NCBI GenBank assembly: GCA_937891465.1
Contig: CALAHF010000097.1
Location: 1 to 64,000, forward strand
Direction: 5' to 3'
DNA from: an uncultured Verrucomicrobiales bacterium
GTDB lineage: Bacteria > Verrucomicrobiota > Verrucomicrobiia > Verrucomicrobiales > DEV007
DNA: 64,000 nt
This document shows positions 1 to 64,000 of this stretch, one piece after another. The notes under the pieces are model-generated. The model worked only from the letters and a program-made list of their open reading frames with translations. It was not told the DNA's origin and searched no databases. Position 1 is the first letter of the stretch; each line of letters starts with the position of its first letter. A program made the position numbers and the translations under genes.

Positions 1-2
1 TT

Positions 3-395
3 ATCTTCCAAGAGCTCACGCTCCCTTACTTGAAGAGCTGGGGCGGAAAATGGAATACCCAGGCTCCCTTCAAACTGGTTCACGCCAACTCCAGTCCGAA
101 AAAATACGAAGACGAAGGCCGGACAAAACTCGTTTTTCTTTCCAACGTTCTTAAAACCCCTGCGACACTCGGATACGAAAATCTCGGCGGCGTAATTTTG
201 ACCGAAGTGAACGGAAAAGAGATTAAAAACATCAACGATCTTAGCAAAGCCTTTGCCGCAGCTCCTGAAAAAGGAATCCACCGCATTGAGTTTGAAGGTT
301 ACCCCAAGGTGATCTTCGTTGACGACAACGTCTCGAAGCAAATCAATCTTCAGCTGATTCAATACGGTATCACCGAGCTCGAACGCTTGAAGTGA
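3..395 (+). CDS. Deg-type serine protease, C-terminal part (partial)
   Basis: The open frame enters from the window edge and ends at the TGA at 393-395, so only the last ~130 residues are present. The sequence matches the C-terminal PDZ-like region of plant Deg9/DegP-like proteases: a stretch beginning VFLSNVLKTPATLGYENLGG, then the loop LTEVNGKEIKNINDL, then a strand ending in KVIFVDD. The chymotrypsin-like catalytic domain would lie upstream, outside the window, so activity cannot be judged. Such proteins normally act in the periplasm or envelope in protein quality control. The next gene starts 25 bp downstream on the same strand, so co-transcription is possible. The internal ATG at 30 is not the true start, because the frame is open and homologous-looking before it. 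Confidence 0.6.
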   Translation: MFQELTLPYLKSWGGKWNTQAPFKLVHANSSPKKYEDEGRTKLVFLSNVLKTPATLGYENLGGVILTEVNGKEIKNINDLSKAFAAAPEKGIHRIEFEGYPKVIFVDDNVSKQINLQLIQYGITELERLK

Positions 396-420
396 TCTTC
401 CAAATCAACGGGCCAGCCCA

Positions 421-2199
421 TTGAAAACTTTTCACCAACTCACGCGACTCTTTTTGAGTTGCGTGGTTGCTACAATTTTTTGGTGCAGTGAGGCCTCTGC
501 CGGATCGATCACGATCGAAATCCGGCATTTGTGGAAGAACGAGCCTTTGACGATTCCAAGCAAAGGCTTCACAACAACGGCTGGGGAAACCATTTCAGTC
601 ACGAGGCTCAGCTACCTGCTGAGCAATCCCGTTCTGACTCGAACCGAAACAAAAAAACGCCTCGCACGCTCTGACTGGTTTGCGTTTGTCGACGCCGAAG
701 CGGGAAACGCATCCATCATTCTCAGAAATCTCCCCGACGCCAGGATCTCCAATTTGGCATTTGAAATCGGCCTCGATGAGAAGGCCGACAAAAGCGAGAT
801 CAGCCAATATCCAGCCAATCATCCGCTGAACCCTCTGGTAAATGGACTGCACTGGAGTCCACAAGGTGGATACATTTTTCTCGCTCTTGAGGGCCACACT
901 TCTGAAGGCGGTGCGTTTTCCTATCATTTGGGAAACCCATTAAATCGTATCCCGATTTCACTTCCGGTTGAATTGGACTTGAATCGCGACAGCACCATTC
1001 ATCTCGATTTTCATCTTGATCGAATTTTCGACTCCGATCCGCCGTTCGCTACTCAATCGCAGACATCCACTCACTCGCGAAAAGGCGATCCAGTTGTGGA
1101 AATACTGAAGACCCGAATAGCAGAAGCATTCACGGTTAAGCAAGTCACTGACGTTGAAATAATTGCTCTGGAAAACGTTATCACCGGTGAGAAGACGGGC
1201 AGCCCATTGATCGGAACGCCCTATCGTTTCAAATTACGAAAAGGATTCCCCATTCCAAATCTACCGACAGATTATCCACTCACCGACGAACGCATTAAGT
1301 TGGGAGAAGCGCTCTTCCACGACGCCCGACTTTCACGAACCAACAAGATTTCATGCGCTTCGTGCCACGAGAAAAAACTGGCGTTCACCGATGGCGCTCA
1401 AAACTCTGTTGGTGTGGAAAGTCGAAAAGGAATCCGCAATTCAATGCCGCTTTTGAATCTTGCCTGGAAAAATTCATTTTTTTGGGACGGTCGAACTCCT
1501 TCACTCCGGGAGCAGGCACTTGCCCCCATCGAAGATCACCTGGAAATGGATGAATCGCTTGCAAATGTTGTTTCCAAAATTGCAGATTACGAGCCGCTTT
1601 TCGAGAAAGCCTTTGGATCACCTGAAATCAACGCCGGGAGAATCGGGATCGCGATCGAACAATTTGTGATCACGCTGACCTCATTTGACTCACGCTTTGA
1701 TCAAGCCGCGGCGGGAAAAATCGAGCTGACAGCATCGGAAAAACGTGGCCTTGAGCTATTTATGACAGAATTTGATCCCCGACGAAACCTTCGCGGAGCG
1801 GACTGTTTTCACTGTCACGGCGGAGCCTTCTTCACCGATCATCGCTTTCGAAACAACGGCCTTGCTTCCACTGGTGATGATCGGGGCGTGGAAAATGTGA
1901 CCGGCAAAAAATCGGATCGGAATAAATTTTCAACCCCTTCTCTCCGCAACATCGCCCTGACCGCTCCCTACATGCACGACGGCAGATTTGATTCACTGGA
2001 AGAGGTCGTGGCTCACTATGTGTCCGGAATTCATCGCAGCGAAACTCTTGACCCCAATCTAGGCAAACATGGTGGAAATGGGATCCCACTCAGTGAAGAT
2101 GATCAGAAAGCACTCATCGCATTTTTAAGATCACTGACCGACGAAAAGCTGACCACTCCCGAAAAACGAAACAACAGGGTTGGTTCATCGAATCAATAG
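421..2199 (+). CDS. MbnP-like domain fused to di-heme cytochrome c peroxidase (MbnH/MauG-like)
   Basis: This 592-aa secreted protein begins at a TTG and has a signal peptide ending near ASAG (residue ~28). Residues ~28-215 resemble the MbnP family: a strand-rich domain with the region LNPLVNGLHWSPQGGYIFL and a following LEGH...GAFSYHLG, as in MbnP's WxxGY segment. Residues ~270-585 are a di-heme peroxidase with two c-type heme sites, CASCH (C312-H316) and CFHCH (C462-H466), and the usual FWDGR and PYMHDGRF motifs. In methanotrophs MbnH, a separate MauG-like enzyme, oxidises a tryptophan of MbnP to kynurenine, so this fusion would put enzyme and substrate in one chain (inference). The last ~9 codons (NNRVGSSNQ) are encoded by a dispersed palindromic repeat, and the stop lies inside it. 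Confidence 0.8.
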   Translation: MKTFHQLTRLFLSCVVATIFWCSEASAGSITIEIRHLWKNEPLTIPSKGFTTTAGETISVTRLSYLLSNPVLTRTETKKRLARSDWFAFVDAEAGNASIILRNLPDARISNLAFEIGLDEKADKSEISQYPANHPLNPLVNGLHWSPQGGYIFLALEGHTSEGGAFSYHLGNPLNRIPISLPVELDLNRDSTIHLDFHLDRIFDSDPPFATQSQTSTHSRKGDPVVEILKTRIAEAFTVKQVTDVEIIALENVITGEKTGSPLIGTPYRFKLRKGFPIPNLPTDYPLTDERIKLGEALFHDARLSRTNKISCASCHEKKLAFTDGAQNSVGVESRKGIRNSMPLLNLAWKNSFFWDGRTPSLREQALAPIEDHLEMDESLANVVSKIADYEPLFEKAFGSPEINAGRIGIAIEQFVITLTSFDSRFDQAAAGKIELTASEKRGLELFMTEFDPRRNLRGADCFHCHGGAFFTDHRFRNNGLASTGDDRGVENVTGKKSDRNKFSTPSLRNIALTAPYMHDGRFDSLEEVVAHYVSGIHRSETLDPNLGKHGGNGIPLSEDDQKALIAFLRSLTDEKLTTPEKRNNRVGSSNQ

Positions 2200-2208
2200 G
2201 GTCTGTTC
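2168..2208. repeat. Tandem-palindrome repeat, copy 1
   Basis: Two 19-bp units, GAAACAACAGGGTTGGTTC and GAATCAATAGGGTCTGTTC, separated by ATC. The repeat overlaps the 3' end of the MbnP/peroxidase gene and supplies its stop codon. Confidence 0.85.
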
Positions 2209-2243
2209 GAAACGCACATTTCATCTTCGTTTGTCATCTCCTT

Positions 2244-2266
2244 GAAAGGTGACTTGAAGCATAATG
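2244..2266 (+). promoter_or_regulatory. Upstream motif shared with the giant secreted protein gene
   Basis: A 23-bp segment beginning GAAAGGTGACTTG and ending ATG recurs at 4365-4387, in front of the 1850-aa protein gene, as GAAAGGTAACTTG...ATG. It lies ~37 bp before the response regulator start here. It could be a promoter or a regulator site common to both transcripts. The hexamers do not fit a standard sigma-70 spacing well, so the role is inferred from the recurrence only. Confidence 0.35.
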
Positions 2267-2303
2267 TCGTGTTGTTATACGCTGCACGCGTCCTTCCCTG
2301 CCG

Positions 2304-2954
2304 ATGAGAATTTTATTAATCGAAGATCATCCAAAACTTCAGCAAAGTTTGCTGCGTGCACTCAGGAATAACAAATTTGCCGTAGATGCTGCAAGTGATG
2401 GACGAGAAGGGCTAAATAAAGCCGAAGACAACGAATACGACGCAATCCTTCTGGATGTAATGCTTCCTGAAATGGATGGCTGGAGTGTTTTAGAACAACT
2501 CCGCGAATCAAAGAGCACCCCTGTGATCATGCTCACGGCTCGCGATTCGCTTGATGACCGGGTAAAAGGGCTCGATCTCGGAGCGGATGACTATTTACCA
2601 AAGCCATTTCAAATCCCCGAACTACTGGCCCGCATTCGGGCCGTGATTCGCCGCGCTGCCGGCCAATCAAAAACAAGCATTTTGCTGGGGGACTTCTCAC
2701 TCGACTTAAAGGCGAAAAAACTGACGCAACAAGGTGAGGCAATTGCAATCACTGCGCGAGAGTACGGATTAATCGAATATTTGGCTCTTCATCGTGGTGA
2801 AGTCATTTCCCGAACAACGCTGTACGAACACCTTTTCGACGAAGAAGACTCATCACTTTCAAATTTGCTCGACGTGAACGTTTCTCGAGTGCGGAGCAAG
2901 TTGGGCAAGGATTTTATAATCACCCATCGCGGTCACGGCTATTCGATCGAATAA
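2304..2954 (+). CDS. OmpR/PhoB-family response regulator
   Basis: This 216-aa protein has an N-terminal receiver domain (residues 1-115) with the acidic pair E7/D8, phosphoacceptor D51 in LLLDVMLPEMDG, a TA pair in IMLTARD, and the conserved lysine in YLPKPF. A winged-helix DNA-binding domain follows (~125-216), ending in HRGHGYSIE, typical of the OmpR family. It lies 3 bp upstream of a histidine kinase gene, so the two form an operon and almost certainly a cognate pair. The shared 23-bp motif before this gene and before the downstream giant secreted protein suggests autoregulation and a common regulon (inference). No specific signal can be assigned. Confidence 0.95.
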   Translation: MRILLIEDHPKLQQSLLRALRNNKFAVDAASDGREGLNKAEDNEYDAILLDVMLPEMDGWSVLEQLRESKSTPVIMLTARDSLDDRVKGLDLGADDYLPKPFQIPELLARIRAVIRRAAGQSKTSILLGDFSLDLKAKKLTQQGEAIAITAREYGLIEYLALHRGEVISRTTLYEHLFDEEDSSLSNLLDVNVSRVRSKLGKDFIITHRGHGYSIE

Positions 2955-2957
2955 ATC

Positions 2958-4331
2958 ATGTACCATTCCATTGCCTGGCGACTTCAAATTTCATACGGAT
3001 TGCTTCTCATTGCAGCATTCGTAGGACTTGGGATTACATCGTATCATCTCGAACGTTCCAGCCAGCTGAGTTCAATCGATACCGGGCTGCAAATGCGCGG
3101 CACTCGGGTCACCGGAGCGCTTTACAGAATGCGACTTCCCCTGACAGTTCCAAAAGGGGCTGAACTGGATTTGCCACGCCACGACGCTCTTTTTACCCCT
3201 CCCGATGAATTTCCTTTTTATTATCGAATCTGGAATAACGAACAGGAGATTTTATTGCGTTCGAACACGGGCCCCGACGAAATTCCATTCCCCCAAGTTG
3301 GCGAAAAAACACCCGATGATGGCCTTGTCCGAAACCGGAACGATTTTCGCGAACGGATTTACAGAACGCCCCGGGGATTTATTGCGATGGTTGGCCGAAA
3401 TGCCTCCACCGAATTCGCCACGATCCGAAGCCAAACAGCAAAACTTGCCGGTGCCGGTTTAATCATTCTAATCGCAGGACTTTTGCTGAGCCACTACCTT
3501 GCAAAGCGCACTCTGAAACCCATCGCGGACATCAGTGATGCGGCAAAACGGATCGCTGACGGGGCTTTGGATGAACGAATCGAAACGCAGGGAAATCAGT
3601 CGGAACTCGGCCAACTTGGCGAGGTTTTGAATAACACATTTGATGAACTTGAGGGCGCCTACCGTCGTCAGGAACAATTTACTGCAGATGCCTCACACGA
3701 GTTACGGACTCCCGTAACGGTCATTCTCACGGAAATTCAAAGTGCCCCTCCCCTCTCCCGATCGCCTGATGAATATGAAGAGTGTTTAAAGGTTTGCGAG
3801 GAGTCCGCCATTTCAATGCAACGGCTGTTGCAACAACTGGCAACGCTGGCGCAATTCGATTCTGGAAAAGTGGAATTGAACTCACAAACTCTGAACCTCA
3901 AGGAACTTGCTGAAGCTACGATCGAACAATTCAGACCAGTGGCCAGCGACAGTGGAATTACGGTAACTTCTCAACTCGCCAACGAATCCTGCCAAGGAGA
4001 TCCCGATCGCCTTTCGCAAGTCTTGACGAATTTTTTGATGAACGCAGTCGCCTACAATCAAGATGGAGGAACGATCTCCGTTTCCGTGGAGCGAGAAAAT
4101 AAAGATGTGCTCTTGAAGGTTTCCGACACCGGAATTGGAATCGAAGACGAAGACCTGCCACATTTGTTTGAGAGATTTTACCGAGCTGATAAATCCCGCT
4201 TCGGCAGCGACGAAAACAGCGGCTTGGGACTGGCCATCTGTAAAGAAATCGCCGAAGCACACGGAGGGCAAATCACTGTCGAAAGCGAACTGGAAAAGGG
4301 ATCGACATTTATTCTGAGAATTCCCTGCTAA
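2958..4331 (+). CDS. Sensor histidine kinase, two-component partner
   Basis: This 457-aa inner-membrane kinase has an N-terminal transmembrane segment (~residues 10-28), a periplasmic sensor of ~130 residues, and a second transmembrane segment (~162-182). A HAMP linker follows (RTLKPIADISDAAKRIADG). The HisKA H-box is FTADASHELRTPV with phosphorylatable H247. The HATPase domain carries the N-box LTNFLMNAVAYN, the G1 box DTGIGI and the G2 box GLGLAI. All catalytic motifs are intact. It follows the response regulator by 3 bp. The sensor domain has no family I recognise, so the ligand is unknown. Confidence 0.95.
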   Translation: MYHSIAWRLQISYGLLLIAAFVGLGITSYHLERSSQLSSIDTGLQMRGTRVTGALYRMRLPLTVPKGAELDLPRHDALFTPPDEFPFYYRIWNNEQEILLRSNTGPDEIPFPQVGEKTPDDGLVRNRNDFRERIYRTPRGFIAMVGRNASTEFATIRSQTAKLAGAGLIILIAGLLLSHYLAKRTLKPIADISDAAKRIADGALDERIETQGNQSELGQLGEVLNNTFDELEGAYRRQEQFTADASHELRTPVTVILTEIQSAPPLSRSPDEYEECLKVCEESAISMQRLLQQLATLAQFDSGKVELNSQTLNLKELAEATIEQFRPVASDSGITVTSQLANESCQGDPDRLSQVLTNFLMNAVAYNQDGGTISVSVERENKDVLLKVSDTGIGIEDEDLPHLFERFYRADKSRFGSDENSGLGLAICKEIAEAHGGQITVESELEKGSTFILRIPC

Positions 4332-4364
4332 AAGGAGCCAAAAAGGCCCGATTGTAATCTTGAT

Positions 4365-4387
4365 GAAAGGTAACTTGCGCTAAGATG
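4365..4387 (+). promoter_or_regulatory. Upstream motif, second occurrence
   Basis: The segment GAAAGGTAACTTG...ATG matches the motif at 2244-2266 and ends just before the start codon at 4392. The identical 7-mer GAAAGGT and 5-mer ACTTG are one base apart in both copies. Its position so close to the start implies either a nearly leaderless transcript or a regulator site in the leader. Confidence 0.3.
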
Positions 4388-4391
4388 CGCA

Positions 4392-7300
4392 ATGAATTTG
4401 AAAAATCGGCCCCCATTTTTTATCCTCAAGGCTCTCGGCCAATGGGGATCTAAAAAACGACTTTTCGTTTGGCTGATTTCAACATTCATCCTTAACGCCG
4501 CAAATTCATTCGCTGAAGACACGGTTGGATACGTGCGATTGAAGACAACTCCCGCCGAAGACACCTTGGCTTGGGATGATGTGAATCGGTTCTCCGACAT
4601 CCCGCTCAAAGAAGAAGATGCTTTTTCCGGGCAAGTCGATTCCGCAGCAGGGAGCACGATTATCGTTAGCAACAGCCCAGCTTGGACTGTGGACAAGTTC
4701 AAATATGCGCAAGGCTCTCAGTCTCGAACCTTCTTTGTTGAAGTAATCTCCGGAGCCAGTGTCGGGGCGACATTCGACATCACGGAAAACACCTCGAATT
4801 CGATTACCGTAAATTTAGGCGTTGGGAATCTGAATTCAATTGCTCAAGGGGACGACATTCGAATTGGCTCCTACTGGACGCTCAACTTATTATTCCCGGA
4901 TGGAGGAACACTGACGCCGTCTACTGCTGGATCTGATGGAACGGCAGTTTTGTTTCCGACGTCATCACTTGATGGGCCGGCGTTTTCAGGCACAACTAGT
5001 TATTACTATCGGAGTGATTTGGGCCATTGGATTGATGAATCAGCCCCTTTAACGGATGCAGGTGATCTAGTTATCCCTCATGACGCGCTACTCGTCATCC
5101 GTCAAGACCCCGCCATTCCAATCAGCACCTACTTTTTTGGATTCGAGGCACCTGTGAACCAGGGTATTTCGGCAACGATCAGCTACGATGAAGACGTTAC
5201 AGCGCCTGAAATCACAGTCGAACAACCTGCGGAAAATAATCTGGTGGATGGCGTTTCGGTAAAAAATTTCGGCGAAGTTGCTGTCGGAGGAAATACCCAA
5301 CTCACTTTTACAATCACTAATGACGGAGCCAGTGCGTTATCAGGACTGGCGGCATCCGTTGACGGAACGAACAGTGGTGAGTTTGTTGCGAGTGCTCTAT
5401 CAACAACAAGTTTGAACGCAGGCCAAAGCACAACCCTGACCGTGACATTTACGCCAACCGCGGCCACAACACGGACTGCTGCGTTGCACATCGCAAGCGA
5501 TGATGCGGATGAAAATCCGTTCGATATCGGATTAACCGGAACGGGAACCGCTCCTGAAATTGCAGTTGAGAACCCGTTGAATACGGGCCTCGGCGATGGA
5601 GTCAGCCCTATTGATTTTGGCACCCCGAACGTGGGCGGCACAACAACGCAAACTTTCACCATTCGGAATGCAGGGAATTCCGTTTTGAACAGCCTCGCAG
5701 CAAGCGTTGATGGAACCAATGGAGCGGAATTCGTAGCGGGATCCATCGGTGCAACCGCATTGAATCCCGGTGAGACAACAACGGTGACAGTCAGCTTCAC
5801 ACCTGCAGCTGAAGGGGGGCGTTCAGCCGCACTCCACCTTTCGAGTAACGATGCCGACGAAAACCCGTTCGACATTGCACTCACGGGGACAGGGACTGTC
5901 CCTGAAATTGTAATCGAACAGCCCGTGAATTCACCTCTCGCAGATGGCGCGGGCACAGTTGATTTCGGAGATGTGACGGCAACGGAGAATTCCGCAAAAA
6001 CATTCACGATTCGCAATACGGGAGCCGGAACGCTCAGTGGGTTGGCGTTGAGTGTCGACGGAAGTAACGCCTCTGAATTTATGGCGTCCGGATTGAGTGC
6101 CACAAGTCTGGCTTCGAATGCAACGGCGACGTTCCTAGTCACTTTCACACCGGATGCAGCCGGAAACCGCTCAGCCGCAATTCACGTGACCAGCAATGAT
6201 TCCGATGAATCTCCCTATGACATTGCACTGACTGGAAACGGACTGGATGCAGAAATCTCTGTCGAGGAACCGGTGAACGTTGGTTTGATCGACGGAGTCA
6301 GCATCATTGATTTCGACGAAACGAATGTCGGTGTTGCTGTCACAAAGACATTCACCATTCGAAACGTCGGAACCGAAGATTTAACGGATCTTGTCGCTAC
6401 GTTTTCGGGAACCAATACCGGTGACTTCGCTACTGCCGCCTTCGGCTCCACCACCGTTGCGGCCGGAGATTCAACCACAGTTGATATCACATTCACCCCG
6501 TTAGCTGAAGGTGCCAGAACTGCAACTTTGGAAATTGCCAGCAACGACCGTGACGAAAATCCGTTTCAAATTTCTCTGACAGGAAATGGAACTGCGCCTG
6601 AAATTGCAGTCGAGCACCCGGTCAATACAGACCTTACTGATGGCGTTGCTTCGATCGATTTTGGGAACGGGAATGTGACTCAATCGATCGTGAAATCATT
6701 TACGATCCGCAACAGCGGTGATGGTCCCCTGAGCGGAATTGCACTGCAGGTTACTGGTGATCAGCAATCGGATTTTGTAGCCAATAATCTGAGTTCAAAT
6801 TCAGTAGCAGTCGGTGAAACCGCAACATTTGATGTCACGTTCACGCCGACTTCATCAGGAGTTCGCAACGCTGCTATCGAAATCACAAGTAATGATGCCG
6901 ACGAAAACCCGTTCGACATTGCACTCACCGGGACAGGACTCGATCCAGAAATCACAGTTGCAGAATCCAGTTCAGATCTCACTTCCGGTTCAAGCAGCCT
7001 CGCTTTTGGAAGTGCCGAACCGACTCAAACGATCGAGAAAACTTTCACGATTCGGAATACCGGAAATACTGACCTCACAGACCTCGAAGCGACTGTCACA
7101 GGAACAAATGACGCTGACTTCGTGGCCGGAGCATTGAGCACAACCAGTTTGGCTGCCGATGAAACGGCTACGGTAACAGTCACTTTCACCGCAGGAGATT
7201 TGGGAGCGCGTTCTGCGACGCTTTCAATCGCCAGCAACGATCGCGATGAAAATCCATTCACCATCACACTTTCTGGAATTGGAATCGAGGAGCTGCCAGA

Positions 7301-9944
7301 TCGAATTGAAGTGCCGGGAGATTCTGCAAGCGAACCTGCGGCTACTACAGTCGCATTTACCGACGAAGCAGTCGGAAATTATGCCGGCCTTGTTTCCGAC
7401 GCAGTTTCAGATCCAGTCGGTTGGTTCTCCGCCAGAAAAATCAAAACGTCAGGTTCATTCTCCGCGAAGTTTTCGGTGAACGGCGTTTCGCAATCAATCA
7501 AAGGTGTTTTCGATGAAACGACCGGCGCGTTCAGCACTGTTGTCACCAACAAATCCGGAAACGTTTTCACAGTCACAATGGGCTTGGAAGAAAGCGGAGC
7601 TGGCCGCCAGATCGGAGGAACAATTGATGTCGATGGAGATCTTTTCACCGTTCGAGCAACGCAATCGTCATTTCATAAAACGAAGAACCCTGCACCTTGG
7701 GCAGGTCGTTACACCTTCCTTTTCCCAAGTGATCCAAATCAGACCGATGGTTCAATCCAACCTCTCGGAGATGGGTATGCCAAAGGCACAATTTCGACTA
7801 GCGGAACTGTGAAAATTGCGGGCCGTCTCGGAGATGGCACCAAGCTGTCGCTGGCAACTGTGGCTGGAGCCGATGGATCGCTCCAGGTTTTCCGGAATCT
7901 GTATCGAACCAATCCGAAAGGAATTTTAGGCGGCACCTTGTCCCTCCGTGATGTGGACAACATCAGTGAAATCGACGGCACTCTGAAATGGGTGAAATTC
8001 GCCGATACCCGGGAATCGCGCTACCCGACTGGATTTGATATCAATCAATCCGCGATTGGCGGTTTCTACAGCGCGCCTTATCGGAACGAACAGATCCTTT
8101 CAAGCCTCGACGACTCTGATGACAATGCTCGTCTTACGATCGCTAAAGGCAATGTCGCTGCGCTTCCGGAATTGCCTTTCACCTGGACCGAATCAAACAA
8201 GGCGATCTACACCCGCCTTGGAACGGAAAAGCTGAGCCTCAAGTTCTCTGCTAAGCATGGAACCTTCTCCGGTAGCTATGTTGACAAAACGACTGGTCAC
8301 AGCATTAAAATAGCAGGCGCCGTTTTGCAGCCGCAGCAAATCGCGGCAGGATATTTTATCGGTGATGAGCAGACGGGTTACGTTCACATTTCCAGCGCCA
8401 CGTCTCCAACCATTGAGGTGAAAGAGCTTCTCACTGACACGACGCTGAACGACGGGTCGGCAACGCCTTCGATTGCTGAAGGAACTGATTTCGGTGATGC
8501 GGGATTTGAGGGTGGTTCAGCGGAACGTAGTTTTCTAATCACCAACGTCGGCACGGGAGATCTCGTTTTGACAAAAACACCGGTGATCACAGAAGCGACT
8601 CCAAATTTTGCGGTCGCGGCCATGAACGGCGGGTTTTTAAAGGCGGGTGAAAGCACCCTGGTGAAGCTCATTTTTCAACCGACGGCTGCTGGAACGCATT
8701 CTGCAGACATTGCGATTCATTCAAACGACCGAACCACCAATCCGTTCACGTTCGCCGTGCAAGGAACCGGAATCGCAGGTTCGCTCACTACAACCGCAGG
8801 TGGCGAAGGGGATTTCTCAGGCGATACCCCAACTGACTCCGCTGCTAATGTGGCAACGACTAATGCCCTTCCTGATGTTTTCCCGAAAGGAACCTACACC
8901 GGCATCGTCCAGGAAAATCTTCCAGGCGAGCCCACGGTTGGTTACGTTAAGCTTTCGTTGAGCAAGGGCGGACTTTCGGCATTCTCTGCCAACTTCTATC
9001 ACGACGATGGAAAACGCTACGGGTTCAAAAATACCTTCGATCCTGCAAATGGCTCAACTTCAGGCGACATCACAAAAGCGACGGGAGATCTGATCAACTA
9101 CGCGCTCCAACTTGGGGAAACTGATGCAACCTCTGATCTGCGAATCTCCGGCACGTTTTTCGATGGTGACCGCGAACTCACATTTACGCTTTTCCGAACC
9201 GGTTTCGACAAAACCAATCCTGTCGATGAATCGCTTCAAGGCCGCTACACAATGCTAATTCTCGGGAACGAAGATTTGGGTGAAAATTATCCACACGGGC
9301 ATGGCGCAGTGCTTGTCACGGTCGGTTCGACGGGAACGGTTAAAGCCGCTGGAACGCTTGGCGATGGCAAAACATTCTCACACTCGGGCGTTTTGAGCCG
9401 CGATCTCGACTGGCAGCTTTTCAAGTTTCTCTACAGCACAAAACCAAAAGGATTCATCAGCGGAAAACTCACCTTCCGCGATCTCGCAGGTATCTCAGAT
9501 TTTGATGGAAACCTTCATTGGAAGAAGCGTTCTCACAGCCGTGAGAAATATTTTGACCGCGGATTCGATCTCACCGCACAGGCGATCGGTTCGAAATTCG
9601 TTGCCCCTGTTTCCGGGGAGTTTGTGATGCCCGGTTTGGTCGACACACTCGAAAACGCGGAGTTTTCAACCAACGACGCAGGGATCGTGGCCCCGGCTCC
9701 AAACGTGCTGAATTTCACCTGGAGCACGAAACATAAATTGGCTTTCACACGCGTCGGAACTGAAACCGTCAAACTCGCAGTCTCTTCAAAAACGGGTGCG
9801 CTGTCCGGTAGCTACTCTGACAAAAACAATTCGGCCTCGGCAAAAATCAAAGGTGTCGTTTTTCAAAAACAAGGCATCACCGGCGGTGTCAGCAACAGCG
9901 GCACGACGACCGGTTCTGTCATTATCTCTCCGATAGCCCCTTAA
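4392..9944 (+). CDS. Giant secreted protein with seven choice-of-anchor D (ASH-like) repeats
   Basis: This 1850-aa protein has an N-terminal signal (hydrophobic FVWLISTFILNAANSFA, cleavage near residue 42). Residues ~43-265 resemble the uncharacterised Verrucomicrobia-associated TIGR02597-type domain (DTVGYV at the start, ending in an all-beta region). Six tandem immunoglobulin-like ASH/HYDIN-type repeats of ~115 residues follow (~271-965), each starting like PEIAVENPLN...DGV and ending SNDADENPFDIALTGTG. Then comes a ~360-residue module (~975-1335), a seventh ASH repeat (~1338-1460), and a second copy of the module (~1496-1850). Both modules contain YRTNPKG/YSTKPKG and AFTRVGTE-type motifs. 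It probably extends from the cell surface as an adhesin or matrix protein (inference). It follows the two-component operon by 60 bp. Confidence 0.8.
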   Translation: MNLKNRPPFFILKALGQWGSKKRLFVWLISTFILNAANSFAEDTVGYVRLKTTPAEDTLAWDDVNRFSDIPLKEEDAFSGQVDSAAGSTIIVSNSPAWTVDKFKYAQGSQSRTFFVEVISGASVGATFDITENTSNSITVNLGVGNLNSIAQGDDIRIGSYWTLNLLFPDGGTLTPSTAGSDGTAVLFPTSSLDGPAFSGTTSYYYRSDLGHWIDESAPLTDAGDLVIPHDALLVIRQDPAIPISTYFFGFEAPVNQGISATISYDEDVTAPEITVEQPAENNLVDGVSVKNFGEVAVGGNTQLTFTITNDGASALSGLAASVDGTNSGEFVASALSTTSLNAGQSTTLTVTFTPTAATTRTAALHIASDDADENPFDIGLTGTGTAPEIAVENPLNTGLGDGVSPIDFGTPNVGGTTTQTFTIRNAGNSVLNSLAASVDGTNGAEFVAGSIGATALNPGETTTVTVSFTPAAEGGRSAALHLSSNDADENPFDIALTGTGTVPEIVIEQPVNSPLADGAGTVDFGDVTATENSAKTFTIRNTGAGTLSGLALSVDGSNASEFMASGLSATSLASNATATFLVTFTPDAAGNRSAAIHVTSNDSDESPYDIALTGNGLDAEISVEEPVNVGLIDGVSIIDFDETNVGVAVTKTFTIRNVGTEDLTDLVATFSGTNTGDFATAAFGSTTVAAGDSTTVDITFTPLAEGARTATLEIASNDRDENPFQISLTGNGTAPEIAVEHPVNTDLTDGVASIDFGNGNVTQSIVKSFTIRNSGDGPLSGIALQVTGDQQSDFVANNLSSNSVAVGETATFDVTFTPTSSGVRNAAIEITSNDADENPFDIALTGTGLDPEITVAESSSDLTSGSSSLAFGSAEPTQTIEKTFTIRNTGNTDLTDLEATVTGTNDADFVAGALSTTSLAADETATVTVTFTAGDLGARSATLSIASNDRDENPFTITLSGIGIEELPDRIEVPGDSASEPAATTVAFTDEAVGNYAGLVSDAVSDPVGWFSARKIKTSGSFSAKFSVNGVSQSIKGVFDETTGAFSTVVTNKSGNVFTVTMGLEESGAGRQIGGTIDVDGDLFTVRATQSSFHKTKNPAPWAGRYTFLFPSDPNQTDGSIQPLGDGYAKGTISTSGTVKIAGRLGDGTKLSLATVAGADGSLQVFRNLYRTNPKGILGGTLSLRDVDNISEIDGTLKWVKFADTRESRYPTGFDINQSAIGGFYSAPYRNEQILSSLDDSDDNARLTIAKGNVAALPELPFTWTESNKAIYTRLGTEKLSLKFSAKHGTFSGSYVDKTTGHSIKIAGAVLQPQQIAAGYFIGDEQTGYVHISSATSPTIEVKELLTDTTLNDGSATPSIAEGTDFGDAGFEGGSAERSFLITNVGTGDLVLTKTPVITEATPNFAVAAMNGGFLKAGESTLVKLIFQPTAAGTHSADIAIHSNDRTTNPFTFAVQGTGIAGSLTTTAGGEGDFSGDTPTDSAANVATTNALPDVFPKGTYTGIVQENLPGEPTVGYVKLSLSKGGLSAFSANFYHDDGKRYGFKNTFDPANGSTSGDITKATGDLINYALQLGETDATSDLRISGTFFDGDRELTFTLFRTGFDKTNPVDESLQGRYTMLILGNEDLGENYPHGHGAVLVTVGSTGTVKAAGTLGDGKTFSHSGVLSRDLDWQLFKFLYSTKPKGFISGKLTFRDLAGISDFDGNLHWKKRSHSREKYFDRGFDLTAQAIGSKFVAPVSGEFVMPGLVDTLENAEFSTNDAGIVAPAPNVLNFTWSTKHKLAFTRVGTETVKLAVSSKTGALSGSYSDKNNSASAKIKGVVFQKQGITGGVSNSGTTTGSVIISPIAP
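5206..7290 (+). repeat. Six in-frame tandem repeats of ~345 bp (ASH domains)
   Basis: The six ASH domains are visible at DNA level as repeated blocks such as gacgaaaacccgttcgacat and cattcacgattcgcaatac. Neighbouring units keep long identical stretches, so the array may expand or contract by recombination. Confidence 0.8.
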
Positions 9945-9954
9945 CCTTTTTCAC

Positions 9955-9995
9955 GAACCAACCCTATTGATTCGCCAAACCAACCCTGTTGTTTC
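9955..9995. repeat. Tandem-palindrome repeat, copy 2
   Basis: Units GAACCAACCCTATTGATTC and AAACCAACCCTGTTGTTTC with spacer GCC, flanked by TTTCAC on the left and GTTTCAC on the right. It lies between the giant ASH protein and the YHYH-sulfatase genes. Confidence 0.9.
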
Positions 9996-10018
9996 GTTTC
10001 ACCTCCTCATTTGATATC

Positions 10019-13000
10019 ATGCGCCACCTCGTAAAACTCTCCCTTGTTTTCGCACTTCTAATTTCTACCACGGCAAAATCAGAGCCGATCGTGGAATCGT
10101 GGTTTACTGAGCTCTCCGGTCGCTACGCGCGGATTTACCCCACGCTTGCTGACCAAAATTCGGGAACTTCGGCGACAACCTGGAGCCGGGGGCAAGGCAC
10201 TCAATCCTTACCAACTTACGCTGGCGTCAGCGAAGTTTCCGTAACAGCGACAGACGTTTACATTCGCACGTCAGGGCTTGGCTTTCATGTGATGGGCCCC
10301 TGGTATGGCGACGAAGCCAAACAGAATCTGTTTCCAAATTACCCATCAAACCGCGCGGCGATCTACCGCTTTACCCGGACACCCGGGACTCCACCGGCAA
10401 ACAAAACACCGACAGGCCTCGGTGCGATCGGTTATTTCGTCGATGGCATCGCCATGTTTGATAGTCGGGACGCATTTTCCTACTCAAATGCCAACGGCCA
10501 GGATGCGCGACCGCAGACCGCGTTCAATGGAGACGGGGTTTGGAATCGGGACGCATATGTCAACGAATCGGTCACTTTCGATCCTGCAAACGCTCACCAA
10601 GCAGGGCCGAATCATCACTATCACGCAAACCCTCCGGGGCTCCGTTTTCTGCTCGGAGGAAGCGTTGACTACAATCCGGCAACAAACACCTATACGGAAA
10701 GCCCCAACGGAAAGCACTCGCCAATTTTGGGTTGGGCACAAGATGGCATTCCCATTTACGGCCCCTATGGATTCAGTGATCCACTGGACACGAATAGCGC
10801 GCCTCGCCGAATGATCAGCGGCTATCAAAAACGAAATCTCGCAATGGATGCCGCGAGAAACAGCCTGCCACAATGGACCAACACCTTGGAAGGGCGCTCC
10901 ACAACGATTGCCGCGAATGTGAACGGTCCCAACGTCAGCACTCAGTATCCGCTGGGTCACTACCTAGAGGATTATGAATACAAAGGAGACGCCGGCCTGA
11001 CTCTCGGCGTTGATTTTGATCTCGATATTCACAACGTTCGTTTTTGCAAAACGCCGGAATACCCCGATGGCGTTTATGCTTATTTCACGAACATTGAAGC
11101 CGACGGCACTCCGGTTTTCCCCTACAACATTGCCCGGGTTTATTTCGGAAATCCTACGGGTGGCGCAGAAAACAGCATTCCTGCCGGTGCAGAAAAAATC
11201 TTTGAAGGCGGTCCCGAAAGACCTGCGAAGCTGAAATCGATCGACGTTGATGAGTCGGCCGAAGAAGTCACCATCACGTGGTCCTCTGCGGAAGGCGGCT
11301 ACTACAAAGTCGAAAGCTCTGCGGATCGCGCAACGTGGGAAGACCTTCCTTCACGGGTCTCTGCAAACTCGGAAATGACTTCCGTCACCGATGGTCATTT
11401 CTCGACCGAAGACGACCAGTATTACCGCGTCCGACTCGATTCCATCACCCCATTCGATGACGCCGGTTTTGACTACGACACCAATTTATTGGATGACGGC
11501 TCAACCGTCAGTCTTTTGGTCAGCCTAACATTTGGAGGAGCGACCCCACCTCCTTCCGATTTATCGAAATTTCCGTTCTCTCTATTATTTGACGGTCAAC
11601 CCGTGACGGTTCTTTCGAGACCTTCCCAATATGCATTGGAGATTCAAATCGACGCTTCAACGCTTTCGAACGGATCCCACACCATCTCGGCAACGTGGGC
11701 CGAATCAGGAGAATGGACAGGCACCTATTTTAAGGATGCCCCCCACAATGTACTGCTTCTCATCGTTGACGACTGGGGAACTGACTCCAGCCCGATCGAC
11801 AACAACACGACACTTAATCCGGGCACAACATTCCCGACCATGGCAAATTTACAGTCATTGGCAGCCAATGGATTACGTTTCACGAACGCCTATTCTCAAC
11901 CCGTTTGTTCTCCAACCCGGGCAGCTTTGTTGACCGGACGTCAAGCATTTCGCACTGGAGTTGGTGCACCTGGAGATGCCATCAACGTCGCGGAAACAAC
12001 ACTCCCCGATGCATTCTCAGCTGACAATTCTCCGTTCGAAATCGCAACCTATGGAAAGTGGCACCTCGGTGGAGGTGATACGGGATACAACACACTCGGC
12101 GGCTGGCAGGAATTTATTGGAATCACAGCGGGAGGAGTCACTGACTACGAAAATTGGAATCGAAATAACAACGGCACGTCAGCGAATTCCACACTCTATT
12201 CCACAACCGATCAAGTAAACGAAGCAAAGGCATTTATCGATACTCAGGAAACGGCTGGCAAAAACTGGTTCGTTTGGATGGGGTTCAACGCACCTCACAC
12301 ACCATTTCACGAACCTCCCGCAGCTCTTCTTCAGGGAAAAACTGGAACCAGCAACCGCGCGCTTTACGAAAAGTCGCTCGAAGCGCTCGACACGGAAATC
12401 GGTCGTTTGCTTCAGTCCGTTGACTATGCAAATACGACAGTAATTCTTGTAGGTGACAACGGCACTCCCGGCCAGGTTGTTCAAGCTCCCTATGGAAACG
12501 GCCACGCAAAAGACGATCTTTACGAAGGTGGAATTCATGTCCCCATGATCGTTCGAGGCCCCTCAGTCAAAGTCCCCGCAGGTTCCACAACCGACAAATT
12601 TGTCCACGTTACAGATCTGTTCCCAACCGTTCTTGAACTCGCCGGTGTCGCGGATCCCACAACTGGAGTCGACGGAGCCAGCATCGTTCCAATTCTAAAC
12701 GGGACCGACACAACCCAACGCCTCGTCGTTGCAGAGAAAATTGGAACTGAAAGCGGACGCTCCCTTCGAAGTGAGGCCTATCCTGACTACAAGCTCATTA
12801 TTATGGGTGACCCGATTTCGTCTACCGATGATCCCACTTTTGAATTCTACAACTTGGGGAATGATGAAAATGAACTTTCCCCTCTCAACATTGCCGGACT
12901 GACAGGAACTCCACTGGCCGCCTACAATTTTCTCATCAGCAAAGACGCCGAAATCGGTGGTGGATATTCCAATCCAGCGGTTGGTCCGGAGGACACGCTG

Positions 13001-13261
13001 TATCTTCAACTACCAACAGTCACTGGTGCCGCAGGCGTTCCTGCAAACATGAACCTGGCCCCCACGAGCATCACAGTGGACGGCGTGACCGCTACGTTCG
13101 TTGCTCGAGTCGACCAAAACGAAACCGCTGATCGCTATTGGGTGAAATGCACGCTCCCTGAAGCAGACCAGTATTCAGCTGCGACCGTAACTTTTCCGGA
13201 CAATCCCAATACAGGTGACCCTCGCTCCTTCACCGCGACGCAAATTGTTGTCGCTCCGTGA
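10019..13261 (+). CDS. Secreted YHYH-domain/sulfatase fusion
   Basis: This 1080-aa protein starts at ATG 10019; a TTG at 9989 in the same frame lies inside the palindromic repeat and is rejected. A signal peptide ends near STTAKS. The N-terminal half has a YHYH-type domain with AGPNHHYHANP and GWAQDGIPIYGPYG. A fibronectin-like segment follows (~395-470). The C-terminal half is an arylsulfatase: LLLIVDDWG metal-binding start, the formylglycine motif CSPTR at C630, GKWHLGG, and GDNGTPG. It would hydrolyse sulfate esters in the periplasm or outside the cell, after Cys-to-formylglycine maturation. YHYH domains are often found alone in secreted proteins of unknown function, so the fusion is notable. 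The last ~150 residues are not recognised. Confidence 0.88.
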   Translation: MRHLVKLSLVFALLISTTAKSEPIVESWFTELSGRYARIYPTLADQNSGTSATTWSRGQGTQSLPTYAGVSEVSVTATDVYIRTSGLGFHVMGPWYGDEAKQNLFPNYPSNRAAIYRFTRTPGTPPANKTPTGLGAIGYFVDGIAMFDSRDAFSYSNANGQDARPQTAFNGDGVWNRDAYVNESVTFDPANAHQAGPNHHYHANPPGLRFLLGGSVDYNPATNTYTESPNGKHSPILGWAQDGIPIYGPYGFSDPLDTNSAPRRMISGYQKRNLAMDAARNSLPQWTNTLEGRSTTIAANVNGPNVSTQYPLGHYLEDYEYKGDAGLTLGVDFDLDIHNVRFCKTPEYPDGVYAYFTNIEADGTPVFPYNIARVYFGNPTGGAENSIPAGAEKIFEGGPERPAKLKSIDVDESAEEVTITWSSAEGGYYKVESSADRATWEDLPSRVSANSEMTSVTDGHFSTEDDQYYRVRLDSITPFDDAGFDYDTNLLDDGSTVSLLVSLTFGGATPPPSDLSKFPFSLLFDGQPVTVLSRPSQYALEIQIDASTLSNGSHTISATWAESGEWTGTYFKDAPHNVLLLIVDDWGTDSSPIDNNTTLNPGTTFPTMANLQSLAANGLRFTNAYSQPVCSPTRAALLTGRQAFRTGVGAPGDAINVAETTLPDAFSADNSPFEIATYGKWHLGGGDTGYNTLGGWQEFIGITAGGVTDYENWNRNNNGTSANSTLYSTTDQVNEAKAFIDTQETAGKNWFVWMGFNAPHTPFHEPPAALLQGKTGTSNRALYEKSLEALDTEIGRLLQSVDYANTTVILVGDNGTPGQVVQAPYGNGHAKDDLYEGGIHVPMIVRGPSVKVPAGSTTDKFVHVTDLFPTVLELAGVADPTTGVDGASIVPILNGTDTTQRLVVAEKIGTESGRSLRSEAYPDYKLIIMGDPISSTDDPTFEFYNLGNDENELSPLNIAGLTGTPLAAYNFLISKDAEIGGGYSNPAVGPEDTLYLQLPTVTGAAGVPANMNLAPTSITVDGVTATFVARVDQNETADRYWVKCTLPEADQYSAATVTFPDNPNTGDPRSFTATQIVVAP

Positions 13262-13275
13262 TTTTTATTTTTCAC

Positions 13276-13413
13276 GAACCAATAGCAGGAAAAAACCGGC
13301 GATACCGCCTTTCAAAACCCCGCCGATTCACGACAACATTGTTTCGGATACTCAAAGACTTAGCCCTGACGTGATTTGGCAGGGTACGTTCAACAAATCA
13401 ACCCTGTTCGTTC
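13276..13413. repeat. Tandem-palindrome repeat, copy 3, split by a 97-bp insertion
   Basis: The left half of unit 1 (GAACCAATAG, 13276-13285) and its right half (GGTACGTTC, 13383-13391) are separated by 97 bp. Spacer AAC and unit 2 AAATCAACCCTGTTCGTTC (13395-13413) follow. Removing 13286-13382 restores a normal 19-3-19 element. CAGG occurs at both insertion edges. The inserted DNA has no ORF and no recognised similarity. Confidence 0.65.
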
Positions 13414-13424
13414 GTAATTCTATT

Positions 13425-13922
13425 TTACAAGCCCGGGAATTCAGGCCCGCCATCTTCGTCGCCCAATCCGGGGTCGAGCCCTTTCTCTTCCATTTTCTGG
13501 AGAACGACGGACATGTCCTCAACCTCGTCCCAGACGTGTTGCGCGATATAAATCGGCGCTTCCTGCTGAACGGCTAAAGCAATCGTATCGCTCGGCCGGC
13601 CGTCGATCTCGACTATTTTTCGATCTTCGAGTTCGTTCTCGGCCACAATGATCATCCGGGCAAAATAAACACCTTCGTTAAAATCGTTGATCACGACCCG
13701 GTCTACGTGCGCTCCGAGTGACGTCAGCACGTCGGCGAATAAATCGTGCGTTTGTGGACGCGGCTTAGGCGTACCATGAATGAACATCGTGATCGCGCTG
13801 CCGACAAACTGATCGACGTAGATCACAAAAACCTTTTCGTCATTGCCCAAAAAAACCGCAGACCCCGCACTGGTTGGCAGAACGGCGCGAACTTCGATTT
13901 CGACAACGGATTTTTGCGACAT
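13425..13922 (-). CDS. Bifunctional nuclease family (DUF151-like) protein
   Basis: This 165-aa cytoplasmic protein starts at the ATG at 13922; the frame extends 24 codons upstream but those residues do not look conserved. It contains the BFN/DUF151 core: a strand-rich N-terminus with VFLGNDEKVFVIYVD, the segment TMFIHGTPKPRPQTHDLFADVL, then VVINDFNEGVYFARM and the signature EIDGRPSDTIALAVQQEAPIY. The plant homologue has RNase/DNase activity; the bacterial role is unclear. The C-terminus is acidic and extended (EKGLDPGLGDEDGG). It lies 55 bp downstream of a gamma-carbonic anhydrase gene on the same strand, so an operon is likely. Confidence 0.88.
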   Translation of the reverse strand: MSQKSVVEIEVRAVLPTSAGSAVFLGNDEKVFVIYVDQFVGSAITMFIHGTPKPRPQTHDLFADVLTSLGAHVDRVVINDFNEGVYFARMIIVAENELEDRKIVEIDGRPSDTIALAVQQEAPIYIAQHVWDEVEDMSVVLQKMEEKGLDPGLGDEDGGPEFPGL

Positions 13923-13977
13923 GAGAAATGAGAATGGAAAACTGACTCTCGTATCAGACGAAGTGGGACGCAAATTT

Positions 13978-14535
13978 TTAAGCGATTTCAGCACCGGAAT
14001 TTCCGTTAGCCGCTAAAAAGGCCCGATGCTCTTTGGCCACGTGAATGTATTTCTCCGCCATTGCTCGATTCGATTGCTGCTCTTTTAAATCGAGACTGCG
14101 AACGACTTTTGCAGGAGATCCCATCACCAGTGATCCCGGTGGGATTTTCTGACCTCGCGTTATAAGTGATCCCGCACCAATAATTGAGCGCGCCCCGACT
14201 TCAGCATCGTCCATGACGATTGCCCCCATCCCGACAAGCACTTCGTCATCGATCGAACATGCGTGAAGCATCGCCCGGTGTCCGCATGTCACAAAACTTC
14301 CTACCGTTGTTCCTAGATCACTCGCGAGATGGATGACTGCTCCATCCTGAATATTACTTCCCGGGCCAACCTTGATGGACTGAATATCGCCGCGAAGAAC
14401 TGCTTGATACCAGACACTAACATTCTCTTCAAGAGTCACATCTCCAACGACAACCGCGCCTGGAGCAATAAAAACGCTCTTGTCAATCTGCTTAGGGTAT
14501 GTTAAATGCTTACAAATGGGAAGTTCAAGGACCAT
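13978..14535 (-). CDS. Gamma-carbonic anhydrase-like left-handed beta-helix protein
   Basis: This 185-aa protein shows hexapeptide-repeat beta-helix features (VFIAPGAVVVGDVTL, SIIGAGSLITRG). The three family metal-ligand histidines are in VIHLASD and CGHRAMLHACSI. Residues for the conserved RGD/SIW-like region (SVWYQAVLRGDIQSI) are present. Such proteins are Zn or Fe enzymes of the gamma-carbonic anhydrase/YrdA type; activity in bacterial YrdA members is often undetected. The start ATG at 14535 faces the HU gene with a 140-bp divergent intergenic region. Confidence 0.92.
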   Translation of the reverse strand: MVLELPICKHLTYPKQIDKSVFIAPGAVVVGDVTLEENVSVWYQAVLRGDIQSIKVGPGSNIQDGAVIHLASDLGTTVGSFVTCGHRAMLHACSIDDEVLVGMGAIVMDDAEVGARSIIGAGSLITRGQKIPPGSLVMGSPAKVVRSLDLKEQQSNRAMAEKYIHVAKEHRAFLAANGNSGAEIA

Positions 14536-14675
14536 GACACTTTGTGGCTTACAATGACCTCGAAACCACTGAAATCAGCGAAAAATGCCGTAAAAAAGCA
14601 TAAAAACGCTGAAAACCCCGTGTTTTCAAGGGAAAACGCTGGACTATCCCACCTAATCCAACTAATAAAACTACG

Positions 14676-14951
14676 ATGAATAAGGGAGAATTAATCCAAG
14701 CAGTCCAGAAAGCCCTCGGTGAAGAGACAACGAAAAAAGCAGCTGAAGACGCTGTAAAATCCGTTCTCGAATCAATTGCCAAGGGAGTTAAGAAAGACAA
14801 GTCCGTTCAGCTGATCGGTTTTGGTACCTTCGAAGTCCGCAAGCGTTCCGCCCGTATGGGTCGTAACCCGAAGACTGGTGAAGCTATCAAAATCAAAGCG
14901 TCCAAGACTGTCGGCTTTAAGCCATCTTCAGCTCTCAAGGGTTCTCTGTAA
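14676..14951 (+). CDS. hup: HU-family DNA-binding protein
   Basis: This 91-aa protein is full-length HU. It starts MNKGELIQAV, has the conserved GFGTFEVRKRSARMGRNP arm region, and ends with TVGFKPSSALKGSL. It forms dimers that bend DNA and organise the nucleoid. The gene stands alone and is divergent from the carbonic anhydrase gene. A strong rho-independent terminator follows 26 bp after the stop. The 140-bp upstream region contains repeated AAAAACGC-like tracts that could be HU autoregulatory DNA (inference). Confidence 0.97.
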   Translation: MNKGELIQAVQKALGEETTKKAAEDAVKSVLESIAKGVKKDKSVQLIGFGTFEVRKRSARMGRNPKTGEAIKIKASKTVGFKPSSALKGSL

Positions 14952-14976
14952 AACCACTCAACAGAAACTATTACCT

Positions 14977-15012
14977 AAAAACGCGGCGGAAGAAATTCTG
15001 CCGCGTTTTTTG
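14977..15012 (+). terminator. Rho-independent terminator of the HU gene
   Basis: A stem ACGCGGCG...TGCCGCGT (14981-14988 with 14999-15006) with an ~10-nt loop is followed by a T-run and preceded by an A-run. It may also serve the convergent sugar-binding-protein gene ending at 15036. Confidence 0.9.
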
Positions 15013-15035
15013 CGCCCTGAATTCTGAGCTACGAA

Positions 15036-16034
15036 TCAGTTCAATTCCGGATCACTCTCCGCGTCAGCTTTCCGATACAGTTTTGATTCGATCGGCTGAT
15101 TAGCTGGAACGACCTCACCGGCCAAGTGGCTGACGATCGACTGGACCGTCTGAATCCCAATTTGTTTCGGGAATTGAATTGGGTCAGCATAAATCTTGCC
15201 GTCGCGGATCGCTTTCTTTCCTTCCAGCTCACCATCAAATCCAACGATGGTAATCTGATCTTGTTTACCGGCCTTTTCCAAAGCGGAAACCGCACCGAGA
15301 GCTGACGGATCATTGATCGCAAAAATACCCACGATATCTGGGTGGGCCTGCAACGCGGTTTCGGTCGTATCGAAACCCTTTTCACGATTTCCATTTCCGG
15401 GAAGCTCAGCAACGATTTTGATTTTTCCTTCAGGACGACTTGCATTGAATCGGCCAATGACCTCTTTAAAGCCCTTAACTCGCTCAAGGCAGCTCTCAAC
15501 TGAGCGGAAGTCTAATACCATGATTTCGCCACCGGACTCTCCCAGCGCTTCGATCATGGCTTGTCCGGCGAGTTCGCCTCCCTGAAAATTGTTGGTCCCG
15601 ATGTGCGAAACGACTTCTGCATCGGGATCCTGACATTTCACGTCAAAAGTGAATACCGGAATCCCCGCCTTGTTCGCTTCTTTAATCGCCGAACCAATCG
15701 CCTTCGACTCGCAGGGGTTGATCGCGATTGCATCGACGCCCTTTGAAATGAAATCCTGAACCTGGTTGAGCTGCTTCGTCACGTCTTCATCGCCACTCAA
15801 ATAAATGACGTCGTAACCGTGCTTGGCCGCTTCGGCCTTCATCGCTTCGTCGATCGTTTTGAAAAACGGATTGTTCAACGTCATGCACGTTGCTCCAATG
15901 ACCCCATTCTTTTCCGGCGGAGGATCATCAGAAGTCTTGCCATCTGTTTGAAGCGCATCTCCTCCTCCGCAGGAAATGAGAGTGAGTGCAGTAAAAAGGG
16001 AAAGAAAACTGGTGAGAATAATGCGTGTGTCCAT
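15036..16034 (-). CDS. Periplasmic sugar-binding lipoprotein (RbsB-like)
   Basis: This 332-aa protein starts at ATG 16034; the 17 upstream codons are rejected because the signal peptide MDTRIILTSFLSLFTALTLI begins there. The lipobox is LISC, with cysteine 22 as the predicted lipidation site. The mature part is a type-1 periplasmic-binding fold of the ribose/galactose family: IGATCMTLNNPFF, VDAIAINPCES, GIPVFTFDVKC, HIGTNNFQGG, and DPSALGAVSALEKAG. It should capture a sugar for an ABC importer or chemoreceptor, but no permease or ATPase is adjacent. It is convergent with HU and divergent from the FAD oxidoreductase. Confidence 0.92.
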   Translation of the reverse strand: MDTRIILTSFLSLFTALTLISCGGGDALQTDGKTSDDPPPEKNGVIGATCMTLNNPFFKTIDEAMKAEAAKHGYDVIYLSGDEDVTKQLNQVQDFISKGVDAIAINPCESKAIGSAIKEANKAGIPVFTFDVKCQDPDAEVVSHIGTNNFQGGELAGQAMIEALGESGGEIMVLDFRSVESCLERVKGFKEVIGRFNASRPEGKIKIVAELPGNGNREKGFDTTETALQAHPDIVGIFAINDPSALGAVSALEKAGKQDQITIVGFDGELEGKKAIRDGKIYADPIQFPKQIGIQTVQSIVSHLAGEVVPANQPIESKLYRKADAESDPELN

Positions 16035-16133
16035 GGTTTTGAATTTCAAATCAGTCTGTTTTGTAGCATCCAATTTGTCAATCACACGTGCTTGCGAGAT
16101 TGACGAATCCCGCAGGACGCCGAAAACTCAGGA

Positions 16134-18218
16134 ATGCGTTGCCGAAATTTTCTTTTCACAGTCACGTGTTTTGCGTCGTTTTTCTCCAGTCATCCAGCAG
16201 CGGCAGATTCTCACATTCACGAAGCCGAGGTCATCATATACGGCGGAACCAGCGCCGGGATCGCCGCAGCGGTTCAACTCTCGCGACTCGATAAAACCTC
16301 AATCATTATCGAACCCTCCGCGCATTTCGGAGGTCTCACCACGGGCGGTCTTGGCATGACCGACAGCGGGCGCAAAAGTGCCATCGGCGGGATCAGTCGA
16401 GAATTTTATCAGCGCATTCACAGTTACTACTCCGATCCAAAAGCGTGGAAATTTGGAACCCAGGCAGAATTTCCCCGATTCAATCCAAAATCAGATTCAC
16501 TCTGGGTTTTCGAACCTAAAGTCGCCCTGCAAGTCTATCGCGAAATGATCGCGGAATGCAGTGAAGACATCGAAATTGTGATGCAACAACGATTGGATCG
16601 CGAACGCGGCGTTACGAAAGAGAACGGTCGCATCACAGAAATCCGGATGGAATCGGGCGAGCGCTTTCGTGGAAAAATTTTCATCGATGCCACGTACGAA
16701 GGTGATCTCATGGCAACCGCAGGCGTCCCCTATCACGTTGGTCGCGAGGCAAACGCCACCTACAAAGAGACGATCAACGGTATTCACCTGAAAAACACCC
16801 ACAACCACCGCTTCACCGAAAAAGTGGATCCCTACAAAATTTCAGGTGATCCAAAGAGCGGGCTGGTTCACGGGATTCAGTCCGAACCGCTCGGTAAAAA
16901 TGGTGCCGGAGACACTCGGGTCCAGGCGTATTGCTTTCGCATGTGCATGAGCCGTGATCCAAAAAATCGGGTTCCTTTTCCGAAACCCAACGGTTACGAC
17001 GAAACCATGTATGAATTGCTCTTCCGCAATTATGAAGCTGGTGATCTGCGACTTCCGCTTCACCCCGCAGCGATGCCAAACGGCAAAACCGATACCAACA
17101 ACAACGGCGCATTTTCGACCGACAACATCGGCATGAATTTCGATTACCCTGACGGGAGCTACGCTGAACGTGAAACCATCATTCACGAGCATGAGATTTA
17201 TCAAAAAGGGCTCATGTGGTCGTTGCAAAATCATCCACGCGTCCCCGAATCCATTCGCAAAGAAATGGCGCAATGGGGCCTGCCGAAAGACGAATTCATC
17301 GAAAACGGAGGCTGGCCGACCCAGCTTTATATTCGTGAAGCCCGCCGCATGATCAGCGGCTACGTCGCCACAGAAGAAGACTGTCGCCGCGTAAAAATCT
17401 GCGATGACTCCGTTGGCCTCGGCAGCTACAATATGGATTCCCACAACTGCCAGCGCTACGTCACCGCCGAGGGCACCGTGCAAAACGAAGGCGACGTCCA
17501 GGTTTCTCCCGGCGGTCCCTACGCGATCAGCTACCGCTCGATCATTCCACGTAAAAACAACGCCAAGAATCTATTCGTGCCAGTTTGCCTCAGCAGCACG
17601 CACATCGCATTTGGTTCGATCCGAATGGAGCCCGTATTCATGGCCCTCGGCCATTCCGCTGCGACAGCCGCTTCCATCGCGATCAATGAAAACATCGCCG
17701 TTCAGGACGTCGATTACGCAAAACTGAAAGCGCAGCTTTTGGCCGAAGGCCAGGTCGTGGACCTTCCCGAAGATGCGGTGCCTAAGATTATAATCACCAC
17801 GGTTGGATTGGACGGAATTATCATCGACAACACCAACGCCAAATTGACCGGTTCATGGACCCAAAGCACCTCGTCCAGCACATTCGTCGGAGACGGATAT
17901 CTTCACGATGGCGGGGTTGGTCAGGGCAAAAAGTCAGCGACCTACTCCGCTACGATTGAAAAAGCCGGAAAATACGAAATTCGGATGTCTTACTCAGCCA
18001 GTGGAAACCGCGCGACCAATGTGCCCGTCACGATTTCTCACGGTGACAATGCAATTCAGGTAAAAGTAAATCAGCGCACGAAACCCGAAATTGAAGGGCT
18101 GTTTTCCAAAATTGGCGAAGTCGATGCCAAAGCCGGCGAAACGCTCACCGTGACCATTTCAAACGAAGGAGCCAACGCCCACGTGATTCTCGATGCCGTG
18201 CAAATCGTGGCGAAGTAA
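16134..18218 (+). CDS. Secreted FAD-dependent oxidoreductase with golvesin-like C-terminal domain
   Basis: This 694-aa protein has a signal peptide (cleavage near SHPAAA-DS). A Rossmann FAD-binding start follows: EVIIYGGTSAGIAAAVQLSR, with the GGLTTGGLG motif of the FAD-dependent oxidoreductase family common in PVC and Bacteroidota. The segment FIDATYEGDLMATAGVPYHVGRE is also characteristic. After residue ~565 a golvesin/xanthan-lyase-like beta domain begins (SWTQSTSSSTFVGDGYLHDG, ATNVPVTI, VILDAVQIV), probably binding carbohydrate. The substrate is unknown. The first codons (MRCRNF) may be preceded by other starts; this ATG fits the signal peptide best. Confidence 0.87.
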   Translation: MRCRNFLFTVTCFASFFSSHPAAADSHIHEAEVIIYGGTSAGIAAAVQLSRLDKTSIIIEPSAHFGGLTTGGLGMTDSGRKSAIGGISREFYQRIHSYYSDPKAWKFGTQAEFPRFNPKSDSLWVFEPKVALQVYREMIAECSEDIEIVMQQRLDRERGVTKENGRITEIRMESGERFRGKIFIDATYEGDLMATAGVPYHVGREANATYKETINGIHLKNTHNHRFTEKVDPYKISGDPKSGLVHGIQSEPLGKNGAGDTRVQAYCFRMCMSRDPKNRVPFPKPNGYDETMYELLFRNYEAGDLRLPLHPAAMPNGKTDTNNNGAFSTDNIGMNFDYPDGSYAERETIIHEHEIYQKGLMWSLQNHPRVPESIRKEMAQWGLPKDEFIENGGWPTQLYIREARRMISGYVATEEDCRRVKICDDSVGLGSYNMDSHNCQRYVTAEGTVQNEGDVQVSPGGPYAISYRSIIPRKNNAKNLFVPVCLSSTHIAFGSIRMEPVFMALGHSAATAASIAINENIAVQDVDYAKLKAQLLAEGQVVDLPEDAVPKIIITTVGLDGIIIDNTNAKLTGSWTQSTSSSTFVGDGYLHDGGVGQGKKSATYSATIEKAGKYEIRMSYSASGNRATNVPVTISHGDNAIQVKVNQRTKPEIEGLFSKIGEVDAKAGETLTVTISNEGANAHVILDAVQIVAK

Positions 18219-18291
18219 AACAGGGGTGAAAGCTGGCTTGCCCAGCAGTCTGATGATGAACGGAACGTTCACCGCAAGATGCTCTTGTTGC

Positions 18292-18332
18292 GAACATACA
18301 GGGTATGTTCATCGAACAGACCCTATCACTTC
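18292..18332. repeat. Tandem-palindrome repeat, copy 4
   Basis: Units GAACATACAGGGTATGTTC (a perfect 8-bp palindrome around AGG) and GAACAGACCCTATCACTTC with spacer ATC. It is joined to copy 5 by the linker GAAAAGCCATTTC, as in the copy 9/10 pair. Confidence 0.9.
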
Positions 18333-18345
18333 GAAAAGCCATTTC

Positions 18346-18386
18346 GAAGGTACGGGGTTGATTCATCGATCAAACAGGGTTGATTC
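18346..18386. repeat. Tandem-palindrome repeat, copy 5
   Basis: Units GAAGGTACGGGGTTGATTC and GATCAAACAGGGTTGATTC with spacer ATC. It forms a dimer with copy 4 and ends ~20 bp before the proS start codon. Confidence 0.88.
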
Positions 18387-18406
18387 GTGGACTCAATTTT
18401 TAATTC

Positions 18407-19915
18407 ATGGCGAAACCTCCAAAAAACGCAGTTAGCCCCGCGCGGGCTGAAAATTTCCCCGAATGGTATCAGCAAGTCATCCGCGCGTCGGACATGGCTG
18501 AAAATGCCGAAGATGTGCGCGGTTGCATGGTCATCAAGCCTTGGGGCTATGGTCTCTGGGAAAACATTCAGAAACATCTCGATGCGATGTTTAAAGAAAC
18601 GGGCCACAAAAATGCCTATTTTCCGCTTTTGATTCCGGTCAGCTATTTGGAAAAAGAAGCGTCTCACGTTGAGGGATTTGCCACCGAATGCGCCGTGGTC
18701 ACCCATCACCGTTTGGAATTGAAAGATGGAAAAATGGTTCCGTCCGGCAAATTGACCGAGCCATATGTGATTCGCCCAACTTCGGAAACCATTATTGGAG
18801 CTGCGTTTGCGCGTTGGGTTCAGAGCCACCGTGATCTGCCATTGCTGATCAATCAGTGGGCCAACGTGATGCGATGGGAAATGCGTCCCCGGATGTTTTT
18901 GCGCACGGCAGAATTCCTCTGGCAGGAAGGCCACACCGCTCACGCCACGAAGGAAGAAGCGGTCGCGGAAACGAAATTGATGCACGGTGTGTATGCAAAA
19001 TTCCTCCGTGATTATCTGGCGATTCCATCGATTCCCGGTGAAAAATCTGAAGCTGAGCGCTTCCCCGGCGCGCTGAATACCTACACGGTCGAAGCGATGG
19101 TTCAGGACAAGAAGGCGATTCAGGCAGGAACATCGCACTTTCTCGGACAGAATTTTTCGAAAGCCGCCGGCATTGAATTCGAAAGCAAAGAAGGAACTCG
19201 CGAGCTCGCGTGGACCACGAGTTGGGGCGTGAGCACGCGTCTCATCGGAACATTGATCATGGCTCACGGCGATGACGACGGTGTTATCATGCCGCCGCGA
19301 GTGGCTCCAACGCAAGTGATGATTATTCCGGTCGCACCGAAGCCTGAGCACGAAGCTCCCGTTTTCGAAGCATGCGACAAACTCGCTGCCGAATTAAAGG
19401 CGCAGCAATTTCACGGCGAAAACATTTCCGTCGAAGTCGACAAGCGCGATCTCGGTGGCGGTGTTAAATCCTGGGAATGGATTAAAAAAGGGGTGCCGGT
19501 TCGAATCGAAATCGGGCCACGTGATTTGGAGAAAGGAACCGTTGCGGTGACGCGTCGTGATCGCGGACCGAAGGACAAAGATTTTTTGCCAAACGCAGAT
19601 GTCGTCGCCGGAATTTCGGAAACGCTCCAATCGATTCAAGATGCGCTGCTGTCTCGCGCTTTGAAATTTCGTCAGGAAAACACCGTCGAGATCGATTCGA
19701 TGGATGCCTTCCAGAAATTCTTCGCTCAGGAACAAAGCGGTTTTGCGCTGGTTCATTGGGCTGGATCTGCTGAAGACGAAGACAAGCTCGGTAAAGACCT
19801 GAAAGTGACCGTTCGCTGTATTCCGAATGATCCAAAACTTCGCGGCGACGCAGGCACTTGCATTCTCACAGGGAATCCAGCCGAAGGAAGGGTTGTGTTT
19901 GCCAAGAGTTACTGA
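18407..19915 (+). CDS. proS: Prolyl-tRNA synthetase (short, archaeal/eukaryal-type)
   Basis: This 502-aa class II synthetase lacks the editing insertion of the long bacterial form and has the length of the type-3 ProRS. It contains MVIKPWGYGLWENIQ, the motif-2 region VMRWEMRPRMFLRTAEFLWQ, the motif TSHFLGQNFSKA, and motif 3 GVSTRLIGTLIMAHGDDDG. The C-terminal anticodon-binding domain and zinc-binding-like tail are present; the tail has C at RCIPND and CILTGN. It charges tRNA-Pro. The start ATG lies just after a dimer of palindromic repeats, which occupies the whole upstream region. Confidence 0.96.
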   Translation: MAKPPKNAVSPARAENFPEWYQQVIRASDMAENAEDVRGCMVIKPWGYGLWENIQKHLDAMFKETGHKNAYFPLLIPVSYLEKEASHVEGFATECAVVTHHRLELKDGKMVPSGKLTEPYVIRPTSETIIGAAFARWVQSHRDLPLLINQWANVMRWEMRPRMFLRTAEFLWQEGHTAHATKEEAVAETKLMHGVYAKFLRDYLAIPSIPGEKSEAERFPGALNTYTVEAMVQDKKAIQAGTSHFLGQNFSKAAGIEFESKEGTRELAWTTSWGVSTRLIGTLIMAHGDDDGVIMPPRVAPTQVMIIPVAPKPEHEAPVFEACDKLAAELKAQQFHGENISVEVDKRDLGGGVKSWEWIKKGVPVRIEIGPRDLEKGTVAVTRRDRGPKDKDFLPNADVVAGISETLQSIQDALLSRALKFRQENTVEIDSMDAFQKFFAQEQSGFALVHWAGSAEDEDKLGKDLKVTVRCIPNDPKLRGDAGTCILTGNPAEGRVVFAKSY

Positions 19916-19927
19916 TTCCATCTTTTC

Positions 19928-20090
19928 ATGAGCGAATCCCTTGGCCCTCCACCTCTTCCGGTACAGCAATCCAAACCGATCGGCGACGATGTCGGGTATG
20001 CGAATGCTGCTTCCGGTCGGACGATCCGGCTGGGCGATTGCGGCGGGATACTGCGGGCTTTTCGCTTTCATCGGAATCGGCGCTTCCTGC
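19928..20090 (+). pseudogene. N-terminal fragment of a DUF4190-like membrane protein, frameshifted
   Basis: Starting at the ATG at 19928, the frame reads MSESLGPPPLPVQQSKPIGD. After one extra base near 20000 the neighbouring frame continues MRMLLPVGRSGWAIAAGYCG and LFAFIGIGA, which looks like the first transmembrane segment of a DUF4190-type protein. Similarity stops near 20090, where the remains of an opposite-strand TIR gene begin. No transmembrane continuation follows. This is a broken 5' fragment. Confidence 0.5.
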
Positions 20091-20710
20091 GGACGTTCAG
20101 AAACGACGAGGCGCTCCGCAGGCTTCGACTTTGCAACGCCCTGGGCACTTCCGCCCTCAAACGAATTGAACATCTCAAGCGTTTCCTACACCGCATCCAC
20201 AATTTGCTGAAGCTGCCGCATGTAGAGTGGCTCTTCCGCAAACGTAAAACCCCCCATTTCAGCCCCTTTGGCACTGTGCATCGGAAAACCAGACGAGCCC
20301 TCCAGCATTGGCGCCCAGTCATCAAAATGAATATTGTTCAGGAGAATATTAAAAATCCGGTGCTTGTCCCCGATTCGCAATCCACCTGGTCGATCGCCAT
20401 TTGCCTCGTGAAACCACTTCAGCTCCTTCTGGCAGCAATACGATTTCACGTAGTTCCGCGAATGCAGCGCAAAAAACAAAGCGCTGTCTTCCAGCCCGTT
20501 TCAGATTGCGATTTCATAATCGGTATTGCCCTGGAGATCCTCCGTATCGCGCCAGATCGTAAGATCATCCAACCCACGACGCTTGATCAACCACGTTTCC
20601 AGAGAATTGTGAAACATCTCGGCCCAACCAGCGGAAGCTCCGATCGGTTCGTTGTCCTTCCGAGCGTAGCTAATAAAAATATCAACTTTATGTCCTTTCG
20701 CGTGGGCCAT
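20088..20710 (-). pseudogene. TIR-domain protein gene with two in-frame stop codons and a lost 3' end
   Basis: From the ATG at 20710 the frame reads VDIFISYARKDNEP, then LDDLTIWRDTEDLQGNTDYE, as in bacterial TIR domains. A TGA interrupts at 20501-20503. The same frame then continues NGLEDSALFFALHSRNYVKS and KELKWFHEANGDRPGG, then FNILLNNIHFDDWAP and SGFPMHSAKG. A TAG follows at 20186-20188, and the frame goes on ETLEMFNSFEG. Both stops are in frame, so these are nonsense changes rather than frameshifts. The 3' part ends at a junction with an unrelated gene fragment near 20090. TIR proteins act in NAD-cleaving defence or signalling; this copy is probably dead. Confidence 0.75.
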
Positions 20711-20846
20711 GCCTGAAAATAAAATGCTGCGTTGTTCCTTTGCTAAATTGTAGAGGTTTTCAAAAATGGGGCAAGGTCTAGTTCATCCACGATTCTTTTG
20801 CGTGACTTGTCCTTTTGAATCCCCCGACATAGCCTTCGTCATTCTT

Positions 20847-21518
20847 ATGAAAAAAGTCCTCGTGCTACTTTATGTTGCCTCAAGCCTCGTCAGCCTGAAT
20901 GCCCAAGAGCTTCCCGTTCTTTTCAAATCCGATTTTTCTGACGCGAAATCAATCGAGAACTTTGAAATTGTAAATCCCGAAGGCTGGAAAATCACCAAAC
21001 TCGACGACGGCAATTCTGTTCTCGAAAACTCCGGAAAAACCAAATACAACCCGCCGCATCGCAGTCCGAAAAACATCGCGTTGCTCAAAGACATCGTGGT
21101 TGGCGATTTTGTGCTGACTGCTCGCGTCATGACGAAACAGACTTCTCGAGGCCATCGCGACATGTGTTTGTTTTTCGGGCATCAAGACGCTTCTCATTTT
21201 TACTATCAACATCTGGGTGAGAAAAAAGACGATCACGCCAATCAGATCTTCATCGTAAACGATGCTCCCCGAATCAAGATTTCAGAAAAAGCCAGCGACG
21301 GCACCCCATGGGTCGACGGAAAATGGCACAACGTGAAAGTCGTCCGAAAGATGAAGGAAGGCCTGATCGAAATCTATTTCGACGACATGAAAACACCCAC
21401 TCACGTCGCTCACGACAAGAACTTCCAATGGGGCAGTGTTGGCCTCGGAACCTTCGATGATCTCGGCCTTTGGGATGATGTCGAGTTGCGCGGAGAAGTT
21501 GTCGAAGCCAAAAAATAA
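20847..21518 (+). CDS. Secreted concanavalin-like (3-keto-disaccharide hydrolase-type) protein
   Basis: This 223-aa protein starts at ATG 20847, where a signal peptide begins ([20 protein letters not shown]); an in-frame ATG 27 codons upstream gives a non-signal extension. The mature part is a single jelly-roll domain with [49 protein letters not shown] and [11 protein letters not shown]. That arrangement fits the DUF1080/3-keto-disaccharide hydrolase and LamG-like superfamily. It probably binds or processes a glycan outside the cell. A palindromic repeat separates it from the next gene. Confidence 0.72.
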
Positions 21519-21526
21519 TCTTTCAC

Positions 21527-21567
21527 GAACCAACCCTGTTGATTCACCGAACGTACCCTATCGGTTC
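21527..21567. repeat. Tandem-palindrome repeat, copy 6
   Basis: Units GAACCAACCCTGTTGATTC and GAACGTACCCTATCGGTTC with spacer ACC. The TTG in unit 1 would give the following gene a false [12 protein letters not shown]-like start. Confidence 0.92.
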
Positions 21568-21610
21568 GAAAAAAAGCATTTTCTATCCACTCTTAATCTC
21601 GACCAACCTT

Positions 21611-22939
21611 ATGCGATTTTTAATTATCACTCTCAGCATTGCCGCCTCTTTGCCGCTCGTTGCTCAGCAACCAAATGCTCCTTACGATGTTTTCCCCGAA
21701 GCGGAGCCGCCCCACTATCGTGTTCGCTATGAAGCCTCGAACACACCCGGCGAGCTGACTTTTCCCGTGAAATACACGGTTTGGATTCCGGAGGGCGTCA
21801 AAACTCTCCGTGGCCTAATTGTCCATCAACACGGCTGCGGGGAAGGCTCGTGTAAATCAGGACTAACGGGCGCATGGGATTTGCACTGGCAGGCTCTAGC
21901 AAAGAAACACGACTGCGCACTGATGGCTCCATCTTACGAACAACCACAAGCAGCCGATTGCCAACTGTGGTGCGACCCTCGAAACGGTTCGGGTAAAGCG
22001 TTTCAAAAATCCCTCATCGATCTCGGGAAACAATCCGGTCACCCTGAGTTAGCAAAAATCCCATGGGCGTTGTGGGGACACAGCGGCGGCGGACATTGGG
22101 CTGGAGGAATGGTGTTGCTTCATCCGGAAAAGGTTGCAGCGGCATGGCTTCGCTCGGGCGTTCCGCTTTTTAAAGAAAACCCCGACCGCACCGCAATCAA
22201 ACCGTATGTCATTTCTGATGCCGTCTTGAAAGTGCCGATGATGTGCAATCCCGGAACAAAAGAAGGCGTGACCGTAAAAGATGGCCGTTTTTCCGGAGTG
22301 TGGCCTGCCAACGAAACATTTCTCACGACGCTCCGGGCTAAAAATGCCCTCGTTGGTGTTTCAATTGATCCACTAACCGCTCACGAATGTGGCAACCAAC
22401 GCTATCTCGCAACACTGTGGCTGGATGCTTGTTTGACCACGCGGTTGCCGGAGAGAGCCGGTGGCGCGTTGAAACCAATGCCGACGAAAAATGCGTGGTT
22501 GGCTCCTTTTCTTGGCAAAGAAGCCACACCTGAAAAGGAGTTTTCAGGCGATAAATCACAGGCCAGCTGGCTCCCGAATGAAGCCATCGCGAAGGCTTGG
22601 GCGCATTACGTTACCGATACGGAAATTCCTGATACAACTCCTCCACCAGCCCCGACTTCAGTAAAGGCTGATGGAAATCAAATCACGTGGACCGCCGACG
22701 CGGATTTAGAAAGTGGAATCGCCCGTTTCATCATCAAACGCGACGGCAAAAAAATCGGAGCGGTTCCCGAAAAAGATACGAACAAGTTTGGTCGTCCAAT
22801 TTTTCAAGGGCTGCAATACAGCGACACACCGGTGCAGCCTTTGGTTCAGATGCAATTCACTGATCAAACTGCCGAAGCAGGAAAGAAATACGAATACCAA
22901 GTAATCTCTGAAAACTCGGTCGGTTTAAAGTCAAAATAG
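21611..22939 (+). CDS. Secreted alpha/beta hydrolase with fibronectin-like C-terminal domain
   Basis: This 442-aa protein starts at ATG 21611 ([20 protein letters not shown], a signal peptide). The upstream in-frame TTG lies in a palindromic repeat and is rejected. The core has the oxyanion segment [11 protein letters not shown] and the nucleophile elbow [13 protein letters not shown] fibronectin-type segment (~365-442) follows, with [17 protein letters not shown] and a [12 protein letters not shown] end. The substrate is unknown; the extracellular location and neighbours suggest ester or glycan degradation. Confidence 0.82.
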
Positions 22940-23018
22940 GCCCGCCCGGTTTTCGGGGCGATAAATTTGGCGCGAGCAAGCCATGTTCATCTCACGCCGG
23001 ATAGCGAAAGATAGGACT

Positions 23019-23846
23019 ATGAAATTCGCCGCCACTTTCATCACACTTCTTTTCCTGACGCTATCCAACGTGATTGCAGAGCACGACGGGAAAATTCAAA
23101 TTTTGCTACTTGGAGACAGCACCACCGAAGGCAGTATTCCGCGACTGTTAAAGCCAGAGGGACCCCATTTTGAAGAAGTGATTCGTCGCTTGCTGGCGGC
23201 TGAAACGGATCTCCCGGCGTGCAACGTCATTCAATGCGGCGTGAGCGGGGAATATATACGAAGACTGCTCGACTCCGGCCGCTACGAAAAAGCGGCCTCA
23301 AAATTGCCGGGGCTCGATTACATTTTTGTCCGTTATGGAATCAATGATCGGGCAAGACGCGAAAAGTTTTCAGAGAATTTCACCAAAGATTTTCAGGAAC
23401 TCATTGCATTGCTACGAAAAGATCATCCGAAGGCCCTCATCATTCCGATGACCGTGATTCCCTTTGCTGACAAAGCCACAAGCAAAGAGATCAACGACCT
23501 GATTTTCCAAGTTGGGCGCGATGAGAAGCTCGCTGTGTTCGACATCTACCCACGCTATGCGAAAGAGCTGGAGAAAGGTCATAACATGCTGAACTACCGG
23601 CGATATTCGATCGAAAACATCCCCGAAAAATACAGGGAATGGATGGCTTCACAGGTTCACGGAGGCAAAGTTGTCGTCATGGGAAACGAATTCGACGCGC
23701 TCTTTGGTCATCTCCCAGGTTGGACCAGCGATCGGCATCCCAATCTCGCTGGATACAATGTCATCGCGGATGAAACTGCGAAATATTTGGCTCCGATTTT
23801 GCGGACGCGAATGAAGAAATCCCCGGTAAAAGTTGAAGCTAATTAG
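23019..23846 (+). CDS. Secreted SGNH-family hydrolase (GDSL-type esterase)
   Basis: This 275-aa protein starts at ATG 23019 with a signal peptide (MKFAATFITLLFLTLSNVIAE). Block I is LLLGDSTTEGS with the nucleophile serine. Block II is QCGVSGE, block III is RYGINDR (G-x-N-D), and block V is DRHPNLAGY with the Asp-His pair. All four SGNH positions are present. Such enzymes remove acetyl or other ester groups from polysaccharides or lipids. It may be co-transcribed with the preceding hydrolase (80-bp gap). It is convergent with the GH71/99-like gene, only 4 bp apart. Confidence 0.9.
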   Translation: MKFAATFITLLFLTLSNVIAEHDGKIQILLLGDSTTEGSIPRLLKPEGPHFEEVIRRLLAAETDLPACNVIQCGVSGEYIRRLLDSGRYEKAASKLPGLDYIFVRYGINDRARREKFSENFTKDFQELIALLRKDHPKALIIPMTVIPFADKATSKEINDLIFQVGRDEKLAVFDIYPRYAKELEKGHNMLNYRRYSIENIPEKYREWMASQVHGGKVVVMGNEFDALFGHLPGWTSDRHPNLAGYNVIADETAKYLAPILRTRMKKSPVKVEAN

Positions 23847-23850
23847 CAGT

Positions 23851-25203
23851 TCAATTGGCCGGAACCGCTGCTTTCTTCATTTTTTCTAAAGCTCGACTTG
23901 GCACTTCACCACGCAAAAGTCGCCCTCCCTCGCCACTCAACCACAAATAATGATCGCTCGGAAGGCCTTCGTAGGTTCCAAATTTTGACGTCCCAACTGG
24001 TGGATCGTTCGTGCATTTAAACAAAACGGTCCCCTCATCGATCTCATCGAACATTGCCAAATAGGCTGACTTGCTTCCAGCAGCAGCGGTCGCCTGAAAT
24101 TGCCGCCAAAGAAATTCACCGCCTTGCCGTGGGATTCCTTTTTCTTCTTCTCCGTATAGATTTCTCCAGCTGAACCCAGGAAACAATACTGGTAAATAAT
24201 CGATTTTTTCTTTGTCGCACCACGCAAGATCAGCCCGCTGATGATCAATGATTTTGGTCATCGCGTCAGGTTCAATTCCGTATCGACCCACTGCCCAAGG
24301 ACTGATCACATCGGCGAGTTTCAGCACCGAATGGAGTTTCGGATCATTCGTTGTATCGCGGAATTGCTCTCGCCAATAATACGGCGTGCCGAGCATAATG
24401 CTCATGCCACCCCACTCGGGATTATGTTTTAAAAGACGGATAAACCACTCTGCTTTTTCGAGACCGTATTTGCGATCATCGTTGAAACCCACACCCCAAA
24501 TCGCAACGAGAGGTTTTCCGTTTACGTGGAGATACGCAGAGTCGTTCGGGTCCGTTCCCAGTTTCATTTTCGTGCGCAGATTTTTCCAATCTTCCGCCAA
24601 GCGCTCGAAGTCGTCATCCGCTAGCCCCGACAAATCATACATCAGCACCCAGCTCCGATTGTGTTTGTTCGCAGCGTCCCGACACATCATCAGTTTTTGA
24701 TTCTCAGCTTTAAGCCGGCGATTATCGCGACGCTCCTTCGCCCCATGAGTTGCAAATCGCTGCACGAACGCTCCATCAATTCCGTATTCCGCCATCCATG
24801 AAAAATGCCGATCCGCTGTTTTAGGATGAATCGAACTGAAAACGTGAGCGACGCTTCCATCAGCATGACGAAATGGCGTAGCGAATTTTTCGTCGTCGCC
24901 GAATTCACTCATGTCAGGCCACAAATCAATCGTGCATGAGCCAGGTTCGAATTTCCCATTTTTTTCGTAGTGGCTGAATCGTAATCCCGTTCCATCACCT
25001 TCGGCACGGAACCAGCCCTGATAACCAGTGACCACTTTGCCAATGAGACCTTCTGGATTTCCCTGAGTATTACCGTCCTTGCTTTTCGCTGCCGGAGCCA
25101 ACACGGCATACGCATTCTCTCTGGAAACGGGAGGTTCAGCGGCACTTGCAAGACCAGAAATTGAAAGTGCAAAAACAAGAGAGAGGCAGGCAGTTTTACT
25201 CAT
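23851..25203 (-). CDS. Secreted GH71/GH99-like glycoside hydrolase
   Basis: This 450-aa protein starts at ATG 25203 (MSKTACLSLVFALSISGLASAAE, a signal peptide). Family features are GLIGKVVTGYQGWF near the start, DLWPDMSEFGDDEKF, WMAEYGIDGAFVQRF, and KPLVAIWGVGFNDDR. A late segment is YLAMFDEIDEGT, which holds the likely acidic catalytic loop of GH99-like endomannosidases. It resembles the PVC group annotated as family 71/99-like. It probably acts on mannose-containing glycans outside the cell (inference). Its start lies 121 bp from the divergent cytochrome gene. Confidence 0.8.
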   Translation of the reverse strand: MSKTACLSLVFALSISGLASAAEPPVSRENAYAVLAPAAKSKDGNTQGNPEGLIGKVVTGYQGWFRAEGDGTGLRFSHYEKNGKFEPGSCTIDLWPDMSEFGDDEKFATPFRHADGSVAHVFSSIHPKTADRHFSWMAEYGIDGAFVQRFATHGAKERRDNRRLKAENQKLMMCRDAANKHNRSWVLMYDLSGLADDDFERLAEDWKNLRTKMKLGTDPNDSAYLHVNGKPLVAIWGVGFNDDRKYGLEKAEWFIRLLKHNPEWGGMSIMLGTPYYWREQFRDTTNDPKLHSVLKLADVISPWAVGRYGIEPDAMTKIIDHQRADLAWCDKEKIDYLPVLFPGFSWRNLYGEEEKGIPRQGGEFLWRQFQATAAAGSKSAYLAMFDEIDEGTVLFKCTNDPPVGTSKFGTYEGLPSDHYLWLSGEGGRLLRGEVPSRALEKMKKAAVPAN

Positions 25204-25324
25204 TTGAAAGGAGACGAAATCTAACGCGGTTTTCTCAATCGACAAATGAAGCTGACATCGACCCGATGAGTATTTCTATGCGATTGGAGCAAATCAAAAT
25301 TCATGGTATTTGTCTGGCTCGCCT

Positions 25325-28300
25325 ATGAAACTCTTTCTCGTTCTTGCCGTCACCTCATTGCTTTTGATCCCTTTTTCAAGTGCGCAAGATGCCTCTGAGA
25401 CAGCAAAAAAGGCCGACCCCAAATCGCTGAAGTTCACCAAGTGGACGCCTGACTTTCCAGTTCCCGATCCAGTCGCGATTTCGTTTGATGAAAAAGGCCG
25501 CGCCTACGTCACGCAAACGCAACGCCGCAAGGCCAATGACATGGACATTCGGCCGAACTCGGATTGGATTCCAAACGATCTCAGTTTCGAATCTTCGGAA
25601 GACAAACGCGCTTTTTATCGAGCCCAATTTACCGCTGAAAACAGCTCTGGGAATGCCAAGCGAGTGAAGGATTACAACGGCGACGGCGTTCATGACATCA
25701 AAGACCTTACCGCGCTGACCGAACGCATTTACCTCATCGAAGACACCGATGGCGATGGACTTGCTGACAAAAAATCCGTCTACGCTGAAAACTTTCAGGA
25801 TGAGATTGCAGGTATCGCTGCCGGTGTTTTGCATCACGAAGGTGACGTTTACACCACGATCGTTCCCGATGTTTGGAAGCTCCGCGACACCGACGATGAC
25901 GGAAAAGCGGACACGCGCGAATCAATCGCCCACGGCTTCGGAGTTCACCTCGCGTATGCAGGCCACGACATGCATGGCCTGACGGTTGGCCCCGATGGCC
26001 GCATTTACTGGACTGTCGGCGACAAGGGAATGAACGTGACTTCAAAAGAAGGACTTAATTTCAAATACCCAAACCACGGTGCGCTGCTCCGCTGTGATCC
26101 CGATGGAAGCAATTTTGAAGTCTACGCCCGCGGTTTACGGAATGTTCAGGAAATCGCTTTTGATCAATACGGCAACATTTTTGGAATCGACAATGACTCC
26201 GATCGCCCCGGTGAGAAAGAGCGTTTCGTCTACATCGTTCAGCACATGGATGCCGGTTGGCGCTCGAATTGGCAGTATCGAAAAGACAAGTTCAATCCGT
26301 GGATGGACGAAAACATGAGCGTTCCTTATCAGGAAAATCAGCCAAGCCACATCACTCCGCCAATCAGTCTTTACAACAACGGCCCCGCCGGACTTGCGTT
26401 CAATCCGGGCACCGCGCTCAGCCCCGAGTGGAAGGACTACTTTTTTCATACCAGCGCCCCGAACGGCCAGCAGTGGGCGTTTCAGGTCGAAGAAAACGGC
26501 GCGAGTTTTAAAATGGTCAACGACATGCAAATCGGAAACGGAGTTCCGATTGTCGGTATCAACTTTAGTCCCGACGGGGCACTTTACGGTGTGGATTGGG
26601 GCGGGGGATATCCACTGAATGAGCAGGGTGCGGTTTGGAAATGGGATGTGGAAGTGAATCCTGAACAGCAAGTATACCGAAACCTAACAGAAGAATATTT
26701 GGCTCAAGATTTTTCGGCTGATAATATCGATTACCTGAAATTGGCTCAGTTTTTGGACCATGCAGATCAAAGAATTCGATTCAAAGCACAGTTCGAACTC
26801 GTAAAACGGAACGATCAAAATACGCTTCATCGAATTGCCATTAGTCGCAACATGGATTCAACAGACATCCAACTTCTTGGGCGAATCCACGCCATTTGGG
26901 GACTTGGTCAGTTCAATCGTAAATCGGAAAATCCTGATTTCGAAACGCTGATATCACTTCTTGGAGCCCCCAATGCAGAAATTCGAACGCAAGCAGCAAA
27001 GACCATCGGCGATCATTTCGGGCGGCATCTGGCGACGCACAAAGCCCCTTTTCCGAACGAACAAGGTCTGTTCGGCGAACGCACCCTGTTGGTTCAAAAA
27101 TTGATTCCGCTGCTTAAAGACGATTCCGATCGCGTTAAATTTCATGCGGCGATTGCGATTGGAAATCTGGGAATTGAAGACGGCGCGCAGCCGATTTTGG
27201 ACATGGTGAATGCGCTCGATAATGTGAATTATCCATATCTCCGGCATGCTGCGATTGTTGGGCTGACGGGTTGTGCGTCGTCCGAATTTCTCGAATCGAT
27301 TTATGACGAGACGTTCGAATTGGCCCACGGGGTAGCCGTTATCGCAATGCGGCGACGGGGTGATCCGGCGGTCGCAAAATTTCTGAACTCGTTGACTGGC
27401 GGCGTCTCGGAAGACGCTGCCCGTGCTATTCACGATGAGTGGATGATTCCTGAAGCCATGCGGGCATTGGCTGAAGCACTTGAGACGACCAAATTGATTT
27501 ACAGCGAACCGTTCATTCGCCGAGCGATCAATGCAAATTTCATGCTCGGAGAATCGGAACATGCTGAGCGCGTCGCTATTTTTGCGGCACGAAAAGACGT
27601 GCCGGAGGCGATGCGGCAGGAGGCGTTGGATGCGCTGACAAACTGGACAGAACCAGCGGTTTTGGATCGCGTGGTGGGCCGGTATCGCAAACACGAAAAA
27701 CGTGATCCGGAAATCGCCCGAGATCCATTGCGCCCTCACCTCGGTGATTTGCTAACAGACGCGAGTTCAGCAATCCAAACCGAAGCTATGTCGCTGGCGC
27801 GGAATCTGAAAATTGAAATCGATTCGGAAACTCTCATCGCCGTCGCGAAAAATCTGGATTCACTCCCCGAACTCCGAATCGAAGCGATGCGTGGACTTCA
27901 CGCCCAAAAATCGCCGGAGCTAGAGCCTGTTTTGGACGCGGCCTTAGGTTCAAAAAACAGCCCGCTTCGAATTGAAGCGCTGAATTTGCTCGCAAAAATC
28001 AATCCTGAAAAAGCGCTCCAGATTGGAAAAATCGTGACCGATACCGGGGGCAGTAAACTCTCCGAAAAACAAGCTGCCGTCGCGCTACTCGCTGGTGATT
28101 TGGCATCTGAAAAAGGCGATGTGGATTTAAGAACGCTCGTCGCGAATTTTAAAGAACTCCCAGCTGGGCTTCAACTCGATGTAGCCGAGGCGGCTGCGGC
28201 TCGGAAAATCGAGGGCGCACCGGAAGCGGATTTCACTCACACGCTGGAAGGTGGAAATGTGAAACGCGGCGAGGATATTTTCATGAATCACATTGCAGCT

Positions 28301-28549
28301 CAGTGCATTCGCTGCCACAAAGTGAAGGATGGCAGCAACATCACTGGTCAATTTCGTGGCGAGAAAGACGGGGTCATCGAACTTCGTGATCCCGAAAACA
28401 AAGTCACGAAAGTAAAATCCAAAGACGTCAAAGAGCGTTCCGCAGTGGTTTCAACCATGCCACCGATGGGACTGATTTTGCAAAAGCGGGAAGTCCGGGA
28501 CGTTGTCGAATATTTGGCCTCGCTAAAAGCGCCTGAGAAAAAGAAGTGA
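25325..28549 (+). CDS. PVC-type heme-binding CxxCH protein (NHL/dehydrogenase plus HEAT repeats)
   Basis: This 1074-aa secreted protein starts at ATG 25325 (MKLFLVLAVTSLLLIPFSSA). Residues ~35-430 form a PVC membrane-bound dehydrogenase-type beta-propeller with VPDPVAISFDEKGRAYV, DYNGDGVHDI, EDTDGDGLAD and DMHGLTVGPDGRIYW. Residues ~470-950 are HEAT-like helices. The C-terminal c-type heme site is CIRCH (C994-H998), followed by LRDPENKVTKVKSKDVKER and a MPPMG segment with the likely axial methionine. It should be an extracytoplasmic electron-transfer oxidoreductase of unknown substrate. A palindromic repeat encodes residues ~577-591 (NEQGLFGERTLLVQ) between HEAT repeats, with the frame kept. 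Confidence 0.88.
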   Translation: MKLFLVLAVTSLLLIPFSSAQDASETAKKADPKSLKFTKWTPDFPVPDPVAISFDEKGRAYVTQTQRRKANDMDIRPNSDWIPNDLSFESSEDKRAFYRAQFTAENSSGNAKRVKDYNGDGVHDIKDLTALTERIYLIEDTDGDGLADKKSVYAENFQDEIAGIAAGVLHHEGDVYTTIVPDVWKLRDTDDDGKADTRESIAHGFGVHLAYAGHDMHGLTVGPDGRIYWTVGDKGMNVTSKEGLNFKYPNHGALLRCDPDGSNFEVYARGLRNVQEIAFDQYGNIFGIDNDSDRPGEKERFVYIVQHMDAGWRSNWQYRKDKFNPWMDENMSVPYQENQPSHITPPISLYNNGPAGLAFNPGTALSPEWKDYFFHTSAPNGQQWAFQVEENGASFKMVNDMQIGNGVPIVGINFSPDGALYGVDWGGGYPLNEQGAVWKWDVEVNPEQQVYRNLTEEYLAQDFSADNIDYLKLAQFLDHADQRIRFKAQFELVKRNDQNTLHRIAISRNMDSTDIQLLGRIHAIWGLGQFNRKSENPDFETLISLLGAPNAEIRTQAAKTIGDHFGRHLATHKAPFPNEQGLFGERTLLVQKLIPLLKDDSDRVKFHAAIAIGNLGIEDGAQPILDMVNALDNVNYPYLRHAAIVGLTGCASSEFLESIYDETFELAHGVAVIAMRRRGDPAVAKFLNSLTGGVSEDAARAIHDEWMIPEAMRALAEALETTKLIYSEPFIRRAINANFMLGESEHAERVAIFAARKDVPEAMRQEALDALTNWTEPAVLDRVVGRYRKHEKRDPEIARDPLRPHLGDLLTDASSAIQTEAMSLARNLKIEIDSETLIAVAKNLDSLPELRIEAMRGLHAQKSPELEPVLDAALGSKNSPLRIEALNLLAKINPEKALQIGKIVTDTGGSKLSEKQAAVALLAGDLASEKGDVDLRTLVANFKELPAGLQLDVAEAAAARKIEGAPEADFTHTLEGGNVKRGEDIFMNHIAAQCIRCHKVKDGSNITGQFRGEKDGVIELRDPENKVTKVKSKDVKERSAVVSTMPPMGLILQKREVRDVVEYLASLKAPEKKK
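27055..27095. repeat. Tandem-palindrome repeat, copy 7, inside a coding region
   Basis: Units GAACGAACAAGGTCTGTTC and GAACGCACCCTGTTGGTTC with spacer GGC, lying in frame in the PVC cytochrome gene. It is the only copy found wholly inside a recognised domain-bearing gene in this window. Confidence 0.88.
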
Positions 28550-28558
28550 TTTAGCCGG

Positions 28559-29053
28559 TCAGTCTTTGATTTTAACGGGCTTGAATAATTTCGGAGGGAT
28601 CGGTAGAAGCTTTGTTTTAGCCATTTTCGTTACCCGTCCCTCGTTTCGAATCGCTAGTGCGTAAATGTTACCATCACGGCCTTTGAGTTCGAACGCTTCC
28701 GCCGTTGTATCGTTTTTTAGTGGAGGAAGATCGATGAATTCTCTCCTTTTTGCTTTTGGAGAAACCACCACAAAAGGCTGACCTTCGACGCTTTCATTTA
28801 ATTTAATCGCAAGGCGCACCGGATCGGCCGCATCGATCCGAATGAGCATTTTTGAATTAGAGCCCGGCAGCTCAATCTTCAACGAACCATCAAGAAGTCC
28901 CGCTTCCCATTCTGGATCAAGATTTAAAATAGCACGATCAGATGCCTGGTGAATGACCATTGGCGGTCTTTCTGGCGCACTCTTTTGGAATATCAGTACA
29001 GCGCCGAATACCCAAAAGAGAGCCGTAAACATGGGGCCGATTGCGCGTTTCAT
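28559..29053 (-). CDS. Membrane-anchored protein of unknown function
   Basis: This 164-aa protein is taken to start at ATG 29053 (MKRAIGPMFTALFWVFGAVLIF), which gives one N-terminal transmembrane anchor. The remainder is predicted to lie outside the membrane and includes ILNLDPEWEAGLLDGSLKIE and a lysine-rich C-terminus (KTKLLPIPPKLFKPVKIKD). I do not recognise the family. It ends 9 bp from the convergent cytochrome gene. Codon use looks like its neighbours. Confidence 0.65.
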   Translation of the reverse strand: MKRAIGPMFTALFWVFGAVLIFQKSAPERPPMVIHQASDRAILNLDPEWEAGLLDGSLKIELPGSNSKMLIRIDAADPVRLAIKLNESVEGQPFVVVSPKAKRREFIDLPPLKNDTTAEAFELKGRDGNIYALAIRNEGRVTKMAKTKLLPIPPKLFKPVKIKD

Positions 29054-29175
29054 AATGCTAATGCGTTGCGAAACCGGTTTTCGCCTGCCCTGAAGCGCTT
29101 CGCGGACCAGAAAATGCACAATTTTCAGCAAAGAAAGCTCAGAGTGAACGAGAGCAGCGGCTATTATTGGGCTCT

Positions 29176-29448
29176 ATGAACGCTTCCACTTGCCGAATTC
29201 TCAGCACGATCTTTTTTCAAGCTGGCGTGTTTTCAATACTGCTTTCGATTTTCATCTGGTGGTATCTGCGAGGAGGCACTCCGGACGAAATTACCCATGC
29301 CGAGCGCTTTGGTATTTTCGTCGGCCTGTGGGCTCCGACACTCTTGATTTTGTCCAACCGGTTTGATCGATTCGCCGATAAAGCCAAGGAATTTCCCGGA
29401 ACACGCCCTGAGCTTCACGAAGAAAATCAGGACGCGTCCGACAAGTAA
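29176..29448 (+). CDS. Small two-helix membrane protein
   Basis: This 90-aa protein starts at ATG 29176. It has two hydrophobic segments (~14-32 and ~47-65) and a charged tail (FDRFADKAKEFPGTRPELHE). It resembles the many short inner-membrane proteins of PVC genomes, and no specific family was recognised. It is divergent from the gene at 28559-29053 and convergent with ridA. Confidence 0.65.
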   Translation: MNASTCRILSTIFFQAGVFSILLSIFIWWYLRGGTPDEITHAERFGIFVGLWAPTLLILSNRFDRFADKAKEFPGTRPELHEENQDASDK

Positions 29449-29466
29449 TTCTGTTTCGAGATTCAA

Positions 29467-29913
29467 TTAGGATTTGATCTCAAAAATCGCTTCAATTTCG
29501 ACAGAAACGCCGGTCGGCAAGGCTGCAAAACCGACGGCACTGCGAGCGTGAAAGCCATCACCGTCTTTTCCAAAAATCTCGTGAAGTAAATCCGATGCGC
29601 CGTTGATGACAAGATGCTGATCGGTGTATTCCTGCTGAGAATAAACGCAGCCGAGCAACTTGATCACCCGCAAATCATCTAGAGTGCCATGTTCTGCATG
29701 AACGGATTGGAGGATTTTGATCGCGCAATCTTTGGCCGCTTCGTAGGCTTGCTCAGTTGTGACGGCACCGTCGCCAACGATCCCTTTTTGATCGCTGACA
29801 TGACCGGATGTGATCAATAAATTTCCAGTGCGAATGCACAAGTTGAGATAACCGGGCTCGCCCGCTTCAGGAAATTCAACGCCGAGGTCTTTTGCTGTTT
29901 GAGTGTAGCTCAT
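29467..29913 (-). CDS. RidA/YjgF-family protein
   Basis: This 148-aa protein starts at ATG 29913 (MSYTQTAKDLGVEFPEAGEP); the 13 codons before it are not conserved-looking. Features are LLITSGHVSDQKG, QAYEAAKDCAIKIL, LLGCVYSQQEYTDQ, GFHARSAVGFAALPTGVSVEIEAIFEI. The family deaminates reactive enamine/imine intermediates. It belongs to the longer YjgF-like subgroup with a ~20-residue N-terminal extension; the arginine in FHARSAVG is at the position used by active RidA members. It lies 54 bp downstream of an esterase gene. Confidence 0.92.
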   Translation of the reverse strand: MSYTQTAKDLGVEFPEAGEPGYLNLCIRTGNLLITSGHVSDQKGIVGDGAVTTEQAYEAAKDCAIKILQSVHAEHGTLDDLRVIKLLGCVYSQQEYTDQHLVINGASDLLHEIFGKDGDGFHARSAVGFAALPTGVSVEIEAIFEIKS

Positions 29914-29966
29914 GCGGTGAAAGTGCCGAGTGAGCGCCCCTGTGGCAAGCAAAAATCCGATCGCGT

Positions 29967-30809
29967 TTACGGAGTTTTAACTTTCTCCAAATCACCGTCC
30001 GCCTCAATGAACTGGATGACCGGCGCAATCACCGTTCCGGTCTTCCCGTATTTTTCCGAAAACGCCGCGAGGATGGTGATGTGATCATACCGGTCAAAGT
30101 AGATTCCTTTGGCGCGGCCTCCTTTTTCGAGGATGCGTTTCTCCAATTCTTCGGACTGATTCACGGGAACGAGCGGGTCATTTTTCCCATGTATAAGCAG
30201 GAACGGAGGCTCTGTCTCGGCGTCTCCATCGACAAATCCGATCGGCGCAATTTCGTCATCGGTCGCTTTACCAAAAATTCGTTTCAGCATTGGAATCTTC
30301 GACGGCTTCAAGGTCATTGGGCCTGACACACCGATGACGCCGCGAATGATTTCCGGTTTCACGTCAACCGCCTTGAGATAGCGCTCGTCCAATCCCAGTA
30401 GTGCCACCGAATGGGCTCCGGCCGAATGACCCATCAGAAAAATCTGCGTAGGATCTCCACCATGCGCTTCGATATTTTCCGTCACCCAAGCGACCGCTGC
30501 TGCGGCATCTTCGGGAAATCCAGGAAACGTTGATTCAGGAAACAACCGGTAATTGATAACCACCGCAACGTAGCCCTGACTCTGAAACATCTTCCCGATA
30601 AACTGATGCTGAGATTTTCGCCCCACACTCCAACCACCTCCATGAACAAAGACGACGACCGGAACGTCAGCTTCTGCATTTTGTGCGAAGACATCCAATT
30701 TGTGGCGCGCTGAATCCCCATAGGAAAATGTTTCGAACGATTGAGCCAAAAGTTGTGGGGCTCCAAATGCCATCAAGGCAAAGTTCAGAACGGGTAAAAA
30801 CGTCTTCAT
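29967..30809 (-). CDS. Secreted carboxylesterase-type alpha/beta hydrolase
   Basis: This 280-aa protein has a signal peptide ending near LLAQS. The oxyanion-hole motif is VFVHGGGW, the nucleophile elbow is GHSAGAH, the acid is in HGKNDPLVP, and the histidine is in DRYDHITIL. This is the BD-FAE/hormone-sensitive lipase-like arrangement, with all triad residues present. It likely cleaves acyl or feruloyl esters in the periplasm. A perfect hairpin lies just upstream at 30838-30872. Confidence 0.88.
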   Translation of the reverse strand: MKTFLPVLNFALMAFGAPQLLAQSFETFSYGDSARHKLDVFAQNAEADVPVVVFVHGGGWSVGRKSQHQFIGKMFQSQGYVAVVINYRLFPESTFPGFPEDAAAAVAWVTENIEAHGGDPTQIFLMGHSAGAHSVALLGLDERYLKAVDVKPEIIRGVIGVSGPMTLKPSKIPMLKRIFGKATDDEIAPIGFVDGDAETEPPFLLIHGKNDPLVPVNQSEELEKRILEKGGRAKGIYFDRYDHITILAAFSEKYGKTGTVIAPVIQFIEADGDLEKVKTP

Positions 30810-30837
30810 ATTTTCAAACTGGTATCAGCTGAAACGA

Positions 30838-30872
30838 AAAACGGCGCCGTGCTTTAAGAACACGGCGCCGTT
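30838..30872. terminator. Strong hairpin, likely terminator for the DUF4126 gene
   Basis: A perfect 13-bp stem AACGGCGCCGTG.../...CACGGCGCCGTT with a ~9-nt loop is followed by T on the right and preceded by an A-run on the left. It lies downstream of the DUF4126 gene (minus strand) and upstream of the esterase. Confidence 0.8.
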
Positions 30873-30915
30873 TAAATTTGACACACAAAACCGACTCAAG
30901 GAGTCTATTAAAAAC

Positions 30916-32037
30916 TTATTCCGATTCTAAAACGGTCGCTTCAGAGTTTTTATTAGAAGTTTCTGCAGTTTTTTTCACTTTTTTTTCCGAGTCGGATATT
31001 TCTGCCATTTCCGGACTGATTTCACCGCCCTGAACTCCAAGCACGCCTTCCACAACTCGTTCAGCTAAAACACGGTGCCCAGCATGCAGTCGGAAAACCA
31101 ATTTTTCTTTGGTGCTTCGATTAAAAATTACTAAATCTTCGCTGAGAAAGCGCGGTTCCTGAATAATCTCCATGTTTTCGAGCGAAATCGGAACATGATA
31201 ATCTCGGAACAAGCGACGCCCGATAAAATGCAGTGTGTTGTCGTCACCGTTTTCCAAAGAGATGATTGATCCAAACCCCTGGCTGGCGATTCCACGGAAT
31301 CCTTTGGTCTTTCCGACAAGAACATTCGCCGCCCAGCGAACATCCGGTTTTTCTCCGCCAATTCCGTCGGAGAGAGTCAGATCCTGATCGGAAGTCAGCT
31401 GCGAATACAAACGCAAGTGATCTTTCCGAGTGAATCCTGACGCAATCTTGTTCCAGACCAACCAAAGAAACGCTTTGGAGCGGCGAAACATTTTCGGCGC
31501 GAGATATAGTGAAACACAAAGGAAAGCCAGGCAGATGACACCGAAAAGAATTGGATTCGACCACATTAGAGCAATCCCGCCGAGAACCGCGACATCTCCT
31601 CCAACACTCGCCGCGATATTCGAAAACGGTTCGGGAGAGGTATTAATCGCCAGCCTCGTCCCCGCTTTGAAGCTGTGAGATACGAGCGATGTTCCGCCAG
31701 CAAGAAGCGCGATGATAACTTCAAACGCAGGCTCAGTCGGCCCGAGCGTGTGAAGGGCGAGCAATCCACCACCGATCGGACGAATCAACGTGTGGACAGA
31801 ATCCCACAGGGAATCCACCCAAGGGATTTTGTCGGAGAAAAATTCAAACGCAAAGAAAATGCCACTGGCAATGATGATTGCCGGCTCGCCGAGAACTTGA
31901 AGTTCAGGGTATTTCGCGATGACACTGATCATATCGTATTTGATAGCCAGTCCGGTGATGAAGACCGTCATGTATAAGTTCAGCCCTGCCAAAGTGGCGA
32001 AGCCGAGCGCGACGGCGAGTGTTTCGATTACGTCCAT
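30916..32037 (-). CDS. DUF4126-domain membrane protein
   Basis: This 373-aa protein has a hydrophobic N-terminal domain (residues ~1-185) with about five transmembrane segments. It begins like DUF4126 (ETLAVALGFATLAGLNLYMTV) and includes FFSDKIPWVDSLWDSVHTLI and GGTSLVSHSFKAGTRL. After ~200 comes a soluble domain of unknown type (VRWAANVLVGKTKGFRGIAS) ending in a charged tail with EKKVKKTAETSNK. Its function is unknown. Confidence 0.82.
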   Translation of the reverse strand: MDVIETLAVALGFATLAGLNLYMTVFITGLAIKYDMISVIAKYPELQVLGEPAIIIASGIFFAFEFFSDKIPWVDSLWDSVHTLIRPIGGGLLALHTLGPTEPAFEVIIALLAGGTSLVSHSFKAGTRLAINTSPEPFSNIAASVGGDVAVLGGIALMWSNPILFGVICLAFLCVSLYLAPKMFRRSKAFLWLVWNKIASGFTRKDHLRLYSQLTSDQDLTLSDGIGGEKPDVRWAANVLVGKTKGFRGIASQGFGSIISLENGDDNTLHFIGRRLFRDYHVPISLENMEIIQEPRFLSEDLVIFNRSTKEKLVFRLHAGHRVLAERVVEGVLGVQGGEISPEMAEISDSEKKVKKTAETSNKNSEATVLESE

Positions 32038-32443
32038 AGTGCTTGTCTCAGGTGGAGGATGGGTAGTGGGTTGGAGATTTCAATTTCGTGAGTCCGGAAA
32101 AACTGGATCCACGTAATCCACTGACATTCAGCCTCAAAATCTGGTTCCTAACCATTATAAACGGCAAGCCAGCTTGTAACCGTAGACAAACTCGAACGGA
32201 ATTTGTTCAAAATTGGTTAGCATCGATTCTTTACGAACCATCTCGGTTTTTTCGAACCGATCTATTAGGATCGAAAAAACGGGAATCCTGCTCAGAGCAC
32301 AGCCCCAACTAACCGAAGTTAGAATGAGGCTGTTATTCCCCCCCCCAAAAAATTATGGGAGACCTAAAGCTTAGCTTTTTTTATAGTAAAGCAAGAAGAA
32401 AGATCACCTTGCCAAGTTGATGAATATGCTCGTGGAGTTCTCG
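32038..32443. other. 406-bp intergenic region with repeat, G-quartet-free C-run and hairpin
   Basis: The region between two minus-strand genes holds palindromic-repeat copy 8 (32235-32272) and a run of nine C residues (32338-32346). A possible hairpin (AACTAACCGAAGTTAG) is also present. No convincing ORF was seen. The C-run followed by six A residues would be prone to slippage. Confidence 0.6.
32235..32272. repeat. Tandem-palindrome repeat, copy 8 (no spacer)
   Basis: Two degenerate 19-bp units, GAACCATCTCGGTTTTTTC and GAACCGATCTATTAGGATC, directly abutting. It is the only copy without the 3-bp spacer. Confidence 0.6.
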
Positions 32444-32806
32444 TTACGCCTTCTTAAACAACATGCTGATCCCCACGAGGATGAGAATTACCGCAAAGGT
32501 GCGGGAGAGCGTCGCATTGCTAAACTCCTTCATTTTGTCAGATATAAAATAGGCGGCGATCACCGCGCCGATGGCCGTCGGAATAAATACATTCCACTGA
32601 ACCAATTTATCTGCCGTGTAGTTGAAAATCGAGACCGCAGCCGTCGGGGCAATCACCGCCATTGAAGTTGCGACCGCCAGCTTGTGCTCCATTCCGAGAA
32701 AATAAACAAACGCAGGAACCATGATGATCCCGCCTCCGACGCCGCAAAGCGCCGCTACGGTTCCTCCGAGAACTCCGATGAGAAGAGCAATAACAATCAA
32801 TTTCAT
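32444..32806 (-). CDS. Half-size TSUP (TauE/SafE) transporter
   Basis: This 120-aa protein has three or four transmembrane segments and the TSUP start pattern LIGVLGGTVAALCGVGGGIIMVP, with GMEHKLAVATSMAVI. It is half the usual ~250-residue length, as in single-repeat TSUP members that probably dimerise. TSUP proteins move sulfite, sulfoacetate or other organic anions; the substrate here is unknown. Its start overlaps the holA stop by 4 bp, so they share a transcript. Confidence 0.88.
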   Translation of the reverse strand: MKLIVIALLIGVLGGTVAALCGVGGGIIMVPAFVYFLGMEHKLAVATSMAVIAPTAAVSIFNYTADKLVQWNVFIPTAIGAVIAAYFISDKMKEFSNATLSRTFAVILILVGISMLFKKA

Positions 32807-33906
32807 GCGGCAGGGGGACGGTGTAAAATTCGGGTAACAAGTTGATGTAAGACGAGATGTGGCTCCAGCGATGTCGTCACGAGTCGAAGGTTGGCTTCGA
32901 GACAGGCATCGAGTGCGTGCTTGAGCTCAGCAGCTGAAAACTTTCCGCATTGCTGAGCGGCCAGAAAAAGCGGGTAGCAGGAAATATTGCCGTCTTTCTT
33001 TCGCGGCAAAAAAGCAGTTTCTGCCGCAGGCAAACGCAGAACGGAAGCCTCGAAGCCTTTGAAATTTCGCCCGGCCTGAATGCGATGCCGTTCCGTGATA
33101 TCGCGGGCTTGCAGCATGCTTCGAACGCGAGGAACGATCGCTGCCAACAAAAGCCCAATCGCGCTTTCGCCACGACGCAGCTGCTGGTCAATCAGCTCAA
33201 CGCACAGCGGGAGGTTTCGGCGCGCAAGGGCGTCACCAATTTCAAAAATTACGCCTGTATGAGTCGATGTGATGATCGCGCGAACGTCGTCGACAGTAGC
33301 TTCGCGATCGCCCACGTAGAGCGAAAGCTTTTCCAATTCACTCTGCAAAAGCCGCGTATCAGCTCCGACCATGAGAACAAATCGCTCCAATGCATCGTGC
33401 GCCATTTTCAAACCCATCGCCGCCGCGCGAGTCGAGGCCACGTCCATCACCTGCATTTCCCAACCGTCTTTAGAAATGTCCGCCTTGTCGTAAAAGGTGA
33501 CTTTGGCGAGCTTGTTCACCTTTTTGTAAAACGACCGCCGCTTATCAATTTCCGACGCCGTGATGATGAATTTCACGTCCGAGGGAACACCCGCTTCGAT
33601 AAATTTCAGCAATTCCTCGACCGCTCCCAGAGTAGCTTGCGCACGCCCCGTGACCGAATCGCCAAAGAAATTAGCGCCTTGCAGCCAAACCACTTTTTCA
33701 CCGCCAAAAAACGGCAACGTCTGCAGCGCCTGCATCGTCAGCCCCACGATTTTCGACGCGTGATCCGAGTTATCCGCATTTCCATCGACCGTTTCGAGAC
33801 CAAACTCGTCATCCGCCGGCGACAGCTTTTTCGACAACGCAAGCCCCGCGTCTTTCACGCGAGCCTCGTCCGTTCCGAAAATGGCAAATAAATTAGGGTC
33901 TGGCAT
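32803..33906 (-). CDS. holA: DNA polymerase III delta subunit (HolA-like)
   Basis: This ~367-aa protein (start ATG 33906, MPDPNLFAIFGTDEARV) has the clamp-loader delta pattern: early FAIFGTDE, LQTLPFFGGEKVVWLQGANF, LLQSELEKLSLYVGD, VFEIGDALARRNL and ESAIGLLLAAIVPRVRSML. It loads the sliding clamp during replication. A TTG at 33966 in the same frame could extend it by 20 residues and overlap the peptidase gene; I prefer the ATG. It is downstream of the prolyl oligopeptidase gene, and its own 3' end overlaps the TSUP gene. Confidence 0.9.
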   Translation of the reverse strand: MPDPNLFAIFGTDEARVKDAGLALSKKLSPADDEFGLETVDGNADNSDHASKIVGLTMQALQTLPFFGGEKVVWLQGANFFGDSVTGRAQATLGAVEELLKFIEAGVPSDVKFIITASEIDKRRSFYKKVNKLAKVTFYDKADISKDGWEMQVMDVASTRAAAMGLKMAHDALERFVLMVGADTRLLQSELEKLSLYVGDREATVDDVRAIITSTHTGVIFEIGDALARRNLPLCVELIDQQLRRGESAIGLLLAAIVPRVRSMLQARDITERHRIQAGRNFKGFEASVLRLPAAETAFLPRKKDGNISCYPLFLAAQQCGKFSAAELKHALDACLEANLRLVTTSLEPHLVLHQLVTRILHRPPAA

Positions 33907-33956
33907 CGGCTGAGATTTCCACAGTTTTATGAATTGGTCCAGTTTGGAAATGAGAG

Positions 33957-36128
33957 TCACTCCCAACTCGAAAACAACCGCCGCGTCAGATACGTAAACT
34001 CCAGCGCACTTCGCTTCGCACGCTCGATCTGGTTAGCGGCTGCCGAATGCCCTCCATCAATATTTTCATAGTAGAAAAACGGAAGGTCGGCGTCTTCGAA
34101 TTTCTTCGCGAGTTTCCGAGCGTGGCCGGGATGAACGCGATCGTCTTTGGTCGACGTCACGAAGAACGGCACGGGATACTCTTTCGCGGGATCAAAATTG
34201 TGAACCGGCGAAATTTTCTCGAGAAAAGCGCGCTCCTCTGGGATTTCCGGCGAACCGTATTCGTCAACCCACGAAGCTCCAGCGAGCAGCAAATGATACC
34301 GCAGCATGTCGAGCAGCGGCACTTGAATGACGACGGCATTCCACAAATCCGGCCGCTGATTCAGCATCACACCCATCAGCAAACCGCCGTTGGAACCACC
34401 CATGATCCCGAGATGTTTGGGACTCGTTAAACCTCGCTCTATGATCGCTTCACCAACTGAAATGAAATCATCGTAGATGAGTTGGCGATTCAATTTCAAT
34501 CCTGCCTGATGCCATTTGGGGCCGAATTCCCCTCCCCCACGAATATTTGCGAGCACGTACGCCCCGCCTTTTTCGAGCCACAATCGGCCGGTCGTAGGAT
34601 TGTAACCCGGCCCGAGCGAAATTTGAAAACCACCGTAGCCATAGAGCAGCGTCGGCGTTGCCCCGTTGAATTCGATGTCTTCCCTATGAATGATGTAATA
34701 GGGAATTTTCGTTCCATCCGTCGAGGTCGTGAAAAACTGCTCCACCTTCAAACCGTCCGTGTTGAACTTCGCCAGCACGCTTTTCAACGTCGAGGTTTCG
34801 CCAGTGCGAACATCATATTTCAGAAGTGAATCCGGCGTGAGAAAACCGTCGTAGCTCAGAAAAACGGATGTTTCCTCGTCGTCCGCAAACGTCACTCCGA
34901 CCTCGCCAGTTCCCGGCAATTCGATCGGATCCGTCGTCCAAACTCCATTTTCGGACACATCGAGCCGCAGGACTTTTCCCGAAACATTTTCATTCAGCGA
35001 AAGCAAAACCGCCCCTTTGGCGATCGAAACGCCTGAAACAGCCTGCGTTTCATTGGCATGAAAAACGAGTTTCACCGCTGGTAAGGTCTTCGTTTTTAAA
35101 AACTCATCGATGCTAAAGGCAACGAGATCACCCGCCACATGGCTTTCCTGCCCTTCCGGCGACCAGTCCTGTTTCAACGTTACCAGCAACTGCCCTTTAT
35201 AAATTCCAGCCGGCGAACATTTAGGTGGCAACGGCCATTTTACCGGCGGCTCGCCATTCTCCGACAACAGCCAATACGTCGAAGTGAAAAACGTGTCTGC
35301 CTCATCAGCGCACTGCAACATGGTTCCATCCTCCAATTCCAACGTAAAAGGCCGCACCGCGACATCCGTTTTATCACCACGAATCACTTCAACCGCTTCT
35401 GACAACGGCGTTCCGCGCTTCCAGCGTTTTACGACGTAAGGATAGCCACTTTCCGTGACGGTATCATCGCCCCAATCCGTGCCAATCAAGATCGTGTCTA
35501 CATCAACCCAATCCACATTTTGCTTCGCCTCGGGCGTTTCAAATCCACCTTCAACAAACGTCTTCGATTCCAAATCAAACTCGCGATGGATCACGGCATC
35601 TTTTCCGCCATCCGACAACGCGACGAGGCATACAAATTTGTCTCCCCCCTTTGATCTAAAAGTATCCGAACCTTTGAAAATCCAGTTTTTTTCCTCATCG
35701 GCCGCGAGTTTGTCGAAGTCCAACACCGTTTCCCAATTCGGGTTTTCCTTCGCGTATTCCGCTACCGGAGTCCGCCGCCAGAGTCCGCGAACGTTCACAT
35801 CGTCCTGCCAAAAATTGTAGACCATTCCCTCGCGAACCCGGCCATAAGGAATTCGCTCTTTCGATGTCAGCACCTCGATCGCCGCAGCTTCATTGGCCGC
35901 GTAGTTTGGATCCGCCATCAAATCTGCCAGCGACCGCTCATTTTGCCCTCGAACCCATTCCAGAGCCTTTTCGCCCTCGACTTCTTCAAGCCACAGATCA
36001 TCCGCAGTTTCAGAATCAGAATTTTCGGCAGAAATCGGTTTTTCGTTCATTTTGTCGGGGTTAGGTGAATTTCCATTTTCGCACCCACAAAAAGCGGTGA
36101 GAAAAACCACAATAATGATCAATCGCAT
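33957..36128 (-). CDS. Prolyl oligopeptidase family (S9) lipoprotein
   Basis: This 723-aa protein has a lipobox LTAFCGC and so is probably a lipoprotein of the periplasm. The N-terminal beta-propeller region includes LWLEEVEGEKALEWVRGQNE near residue 45. The C-terminal hydrolase domain has LLYGYGGFQISLGP, ANIRGGGEFG and the nucleophile motif GGSNGGLL with S579. The acid is in STKDDRVHP (D663) and the histidine in DGGHSAA (H694). It matches S9A prolyl oligopeptidases, which cleave short peptides after proline. It heads a probable operon with holA and the TSUP gene. Confidence 0.93.
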   Translation of the reverse strand: MRLIIIVVFLTAFCGCENGNSPNPDKMNEKPISAENSDSETADDLWLEEVEGEKALEWVRGQNERSLADLMADPNYAANEAAAIEVLTSKERIPYGRVREGMVYNFWQDDVNVRGLWRRTPVAEYAKENPNWETVLDFDKLAADEEKNWIFKGSDTFRSKGGDKFVCLVALSDGGKDAVIHREFDLESKTFVEGGFETPEAKQNVDWVDVDTILIGTDWGDDTVTESGYPYVVKRWKRGTPLSEAVEVIRGDKTDVAVRPFTLELEDGTMLQCADEADTFFTSTYWLLSENGEPPVKWPLPPKCSPAGIYKGQLLVTLKQDWSPEGQESHVAGDLVAFSIDEFLKTKTLPAVKLVFHANETQAVSGVSIAKGAVLLSLNENVSGKVLRLDVSENGVWTTDPIELPGTGEVGVTFADDEETSVFLSYDGFLTPDSLLKYDVRTGETSTLKSVLAKFNTDGLKVEQFFTTSTDGTKIPYYIIHREDIEFNGATPTLLYGYGGFQISLGPGYNPTTGRLWLEKGGAYVLANIRGGGEFGPKWHQAGLKLNRQLIYDDFISVGEAIIERGLTSPKHLGIMGGSNGGLLMGVMLNQRPDLWNAVVIQVPLLDMLRYHLLLAGASWVDEYGSPEIPEERAFLEKISPVHNFDPAKEYPVPFFVTSTKDDRVHPGHARKLAKKFEDADLPFFYYENIDGGHSAAANQIERAKRSALEFTYLTRRLFSSWE

Positions 36129-36391
36129 GGGCGCTACTCGATAAAGGTTTGGCCATAATATTCAAAGAAAATGCCGATGAAATTCATGTCATGAGTCATT
36201 TCGCTTGAATCCCTGCCCAATTCAGTTATCACAACCTTCCGTATTGACAGGAGTCGCGGTCTAACAGACACCAAACACCCCGTCATTGTGGGGATTTATG
36301 TTTGCTTTTCTCCTAGTCTAAAAGGTTTGGGAACGGCAAGCGTAAATTCGATAAAACGACTTTACTAACTTCAATTCAACGCCTTCCAAAC

Positions 36392-37558
36392 ATGAGCCTC
36401 ATCGCCGAAAAATTCTCCCAAATTGAGCCTTCACAAACGCTAGCGATAACCGCAGCGGCGAAAAACATGAAGGACCAAGGGGTCGACGTAGCGAGCTTCG
36501 GAGCCGGTGAGCCCGATCTCGACACTCCCGACTTCATAAAGCGCGCCTGCATCGAAGCCCTCGAAGAAGGCAAAACCAAATACACCGCCGCGACCGGCAT
36601 CCCCGAGTTGAAAGAAGCGATTCGCGAAAAGCTTCTTCTCGACAACAACATCGATTACTCGACCAAGCAAATTTCCGTCAATTGCGGCGCCAAGCACTCG
36701 TGCTACAACGCAATTCTGGCGACCTGCGATCCCGGCGATGAAGTCATCATCCCTGCACCTTACTGGACGAGCTACCCGGAAATGGTTCGCCTTGCCGGTG
36801 CTGAGCCTTACATCGTTGAGACAAAGAAATCGAACAACTGGAAGCTGACTCCCGAAGAATTTGAGAACGCACTCGGCGGCGCAACTCGCATGGTCATTCT
36901 TAACACGCCCGGCAACCCAACCGGTTCGGTTTATTCAAAGGAAGAGCTCGAAGCACTTGTTGAAGTTGCCGCTTCCGAGGACGTCATCATTCTTTCCGAC
37001 GAAATTTACGAGAAGTTGATCTACAACGATAAGAAGCACGTCAGCGTTGCTTCACTCAGCCAGGAAGCCAAAGATCTCACGATCACAATCAATGGTTTTT
37101 CTAAAGTTTACGCGATGACTGGATGGCGCCTTGGTTACACCGCGGCACCTCAGGAGATTGCAGATGCGATTTCAATCATCCAGAGCCACACCACTTCGAA
37201 TCCTACGACATTTGCTCAATATGGAGCCGTTGCAGCACTCAAAGGTGATCAGCAAATCATCGGCGACATGGTCGACGAATACGACATGCGGCGCCAGTAT
37301 ATGTTGAGCCGCTTGCAGGAGATTTCGAACATCGAAATCGTCGAGCCAGACGGTGCGTTTTACTTCCTCGTTGATACCACTCAGATCGGATTGGGCTCGA
37401 TGAACCTCGCTGAAAAACTGCTCTCCCGCTTTAAAGTGGCAGCCGTTCCTGGAGTTGCTTTTGGACACGACAATTCAATTCGTTTCAGCTACGCGACCGG
37501 TCTCGACGTGATCAAAACCGGCATGGATCGCTTTCAGGAATTCTGTCAGCTCCACTGA
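36392..37558 (+). CDS. Class I aspartate/aromatic aminotransferase
   Basis: This 388-aa PLP enzyme shows ITAAAKNMKDQGVDVASFGAGEPDLDTPDFI, KYTAATGIPELKEAI, ILNTPGNPTGSVYS, SDEIYEKLIY, and the PLP-lysine motif GFSKVYAMTGWRLGY with K238. Arg in IRFSYATG near the end would bind the substrate carboxylate. It most resembles Ib-type aspartate aminotransferases of thermophilic and soil bacteria, converting aspartate and 2-oxoglutarate to oxaloacetate and glutamate. The 263-bp upstream region holds a hairpin with CAAACACCCC...GGGG...TGTTTG near 36270-36302. It stands alone. Confidence 0.95.
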   Translation: MSLIAEKFSQIEPSQTLAITAAAKNMKDQGVDVASFGAGEPDLDTPDFIKRACIEALEEGKTKYTAATGIPELKEAIREKLLLDNNIDYSTKQISVNCGAKHSCYNAILATCDPGDEVIIPAPYWTSYPEMVRLAGAEPYIVETKKSNNWKLTPEEFENALGGATRMVILNTPGNPTGSVYSKEELEALVEVAASEDVIILSDEIYEKLIYNDKKHVSVASLSQEAKDLTITINGFSKVYAMTGWRLGYTAAPQEIADAISIIQSHTTSNPTTFAQYGAVAALKGDQQIIGDMVDEYDMRRQYMLSRLQEISNIEIVEPDGAFYFLVDTTQIGLGSMNLAEKLLSRFKVAAVPGVAFGHDNSIRFSYATGLDVIKTGMDRFQEFCQLH

Positions 37559-37574
37559 TCTGGAAGTCTTCCAC

Positions 37575-37615
37575 GAACCAACAGGGTATGTTCAGCGAAT
37601 AGACCCTGTTGTTTC
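37575..37615. repeat. Tandem-palindrome repeat, copy 9
   Basis: Units GAACCAACAGGGTATGTTC and GAATAGACCCTGTTGTTTC with spacer AGC. It is followed by the linker GAAAAGCCATTTC and copy 10, matching the dimer at 18292-18386. Confidence 0.92.
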
Positions 37616-37628
37616 GAAAAGCCATTTC

Positions 37629-37669
37629 GAACAGATAGGCTTGGTTCATCAAAATTACCCTATTGCTTC
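37629..37669. repeat. Tandem-palindrome repeat, copy 10
   Basis: Units GAACAGATAGGCTTGGTTC and AAAATTACCCTATTGCTTC with spacer ATC. It sits 6 bp from the stop of the NtrC-like gene, between two convergent genes. Confidence 0.88.
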
Positions 37670-37674
37670 GAAAA

Positions 37675-39114
37675 TCAGTCTTTTCTCAATCCCAATTTGC
37701 GGAGCTTTTCGCGAATTGTCAGCCGTGAAACTCCGAGTAGACGGGAAACTTCACTCAAATTCCCGCCCGCTTCCCGAAGGGCTTCGGTAAAAAGAACGCG
37801 TTCCATTTCGGTCTGCATTTCCCCGTAGGCCCCTTCGATTTCGCCGATTTTTACGCGGTTTAAAATCTCGCGAGCCAAATCACGAATCGATTCCGATGCC
37901 CCCGAACTCGGTCCCGAGTTTACCGAACTCCCTTCCGAAAGAACGTGTTGAAAATCAGAACGATCGATCGCAAACCCACGGGAATTCAGCAGCGCCTTTC
38001 GAATCACATTCTGCAATTGCCGCACATTTCCAGGCCACGGCTGCTCATCGAGGTATCGAATCGCCCGCGTCGTCATCGCCGGGCGGGACAGCTGGAGTTC
38101 CTGTCCAACGCGTTGCAAAAAATAATCGGCCAAAACCGGAATGTCTCCCATTCGCTCGCGAAGTGGCGGGAGATCAATCGAGGCAACATTCAGCCGATAA
38201 AACAAATCTTCGCGGAACTCGCCATCCGCGATCATTTTTTCCAAATTCCGATGGGTCGCCGCAATGATCCGCACATCGACCGGAATTTCATCGCGCGCCC
38301 CAACCCGCTCAATCTGGCGCTCTTGCAAAACGCGGAGCAATTTAGCCTGCAACGACAGATCCAGATCGCCGATTTCATCCAGAAAAAGCGTCGCGTTATG
38401 CGCTTGCTCGAATTTTCCAACCCGAGTCGCGACGGCTCCCGTGAACGCTCCTTTTTCGTGACCAAACAGCTCGGACTCAAGCAAATTTTCAGGAATGGCC
38501 GCGCAGTTCACCGTCACGAACGCTTTGTGGGCGCGGTGACCATGTTGATACAATGCTCTGGCAATCAGCTCTTTACCCGTTCCGGTTTCTCCGCGAACCA
38601 AGACCGTCACCGGAGTTGCCGAAAGTCGCCCCAACGACTTGTAGACCTCCAACATCGCGCGGCTTTTTCCAATCAAGGCATCGCGATCACTTGTCGAATC
38701 AGCTCCCGAAGCCCCGATTTCGACCGTGTTTGTCATCCGCCGGGAAGCTGCGATCGCTTCGCTAAGCACTTTCTGAATTTCATTGGGCTCAACCGGTTTT
38801 GCCAAAAAATCGTAGGCCCCGGCTTTGATCGCTTCGATCGCCGTATTGCTGCCCGGATTCTTCGCAATGACAATCACAGGGATCCGCGAGTTCATTCGCT
38901 GAAGTTCAGCGGTTAGTGCCAATCCACCGAGACCTTCCAGCCGGTATTCACAAATAACCGCATCAAATGACTGTTGCTGCGCCAAATCGAGCGCCTCATC
39001 CCCCGATTTTGCAGAAACCAAATAGTAATTCTCGTTGGCAAAAAAGCGCCCCAAGTCGCCGATATGATCGACATCAGAATCAACAATTAGAATTCGTGAA
39101 GAAGGGCGCGGCAT
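37675..39114 (-). CDS. NtrC-like sigma-54 activator with atypical receiver
   Basis: This 479-aa protein has an N-terminal receiver (1-120), an AAA+ sigma-54 activator domain (~145-385) and a Fis-type helix-turn-helix (~435-479, EVSRLLGVSRLTIREKL). The AAA+ domain has Walker A GETGTGKE, the GAFTGA loop (ELFGHEKGAFTGAV), Walker B LFLDEIGDL and the arginine-rich REDLFYRLNV region. In the receiver the phosphoacceptor position is glutamate (E56 in VICEYRLEG), and the usual Thr/Ser after strand 4 is alanine (VIVIAKNPG). D12, D14 and the lysine in FLAKPVE are kept. It is divergent from glnB, whose promoter is of the sigma-54 type. Confidence 0.93.
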   Translation of the reverse strand: MPRPSSRILIVDSDVDHIGDLGRFFANENYYLVSAKSGDEALDLAQQQSFDAVICEYRLEGLGGLALTAELQRMNSRIPVIVIAKNPGSNTAIEAIKAGAYDFLAKPVEPNEIQKVLSEAIAASRRMTNTVEIGASGADSTSDRDALIGKSRAMLEVYKSLGRLSATPVTVLVRGETGTGKELIARALYQHGHRAHKAFVTVNCAAIPENLLESELFGHEKGAFTGAVATRVGKFEQAHNATLFLDEIGDLDLSLQAKLLRVLQERQIERVGARDEIPVDVRIIAATHRNLEKMIADGEFREDLFYRLNVASIDLPPLRERMGDIPVLADYFLQRVGQELQLSRPAMTTRAIRYLDEQPWPGNVRQLQNVIRKALLNSRGFAIDRSDFQHVLSEGSSVNSGPSSGASESIRDLAREILNRVKIGEIEGAYGEMQTEMERVLFTEALREAGGNLSEVSRLLGVSRLTIREKLRKLGLRKD

Positions 39115-39231
39115 GTCTATATGGTAAAAAACTTACCACTCACTGATAACTTTCCAACCAATTTTTTCTAAGCCGAAATTCAAACAAAAACTCTTACTCG
39201 CTATTTATCAACGACTTGATGAAATGATTAA

Positions 39232-39645
<414 letters not shown>

Positions 39646-39674
39646 TTTTCCGAAATTTATTTTCGAAAACAAGA

Positions 39675-39706
39675 AAGCTCAGTCCGGAAACGGGCTGAGC
39701 TTTTTT
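39675..39706 (+). terminator. Rho-independent terminator of glnB
   Basis: The stem AAGCTCAG...CTGAGCTT with loop TCCGGAAACGGG is followed by six T residues, ~30 bp after the glnB stop. Confidence 0.92.
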
Positions 39707-39731
39707 GTGTCTACCAAGGATGATTTCAGGA

Positions 39732-39771
39732 GTTGATAAAGAGGTCGCACAGAGACGCAGAGCACACAGAG
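39732..39771. repeat. Cassette inverted repeat A, left arm
   Basis: Contains GAGGTCGCACAGAGAC followed by GCAGAGCACACAGAG. Its reverse complement matches 40281-40320 closely, so the two arms bracket the GxxExxY gene. Confidence 0.85.
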
Positions 39772-39830
39772 CAAAGGCTGTGAGCATTTTTTAGTATAGG
39801 CGGCAGTTCGAGGTTGATCGAACGAACGCA

Positions 39831-40214
39831 TCACTCAGGCTCCCCGTTTGCGACCCGGGAAATACCATCGACCAAAGTCGGTAATCCAAAATTGATGAGC
39901 AAGCCCAATTTAAGGTCGGCGACAACAGTATAGGTCTTTGTTTGCTTCCAGAATACGGGATTTTGAGTTTCGGTTGATTTTAACTCTACCAGAACACTGC
40001 CATTAACAATCAAATCAGCCCGAAAACTCTCGCCTAAAACATTTCCATCCCATGTCAGCGGGATTTCCTTCTCTGCCTCAACCTCAAAACCTAACTTTCG
40101 TAATTCGTAGACCAAAATTCGTTGATAAGCCGATTCCAACAACCCTGGCCCCAACTCCTGATGGATAAAAATTGCACGCCCAATAATCGCATCCGTGATG
40201 TCATTTATTTCCAT
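39831..40214 (-). CDS. GxxExxY-family protein (PDDEXK-like)
   Basis: This 127-aa protein starts at ATG 40214 (MEINDITDAIIGRAIFIHQE). It contains the signature GLLESAY (G-x-x-E-x-x-Y) and a nuclease-like core with FRADLIVNGSVLVELKS, ending LGLLINFGLPTLVDGISR. Family members have no established function. They often sit inside repeated sequences made of CTCTGTGT/CACAGAGA motifs, and here the gene is flanked by exactly such inverted arms (39732-39771 and 40281-40320). It may be a cargo or maintenance gene of a non-autonomous mobile cassette (inference). Confidence 0.85.
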   Translation of the reverse strand: MEINDITDAIIGRAIFIHQELGPGLLESAYQRILVYELRKLGFEVEAEKEIPLTWDGNVLGESFRADLIVNGSVLVELKSTETQNPVFWKQTKTYTVVADLKLGLLINFGLPTLVDGISRVANGEPE

Positions 40215-40280
40215 GAATAAAATTGTCCCAAGCAATCCAAATTTTTGCCAGCCCTAAAAAGCCACCAATTCAATTCCCTC

Positions 40281-40320
40281 CTCTGTGTGCTCTGTGTCTC
40301 TGTGCGACCTCCCGATCAAC
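40281..40320. repeat. Cassette inverted repeat A, right arm
   Basis: CTCTGTGTGCTCTGTGTCTC followed by TGTGCGACCTCCCGATCAAC, inverted relative to the left arm. A related arm is at 43731-43770. It lies 65 bp before the alaS start and opens a false extension of alaS. Confidence 0.87.
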
Positions 40321-40385
40321 CAAGGCCCGAAACCCCTTGCCACAGCCCTCGCTTCCCTTATTTTCCGCCTCAATTTTTTACTAAA

Positions 40386-43211
40386 ATGAGCGTCCCAACC
40401 TCCAGCGAAATCCGACAGTCCTTCCTCGATTTCTTCGAAGGAAAACTGCACACCATTGTGCCGTCCTCGTCGGTCATGCCAACCTCGCCGAACCTCATGT
40501 TCACAAACGCGGGCATGAACCAGTTTGTCCCGTATTTCCTCGGAACTGAAGCCGCTCCTTATGACCCTCCACGCGCTGCTGACACTCAAAAATGCATTCG
40601 TGCCGGTGGAAAACACAACGACCTCGACGATGTGGGCTACGACACGTATCATCACACGCTCTTCGAAATGCTGGGCAACTGGTCGTTCGGTGACTACTTC
40701 AAAAAAGAGGCAATAGAATGGGCCTGGGAACTTCTAGTGGAACGCTGGAAGCTTCCGCCTGAGCGCCTCTACGCCACCGTCTACAAGCCCGGCGAAGGTG
40801 ATCCTGCGGACTTCGATCAGGAAGCCTACGACATCTGGAAAGTCATTTTCGAAAAAGCAGGGCTCGATCCTGACGTCCATATCGTAAACGGCAACAAAGC
40901 CGACAATTTCTGGATGATGGGTGAAACGGGTCCCTGCGGTCCGTGCTCGGAAGTTCACGTCGATCTCACGCCCCTGGGTGACACCAAAGGATCGCTCGTC
41001 AACATGGACGACTCTCGTTGTATTGAGATCTGGAACCTCGTTTTCATTCAGTTTAATGCTGATGGTGAAGGCGGTTTTCGCCCCCTTCCTTCAACCCATG
41101 TCGATACCGGAATGGGCTTTGAGCGGGTCGCTTCGATCATTCAGTGCACCGACGGCCTGAAAGATTTTTCAACGCTCGCATCCAATTACGATACCGATGT
41201 GTTCTCGCCGATTTTTGAAAAATTAAGCGAAATGTGCGGCCAAAAATACACTTCGACGGTTCCCGAAGGAGGAAAGCGTCAAGGCCTCAACGAGCAGGAA
41301 CAAATCGACATCGCGTTCCGCGTAATCGGTGATCACATCCGTACGACCAGCATCGCGATTGCCGATGGAATCGAACCTGGAAACGGCAAGCGGAACTACG
41401 TGATTCGTAACATTCTGCGTCGCGCCGTTCGGTTTGGGCGAATTCTCGGATTCAGCGCGGATAATCCGTTTCTCGAAAAACTCGCGCCAACTTTGATCGC
41501 CCAACTCGGCGACGTTTTTCCTGAACTGAAAAAACGCGAAGAACGAATTTTGTCAGTGCTTGCGGCTGAAGAAGCGTTGTTCAACAAAACGCTCGACCGC
41601 GGTTTGGTGCTATTTGATCGTGCCGTTGAAAAACTCGGCGACGAGAAAAATTTCCCGCCCGCAACGGTGGTGAAACTTTGGGAAACCTACGGATTCCCAA
41701 CAGACCTGACAGAACTCCTGCTCGATGAGCGTGGTTTAAAAACCGATTCGGAAGAGCTCAAAAAACTCGTCGATGAACACAAAGCGACCGGCGCAAAAGG
41801 CCAGTCCTCGCAGAAAATTTCTGCAGTCACGATCGAGACAGACGTCGTTTCAGAATTCGTCGGATTTGATAATGACGAGACCAAAACGGAGATCGCTGAA
41901 TGGATCGAAGAAGACGGCAACGTTTTTGTAATCGTCAAAAAATCAACGCTCTACGTCGAAAAAGGCGGGCAACTGGGCGATACCGGCGAACTGCAACTCG
42001 GCGACGAAATTCTCCCGATCATTGGAACGACAACCGTTGGTGAAGCACTTGTGATACAGGTTGAAGAAAAGCCGGAGTCCAATGCGACCGCGGCGACGAT
42101 TCGCATTTCCGAAAATCGCCGTCGGGGAATTGAAATTCATCACACCGCGACTCACCTTTTCCACTGGGCGTTGCACAACGTTGTCAGCAAGGACGCCACC
42201 CAGCAGGGATCGCTCGTCGCGCCGGCTCGTTTGCGCTTCGATTTTAATTCCGATGCCCTGACTGCAGAACAAATTGCGGAAACGGAAAAACAGGTCAACG
42301 AATGCATTCGTCAGAATGATCAGGTGAGTTGGATTGAAGTTCCTCACGCAGACGTGAAAGAGAATCCCGGCGTCATGCAATTCTTCGGCGACAAATACGG
42401 TGATCTCGTTCGCGTGGTTCAAATCGGCGGCGAGCGTGAAAAACTGGATGGCTATTCGATGGAGCTTTGCGGCGGGACTCACGTTCGTAACACCGGAGAT
42501 ATCGGCTTCTTCAAAATTCGTTCTGAAGGTGCAATCGCTGCCGGCATTCGCCGAATCGAAGCGGTTTGCGGCGATGCGGCGGTCGATTTCCTCCGTGAAA
42601 GCGAAGACGAAACAGCTAAAGAAATTGAGGCTCTTACGGGCAAACTGACCGCTGCGAACACCGCACTGGTTGCTGCGGGTGCGGATCCAATTTCCGGACC
42701 CGATTCGATTTCCGACAACATCGACACTCACCTCAATGACGGCAATCATCAGGCTGCTAGTGATTTTGTAGAATCGTTGAAGCAATTCCGCAACGAACTG
42801 AAAACAGCTGCGGTGGATGCCGAGAAATCGCTCAAAAAAGCGGCTGCAGGGGCTGCTGCGAAACAGGCTTCCGAATGGCTCGAAACCATCTTGGCGGATT
42901 CACCTACTCGAATCGCAGAGCAGATCCCCGGCGATAATGCCAATTTGCTTCAGGAAGCGATGAACGGCTTTAAAGACCGTGGATTCGAAGGCGTCGCAGC
43001 ACTCGTGCTCGTTGCTGACGGAACCATTCACGTCGGATCGCTCGTTCACAAAAGCCTCATCGGGGATTTTAAAGCGGGCGATCTCGTTCGCGAAATCACG
43101 GCTGTTGCCGGCGGAAAAGGCGGCGGAAAACCCGAAATGGCTCGTGGCGCGGCGCGTGATTTGGACAAGCTCGAAGACGTTTTGGCGAAGGCGAAAGAAC
43201 TGGTTGGCTGA
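40386..43211 (+). CDS. alaS: Alanyl-tRNA synthetase
   Basis: This 941-aa class II synthetase starts at ATG 40386 (MSVPTSSEIRQSFLDFFEGK); a longer frame from 40245 would read through the repeat arm and is rejected. The catalytic domain has SVMPTSPNLMFTNAGMNQF, RAADTQKCIRAGGKHNDL and HTLFEMLGNWSFGDYFK. The editing domain has the zinc-binding HxxxH (H586-H590) and CGGTH (C695-H699), and a C-Ala tail ends GGKGGGKPEMARGA. It charges tRNA-Ala and edits mischarged Ser/Gly-tRNA. It stands between two inverted-repeat cassettes. Confidence 0.97.
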   Translation: MSVPTSSEIRQSFLDFFEGKLHTIVPSSSVMPTSPNLMFTNAGMNQFVPYFLGTEAAPYDPPRAADTQKCIRAGGKHNDLDDVGYDTYHHTLFEMLGNWSFGDYFKKEAIEWAWELLVERWKLPPERLYATVYKPGEGDPADFDQEAYDIWKVIFEKAGLDPDVHIVNGNKADNFWMMGETGPCGPCSEVHVDLTPLGDTKGSLVNMDDSRCIEIWNLVFIQFNADGEGGFRPLPSTHVDTGMGFERVASIIQCTDGLKDFSTLASNYDTDVFSPIFEKLSEMCGQKYTSTVPEGGKRQGLNEQEQIDIAFRVIGDHIRTTSIAIADGIEPGNGKRNYVIRNILRRAVRFGRILGFSADNPFLEKLAPTLIAQLGDVFPELKKREERILSVLAAEEALFNKTLDRGLVLFDRAVEKLGDEKNFPPATVVKLWETYGFPTDLTELLLDERGLKTDSEELKKLVDEHKATGAKGQSSQKISAVTIETDVVSEFVGFDNDETKTEIAEWIEEDGNVFVIVKKSTLYVEKGGQLGDTGELQLGDEILPIIGTTTVGEALVIQVEEKPESNATAATIRISENRRRGIEIHHTATHLFHWALHNVVSKDATQQGSLVAPARLRFDFNSDALTAEQIAETEKQVNECIRQNDQVSWIEVPHADVKENPGVMQFFGDKYGDLVRVVQIGGEREKLDGYSMELCGGTHVRNTGDIGFFKIRSEGAIAAGIRRIEAVCGDAAVDFLRESEDETAKEIEALTGKLTAANTALVAAGADPISGPDSISDNIDTHLNDGNHQAASDFVESLKQFRNELKTAAVDAEKSLKKAAAGAAAKQASEWLETILADSPTRIAEQIPGDNANLLQEAMNGFKDRGFEGVAALVLVADGTIHVGSLVHKSLIGDFKAGDLVREITAVAGGKGGGKPEMARGAARDLDKLEDVLAKAKELVG

Positions 43212-43219
43212 GGCTCTGC

Positions 43220-43253
43220 GGGAGGTCGCACAGAGACACGGGGAACACAGAGC
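43220..43253. repeat. Cassette inverted repeat B, left arm
   Basis: GGGAGGTCGCACAGAGACAC continues GGGGAACACAGAG. It begins 9 bp after the alaS stop and pairs in inverted orientation with 43731-43770 (one mismatch across the arm). Confidence 0.87.
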
Positions 43254-43309
43254 GTTGGTTGATTGATTTTTCTTGTCACAGATTGCTCCGCATTCTGCCA
43301 ATTGGTTGT

Positions 43310-43540
43310 ATGAGCGAAGCACAAAGGTTGTCGATTGTTGGAGTTGAGATTGCGGAGACTGAAAAACGACGCCCGAATTGGTTGCAGATTGCGATCGGAA
43401 TAAATATCGCGATTTGGGCGCATGCAGTTTTTTTCCTGCTCTTGGCGTGGGCAAAACAGGCCCCCGAAATTTATGAAGGTCCTCCGATTTTGGTGAGTCG
43501 GGCAGAAGTGACACCTCTTGTGACAATTTACGGCCCCTAA
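43310..43540 (+). CDS. Small single-pass membrane protein
   Basis: This 76-aa protein starts at ATG 43310 (MSEAQRLSIVGVEIAETEKR), with one transmembrane segment (WLQIAIGINIAIWAHAVFFLLLAW region, ~25-50) and a proline-containing tail (PEIYEGPPILVSRAEVTPLV). The family is unrecognised. It sits inside the second inverted-repeat cassette, directly before another small ORF. Confidence 0.5.
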   Translation: MSEAQRLSIVGVEIAETEKRRPNWLQIAIGINIAIWAHAVFFLLLAWAKQAPEIYEGPPILVSRAEVTPLVTIYGP

Positions 43541-43549
43541 ATTACAAAA

Positions 43550-43705
43550 ATGCGTCAACTCCGCAGGCCGCACTCGCCCGTCGAGTTTAAAAAATGGCCA
43601 TTCGCAGGGTTCGCCTCAACGTTGCAAACCATTCAGTTTCCTGAACTGGAAGACGAAGACAAATTCGACCTAATGATCTGGTTCGGCCCAAGCATGGAAT
43701 TCTGA
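43550..43705 (+). CDS. Small ORF in the second cassette
   Basis: This 51-aa ORF starts at ATG 43550, 9 bp after the previous stop. It reads MRQLRRPHSPVEFKKWPFAG and ends DLMIWFGPSMEF. No family was recognised. Coding status is supported only by position and by tight spacing with the preceding small gene. Confidence 0.3.
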   Translation: MRQLRRPHSPVEFKKWPFAGFASTLQTIQFPELEDEDKFDLMIWFGPSMEF

Positions 43706-43730
43706 AATCCAAAAACCACGGAGCCAACAG

Positions 43731-43770
43731 CTCTGTGTTCTCCGTGTCTCTGTGCGACCTCCCGATCAAC
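43731..43770. repeat. Cassette inverted repeat B, right arm
   Basis: CTCTGTGTTCTCCGTGTCTC followed by TGTGCGACCTCCCGATCAAC; the last 20 bases are identical to those of arm A-right at 40301-40320. Confidence 0.87.
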
Positions 43771-43804
43771 CCCAGCCGCAACCCCCAACTTTGCGCATTT
43801 TCAC

Positions 43805-43845
43805 GAAACAACCCTGTTGATTCATCGAACAAACCCTGTTGATTC
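43805..43845. repeat. Tandem-palindrome repeat, copy 11
   Basis: Units GAAACAACCCTGTTGATTC and GAACAAACCCTGTTGATTC with spacer ATC, flanked by TTCAC and GTGAA. The TTG start of the squalene/phytoene synthase gene (43839) lies inside unit 2. Confidence 0.93.
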
Positions 43846-44684
43846 GTGAAATCACTTTTCGAATCACAAAAACGTCGGACGAAATCGTCGCTGATGCGGG
43901 GTCCAACCTCGCGTTTGCGCTTGCGGTTTTGCCGAAGGAAAAACGGCGGGACATGCAGATTTTTTACGCGTTCTGCCGGGTGGTCGATGATCTCGCGGAC
44001 GATCCCGGATATTCCGACGAAGATCGAAAGGCGGGATTCAATTCGTGGCGAGAACTCGTCGAAGGAAAAGGCGAACCGCTCGCGGGAGTAGAAACTGAAT
44101 TTTGTGAGATGGTCGTGAAACGCGATCTATCGCGCTCGATGTTGCTGGAAGTGATCAATGGCTGTGAATCGGATTTGGAGCCGCAAACGTTCACGACGTT
44201 CGAAGATTTGCGTCAATATTGCTTCCTCGTGGCAAGTGCAGTGGGACTTGTCAGCATCGAGCTTTTTGGATACACCCAGCCGGAAACGCGCACGTATGCC
44301 GAAAATTTGGGATACGCCCTCCAGTTGACGAACATTTTGCGCGATGTCGCCGAAGACGCAGGCGAAGGCCGAATTTATCTACCGGCTGAGGACTTGGAGC
44401 GATTTGGAGTAACTGCGGAAGGGATCCTCGCTTTCAAACCAGAAGCCGGTTTTCTCGATTTGATGAAATTCGAAGCGGCCCGAGCGGATGATTATTACGA
44501 AAAAGCCGTCGCAGCATTGCCGGAAGTCGATCGCCCCGCGATGCGATCCGCAGAACTGATGCGGGCAATTTACAGGCGGATTTTGGCCCGAATGCGGGCG
44601 GATAACTTTAACGTGTTTGAGAAACGATACCGGCTTTCCAAAGTGCGAATGCTGTGGGAATTTCTGATGCACAAATTTTCCTAA
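43839..44684 (+). CDS. Squalene/phytoene synthase family enzyme (HpnD-like)
   Basis: This 281-aa protein has the two Asp-rich motifs of head-to-head prenyl synthases, VVDDLADD and NILRDVAEDAGEGRIYLP, with YALQLTNIL between. It most resembles HpnD-like presqualene diphosphate synthases, but neither the partner genes nor a carotenoid cluster is present. Residues before ~25 (MIREITFRITKTSDEIV) are needed to reach the usual N-terminus SNLAFALAVLP. The only ATG/GTG/TTG start in frame after the upstream TGA (43818-43820) is the TTG at 43839, which is inside a palindromic repeat. The signal peptidase gene follows 32 bp later. Confidence 0.9.
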   Translation: MIREITFRITKTSDEIVADAGSNLAFALAVLPKEKRRDMQIFYAFCRVVDDLADDPGYSDEDRKAGFNSWRELVEGKGEPLAGVETEFCEMVVKRDLSRSMLLEVINGCESDLEPQTFTTFEDLRQYCFLVASAVGLVSIELFGYTQPETRTYAENLGYALQLTNILRDVAEDAGEGRIYLPAEDLERFGVTAEGILAFKPEAGFLDLMKFEAARADDYYEKAVAALPEVDRPAMRSAELMRAIYRRILARMRADNFNVFEKRYRLSKVRMLWEFLMHKFS

Positions 44685-44716
44685 AAACGGAACATACGCA
44701 CAATTTTCTTCACACC

Positions 44717-45886
44717 ATGGCGAAACAAAAAAATCAAAAGGGAGCTCCAGAAAAAAAGGAGAACCCGAATGCAAATGAGCCAATCACGCGAAAGCACGCG
44801 AAACGGGCAAAAATGCTGATGAAAGACGTGAAGCGCTTCCTGCGTTACAACAACGATTTGATCGCGGAACCGCAGCGCGAAAAAATTACCGAGTTGGAAT
44901 CGGATTTTCAAGACGCCTTCACCGGGAAAATCACCACCCAAAAGGAGCTCTCAGACTCGGCCGAAGCACTCACCAAAACCTGCGAGAAATCCGTGAAAGG
45001 CTACAAATCCTCCGCGATTCGCGAAAACGTGGAGTCCTTTTTTGTCGTGATCGTCATCGTGATGGCATTCCGGACCTATTTTGCGCAGCCGTTTAAAATT
45101 CCGACCGGCTCGATGCAGCCAACGCTAAATGGTGTGATTGCTTATCCTCAACAATCCCCGAATTGGGAGAAGCCGGGACTTTTCACCCAGATCAAAGACA
45201 AGGTTTGGTATGGCCGGAGTTACGTGAAAAAAGTGGCGAAAGAAGACACGCAGATAGGATCGCTCAAACAACGGCAATTTCTTCTGTTCTTCACTCAGAC
45301 AATGGTGAAAGACCCGAACGGAAAAACCCTTTTTACAATCCCAGGTACATCGGCACGAGTTACCCACTTAATGCAACCCGGCGGGAGTCGCGGCCGCTTT
45401 TTTTATCCGAAAGGATCGGTCATCGCACAGGGTTACATCGACACAGGCGATCAGGTTTTTGTGGATCGCTTTTCGTATCATTGGATCAAACCAAAGCGGG
45501 GTGACGTGTTTGTTTTCAACACTCGGGACATCGCCGGAATTCAGAATGGAGTCGATCCAAAAGAAGGCTCGCAGCATTATATCAAACGCCTCGTGGGCAC
45601 TCCCGGAAACGAATTGAAGTGGGATTCCCCAAACCTTTTTATCAATGGCGAAAAAGCGAAAGAGTTCGGAATGGCGCGGGTGATGTCTCTTGAAGGTGAA
45701 TATACGGTGGGCTACACGAGAAGCGGAGATCAAGATCTCGGCCCGAAAGAATACTGGGCGATGGGAGACAACAGCGCCAACAGTTCAGATTCTCGTGACT
45801 GGGGAATCGTCCCCGAACGCAATATCGTAGGGCGCGGCTTGTTCGTTTTTCTGCCGTTCGGGCATCATTTTGGGCCCATTCGGTAA
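44717..45886 (+). CDS. lepB: Signal peptidase I
   Basis: This 389-aa protein starts at ATG 44717. A ~100-residue charged, probably coiled N-terminus (KQKNQKGAPEKKENPNANEP) precedes a transmembrane segment (SFFVVIVIVMAF, ~107-118). The catalytic serine S132 is in KIPTGSMQPTL. The general-base lysine K290 is in HYIKRLVGTPG. The C-terminal box is YWAMGDNSANSSDSRDWG. It removes signal peptides from the many secreted proteins predicted here. The cytosolic N-terminal extension is unusually long. Confidence 0.95.
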   Translation: MAKQKNQKGAPEKKENPNANEPITRKHAKRAKMLMKDVKRFLRYNNDLIAEPQREKITELESDFQDAFTGKITTQKELSDSAEALTKTCEKSVKGYKSSAIRENVESFFVVIVIVMAFRTYFAQPFKIPTGSMQPTLNGVIAYPQQSPNWEKPGLFTQIKDKVWYGRSYVKKVAKEDTQIGSLKQRQFLLFFTQTMVKDPNGKTLFTIPGTSARVTHLMQPGGSRGRFFYPKGSVIAQGYIDTGDQVFVDRFSYHWIKPKRGDVFVFNTRDIAGIQNGVDPKEGSQHYIKRLVGTPGNELKWDSPNLFINGEKAKEFGMARVMSLEGEYTVGYTRSGDQDLGPKEYWAMGDNSANSSDSRDWGIVPERNIVGRGLFVFLPFGHHFGPIR

Positions 45887-45907
45887 TTGGTTTCGTAACT
45901 TGGTTGA

Positions 45908-46369
45908 ATGGAAACGGTTCGTTACAAACACGCTCGATTGTCGGCGCGATTTCCCGTCGCCTTTCGCTATTCGAAGAGTCACTACTGGATGGCTCAGGAC
46001 GAAAATGATCCTGATTTGTGGCGGGTCGGCTTCACGAAATTCGCCACTCGAATGCTCGGCGAACTGGTCGAAGCACGCTGGGAAACAGACAACGGTGTAG
46101 CCGTCGAGTCAGGCCAGCAACTTGGCTATGTCGAGGGATTCAAAGCGGCGAGCGATCTCTTTTGCGTGATGGACGGCGAATTTGAGGGTGGAAACCCGTT
46201 GCTCGAAGTCGATGCATGTCTCGTGCGAACGTCACCTTTCGAAGACGGATGGCTTTATGCCGTTCGCGGAAAACCCGAAGCCGAAAGCGTCGATGTTCAC
46301 GGCTACATCGAGTATCTGAATAAGCTGATCGAGAAGATGCAAACTCAACCGGAGTATGCGGATTCCTAA
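45908..46369 (+). CDS. Glycine cleavage H-protein-like lipoyl domain protein
   Basis: This 153-aa protein resembles GcvH: FRYSKSHYWMA at the start (H-protein-like Y-x-x-x-H-x-W), WRVGFTKFATRMLGELVEA, and the lipoyl-lysine region QQLGYVEGFKAASDLF, with K79 at the expected lipoylation position. No gcvT or gcvP genes are nearby. The C-terminus is divergent (SVDVHGYIEYLNKLIEKM). It may be a lipoylated scaffold or moonlighting H-protein-like carrier. It lies 21 bp after lepB, so it is probably in the same operon. Confidence 0.75.
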   Translation: METVRYKHARLSARFPVAFRYSKSHYWMAQDENDPDLWRVGFTKFATRMLGELVEARWETDNGVAVESGQQLGYVEGFKAASDLFCVMDGEFEGGNPLLEVDACLVRTSPFEDGWLYAVRGKPEAESVDVHGYIEYLNKLIEKMQTQPEYADS

Positions 46370-46389
46370 TTTTAGAAAACAATTTTCAC

Positions 46390-46430
46390 GAACCAATAGG
46401 GTTGGTTCATCAAACGTACCCTGTTGGTTC
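46390..46430. repeat. Tandem-palindrome repeat, copy 12
   Basis: Units GAACCAATAGGGTTGGTTC and AAACGTACCCTGTTGGTTC with spacer ATC, flanked by TTTTCAC and GTGAAAC. The extended inverted repeat is near-perfect. Confidence 0.93.
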
Positions 46431-46442
46431 GTGAAACGCTGC

Positions 46443-46601
46443 CATGGACCGCGACGATCCCTCGTCGCACAGTGGTTCGTGAAGACACCATATCCTCTAA
46501 CCCGCTCCTTCCCGGCAGGTGCTGATTTTTCAAAACAAAGCGTCGGGGTATTGCCATATTTTATCGGACCACGTTGCGACGAGGGATCATCGCGGTCCAT
46601 G
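46443..46601. repeat. 159-bp element bounded by 33-bp inverted repeats
   Basis: Arms 46443-46475 and 46569-46601 (starting CATGGACCGCGACGATCCCT) pair at 30 of 33 positions around a 93-bp centre that has no ORF of note. The RNA could fold into a long stem. It lies between copy 12 and the CobW gene and resembles a miniature inverted-repeat element. Confidence 0.75.
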
Positions 46602-46653
46602 CTCGCTCTTTTTCATTCTAAGATCTCAATTTTCACTACGTCGAACGCCTAAC

Positions 46654-47775
46654 ATGCCAACCTCCAAATATATCATGATCGGCGGTTTCCTGGGAGCCGG
46701 AAAAACGACAGTGATTCAACGATTTGCCCACTACCTTGCGGCCAAAAAGCACACCGTTGGTTTGATCACAAATGATCAGGGAGCGGGTTTGGTGGATTCT
46801 GCGATCGGGCGCTCAAATCAGTTTCCCGTCGAAGAAATTTCAGGCGGCTGTTTTTGCTGCCGATTTAATTCTCTGATCGATGCGGCTCGAAATTTAACAA
46901 AAGCGACGCGGCCTGATGTTTTTCTCGCTGAACCGGTGGGCAGTTGCACGGATTTGGTGGCGACGGTGAGTCTGCCGCTTCAGAAAATTTATGGCGATGA
47001 CTACACGGTTTCGCCACTAAGCGTGCTGATCGATCCGCTTCGGGCCCGTCAGGTTTTAGGGCTTTCAGATGATGGAAAGAAGTTTTCCAAGAACGTGACT
47101 TACATCTATCGAAAGCAGCTTGAGGAGGCTGAGTTCATCGTGATCAACAAGTTGGATTTACTGGATGATGATTCGCTTGGAACATTGCGTTCGGCGTTGG
47201 AGAAAGAATTTCCCGACGCTCGGATCTTTGAAATTTCGGCACGCGATGGCACTGGCTGCGAGGACTGGTTTGAGGCCGCTACCAGTTCCAAAATGAATGT
47301 GGGTCGCTTTTTGGACATCGATTATGATCGCTACGGCGAGGGCGAAGCGTTGCTCGGCTGGCTGAACATGACAGTGGCGATTGAAGACACGGATACTGAA
47401 TTTGACGGGAATAAACTTCTAAAATCGCTCGCCGGAACCCTCCGTAAAAAAATGACGGATGCCGATGCTGAAGTCGCCCACTTAAAAATGACGCTGACTC
47501 CGCTGGCTGACCCGATGGAAATCGGAGCGATCAATTTGGTTCGCGGAAATTCAGAACCTGAGCTTTCTCATCACTTAATCGATCCGCTGGACGACGGTGA
47601 GTTACTGCTGAATATCCGGGCAGAAACCGCGCCCGAAACTTTGGAGGGAGCCGCTACGGCAGCGATTGAGGCAGAATTAAAGACTGCTCTAGGGCTGACT
47701 TACAAAATCACACACACGGAGCACTTCCGCCCGGGAATGCCGACTCCGACTCACCGAATGACAGCGGACAGCTGA
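46654..47775 (+). CDS. CobW/COG0523-family metal-chaperone GTPase
   Basis: This 373-aa protein starts at ATG 46654 (MPTSKYIMIGGFLGAGKTTV). It has Walker A GGFLGAGKTT, the metal-binding CxCC motif GGCFCC, the NKxD guanine motif (VINKLDLLDD), and a hydrophilic C-terminal domain rich in acidic residues. COG0523 proteins deliver zinc, cobalt or nickel to client enzymes. An upstream in-frame start inside the 159-bp inverted-repeat element is rejected. It is convergent with the protein kinase gene, 1 bp apart. Confidence 0.9.
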   Translation: MPTSKYIMIGGFLGAGKTTVIQRFAHYLAAKKHTVGLITNDQGAGLVDSAIGRSNQFPVEEISGGCFCCRFNSLIDAARNLTKATRPDVFLAEPVGSCTDLVATVSLPLQKIYGDDYTVSPLSVLIDPLRARQVLGLSDDGKKFSKNVTYIYRKQLEEAEFIVINKLDLLDDDSLGTLRSALEKEFPDARIFEISARDGTGCEDWFEAATSSKMNVGRFLDIDYDRYGEGEALLGWLNMTVAIEDTDTEFDGNKLLKSLAGTLRKKMTDADAEVAHLKMTLTPLADPMEIGAINLVRGNSEPELSHHLIDPLDDGELLLNIRAETAPETLEGAATAAIEAELKTALGLTYKITHTEHFRPGMPTPTHRMTADS

Positions 47776-47776
47776 T

Positions 47777-49936
47777 TCACTCATCCATTTCGAGCAATTC
47801 CGAAATTTTGCTGTTGTAGGCCACCAAAATTGCTTCGGTTTCCGGCTTTTTCCGCACTTCAGCGGGGAGTGCGGCGACTCGGGAAATGGCTTCCTGCAAC
47901 ATGGAAATCGATCGAATCCGATCCGAATCCACCTTGGGATCCCAGCATAGGGCCGCATTCGAAAAGGCATCCGCAATCTGAAAGACAAGTTCGGGATCGT
48001 TCGAACGAGTGCGGAGTAGCCGCTCAAGCAATTTGATTTCCTCCAGGAAAAAGGGCAACGCTGCTTCCGGTTGTTTCTGCAATAATTGAATTTTTCCAAG
48101 TGCAGCGATCGCATGAACCGATGCAATATCGGCATTTCGGCGAGACATGGGCGCGCCATTCCGGACGGTTTCGGCAACGTTCAGCTGGCGTTGAAACAGA
48201 TCACCCGCTTCATCATAGTTCTTTAAGGCGATCTGCGTTTCGCCATAAGATTCGATGAGTGGCAGCAGGTCTCTACTCATTCCCAAGACACCGGTTGCCG
48301 GAGCAGTGGTGAGAGCCAAATCATACCACTCCAGCATTTTTTCGTATTCCTCTGCAGCGGTTTTGAAATCTTCCTGAGAAGCATGAAGCCTGCCCAAACC
48401 ACGGACGCATTCCGCCAGTTCACGGAGTGTAACAACTCCCAAAGGTAACTCAAAATTCACCGTTTCAGATCGTAATTCGAAAGCGTTTTGATAGCTGACT
48501 AATGCTTCATCAAGGTTTTCCCGTCTTTCTTCCAATTGCCCGATCACAAAGAGGTCACGTGACGCAAGCCATCTCAAATTATCGTCGTCTTTGTTGGTCT
48601 CGGCGAGCTTGAGTCGAATTCCGTAGGCATTGGTGAATTTCTCAATCGCTTCATCAATGTCATTTCTCTCCCACGCATTCCGTCCACGCATCGATGCGGT
48701 ATTTGCAGAAATTCGAAGCAATTTATCCGAGCTGCGACCTTCGGGAAGGTTTTCTAAATAAGCTTCTGAGTGGGTTGCAATATGATCATAGAGTTCTTCT
48801 GCGCCAGGACCGGATAACTCTTCATGGTTCAGCTTATTGGTGATAAAAAGCGCCAATTCTTCTGCTTGTTCAGCCTTTGCCTTCGATGCAATGGACGCCT
48901 CTTTGGCGCGCTTGGCCTGAAAAAAGGCAAAGCCGGAAGCCCACACCGCGATGACTAGGAGGATTCCAAAAAGGGCGTTCAATCGACGGGCACGCCTGAC
49001 CAGCACATTGCTATCGATCGTGCGCATGGTGTTCCAAACTTCCCGCATATCTGCTGGGCGCTTATTGGGATCCAATGACAAACACCGCTCGATCAATTCG
49101 CGACGCTCAGCTAAAAACGGAGCATCAGCTGGCCAGCTAATCTCTTCGACTGCTTCGCTCATCGTCGCAAGCCGATCACCATCGATTCGGTCGCGTCCTT
49201 CTGCATCAGCCAGGGTCGCTTCGATACTCGATTCGACCAACGTCGCCTCGGGATCAAAACTGTTTCGTTCGGCGTCGGCAAGTTCCTGAAGTCGCGGAAG
49301 CTTTCCGGTAACCAACTTGAAGGCCATCACGCCAAAACTATAAACATCCCAACGGAATCCTTTTCCGCCCGCAGAGTCCCGTGGATCGCGCAGTTGTTCC
49401 GGTGGAGCATACAACGGCGTTCCAACGGGTTCGAAGCCCTCCATGGCGAGGCCTCGACTTTGGCCGAAATCACAAATTTTTGTCCGGTAGGGAGTTTCGT
49501 CGGTGAGCAGAATATTACTCGGCTTCACATCGCAGTGAACGATTTGATGACGATGCAAGTAGGCCATCGCATCAGCAATTTCTTTCAGCAAGCGCCACGC
49601 CTCTCGATAATCCACGTGGCCACAAAGGCGCTCCAAAGTGCGAGTTTCCCATGATCCATCGGGATTCTGATCGGCGTGCAAACCCATCGCGTAATACGGC
49701 GGCTCACTCAATAAATCGAAATCGTGCAGGGTGACAATCCCGTTGTGCTCGGCCACGCTGGAAAGTTTTTCCAGCTCGCGCGACATCGTTGAAAGATCCA
49801 CCGCGCCGGGACGAAAAATCTTCAACGCTCGATCTGAAATCCCGCGATAAGTCGCCCGGAAGACACGACCGTAGGTTCCCTCCCCGAGTGGCGGGAGGTA
49901 AATATTGTAATCTTTTACGTCAAAGTCGTCGGCCAT
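47777..49936 (-). CDS. Membrane Ser/Thr protein kinase with TPR-like C-terminus
   Basis: This 719-aa protein has an N-terminal Hanks-type kinase domain: LGEGTYGRVF glycine loop, lysine K39 in ALKIF, catalytic HCDVKPSN (D136, with HCD in place of HRD), DFG at D156 and GTPLYAPPEQ. A transmembrane segment follows (~325-342, NALFGILLVIAVWASGFAFF). A long helical extracytoplasmic or TPR-like part (~400-719) has repeats such as LVSYQNAFELRSE and EQAEEYEK-like helices. It probably phosphorylates cytoplasmic targets and senses through the C-terminal part. The two neighbouring FHA-cyclases could be partners, since FHA domains bind phosphothreonine (inference). Confidence 0.93.
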   Translation of the reverse strand: MADDFDVKDYNIYLPPLGEGTYGRVFRATYRGISDRALKIFRPGAVDLSTMSRELEKLSSVAEHNGIVTLHDFDLLSEPPYYAMGLHADQNPDGSWETRTLERLCGHVDYREAWRLLKEIADAMAYLHRHQIVHCDVKPSNILLTDETPYRTKICDFGQSRGLAMEGFEPVGTPLYAPPEQLRDPRDSAGGKGFRWDVYSFGVMAFKLVTGKLPRLQELADAERNSFDPEATLVESSIEATLADAEGRDRIDGDRLATMSEAVEEISWPADAPFLAERRELIERCLSLDPNKRPADMREVWNTMRTIDSNVLVRRARRLNALFGILLVIAVWASGFAFFQAKRAKEASIASKAKAEQAEELALFITNKLNHEELSGPGAEELYDHIATHSEAYLENLPEGRSSDKLLRISANTASMRGRNAWERNDIDEAIEKFTNAYGIRLKLAETNKDDDNLRWLASRDLFVIGQLEERRENLDEALVSYQNAFELRSETVNFELPLGVVTLRELAECVRGLGRLHASQEDFKTAAEEYEKMLEWYDLALTTAPATGVLGMSRDLLPLIESYGETQIALKNYDEAGDLFQRQLNVAETVRNGAPMSRRNADIASVHAIAALGKIQLLQKQPEAALPFFLEEIKLLERLLRTRSNDPELVFQIADAFSNAALCWDPKVDSDRIRSISMLQEAISRVAALPAEVRKKPETEAILVAYNSKISELLEMDE

Positions 49937-49978
49937 GTGGCGTTAAAAAAATGGGTCGTGGGGTTCTTCTTTGGCCCC

Positions 49979-51910
49979 TTACTTACTCAAGCTCTTGATT
50001 TCCCCTCCCCATCCATCAGCAGGAGGATTTTTCTGAAATTTTAATGTTTTACGGATCAGCCATTGAGCTGCCTCGTCATCATGTGGGAGTGTTTTCAGTA
50101 AATCAAGACAGTCATTCCACTGACGTTTCACAAACACATCCAAGGCGCGCTCATACGTCGCCACATCTTCCTTTGAGGCGCCTGATCCTCCCAATTCTTT
50201 CGCCTGAACCAGTTCAAAAATCGGATAGCTCTCTTTAAATCCGGCCGGCTCAATATAGCAAAGTTTTCGCAAAAGCCGCCCTTCCCCTTCAATGCGATTA
50301 TCCTCCTCCATCCGGTCGCGAGTCTCGGCTGAAATCAAAATCGGCACCTTGAACTCTTTCGCAATTCGTTCGAGACGGGCTCCTAAATTTGCAACACTTC
50401 CAAACACACTGATATGCCATTGCTGACTGGGACCGGTTTTTCCAACAGCAAGGCGCCCCGTGCTGATTCCAAGACGAACTGACGGCATCAAGCGCCCGTG
50501 CTCGTCCTCGTATTCCACCCGATCAGCCAGATCACGAATAATTTTTTCGGCGGCCTCAACCGCAAAACGCGCATGAGCTCGCTTCGTTTTAACCCACTTC
50601 GGCCAGCCCCACAGCGCCAGCGCCCCGTCTCCCGCAAAATCAGTGATCACCCCTTCCTGTTCAAAAATCAGCCCTGTGATCATGCCGACGATTTCCTGGT
50701 TTTCGTCGAGACGATCCAGAATCTCCTCATCAGTTTTGGCCTTTTCCAACAGGCGCGAACTTCCTCGCCGATCCACAAACATGACCGTGCAGTCCACCAT
50801 CGCCGGATCAAATTCGCCTTCTCCCTCACGGCCCATCATATCTCGCAGCGCCGGCGAAAAATACGTCGACATCCGATCCTGAACGCGTTGTTCCCGACGA
50901 GCATGCAAGAGGCTGGCAGCTAGCGAGGCGATCAAACGTAAAAACGGAACAAACGATGCTGCTGCGGTCTCAGTCGCTTGACGAACAACGACATATTGGT
51001 ATACCGGACGTCCCGATTCATCGCGGTGAACTTCCGCTTTGTCATCCATCGCTGCCACCGGAATGATCGCAACCCAATCAATCTCCGCTCCCAAACTTCC
51101 CACCCGAAAGACCCGCTGGTCTTCCTTCGAATTCCAAACACGCACATCCTCTTTTATAGGTGACGAAATGCTCATTTGTGCCAGCAACGTCCGGCTTGGC
51201 CGAAAATCCGCCCGCGCCGTAGGATCCCGATTCAGCACCTCGTATTCAACCTCATCCCCGTTCTTTGAAACCGCGACATAACATGCCGAAACGCCCTTTT
51301 GCCCCGGCAACGCGTTTTCCAAAAACAGCGCCGCCCGTGAAAACAAATCTTCCTCATCTGACCAACCACTCAAAACCTGCTCAGGCAGTTCACGTTGAAG
51401 CAGTTTCAGCTGAAATCGCAGGCTGTATTCATCAAGTTGGGCCACGTCATCGTAATCAATGACCGCATTACTCGCAGGTAAAAACCCCGCGAGTTCCTGA
51501 TCCGAAAGCTCATCCAATTCTCCAAGCGCATTCTCCAATTCGTCGATCGATTTCAGCCAGAAAAACGAAGTCGCCCCCTGAATTCCGATGCAAAACGACT
51601 CTCCGGGCCGAACCCGATAAGGCTCGGTTAAAATCTCCCGATCTCTAGAAACACGGTTCGAATAGAGAGAATTAGGCTGAGAACGCCCAGGCAACGCAGG
51701 TAAACGCTCGACCATCAAATCGTCACCGTCTTTTATCGCCGAGAAATGATTTCGGCTCACCAAGCGGTCCTTCCAGGTAATCGTCAACAAATCGACCGAT
51801 TCCCCTTCCAAAGCCACGGGACGCCGACCAATACGAATCCGTCGCCCCTCTGAAACATCGAGGAACCCCAGATCTTCCCGGTCATCTTGATTCAAAGCCA
51901 CCAATATCAT
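49979..51910 (-). CDS. FHA-GAF-like adenylate/guanylate cyclase
   Basis: This 643-aa protein begins with an FHA-like domain (RRIRIGRRPVAL...LVSRNHFSAI, ~20-120). A GAF-like regulatory region follows (~190-345). A class III cyclase domain is at ~365-580: first metal aspartate in VMFVDRRGSSRL, second in DFAGDGALALWG, and SVFGSVANLGARLERI supplying the Asn and Arg. The residue at the usual substrate-lysine position is aspartate (ITDFAGD), and the usual Asp/Thr before VAN is serine, so nucleotide specificity is uncertain. The C-terminus is unassigned. It precedes the kinase gene on the same strand with a 42-bp gap. Confidence 0.88.
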   Translation of the reverse strand: MILVALNQDDREDLGFLDVSEGRRIRIGRRPVALEGESVDLLTITWKDRLVSRNHFSAIKDGDDLMVERLPALPGRSQPNSLYSNRVSRDREILTEPYRVRPGESFCIGIQGATSFFWLKSIDELENALGELDELSDQELAGFLPASNAVIDYDDVAQLDEYSLRFQLKLLQRELPEQVLSGWSDEEDLFSRAALFLENALPGQKGVSACYVAVSKNGDEVEYEVLNRDPTARADFRPSRTLLAQMSISSPIKEDVRVWNSKEDQRVFRVGSLGAEIDWVAIIPVAAMDDKAEVHRDESGRPVYQYVVVRQATETAAASFVPFLRLIASLAASLLHARREQRVQDRMSTYFSPALRDMMGREGEGEFDPAMVDCTVMFVDRRGSSRLLEKAKTDEEILDRLDENQEIVGMITGLIFEQEGVITDFAGDGALALWGWPKWVKTKRAHARFAVEAAEKIIRDLADRVEYEDEHGRLMPSVRLGISTGRLAVGKTGPSQQWHISVFGSVANLGARLERIAKEFKVPILISAETRDRMEEDNRIEGEGRLLRKLCYIEPAGFKESYPIFELVQAKELGGSGASKEDVATYERALDVFVKRQWNDCLDLLKTLPHDDEAAQWLIRKTLKFQKNPPADGWGGEIKSLSK

Positions 51911-51983
51911 CTTTTCGTGCCGTAGAATCCTTGAATCCAGCTAAATGGCAAGTTCCGGAAATAATACAAATGCGCCGATAGAT

Positions 51984-52892
51984 TCAATCTAACGGGAACG
52001 TTTCCACTGCCCAAATCTCAGTTCCCTGAGAGCGCCCTTTAATCAAATGCGTGCCTAAGTTCTTACAAAAATGGCGTCCTTCCGGCCAATCACGCAGGAA
52101 ATCGCCTGAAGTAACCACTGAATGCCCAACATCTCGGGTCAGCGATTCCATACGGAACGTTAAATTCACGGGATCACCCAACAAGGTAAACTCTCCCTGA
52201 CTCAGTCCGCCGTATGCCACTTTTCCCAAATGAAGCGCTAATCCTGATGCAAAATCGGCATCCACTTCTTTAAATAAATCACGGCGGCTCTCAAAATTAG
52301 AAGCGCACGCATCCATCATGTCTCGGGCAGCTCGAAGTGCCGCCATTCGCTGATCCGGCCCCACCTCCGTCCAATAGGAGAGCACACAGTCACCGATGAA
52401 TTTATCCACCGTCGCCCCATGCTTCGCCATGATCGTTTCGCAACTGGCATACCAACCGCCGATAATTTGCGCTAAATCATCGAGCGGAATTTTTTCTGAT
52501 AAACTGGTGAACCCTTTGACGTCACTCACCAGCATGATCACTGGTGTTGAACGAATCAGGGCAACCGTCGAAGCCCCGAAATCACCTTCATCACCGAGAT
52601 CAGAATCGCTTCCCTCCTGCTCAAATCGGACTTGGAAACCAGCGAAAGCGAGCACATCACCCGTTACAAGTTTTCGCGAAGCCGTTACGCGGGAGCCATT
52701 CAGATAACTGCCGTTGAAACTTCCCAAATCAAAAAACCAAAAGCCGTCCTCCTGCTTTCGAATCATAGCATGACACCGCGAAACTCCCGGATCCCCGATC
52801 ACAAGATTGCACTGTGGACTCCTGCCCAGCATGGAAACGGGAAGCAATTCCGTCGTTTCATTCGTGATAACATTAACCAATTTTGCGTTCAA
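51984..52892 (-). CDS. FHA-domain adenylate cyclase
   Basis: This 302-aa protein has an N-terminal FHA domain (MLGRSPQCNLVIGDPGVSRC then HAMIRK and FDLGSFNGSYLNG, residues ~20-95). A class III cyclase catalytic domain follows (~115-295). The metal aspartates are in LVSDVKGFTSL and KFIGDCVLSYW, the adenine-binding lysine in VDKFIGD is present, and LGDPVNLTFRMESL supplies Asp, Asn and Arg. It should make cAMP and be recruited by phosphothreonine. It is the first gene of the cyclase-cyclase-kinase run, 73 bp before the next. Confidence 0.93.
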   Translation of the reverse strand: MNAKLVNVITNETTELLPVSMLGRSPQCNLVIGDPGVSRCHAMIRKQEDGFWFFDLGSFNGSYLNGSRVTASRKLVTGDVLAFAGFQVRFEQEGSDSDLGDEGDFGASTVALIRSTPVIMLVSDVKGFTSLSEKIPLDDLAQIIGGWYASCETIMAKHGATVDKFIGDCVLSYWTEVGPDQRMAALRAARDMMDACASNFESRRDLFKEVDADFASGLALHLGKVAYGGLSQGEFTLLGDPVNLTFRMESLTRDVGHSVVTSGDFLRDWPEGRHFCKNLGTHLIKGRSQGTEIWAVETFPLD

Positions 52893-53005
52893 TTAGCCGA
52901 ATTCTGGACTAATGCGCCCGCGACGGCAAGCCATTCGTAAATTGTTTTGTGCGAACGCGATTTCCCACTTGATTCCAGCCTCTTTTAAATCACATTCCAA
53001 CCACT

Positions 53006-53353
53006 ATGAATAGTTTAACCATGGGTTTCCTTTTGACCGTCGGAATGGGTTGGGCCCTCACCGAAGGCTGCGTTGCTGCTGGAAACAGTAACTGGCTGCC
53101 GCTCATCGGTTTCCTCATCGCGTTCACCTTTATTTTTGGTGCCATTGGCTGCCTCGAACTGTCCGATGCCGCGACCAACCTGATTGGTTCTACGTTCACG
53201 CTCGTTCTCGGGTTTGCACTCCTTGGGTTCGCTTTTTCAACCACCCACCTCGGAGCCGGAGTTACCACTTTGAAAACCCTCGGAGCTCTCAGTATCGTCG
53301 CAGCAGGAATCATCAGCTTTCTTCCCGCGAAAAAAGACGAGCAGCACGGTTGA
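53006..53353 (+). CDS. Four-helix small membrane protein
   Basis: This 115-aa protein has about four transmembrane segments (~5-22, 30-48, 58-77, 88-105) joined by short loops. It has a charged C-terminus (AKKDEQHG). No family is recognised. It is divergent from the FHA-cyclase gene and followed by a terminator. Confidence 0.75.
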   Translation: MNSLTMGFLLTVGMGWALTEGCVAAGNSNWLPLIGFLIAFTFIFGAIGCLELSDAATNLIGSTFTLVLGFALLGFAFSTTHLGAGVTTLKTLGALSIVAAGIISFLPAKKDEQHG

Positions 53354-53410
53354 TTGGGCCGCGCAAAATTCTCGCGAACCGGAACCGGAATTCGACCTAA
53401 TTAATCCATT

Positions 53411-53446
53411 CACCGATCCTTCGTTGCTGTTGGATCGGTTTTTTTT
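53411..53446 (+). terminator. Terminator after the small membrane protein gene
   Basis: The stem ACCGATCC...GGATCGGT with loop TTCGTTGCTGTT is followed by eight T residues. Confidence 0.92.
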
Positions 53447-53483
53447 GGCGTCGAACAGGGACTTTATAAGTGGGGCGAATCCT

Positions 53484-53922
53484 CCCATTGGTGTCAGGTT
53501 AAATCCCGTTAATCCATTCAAATAAAATGATTTATGGATTGTAAGCGTGAATCTTGAACGGAATTTATCCGAAAATAGGCCCGTCAGGCCGCACCATGAA
53601 TAGCCATGGTCGAAGCCGAGCCCCAAAGCGAGGCAAGGCCGTGGAATTACCATCCCATAGAAGGGAGCCGCAGCGTGGCGAACCAACATTCGAAATTGCC
53701 CTCGCGTACGGTGTTCGGAGAAAGCGGGGCGGATTGGTTCGCTGCTCTGCAACTCTTTCGTAAAATGAACGCTTCCCACGGCCTTGTCTCGCTAGGGCTC
53801 GCCTTCGACCATGGCTATTCATGGAACGGCACGCTGTGCCTGAAAACTCAAACCGGAAAAAGAGCGCTCTTTAAATACCTGTTTTACAATGAATTACGAC
53901 TAATCAACCTGACACCAATGGG
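53484..53922. mobile_element. 439-bp fold-back element with nested inverted repeats
   Basis: Outer arms CCCATTGGTGTCAGGTT (53484-53500) and its exact reverse complement (53906-53922) bound the element. Inside, 53597-53645 pairs with 53776-53822 over ~47 bp, beginning ATGAATAGCCATGGTCGAAG. No ORF looks like a transposase, so this would be non-autonomous. Confidence 0.75.
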
Positions 53923-53936
53923 CGAATCGTCCCGAT

Positions 53937-54029
53937 GAGCCGCGTGGTCCGAAAAGACGTTGAATCCATCGTGTAGCGTCTCAGCGAAGCGATAGGGTTT
54001 ACGTTGCCTCTTTTCGGACCACGCGGCTC
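53937..54029. repeat. Inverted repeat hairpin next to the fold-back element
   Basis: The arm GAGCCGCGTGGTCCGAAAAG (53937-53956) pairs perfectly with CTTTTCGGACCACGCGGCTC (54010-54029) around a 53-bp loop. It lies between the fold-back element and a sulfatase gene fragment. Confidence 0.8.
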
Positions 54030-54045
54030 GACATGAACGTCTCGC

Positions 54046-54297
54046 CGCCCGGAGGAAGAGCTCTACGACATCGCCAACGATCCCTACCAGATCAACAATC
54101 TTGCCGGCGAAGCCGCATTTAAAGCCGAGCTCGCACGGCACCGTGAACTTCTGATCAACTGGATCGCCGCCAGTGGTGACAAAGGAAAGAATCCGGAAGC
54201 CCAAGCACAACTAAAGGCCACCTTCGACCTCTGGAAGGACAAGCCGATCTTCAAGCAGGCCAAGACCAACCCGGAGCACGAGCAGTTCCGCAAGTAG
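54046..54297 (+). pseudogene. Sulfatase C-terminal fragment
   Basis: The frame reads RPEEELYDIANDPYQINNLA, then FKAELARHRELLINWIAASG and ends NPEHEQFRK before a TAG. The ELYDxxNDPxExxNLA pattern is the typical C-terminal end of PVC sulfatases, so the catalytic part has been lost. The left edge abuts the inverted-repeat island. No start codon or upstream coding sequence exists. Confidence 0.8.
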
Positions 54298-54396
54298 ATC
54301 CCGCGTTTTTTGTTAGATTGAATTGAAACTCCTGCCAGGGGGAGGCTTCGATGGAAAGTGCTAAGTTTGGAGGAATCAAGAAATGTTGACTGACCC

Positions 54397-54744
54397 CTAG
54401 CGGAGCTCATGAACATTGTAGACCTGCTCGCGACGGTGTTTTGTCAGGGCACGATATTGAATCTGCAATTCTTCACCGTCCTCATCGACCGGTGGAAACT
54501 GGCTTGCTGAAAGCAAGCCCGCATCAATCATCACATCCCAATCAAATCCATTTGACCCTTCCGATTGTCGAATCGCATCACCAAGGCTTTCGCGGCCACG
54601 CGCGATGTCAGCCGGCACATGGCTGCAACTCGTCGCCCAAACGCTGAACGTTCGCGGTTTTTCTTCTGCCCTTTCCTGAAGAGGAACCCAAAGACACAAT
54701 GCACCTAGTATTCCGATCGGAAAAACTTTGATGGCGCTCTTCAT
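54397..54744 (-). pseudogene. Metallophosphoesterase N-terminal fragment
   Basis: Starting at ATG 54744, the 115-aa frame has a signal peptide and then TFSVWATSCSHVPADIARGR, SLGDAIRQSEGSNGFDWDVM and a LSASQFPP segment. It ends HRREQVYNVHELR. It resembles the start of PVC secreted calcineurin-like phosphoesterases, which continue with a GNHDA motif after YNV; here the protein stops three residues later. It overlaps the upstream DUF1501 stop (TGATG), so it was once the second gene of an operon. Confidence 0.6.
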
Positions 54745-56123
54745 CAAATCAGTTCAGAAATCGGTTTTCCACCTTCTTGAACGGCGAAATGGGGACGGCC
54801 CGTGAAATCGTTGAACATCGTATTCTGCGGCACACCAAAGTGATGGTAAATCGTTGCAGCAAGATCGCTGGGATGAATTGCGCGCTCCTTCACATCGCCT
54901 GCGTCTTTTTCGGTTTCACCGATGACTTGCCCGTGATTGAAGCCTCCTCCCGCCATCATCATTGACATCACGACCGGCCAGTGGTTTCGCCCGTCTTTGC
55001 TTTTTTGCGTTCCGATTTCCGGCGTGCGACCAAATTCTCCCATCGCAATCACGAGCGTGTCGTCGAGCAAACCTCGCTCTTCCAAATCGGAAACGAGGAC
55101 GGTGAAAAGCTGATCGAAAACCGGCATCAATGGCTTGAGGCCTTTGGTGATTCCTCCGTAAACGCCGCCGGGAATTCCATGGGTGTCCCACGTTCCCGAA
55201 GAAGTGTGTTTGCTTAAATCGACCGTCACAAAACTCGAACCTGCCTCAACCAATCGCCTCGCCAACAGCGCCTGCTGGCACCAATCGTGATCACCGTAGC
55301 GCTCGATCGTTTTTGGATTCTCTTTTGATAAATCGAACGCGGCTTGCGCTTTTCCGCCGGCTACTAAATCGAAAGCTTTGTCGCTGAAATGATCGAGACC
55401 ATCCATGGAACCGGAGTGATCAATATCCGACCGGAGCGTGTCCATTTGCTGATGCAGATTCTGCCTGCCACGCAATCGATCCATCGTCAAACCTTTCGGT
55501 AATTTAAAACTCACGCCGCGTTTTCCACTCGTGAAGGGATCAAATTCTTTTCCCAAATATCCACCCCAAGCAATGTGGGTCAAATCCTGAACATTAAGTG
55601 CGACATACGGCGGCATTTGCGGATCGTTTGCGCCGTAGTGTTTCGAAACGATCGAGCCCATCGCCGGCCACATTTTACCATTCGGCTTGGTTCGCGGAGC
55701 CGCCCCGAGATTCCCTGTTTGCATCACCTGATTCGGTTGGTGACTACTGCCTTTACAGACCATCGAACGAATCAAGGTTAGCTTATCCATCATCGCAGCT
55801 TGCTTCGGATAATGCTCCGACAGCCGAACGCCAGCGAGTTTAGTCGGGATTGTTCCGAAAGGTCCGCGAATTTCAGACGGCGCATCCGGCTTGGGATCCC
55901 ACGTGTCGATGTGACTCGGTCCGCCAGTCATCCACAGCAAAATGACGGATTTGTTAGAGCCCGCTTTCGGATTCTCCGAGCGCGCCTTCAAAAGCTGAGG
56001 CAATGAAAGTCCCGCGATTCCTGCGAGACCGGTTTTTAGCATTCCGCGACGACTGCTCACCGTCAACCCTTCGCGCTCGCGCGGATTCAAAAATGTGAAG
56101 GCATGCTGAAAGTGACCCGCCAT
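54744..56123 (-). CDS. DUF1501-domain secreted protein
   Basis: This 459-aa protein starts at ATG 56123 (MAGHFQHAFTFLNPREREGL). A Tat-like signal follows (SSRRGMLKTGLAGIAGLSLP). The DUF1501 signatures are SVILLWMTGGPSHIDTWDPKP, LSEHYPKQAAMMDKLTLIRS, VTVDLSKHTSSGTWDTHG, and VIAMGEFGRTPEIG. DUF1501 proteins have a sulfatase/alkaline-phosphatase-like fold and often pair with cytochrome-containing DUF1549/1553 proteins. Here the downstream partner is a metallophosphoesterase fragment instead. Function is unknown, but periplasmic hydrolysis is likely. Confidence 0.92.
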   Translation of the reverse strand: MAGHFQHAFTFLNPREREGLTVSSRRGMLKTGLAGIAGLSLPQLLKARSENPKAGSNKSVILLWMTGGPSHIDTWDPKPDAPSEIRGPFGTIPTKLAGVRLSEHYPKQAAMMDKLTLIRSMVCKGSSHQPNQVMQTGNLGAAPRTKPNGKMWPAMGSIVSKHYGANDPQMPPYVALNVQDLTHIAWGGYLGKEFDPFTSGKRGVSFKLPKGLTMDRLRGRQNLHQQMDTLRSDIDHSGSMDGLDHFSDKAFDLVAGGKAQAAFDLSKENPKTIERYGDHDWCQQALLARRLVEAGSSFVTVDLSKHTSSGTWDTHGIPGGVYGGITKGLKPLMPVFDQLFTVLVSDLEERGLLDDTLVIAMGEFGRTPEIGTQKSKDGRNHWPVVMSMMMAGGGFNHGQVIGETEKDAGDVKERAIHPSDLAATIYHHFGVPQNTMFNDFTGRPHFAVQEGGKPISELI

Positions 56124-56302
56124 ACCCAAATTTTGCCCTCAAGCCTCACGCGGTCAACGATTTGCCGCGCCGGATTCACGGGGCACCGAGGTTCAGGCTT
56201 CAAATAAACGTATCCGTGTCTTTTCCTCCCGTAACCGCGCGGAAGACGCGAAGGCGGACGTTTTCGGCTTCGTTGAAATTAATTTGTGGGTAAAATCGTC
56301 GC

Positions 56303-57520
56303 ATGAAAATTCGACTCATTTTTTCGTTTCTGGTTTGTAGCGCAGCCTTTTTGAATGCGCAGGAAAAACCTGCTGAGCTTCCTAAACCAGTCTCGATTGA
56401 TGCCTCAGAATTCGACTCGCTCCAAGCCGCGTTTAATGCACTGCCGGAATCGGGCGGCATCGTGAGGCTTCCGCCTGGAACAGTTGAAATTTCCAAACCG
56501 CTCGTAGTTTCCTCTGCGGAAACTCGCATCGAAGGGGCCGGTGCATCGACCCATATCAAAAACATGAATGAAACGGGCGAGCCAGCTTTGATCATCGCGC
56601 CGAAGACAATTGCGGATGATCCAAAAGCGCGGCTGTGGCGGATTCAGCTGGGAAATTTTCGGATCTCGGGGAATGAAAAAAGCGGGAACGGAATTCAAGC
56701 AACAGGGATTCAGGAAATTTTTATTCACGGAATGTCAGTCGATCATCATGGAGGGCACGGCATTTCCCTCGTGAATTGCTACGAAGATCCGCGGGTGAGC
56801 GATTCGATTTTGACCTACAACAAAAAGGCCGGGCTCTTCATCGATGCGGGTCACGACATCGTGGTGAACGGGAATCATTTCGAGGAAAATCAGGACGGCG
56901 TCATCTGCACGGATGCGTTCAATTTGTGCATGAATGGAAACAATCTCGACGACCATCTCGGCAACGGTGTGGTGATCGAAAACACGTATGGATCAGTGGT
57001 TTCGGGAAATATGATCGAGGAATGCAACGGCACGGCGATCATCCTCGACCGAGATTGTTATGGGATCACCCTGAGCGCGAATGTGATCGCTCACGACATG
57101 GAGGGCGGAATCGATCTGCGTGACGCGCACGGTTGCACGGTCTCGGCGAATACGTTCACGCTCGTCCACAAACACAGCGTCCGAGTCGGGCCGGAGAGTG
57201 GGCGGATCACAATTTCGGCGAATAATTTCTCGAATTCATACATGGGAAATGGCGAACTGAAGCGACCGGCGGAACACGAAAAACCGATCTCACGCGACAT
57301 GGGAACGGGCGTGGTGCTGGAAGGTGCCAAAGTCGTTACGATCACTGGTAATAACTTTTCAGGACTTGCGGCCGAGGCAGTAAAAGCGGACGCGAAGTCA
57401 GAGAAAATCCTGGTGACAGGAAATATCGTGACCGATTGGGGGCGCGTTGAAAAAGAAGCAAAAGCGTTCGATTTGCCCGAGGGGAAATCCGTGAGTGTGA
57501 GCGGGAATATTACGGATTGA
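56303..57520 (+). CDS. Secreted right-handed beta-helix protein
   Basis: This 405-aa protein has a signal peptide (MKIRLIFSFLVCSAAFLNAQ). A pectate-lyase-like N-terminal cap contains DSLQAAFNALPESGGIVRLPPGTVEIS. Parallel beta-helix coils follow with repeated N-G-N-x-F/N patterns (VVNGNHFEENQDGVI, CMNGNNLDDHLGNGV, TITGNNFSGL). It resembles NosD/periplasmic copper-binding-like or glycan-binding helices. It probably acts on a polysaccharide (inference). Confidence 0.82.
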   Translation: MKIRLIFSFLVCSAAFLNAQEKPAELPKPVSIDASEFDSLQAAFNALPESGGIVRLPPGTVEISKPLVVSSAETRIEGAGASTHIKNMNETGEPALIIAPKTIADDPKARLWRIQLGNFRISGNEKSGNGIQATGIQEIFIHGMSVDHHGGHGISLVNCYEDPRVSDSILTYNKKAGLFIDAGHDIVVNGNHFEENQDGVICTDAFNLCMNGNNLDDHLGNGVVIENTYGSVVSGNMIEECNGTAIILDRDCYGITLSANVIAHDMEGGIDLRDAHGCTVSANTFTLVHKHSVRVGPESGRITISANNFSNSYMGNGELKRPAEHEKPISRDMGTGVVLEGAKVVTITGNNFSGLAAEAVKADAKSEKILVTGNIVTDWGRVEKEAKAFDLPEGKSVSVSGNITD

Positions 57521-57571
57521 ATGCCGGAGGGGCCCACATCAACCCCGACCGCTGCTCTAATCACCGCAACT

Positions 57572-58618
57572 CTAAACTTCCGAGTGATAATAAATCTTCA
57601 CGTATTTCATGTCGCGTTCTTCATCGACACCTTTTTCCAAAAAAGTTCCTGAGGCTTTTTGAAAGCCGGTTGAAAAACGCATGTCCACGCCAACGTCGAG
57701 TTTGAGACGGCTGTTCAGCTTCCGCTCCACTTTTTTGGCTTCTTTTTTAGCGACGGTAAATTGTGGGTCGAGCGTGATTCCAACTTCGGTTTCTTCGTAG
57801 TCTTTTTTGAAATTCGTAAATTCTTCCGCCAATGCCGGAGTTTCAATCACGGTTTCTTTCATCTCTTCGATGTCGAACTCGTCCGTTTCAGTCATGTAAG
57901 AAACTGCGCGTTTGGCCACGTCAATCCGCTCCTGCTTCATCCCGTCGTCGGGCACGCCGGTGTTGGCGAAAGCCACGCACATTTCGGAATAGCGCTTCGT
58001 CATGAACTCGTCGGTTCGGGTCGGCGATGCATTTACAAATTCACGATTCCAAAACTGAGTCCCGCCCCCTTTATCGAACAGATAAACGGCATACCCATCG
58101 GCTCCTCCGTGATTCAAAATCAGGCACCCTTTATCGATTTTGTCCGGATAAATTCCCTGCTGAGTCGTCAGCTGGAGGTCACCATCAATCATCGCGACTT
58201 GTAAAAAAGGCACTTTGCTCTCCGATTTGATAATGCAAATGGCCTCAGTCGGCGATCCATTCACAAGAATCTCCTCAAGGTGTGCCACGCACAAGTCGCC
58301 CGGTTTGATGCTTGGGTGATTCGAATTTTTGTAGAGATGACGGGCGATTTCTCCGCCTTTGTCCAACAACTGATCTTTCGACTCAAAAATCCCACTGACA
58401 AATTCGTGCAGCTTATTTTCATCGATATCATTCAATTCATGAAGTTCCAATCGCTGGAATGGTTTCAGAAAACAGTGGGTCAGCAGCTCCGCATCATCAT
58501 CTTTGAAATGACAGAGCGTTTTTGAAGTCTGGAGCGGTTCATCGCGGAGCGGATTCCCAATTTTGGCCAAAGCCATGCCCGTGAGGCGTGCTTCGTTAAA
58601 AATGACAGAAATTGACAT
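57572..58618 (-). CDS. NdpA/YejK-type nucleoid-associated protein
   Basis: This 348-aa protein starts at ATG 58618 (MSISVIFNEARLTGMALAKIG). It has LTHCFLKPFQRLELHELND, SGIFESKDQLLDKGGEIARHLYK, CLILNHGGADGYAVYLFDKG, and a C-terminal end YVKIYYHSEV. These fit the 37-kDa nucleoid-associated protein family (NdpA). The exact role is unclear. It is convergent with the beta-helix gene. Confidence 0.72.
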   Translation of the reverse strand: MSISVIFNEARLTGMALAKIGNPLRDEPLQTSKTLCHFKDDDAELLTHCFLKPFQRLELHELNDIDENKLHEFVSGIFESKDQLLDKGGEIARHLYKNSNHPSIKPGDLCVAHLEEILVNGSPTEAICIIKSESKVPFLQVAMIDGDLQLTTQQGIYPDKIDKGCLILNHGGADGYAVYLFDKGGGTQFWNREFVNASPTRTDEFMTKRYSEMCVAFANTGVPDDGMKQERIDVAKRAVSYMTETDEFDIEEMKETVIETPALAEEFTNFKKDYEETEVGITLDPQFTVAKKEAKKVERKLNSRLKLDVGVDMRFSTGFQKASGTFLEKGVDEERDMKYVKIYYHSEV

Positions 58619-58649
58619 GCGTTTCCTTAATCGAAAATCGAGGGGAATT

Positions 58650-59342
58650 TCAAATTTTTTCCACAATCTCACTCAGTAAATCGCGACTGCCGATTTCGCC
58701 GAGCATTTCCAATTCCCCTCGTAATGTCTCAAAGGCCGGCTTCCCAACTTCAGCTGAACACGTTCTCCCACAATGAGTTTTGCTGACAAACCCATCGTAA
58801 TCCGGAAGGTTGTGAGGGTCATTCTCTTCGTCGTGAAGAGTCAACATCGTTTTTCCATCCGCCCCCGCCGCAAATGCCAGTGGATGAATCCAACATGTCA
58901 GCGGCTTGTAGTACCACGGTCGCTTCCCCTCTTTCATACTCAACGCTTGCAGAGCGCAGCGAGCATCCGGCAACAGAAAAATGCAGTTTGTTTCTGCAAA
59001 ATGAGCAGGGTAATCAGAAACCCACGTTTTCATCGGCGCCGGACGTGTGGCAGTTTTTGGCCCCGACGCGAGCCCTTTCCAATTGCCGTAGACAATTCGT
59101 TTTTCGGGCAAATCGGTCAGGCCAACGCTTTCTAAATCCACTGAATCCAGATTGCGGATCACCGCCGCCTCTTCGCTCGAAACGTAAACGCCGTCATGAC
59201 AACAAGTCCCGCGACATTTCGCTAAATCACAGGACTGCAGCGGCCGAGTCAGTGCGGAAATATCGAGCTCAGCTTCTTGCACCATCTCGCGCAACTCGTC
59301 GGTCTCCGTTGGGAAAGCGTTGATTTCTCGATAAGAATTCAT
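58650..59342 (-). CDS. Cysteine-cluster protein (YkgJ/DUF3109-like)
   Basis: This 230-aa protein starts at ATG 59342 (MNSYREINAFPTETDELREM). It has four cysteine-bearing sites: SCDLAKCRGTCCHDGVYVS, CIFLLPDARCALQ, LTCWIHPL and THCGRTC. Such clusters suggest bound zinc or an iron-sulfur centre. It resembles small Fe-S/Zn cluster proteins, but no enzyme activity can be assigned. Its start overlaps the next gene's stop by 4 bp. Confidence 0.75.
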   Translation of the reverse strand: MNSYREINAFPTETDELREMVQEAELDISALTRPLQSCDLAKCRGTCCHDGVYVSSEEAAVIRNLDSVDLESVGLTDLPEKRIVYGNWKGLASGPKTATRPAPMKTWVSDYPAHFAETNCIFLLPDARCALQALSMKEGKRPWYYKPLTCWIHPLAFAAGADGKTMLTLHDEENDPHNLPDYDGFVSKTHCGRTCSAEVGKPAFETLRGELEMLGEIGSRDLLSEIVEKI

Positions 59343-59758
59343 GGACGGGCGCGTTCGATTTTCTTCAACAAAAACGACACGTAGAGGAAAAACGTGAACA
59401 AAAATCCAACTTCCGAAATGATCCACCAGATGGGTAATTTTGCCGTGACATCGATGTAGAGCGACACCGTTGCGAAGACCAGACCAAAGCGCGCCCAAAA
59501 TCGAATTAACTCCAAATAACGAATCACATCACGAGCGAGATACAAAACGACTGCCCCGAAAAACAGGTAGAATCCGGAAAGTGATCGAGATAGATAACTC
59601 ACCACCGGCAAATCAGGCAGCTCGCCCATTCCCATCGTTTCGTGAAACCAATTCATCCACGCGTGCGGCATGAAGATCGCCGCCACAGCGGCAACCGAGA
59701 GCACGCCCATCATCCGCAACATGAAGACGAGGATACGCTGTGCGGTTTCTGGTTTCAT
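59339..59758 (-). CDS. Small integral membrane protein
   Basis: This 139-aa protein starts at ATG 59758 (MKPETAQRILVFMLRMMGVL). Four hydrophobic stretches are visible, including VLSVAAVAAIFMP and FGLVFATVSLYI. It lacks a recognised family. It overlaps the downstream Cys-cluster gene by 4 bp, so they share a transcript. Confidence 0.78.
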   Translation of the reverse strand: MKPETAQRILVFMLRMMGVLSVAAVAAIFMPHAWMNWFHETMGMGELPDLPVVSYLSRSLSGFYLFFGAVVLYLARDVIRYLELIRFWARFGLVFATVSLYIDVTAKLPIWWIISEVGFLFTFFLYVSFLLKKIERARP

Positions 59759-59780
59759 TGTTGGTGTTGTGTTTGAAAAA

Positions 59781-60770
59781 TCACTCCGCTTCCGCTTTTT
59801 CCGTGGCCTTCGCAAGCGGCTCGATCGAGTCGTAGCTCAGCTGCTCCAACGTATGCCCCCGCTTTTGTAGTAATTCCACGACACTGTCTTTTCCAACCAA
59901 ATGCCCCGCGCCCACCAGAAAGAAAATGTTCTGCGGCCCTTCGAGCGCCTTTTCGATCTCAGGAATCCAATTTTTGTTTCGATTGGTCAGCATCAGCTCG
60001 CGGACTTTCTCGCCCTCCTTCATTTCCTCGCTCATCAATTCGTTTAACAATTTGCCGTCACCGACTTTCCAGGCCCCGATCATTTTATCAATCGAATCGC
60101 TCATTTTGCTGACCGATTGAAGCGTGTCGCGGATCAGCGAATCCTTTTCCTTCGCCGTCAGTTTATCAAAAAGAGTCAGCTGGAATTCTATCGTCTCAAG
60201 CCCGCTCGAAAGCTTCACGTCTTTTTTCGAAAGATCGAAAAACGTTTTTTCCAGTCCAAGCTCAGCCTTTGCTCCCAGCCGCATCGATTCGACCGAACTA
60301 ATCGTCAAAAACGCAAACCCCGGTTTCATCGTTTCCAGTTTCAATGCCTGAATGCCACGACTCGCAATATAACGCTGCAGCAGTCGCCACGTTTTTTTCG
60401 TCAGATTTTTGTCAAGCGAATCCCCCGCTTCAAACATTCCCATTTTTCGGATTTTCCCGGCCAGCTCAGGATTTTCCATTTTGTTCATGTCGATTTCAAA
60501 AACCACCCGCGCACTGTCGTCGTAGGCCGCCTGATAGGCCGGGGGAATCGGGTAATCCTGAGTCCGCAACAAATGAACCGAACCGGCAAGATAAACCGTG
60601 CTGTCGGCGGCGCTGACTTTCCATATGCAGCTGGCTTGAGTTCTCTCCTCCGCTCCAGCAGGCTTCGGCTTCTTTTTGAAAAGCTGCGCATTCGCGAGTT
60701 GCCCGCTCACAAAGAAACTGAGCGCAACGATAGAAATAAAAGTGGATAAACGGATTTTCAAATCACCCAA
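59781..60770 (-). CDS. TraB/GumN-family secreted protein
   Basis: This 329-aa protein starts at a TTG (60770; a TTG at 60761 is equally possible). A signal peptide precedes residue ~30 (SIVALSFFVSGQLANA). It carries the TraB/GumN signature with GSVHLL near the start and FLVGAGHLVGKDSVVELL near the end, plus AVFEIDMNKM-like acidic residues (VVFEIDMNKM). These match the metal-binding Tiki/TraB-like hydrolase fold. It lies 22 bp upstream of the membrane-protein gene. Confidence 0.85.
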   Translation of the reverse strand: MGDLKIRLSTFISIVALSFFVSGQLANAQLFKKKPKPAGAEERTQASCIWKVSAADSTVYLAGSVHLLRTQDYPIPPAYQAAYDDSARVVFEIDMNKMENPELAGKIRKMGMFEAGDSLDKNLTKKTWRLLQRYIASRGIQALKLETMKPGFAFLTISSVESMRLGAKAELGLEKTFFDLSKKDVKLSSGLETIEFQLTLFDKLTAKEKDSLIRDTLQSVSKMSDSIDKMIGAWKVGDGKLLNELMSEEMKEGEKVRELMLTNRNKNWIPEIEKALEGPQNIFFLVGAGHLVGKDSVVELLQKRGHTLEQLSYDSIEPLAKATEKAEAE

Positions 60771-60832
60771 ATTCTAGCTGGAACAATCGCCCCCCGCCAC
60801 TTAAACCTGAGGGGCAGAAAATCCGTTTTAAC

Positions 60833-60873
60833 GAAGCAATAGGGTTGATTCATCGAACGCACCCTGTTGGATC
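60833..60873. repeat. Tandem-palindrome repeat, copy 13
   Basis: Units GAAGCAATAGGGTTGATTC and GAACGCACCCTGTTGGATC with spacer ATC. The TTG in unit 1 gives the next gene a false MIHRTHPVGSQ start. Confidence 0.92.
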
Positions 60874-60898
60874 GCAAACCAGACAGCTCTCGAAAATC

Positions 60899-62035
60899 AT
60901 GAAATTTCCCATCCATCTTTTCGCCCTTTTAATTTCCGCCAGCTCCGTCGTTGCAGCTGATTGGAAAAAACACATCATTCACGAAGGTCAGCACACGCTC
61001 ACTGCGGTTGGGGCTGATTTTACGGGCGACGGCGTGATCGATGTGATTTCATCGACCGGTGGAAAAACGCGACTTTTCGTCGGCCCAGACTGGACTGAAC
61101 ACGCGATTCACATCGAGCCGAAGCTTCGCGCGATCCATTCCGAAGTGTTGGATGTCGATGGTGACGGCGATTGGGATTACGCAACGACGAATGCTCATGA
61201 CAAACCGTTTTGGCTGGAAAATCCGGGGAAAGAAGCCGCGCTGAATGGCAAAATGTGGACAAAGCGAATCATCGATCACGATATTCTGGGGATTCACTGC
61301 ATGCTAAAAGCCGACGTCGATAATGACGGGACGGACGATCTGATCATCAATAATTTTGAGCCCAAAGGTGTGATGGCGGATTCGATTGCGTGGTTCAAAA
61401 TTCCCAAGGATCCGAAGTCGGCTGATCACTGGATCCGAAACGTATTTGCTGACAAAACGGCGCGTGGCGGAAGTCACTATTTTGGGTTTGGCGACATCGA
61501 CGGCGATGGCTGGGGCGAGATTTCTGCGGGTGCAAAAGGCGGTCCGTTCGAAGATGGGAACTGGTTCGCTTTTTGGAAGAACCCAGGCAAAGACGGCGTG
61601 ACGGGGCCGTGGAAGAAAACGGTGCTTGCCGAAAATCAGCTCGCAGCGACGAACATCATTCCAGCAAACGTAAATGGGGACGGGAAGCCGGATTTCATCG
61701 CCAGTCGAGGGCACAGTCAGGGCGTGCTTTGGATCGAAGCGCCGGATTGGAAAGTTCACGAAATCGATCCCGATTTGAAAGAACCTCACAGCCTGACCGT
61801 TTCGGATTTTGATCAGGATGGCGATCTCGACGCCGCCACCTGCGGATACGGTAGCGAGCTGGTCATGTGGTATGAAAATGACGGCAAAGGAAATTTCACG
61901 CATCATCAAATTGGCGACAAACAAGGCAGCTACGACACGCGGACGGTTGACATGGACGGCGATGGAGACGGAGATTTACTGATCGCCGGGCGTCAGTCTC
62001 AAAACGTGGTGTGGTACGAAAACCCGCTGAAGTGA
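60899..62035 (+). CDS. Secreted FG-GAP/VCBS-repeat protein
   Basis: This 378-aa protein starts at ATG 60899 (MKFPIHLFALLISASSVVAA, a signal peptide); an earlier frame start is in a palindromic repeat. It has five or six FG-GAP/VCBS blades with calcium-type loops: DFTGDGVIDVI, DVDGDGDWDYA, DVDNDGTDDLI, DIDGDGWGEIS, DFDQDGDLDAA and DMDGDGDGDLL. It should fold as a beta-propeller and bind calcium outside the cell; ligand unknown. Confidence 0.9.
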   Translation: MKFPIHLFALLISASSVVAADWKKHIIHEGQHTLTAVGADFTGDGVIDVISSTGGKTRLFVGPDWTEHAIHIEPKLRAIHSEVLDVDGDGDWDYATTNAHDKPFWLENPGKEAALNGKMWTKRIIDHDILGIHCMLKADVDNDGTDDLIINNFEPKGVMADSIAWFKIPKDPKSADHWIRNVFADKTARGGSHYFGFGDIDGDGWGEISAGAKGGPFEDGNWFAFWKNPGKDGVTGPWKKTVLAENQLAATNIIPANVNGDGKPDFIASRGHSQGVLWIEAPDWKVHEIDPDLKEPHSLTVSDFDQDGDLDAATCGYGSELVMWYENDGKGNFTHHQIGDKQGSYDTRTVDMDGDGDGDLLIAGRQSQNVVWYENPLK

Positions 62036-62078
62036 TTCGATGTAACCAACTCGCTGATGCCGCCGTCTTTTTTAAGTA

Positions 62079-63512
62079 ATGACGAAAACGATTTGCCTCA
62101 TCTCTGCACTCTTAATTCTCTCGCAGTCTAGTATCAGGGCTGCGGATATTGAATCCGATCATTCAATTTCCGGAACGTGGAAAGGCAAACTGGAAGTGCT
62201 CGGGGAAGAATTTCCTCTGGTATTTGCATTCAAAGAAGTCGGCAACGGCCAGGCACGCGGCTTCATGTTGAGCCCGAAACACACCTCTGAGAAAATTCCG
62301 TTGAGTCAGGTCTCCCTGAAAGATCGGGAGGTAAAATTATACTGCGATTTGTCAAATGCGAGCTTCACCGGTCGGCTCTCTCCGAAGAGTAAAAAGATAA
62401 AGGGTGATTGGAGTCAGGACGGAAATACGCTCCCTCTCGATTTAGAATTCGATGGCGAAAAGACGATCGTTGATCGCCCTCAAAATCCAAAAAGCACTTC
62501 CGCCTACACCGAGCGTGAAGTCACGTTTTTGAACAAGTTCAGCAATTATCACCTGACGGGAACGCTATCCGTTCCGAAGTCGTCAGGCCGCCCGGTTCAG
62601 GCTGTCATTTTGGTCAGCGATTCCGGCCCCCACGACAGAGATGGCTCCAACTTTGGCCACAAGCCGTTTTGGGTGATAGCAGATTTCCTCGCGAGAAAAG
62701 GAATCGCCGTTCTGAGATACGACGACCGGGGAATTGGAAAATCCAAAGGCGACTTCGCCGAAGGGTCACATTTGGATTTTGCGACCGATGCCTGGGCTGC
62801 GATTGAATTTTTAAGCCAACAAAAAGAAATCGACCGAACGAAAATCGGAATCATTGGTCATGGCGAAGGCGGGATCATTGCCCCGATCGTAGCGACAAAG
62901 CGCGATGATATCGCTTTTATCGTTCTGCTGGCTTCACCGGGAGTTCGCGGCGACGAGACGATCATGCATCAGACTTCGGCGATCGGAGAAAAAGCCGGGC
63001 TACCGAAAAGCTTTCTCAATTTAACCAATCAATTTTCGAAAGCGTTATTCGAAGTCCTTTCGCAGCCGATTCCAAATGTCGCGCAAGTTCAGGAACTCGG
63101 ATTGAAATTTGAGGCCGAAGCGAAAAAACTCACCCTCGCTGATCCGACAAAATTTGAAGGGCTGAAGGAAACCATGTTCCGCGATTTGAGCCGGTTTGAA
63201 AAGCCGTGGCTTCACAATTTCCTAAAACACGATCCGGGTCCTGTCTTAGGAAGAATGAGCTGCCCAATTCTTGCGCTGAACGGAGACCTGGATTTGGAGG
63301 TTCCTGCAAAGATTCACTTAAAAGCGATCGAAACTCGGCTCAAAGCTGCAGGGAATAGGAACTCCCAAACTCATGAACTAAAAGGATTGAATCACCTTTT
63401 TCAACGAGCCGAAACAGGCATTCCGGCTCAATACAGCAAAATTGAAGAAACGATTTCGCCTCAGGTATTGAAGCAAATATCTGAATGGATCGAAGAAGTG
63501 ACCGGGATTTGA
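62079..63512 (+). CDS. Secreted alpha/beta hydrolase lacking its nucleophile serine
   Basis: This 477-aa protein has a signal peptide (MTKTICLISALLILSQSSIRAA). A lipocalin-like N-terminal part (~25-130, SGTWKGKLEVLGEEFPLVFA) is followed by an alpha/beta hydrolase (~150-477). Conserved parts are LVSDSGPHDRDGSN, YDDRGIGKSKGDF, the acid in LNGDLDLEVP and the histidine in GLNHLFQ. The nucleophile elbow is IIGHGEGG, where related proteins have GHSEGG, so the catalytic serine is replaced by G262 (codon GGC, one base from AGC). It may be inactive or binding-only. Confidence 0.88.
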   Translation: MTKTICLISALLILSQSSIRAADIESDHSISGTWKGKLEVLGEEFPLVFAFKEVGNGQARGFMLSPKHTSEKIPLSQVSLKDREVKLYCDLSNASFTGRLSPKSKKIKGDWSQDGNTLPLDLEFDGEKTIVDRPQNPKSTSAYTEREVTFLNKFSNYHLTGTLSVPKSSGRPVQAVILVSDSGPHDRDGSNFGHKPFWVIADFLARKGIAVLRYDDRGIGKSKGDFAEGSHLDFATDAWAAIEFLSQQKEIDRTKIGIIGHGEGGIIAPIVATKRDDIAFIVLLASPGVRGDETIMHQTSAIGEKAGLPKSFLNLTNQFSKALFEVLSQPIPNVAQVQELGLKFEAEAKKLTLADPTKFEGLKETMFRDLSRFEKPWLHNFLKHDPGPVLGRMSCPILALNGDLDLEVPAKIHLKAIETRLKAAGNRNSQTHELKGLNHLFQRAETGIPAQYSKIEETISPQVLKQISEWIEEVTGI

Positions 63513-63518
63513 GATTTC

Positions 63519-63559
63519 GAAGTAATTCTTTTGATTCAGAGAACCATCCCCGTTCGATC
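63519..63559. repeat. Tandem-palindrome repeat, copy 14 (degenerate)
   Basis: Units GAAGTAATTCTTTTGATTC and GAACCATCCCCGTTCGATC with spacer AGA keep the 19-3-19 spacing but have weaker palindromy. Confidence 0.6.
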
Positions 63560-63575
63560 GATCGGATCAGAAAAG

Positions 63576-63998
63576 TCAGTTCAGCGCCACGAGCACCCGA
63601 ATGTGATCAAGCTCGTCTGCGCCGCTATTCTTGAGCTTCACGTTCATCGTACGGCGATCATCACTCAGGAGAATTTCGTCGTCACCGACATCCATTCCGC
63701 GGCCTGCGTGGTTGTGCGTGCCTACATGCGTGCCAACGATTGAATCGGATTGCTCAAGACGGTCTGACGAATAAATCACGCCAACAACCGGGTGATCAAA
63801 AGTAATCGTGGCCTCAACCAATTCGGTATTCTCGCGAACCTGACTGGGCCAGAGCTGAACCAAATAGCTGCGCAGCTCGCCTTCGGAATGAAGCGCCTCT
63901 CCGGTGTCGGATTCATTCGCTTTTGCAAACTGGCCCGTCGGCAAGGTGTCGACCTGCATATCCTCCTTTGCTCGGAACGAATCATTTTCGACATAAAT
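63576..63998 (-). CDS. C-terminal part of a secreted PVC protein (partial)
   Basis: The frame comes in from the right edge and ends at 63576, giving ~140 residues. It contains SYLVQLWPSQV, VEATITFDHPVVGVIYSSDR, SDSIVGTHVG, the RGMDVGDDEILLSDDRRTM stretch, and ends DELDHIRVLVALN. This pattern recurs near the C-terminus of large secreted PVC proteins, including FecR-domain ones, so the full protein lies outside the window. The in-frame ATG at 63959 is not assumed to be the start. Confidence 0.5.
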   Translation of the reverse strand: MYVENDSFRAKEDMQVDTLPTGQFAKANESDTGEALHSEGELRSYLVQLWPSQVRENTELVEATITFDHPVVGVIYSSDRLEQSDSIVGTHVGTHNHAGRGMDVGDDEILLSDDRRTMNVKLKNSGADELDHIRVLVALN

Positions 63999-64000
63999 TT

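Follow-up and report, generated by a model that had tools for sequence, protein, structure and literature searches.

A palindromic repeat read in frame in a PVC-type cytochrome gene belongs to an evenly spaced, clade-specific family and may be a protein-recognised chromosomal mark

Why does a gene for a PVC-type cytochrome carry, in frame, a copy of a palindromic repeat that otherwise lies mostly between genes? The question is raised by positions 27049-27101 of the window (the whole 64-kb stretch of DNA analysed here), where a 53-nt imperfect palindrome, TTTTCCGAACGAACAAGGTCTGTTCGGCGAACGCACCCTGTTGGTTCAAAAAT, with a core at 27055-27095 (GAAC...GTTC), is read as NEQGLFGERTLLVQ, approximately residues 577-591 of a 1074-aa protein encoded at 25325-28546. 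A repeat copy in frame at this place had been described in the first-pass annotation, and this was borne out. The copy scored 44.1 bits (E ~2e-11, nhmmer) against a refined 53-nt profile that has this copy among its own seeds, and still scored 40.8 bits with a model built from intergenic copies only. The half-unit GAACNNACCCTRTTGNTTC was found 22 times in the window against 1.07 expected, and 0 of 100 shuffles reached 22. In total, the window holds 12 copies of the family, the gene copy included. The host gene and the copies are as follows.

25325-28549, plus strand: host gene, encoding a 1074-aa PVC-type haem-binding CxxCH protein with HEAT repeats (translation, domain matches)
2162-2214, unstranded: family copy at a gene end (profile match)
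9949-10001, unstranded: family copy at a gene start (profile match)
13380-13417, unstranded: family copy, shortened or degenerate (35.1 bits)
18286-18338, unstranded: family copy, first of a tandem pair (profile match)
18340-18391, unstranded: family copy, second of that pair, 54 nt after the copy at 18286 (profile match)
21521-21573, unstranded: family copy close to a called gene start (profile match)
27049-27101, plus strand: 53-nt copy in frame in the PVC-type cytochrome/HEAT gene (44.1 bits)
37569-37621, unstranded: family copy, first of a tandem pair (profile match)
37623-37675, unstranded: family copy, second of that pair (profile match)
43799-43851, unstranded: family copy close to a called gene start (profile match)
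46384-46436, unstranded: intergenic family copy, the top scorer of the window, reading TNQQGTFDEPTLLVR on the minus strand (60.4 bits)
60827-60879, unstranded: family copy close to a called gene start (profile match)

The minus-strand reading of the copy at 46384-46436 confirms a second claim of the annotation, that an intergenic copy gives a related peptide. The repeat unit was found to consist of two 19-nt dyads, GAACnnAC(AGG/CCT)GTnnGTTC, placed 22 nt apart, with four GA(N)C/G(N')TC half-sites per unit around AACAGGGT...ACCCTGTT. Paired dyads are the dominant form, and some of these pairs occur twice, 54 nt apart. The whole element is 44-53 nt long, two-fold symmetric and bipartite.

To place the window copies in their genomic setting, we searched the genome that holds the window (G000; 5.97 Mb, 229 contigs). 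We found 280 copies in 238 loci in the 1.62 Mb examined, which by scaling corresponds to ~1,000 copies and ~870 loci in the whole genome, or one per 6-8 kb. Profile matches numbered 226 in 1.24 Mb of real sequence and 0 after block-shuffling. Most copies are intergenic, by gene calls from a simple codon-usage caller with which the classes close to gene ends are approximate. The occupancy of tandem, convergent and divergent junctions was 0.15, 0.19 and 0.16, respectively, showing little dependence on gene orientation, and very short junctions were still occupied in ~11-12% of cases. Motif matches were found in at least 38 of 75 genomes of the host family, in four genera only; the per-genome counts are lower bounds because the best 70-140 candidates in each genome alone were scored. 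The repeat was also present in records of the Verrucomicrobiales MAGs SS_bin_30 and new MAG-12. A literature search returned no paper on such a motif in Verrucomicrobiota, which is weak evidence, subscription journals being outside its reach.

A palindrome found mainly between genes could act as an RNA or DNA hairpin (a terminator, an mRNA stabiliser or a REP-like element), with the copy in the PVC gene being accidental. Some copies do fold well, such as that at 46384-46436 (z -6.9), but of the four copies for which folding was computed, two, 27049-27101 among them, were no better than shuffles. Among 161 copies, there was no pairing covariation beyond column frequencies in either a local or a long hairpin. 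The consensus is T-rich before the dyad and A-rich after it, which is the wrong order for a terminator. The lack of covariation and of a clear orientation preference rules out a hairpin or terminator role as tried here, and we regard the hairpin explanation as a whole as very unlikely. In the same 161 copies, column conservation was very uneven, with some columns near-invariant and others free. Because pairs do not covary and columns are conserved unevenly, the alignment fits independent half-sites that a protein would recognise, rather than a selected hairpin or the neutral decay of a master copy.

We compared the PVC-gene site across relatives. The same site was occupied in five species, G000 and G001 of genus g1 and G012, G023 and G085 of genus g12, in which the segments read NEQGLFGERTLLV, KQQGLFDERTLLT, NQQGRLSDRNLLH, TQEGKVEDRTRLS and SKEGRVADRTLLS. 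The loop is 5 aa shorter and without a convincing motif in most g2 genes. Outside the clade it is 17-19 aa shorter, and relatives without the repeat family have none of these residues. The annotation had proposed an insertion of the Rickettsia type, adding ~15 residues to a surface loop, and had named the absence of residues ~577-591 from relatives as the sign to look for. This absence holds for relatives lacking the family and does not hold for G001 and the three g12 species; the added length agrees with the comparison outside the clade and not with the gain of 5 aa over g2. The PVC gene tree, built with the element columns excluded, is (g12,(g1,g2)), and therefore the segment was either lost in g2 or gained twice. 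Since the site is common to five species of two genera, an insertion would be an old event and not a young, species-level one. From these alignments, an insertion origin for the PVC-gene copy is plausible if placed that far back, and the site probably predates the split of the two genera, its dialect having changed along with the host.

Two further observations concern the same protein. Seven g2 species have a motif-like TQEGLxxxxTLL elsewhere in the PVC gene, without a gap relative to species lacking the motif. This stretch scored at most 24 bits with a model untrained on it and 13.5 bits with a stricter leave-out model, which is suggestive of a second element site. A single-sequence structural model of residues 440-720 (mean pLDDT 56) gave a weak loop at 572-579 and a helix at 580-598. 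At this low confidence, the encoded segment may form the loop together with the start of the next helix, so that the surface-loop location proposed earlier would apply to its first part and not to the part running into the helix.

Copies were also identified inside genes for a class A PBP (C164), the pantoate-beta-alanine ligase PanC (C20), a NuoH-like protein (C165), a GlmM-like phosphoglucosamine mutase (C105) and an FG-GAP protein (C204). The C162 gene with a copy encodes what we take from its sequence to be a CysS-like cysteinyl-tRNA synthetase, and the C80 gene presumably encodes a GlpD-like protein. In a gene for an M56/BlaR1-type peptidase (C175:1434-2954), two in-frame copies lie 100 nt apart. 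Confident in-gene copies are nearly all in one frame, with the peptide xNQQGxxDEPTLLVR. In the first 1.24 Mb, every copy that scored at least 30 bits and had 60 aa or more between it and either end of its gene was in frame 2. The copies in the added stretch at C162:18794 and C80:140525 were in frame 2 as well, with C176:7143 (30.6 bits) as the exception. Of the three frames, frame 2 is open in the fewest intergenic copies (on 108 of 232 strands; the other two are open on 162 and 132), yet it is near-universal in genes, so a chance reading frame was rejected. For the same reason, the frame bias probably reflects tolerance of the encoded peptide.

The in-gene copies differ in how much length they add. 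In PanC, the g1 and g12 copies are at the same place without added length (0/-2 aa for G000). CysS of G000 is 2 aa longer than that of G002, and the g12 CysS is the longest; the net change in PBP1C is ~-3 to +3 aa for G000. The copies in these three genes replace native residues, with a net change of ~-3 to +7 aa depending on the comparison, and the native PanC and CysS segments are similar to the element-encoded peptide. Relative to G019, the GlmM copy adds 9 to 11 aa, and this site is occupied in g1 alone. The idea of a Rickettsia-type insertion is supported in that the family is genome-wide and read in the same frame in other genes, and gains no support from PanC, CysS and PBP1C, where the copies are near length-neutral.

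The half-sites were found in three dialects: GAAC/GTTC in G000 and G001, GATC/GATC in G012, and GACC/GGTC in G023, G084, G085 and many g2 species. We scored orthologous gene copies, picked by their presence in G000 and not by dialect, with profiles trained without the tested sites. Third-dialect scores came from a leave-out model used in place of an earlier profile that had recruited conserved g2 coding sites. At the PVC site, G000 and G001 scored 40.8 and 50.5 bits with the g1 model, both above the other models; G012 scored 40.8 bits with its own model, and G023 and G085 scored 25.8 and 29.4 bits with the third model, the other models again being lower. The own-dialect model was also the best for PanC (46.9, 39.8 and 40.4 bits in G000, G012 and G023, respectively) and, in G000, G001 and G012, for CysS and PBP1C. 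Where G000 and G001 have the same amino acid, they also share the codon at 44 of 55 positions in the element, against 807 of 1800 outside it (p 1.5e-7). Any of three processes could account for this codon identity: continuing constraint, conversion among the copies, or re-acquisition on repeated occasions. One ancient insertion that drifted with selection acting on the protein only would not produce it. In one g2 genome (G049), strong copies in the G012 dialect were all on contig C14 (6290, 18851, 23485 and 44795), where transfer or a contaminating contig is possible.

These results bear on the explanation that the segment is ordinary ancestral protein sequence whose likeness to the repeats is due to chance or codon usage. 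The presence of the PVC site in five species from two genera, a sign of its age, and the resemblance of native PanC and CysS segments to the encoded peptide are in line with it. It does not agree with the score from the intergenic-only model, the lack of matches in shuffled sequence, the common frame in several unrelated genes, or the switch of dialect with the host, and we consider it extremely improbable.

Another explanation is a mobile palindrome that is non-autonomous, either MITE-like or of the type of the Rickettsia palindromic element (RPE), with some in-frame copies tolerated as extra loop residues. It would account for the ~1,000 copies, the in-frame copies in many genes, and the longer loops in GlmM and, compared with sequences outside the clade, in the PVC gene. 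Occurrence is all-or-none: isolated half motifs were not in excess (CAACAGGGT occurs 116 times in total, 2 of them outside copies), and gradual build-up from partial motifs was rejected. Two neighbouring genes that are 11 bp apart in G000 (C164:100680-100692) are ~58 bp apart in G001, with a copy in between (L217:1400-1470). This looks like a plain ~47-nt insertion and is the top candidate for a recent gain; the apparent empty-site pair is too diverged to read a target-site duplication. Mobility is at odds with the almost length-for-length exchange of residues in PanC, CysS and PBP1C, the gapless second PVC-gene site in the seven g2 species, the conserved codons and the tracking of each host's dialect by orthologous gene copies. 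No linked transposase was found in a search for the Y1 family (PF01797). Y1 (RAYT-type) transposases are common in the host family and rare in g1, with one degenerate gene in G000 and one weak match in G001, and this scarcity rules out RAYT/REP mobilisation; a GTAG or CGTC end tag is likewise absent from the g1 consensus.

Mobility would also need target immunity to produce the spacing of the copies. The coefficient of variation of inter-locus distances was 0.626 in G000 (238 loci, 1.62 Mb) and 0.497 in G012 (43 loci, 382 kb), against 0.89-0.97 in simulations of three kinds (500 each; 0.92-0.97 for G000), in which 0 of 500 were as regular for either genome. When simulations were matched for junction type and length, 0 of 1000 (G000) and 3 of 1000 (G012) were as regular, and saturation of junction types as the source of the even spacing was ruled out by this stratification. 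The G000 result was robust to score cut-offs and merging distances; that of G012 was weaker at the strictest cut-off, where 4-15 of 400 simulations matched it. Gaps below 2 kb made up 2.7% in G000, against 21% expected, and the ratio of observed to expected pair density was 0.04 for distances of 0-1 kb and 0.24 for 1-2 kb, with almost no close neighbours other than tandem pairs up to ~2 kb. In-gene copies lie a median of 4.0 kb from other copies, compared with 2.0 kb for random genic sites (P 0.0004); the 27049 copy splits an otherwise 16-kb gap from 21521 to 37569. With this spacing added to the evidence, we judge a mobile palindrome to be unlikely, though well worth retaining as an alternative. 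The largest copy-free gaps, considered as possible horizontal islands, had no clear compositional shift. The largest stretch without a good copy in G000 (C163:75272-113573, 38 kb) has a GC content of 0.540 against 0.510 and contains weak partial matches.

Taken together, the regular spacing, the dialects and the conserved codons suggest a role at the level of DNA, which Rickettsia palindromic elements are not known to have. With moderate confidence, we favour the explanation that the element is a clade-specific, evenly spaced mark, recognised by a protein and kept by a biased process that would be uptake-like or nucleoid-organising, the two taken jointly. We infer the binding protein, the maintaining process and the function of the mark as follows. 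A putative sequence-specific DNA-binding protein would recognise the half-sites, and a biased process would keep the sites matched to its preference and spread over the chromosome. Marked DNA might be taken up and recombined preferentially, in the manner of uptake sequences, or there might be selection for regular anchoring of the nucleoid. In stretches that would leave a long gap, a site may be kept inside a gene, nearly always in the frame that fits a loop and helix start. Several observations go against a protein-recognised mark. The ~47-nt intergenic insertion in G001 and the 9-11 aa added to GlmM are as a mobile element would give, and tandem pairs 54 nt apart are not predicted by strict spacing. 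Intergenic sites also turn over, with 0 of 4 occupied junctions common to G000 and G012, and the long palindrome is unlike known uptake sequences.

Known systems resemble the element in part. Uptake sequences have relatively even spacing (PMC7811141, and Karlin et al. as reported in PMC1939737), form lineage dialects (PMC3630211) and often arise by recombination and not by point mutation (PMC2397512). Like the DUS of Neisseriaceae and the USS of Pasteurellaceae, the element has many copies, even spacing, dialects and copies in genes. It is several times sparser than USS (~1 kb spacing) and, unlike the non-palindromic 9-12 nt cores of DUS and USS, it is ~44 nt long, two-fold symmetric and bipartite, in a host of another phylum. 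Nucleoid-organising proteins such as MatP (matS) and Noc have palindromic recognition sites spread over the chromosome and tolerated in genes. Those sites number in the tens, whereas the element has ~870 loci genome-wide and a double dyad at 22 nt, and its protein is only putative. By analogy, uptake sequences would be the best precedent for the mark, and its symmetry and length may fit nucleoid-type binding sites better. Rickettsia palindromic elements are read in frame within unrelated genes, where they encode a conserved peptide (Ogata et al. 2000, 2002, as cited in PMC10969869). The element shares with them the short palindromic form, the in-frame position in protein genes and a conserved peptide. 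It differs from them (~150 bp, nearly half in genes in R. conorii) in its length of 44-53 nt and mostly intergenic location, in having several gene copies that are length-neutral, and in its even spacing and dialects. REP/BIME elements are likewise palindromic, mainly extragenic and present in hundreds of copies; unlike those associated with RAYT, the element is evenly spaced and without end tag, RAYT association or hairpin covariation.

More tentatively, the ~870 bipartite palindromic sites at 6-8 kb might constitute a chromosomal address system that co-evolves in dialects with a putative clade-specific DNA-binding protein, a possibility to which we give less than even weight. If true, this co-evolution would be strong enough to change codons within essential genes (cysS, panC, class A PBP and glmM), and uptake-like or architectural genome marks would have evolved independently outside the two classic families. 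The palindromic, bipartite site hints at a multimeric binding protein. The shift of hundreds of sites together between dialects becomes testable, since essential genes offer orthologous sites for comparison between dialects, and so does the way in which proteins absorb DNA marks. The case also cautions that a repeat read in frame is not always a selfish insertion.

The window contains other repeats that do not belong to the family. A second, unrelated dispersed repeat, CTCTGTGTGCTCTGTGTCTCTGTGCGACCTCCCGATCAAC, was found at 39729-39795, 40281-40336, 43206-43276 and 43730-43786, with direct and inverted copies bordering ~0.5-kb stretches. Other long inverted repeats were located at 46443-46601 (I9), 53577-53841 (I5) and 53937-54029 (I20), the last being a perfect inverted repeat of 21 nt.
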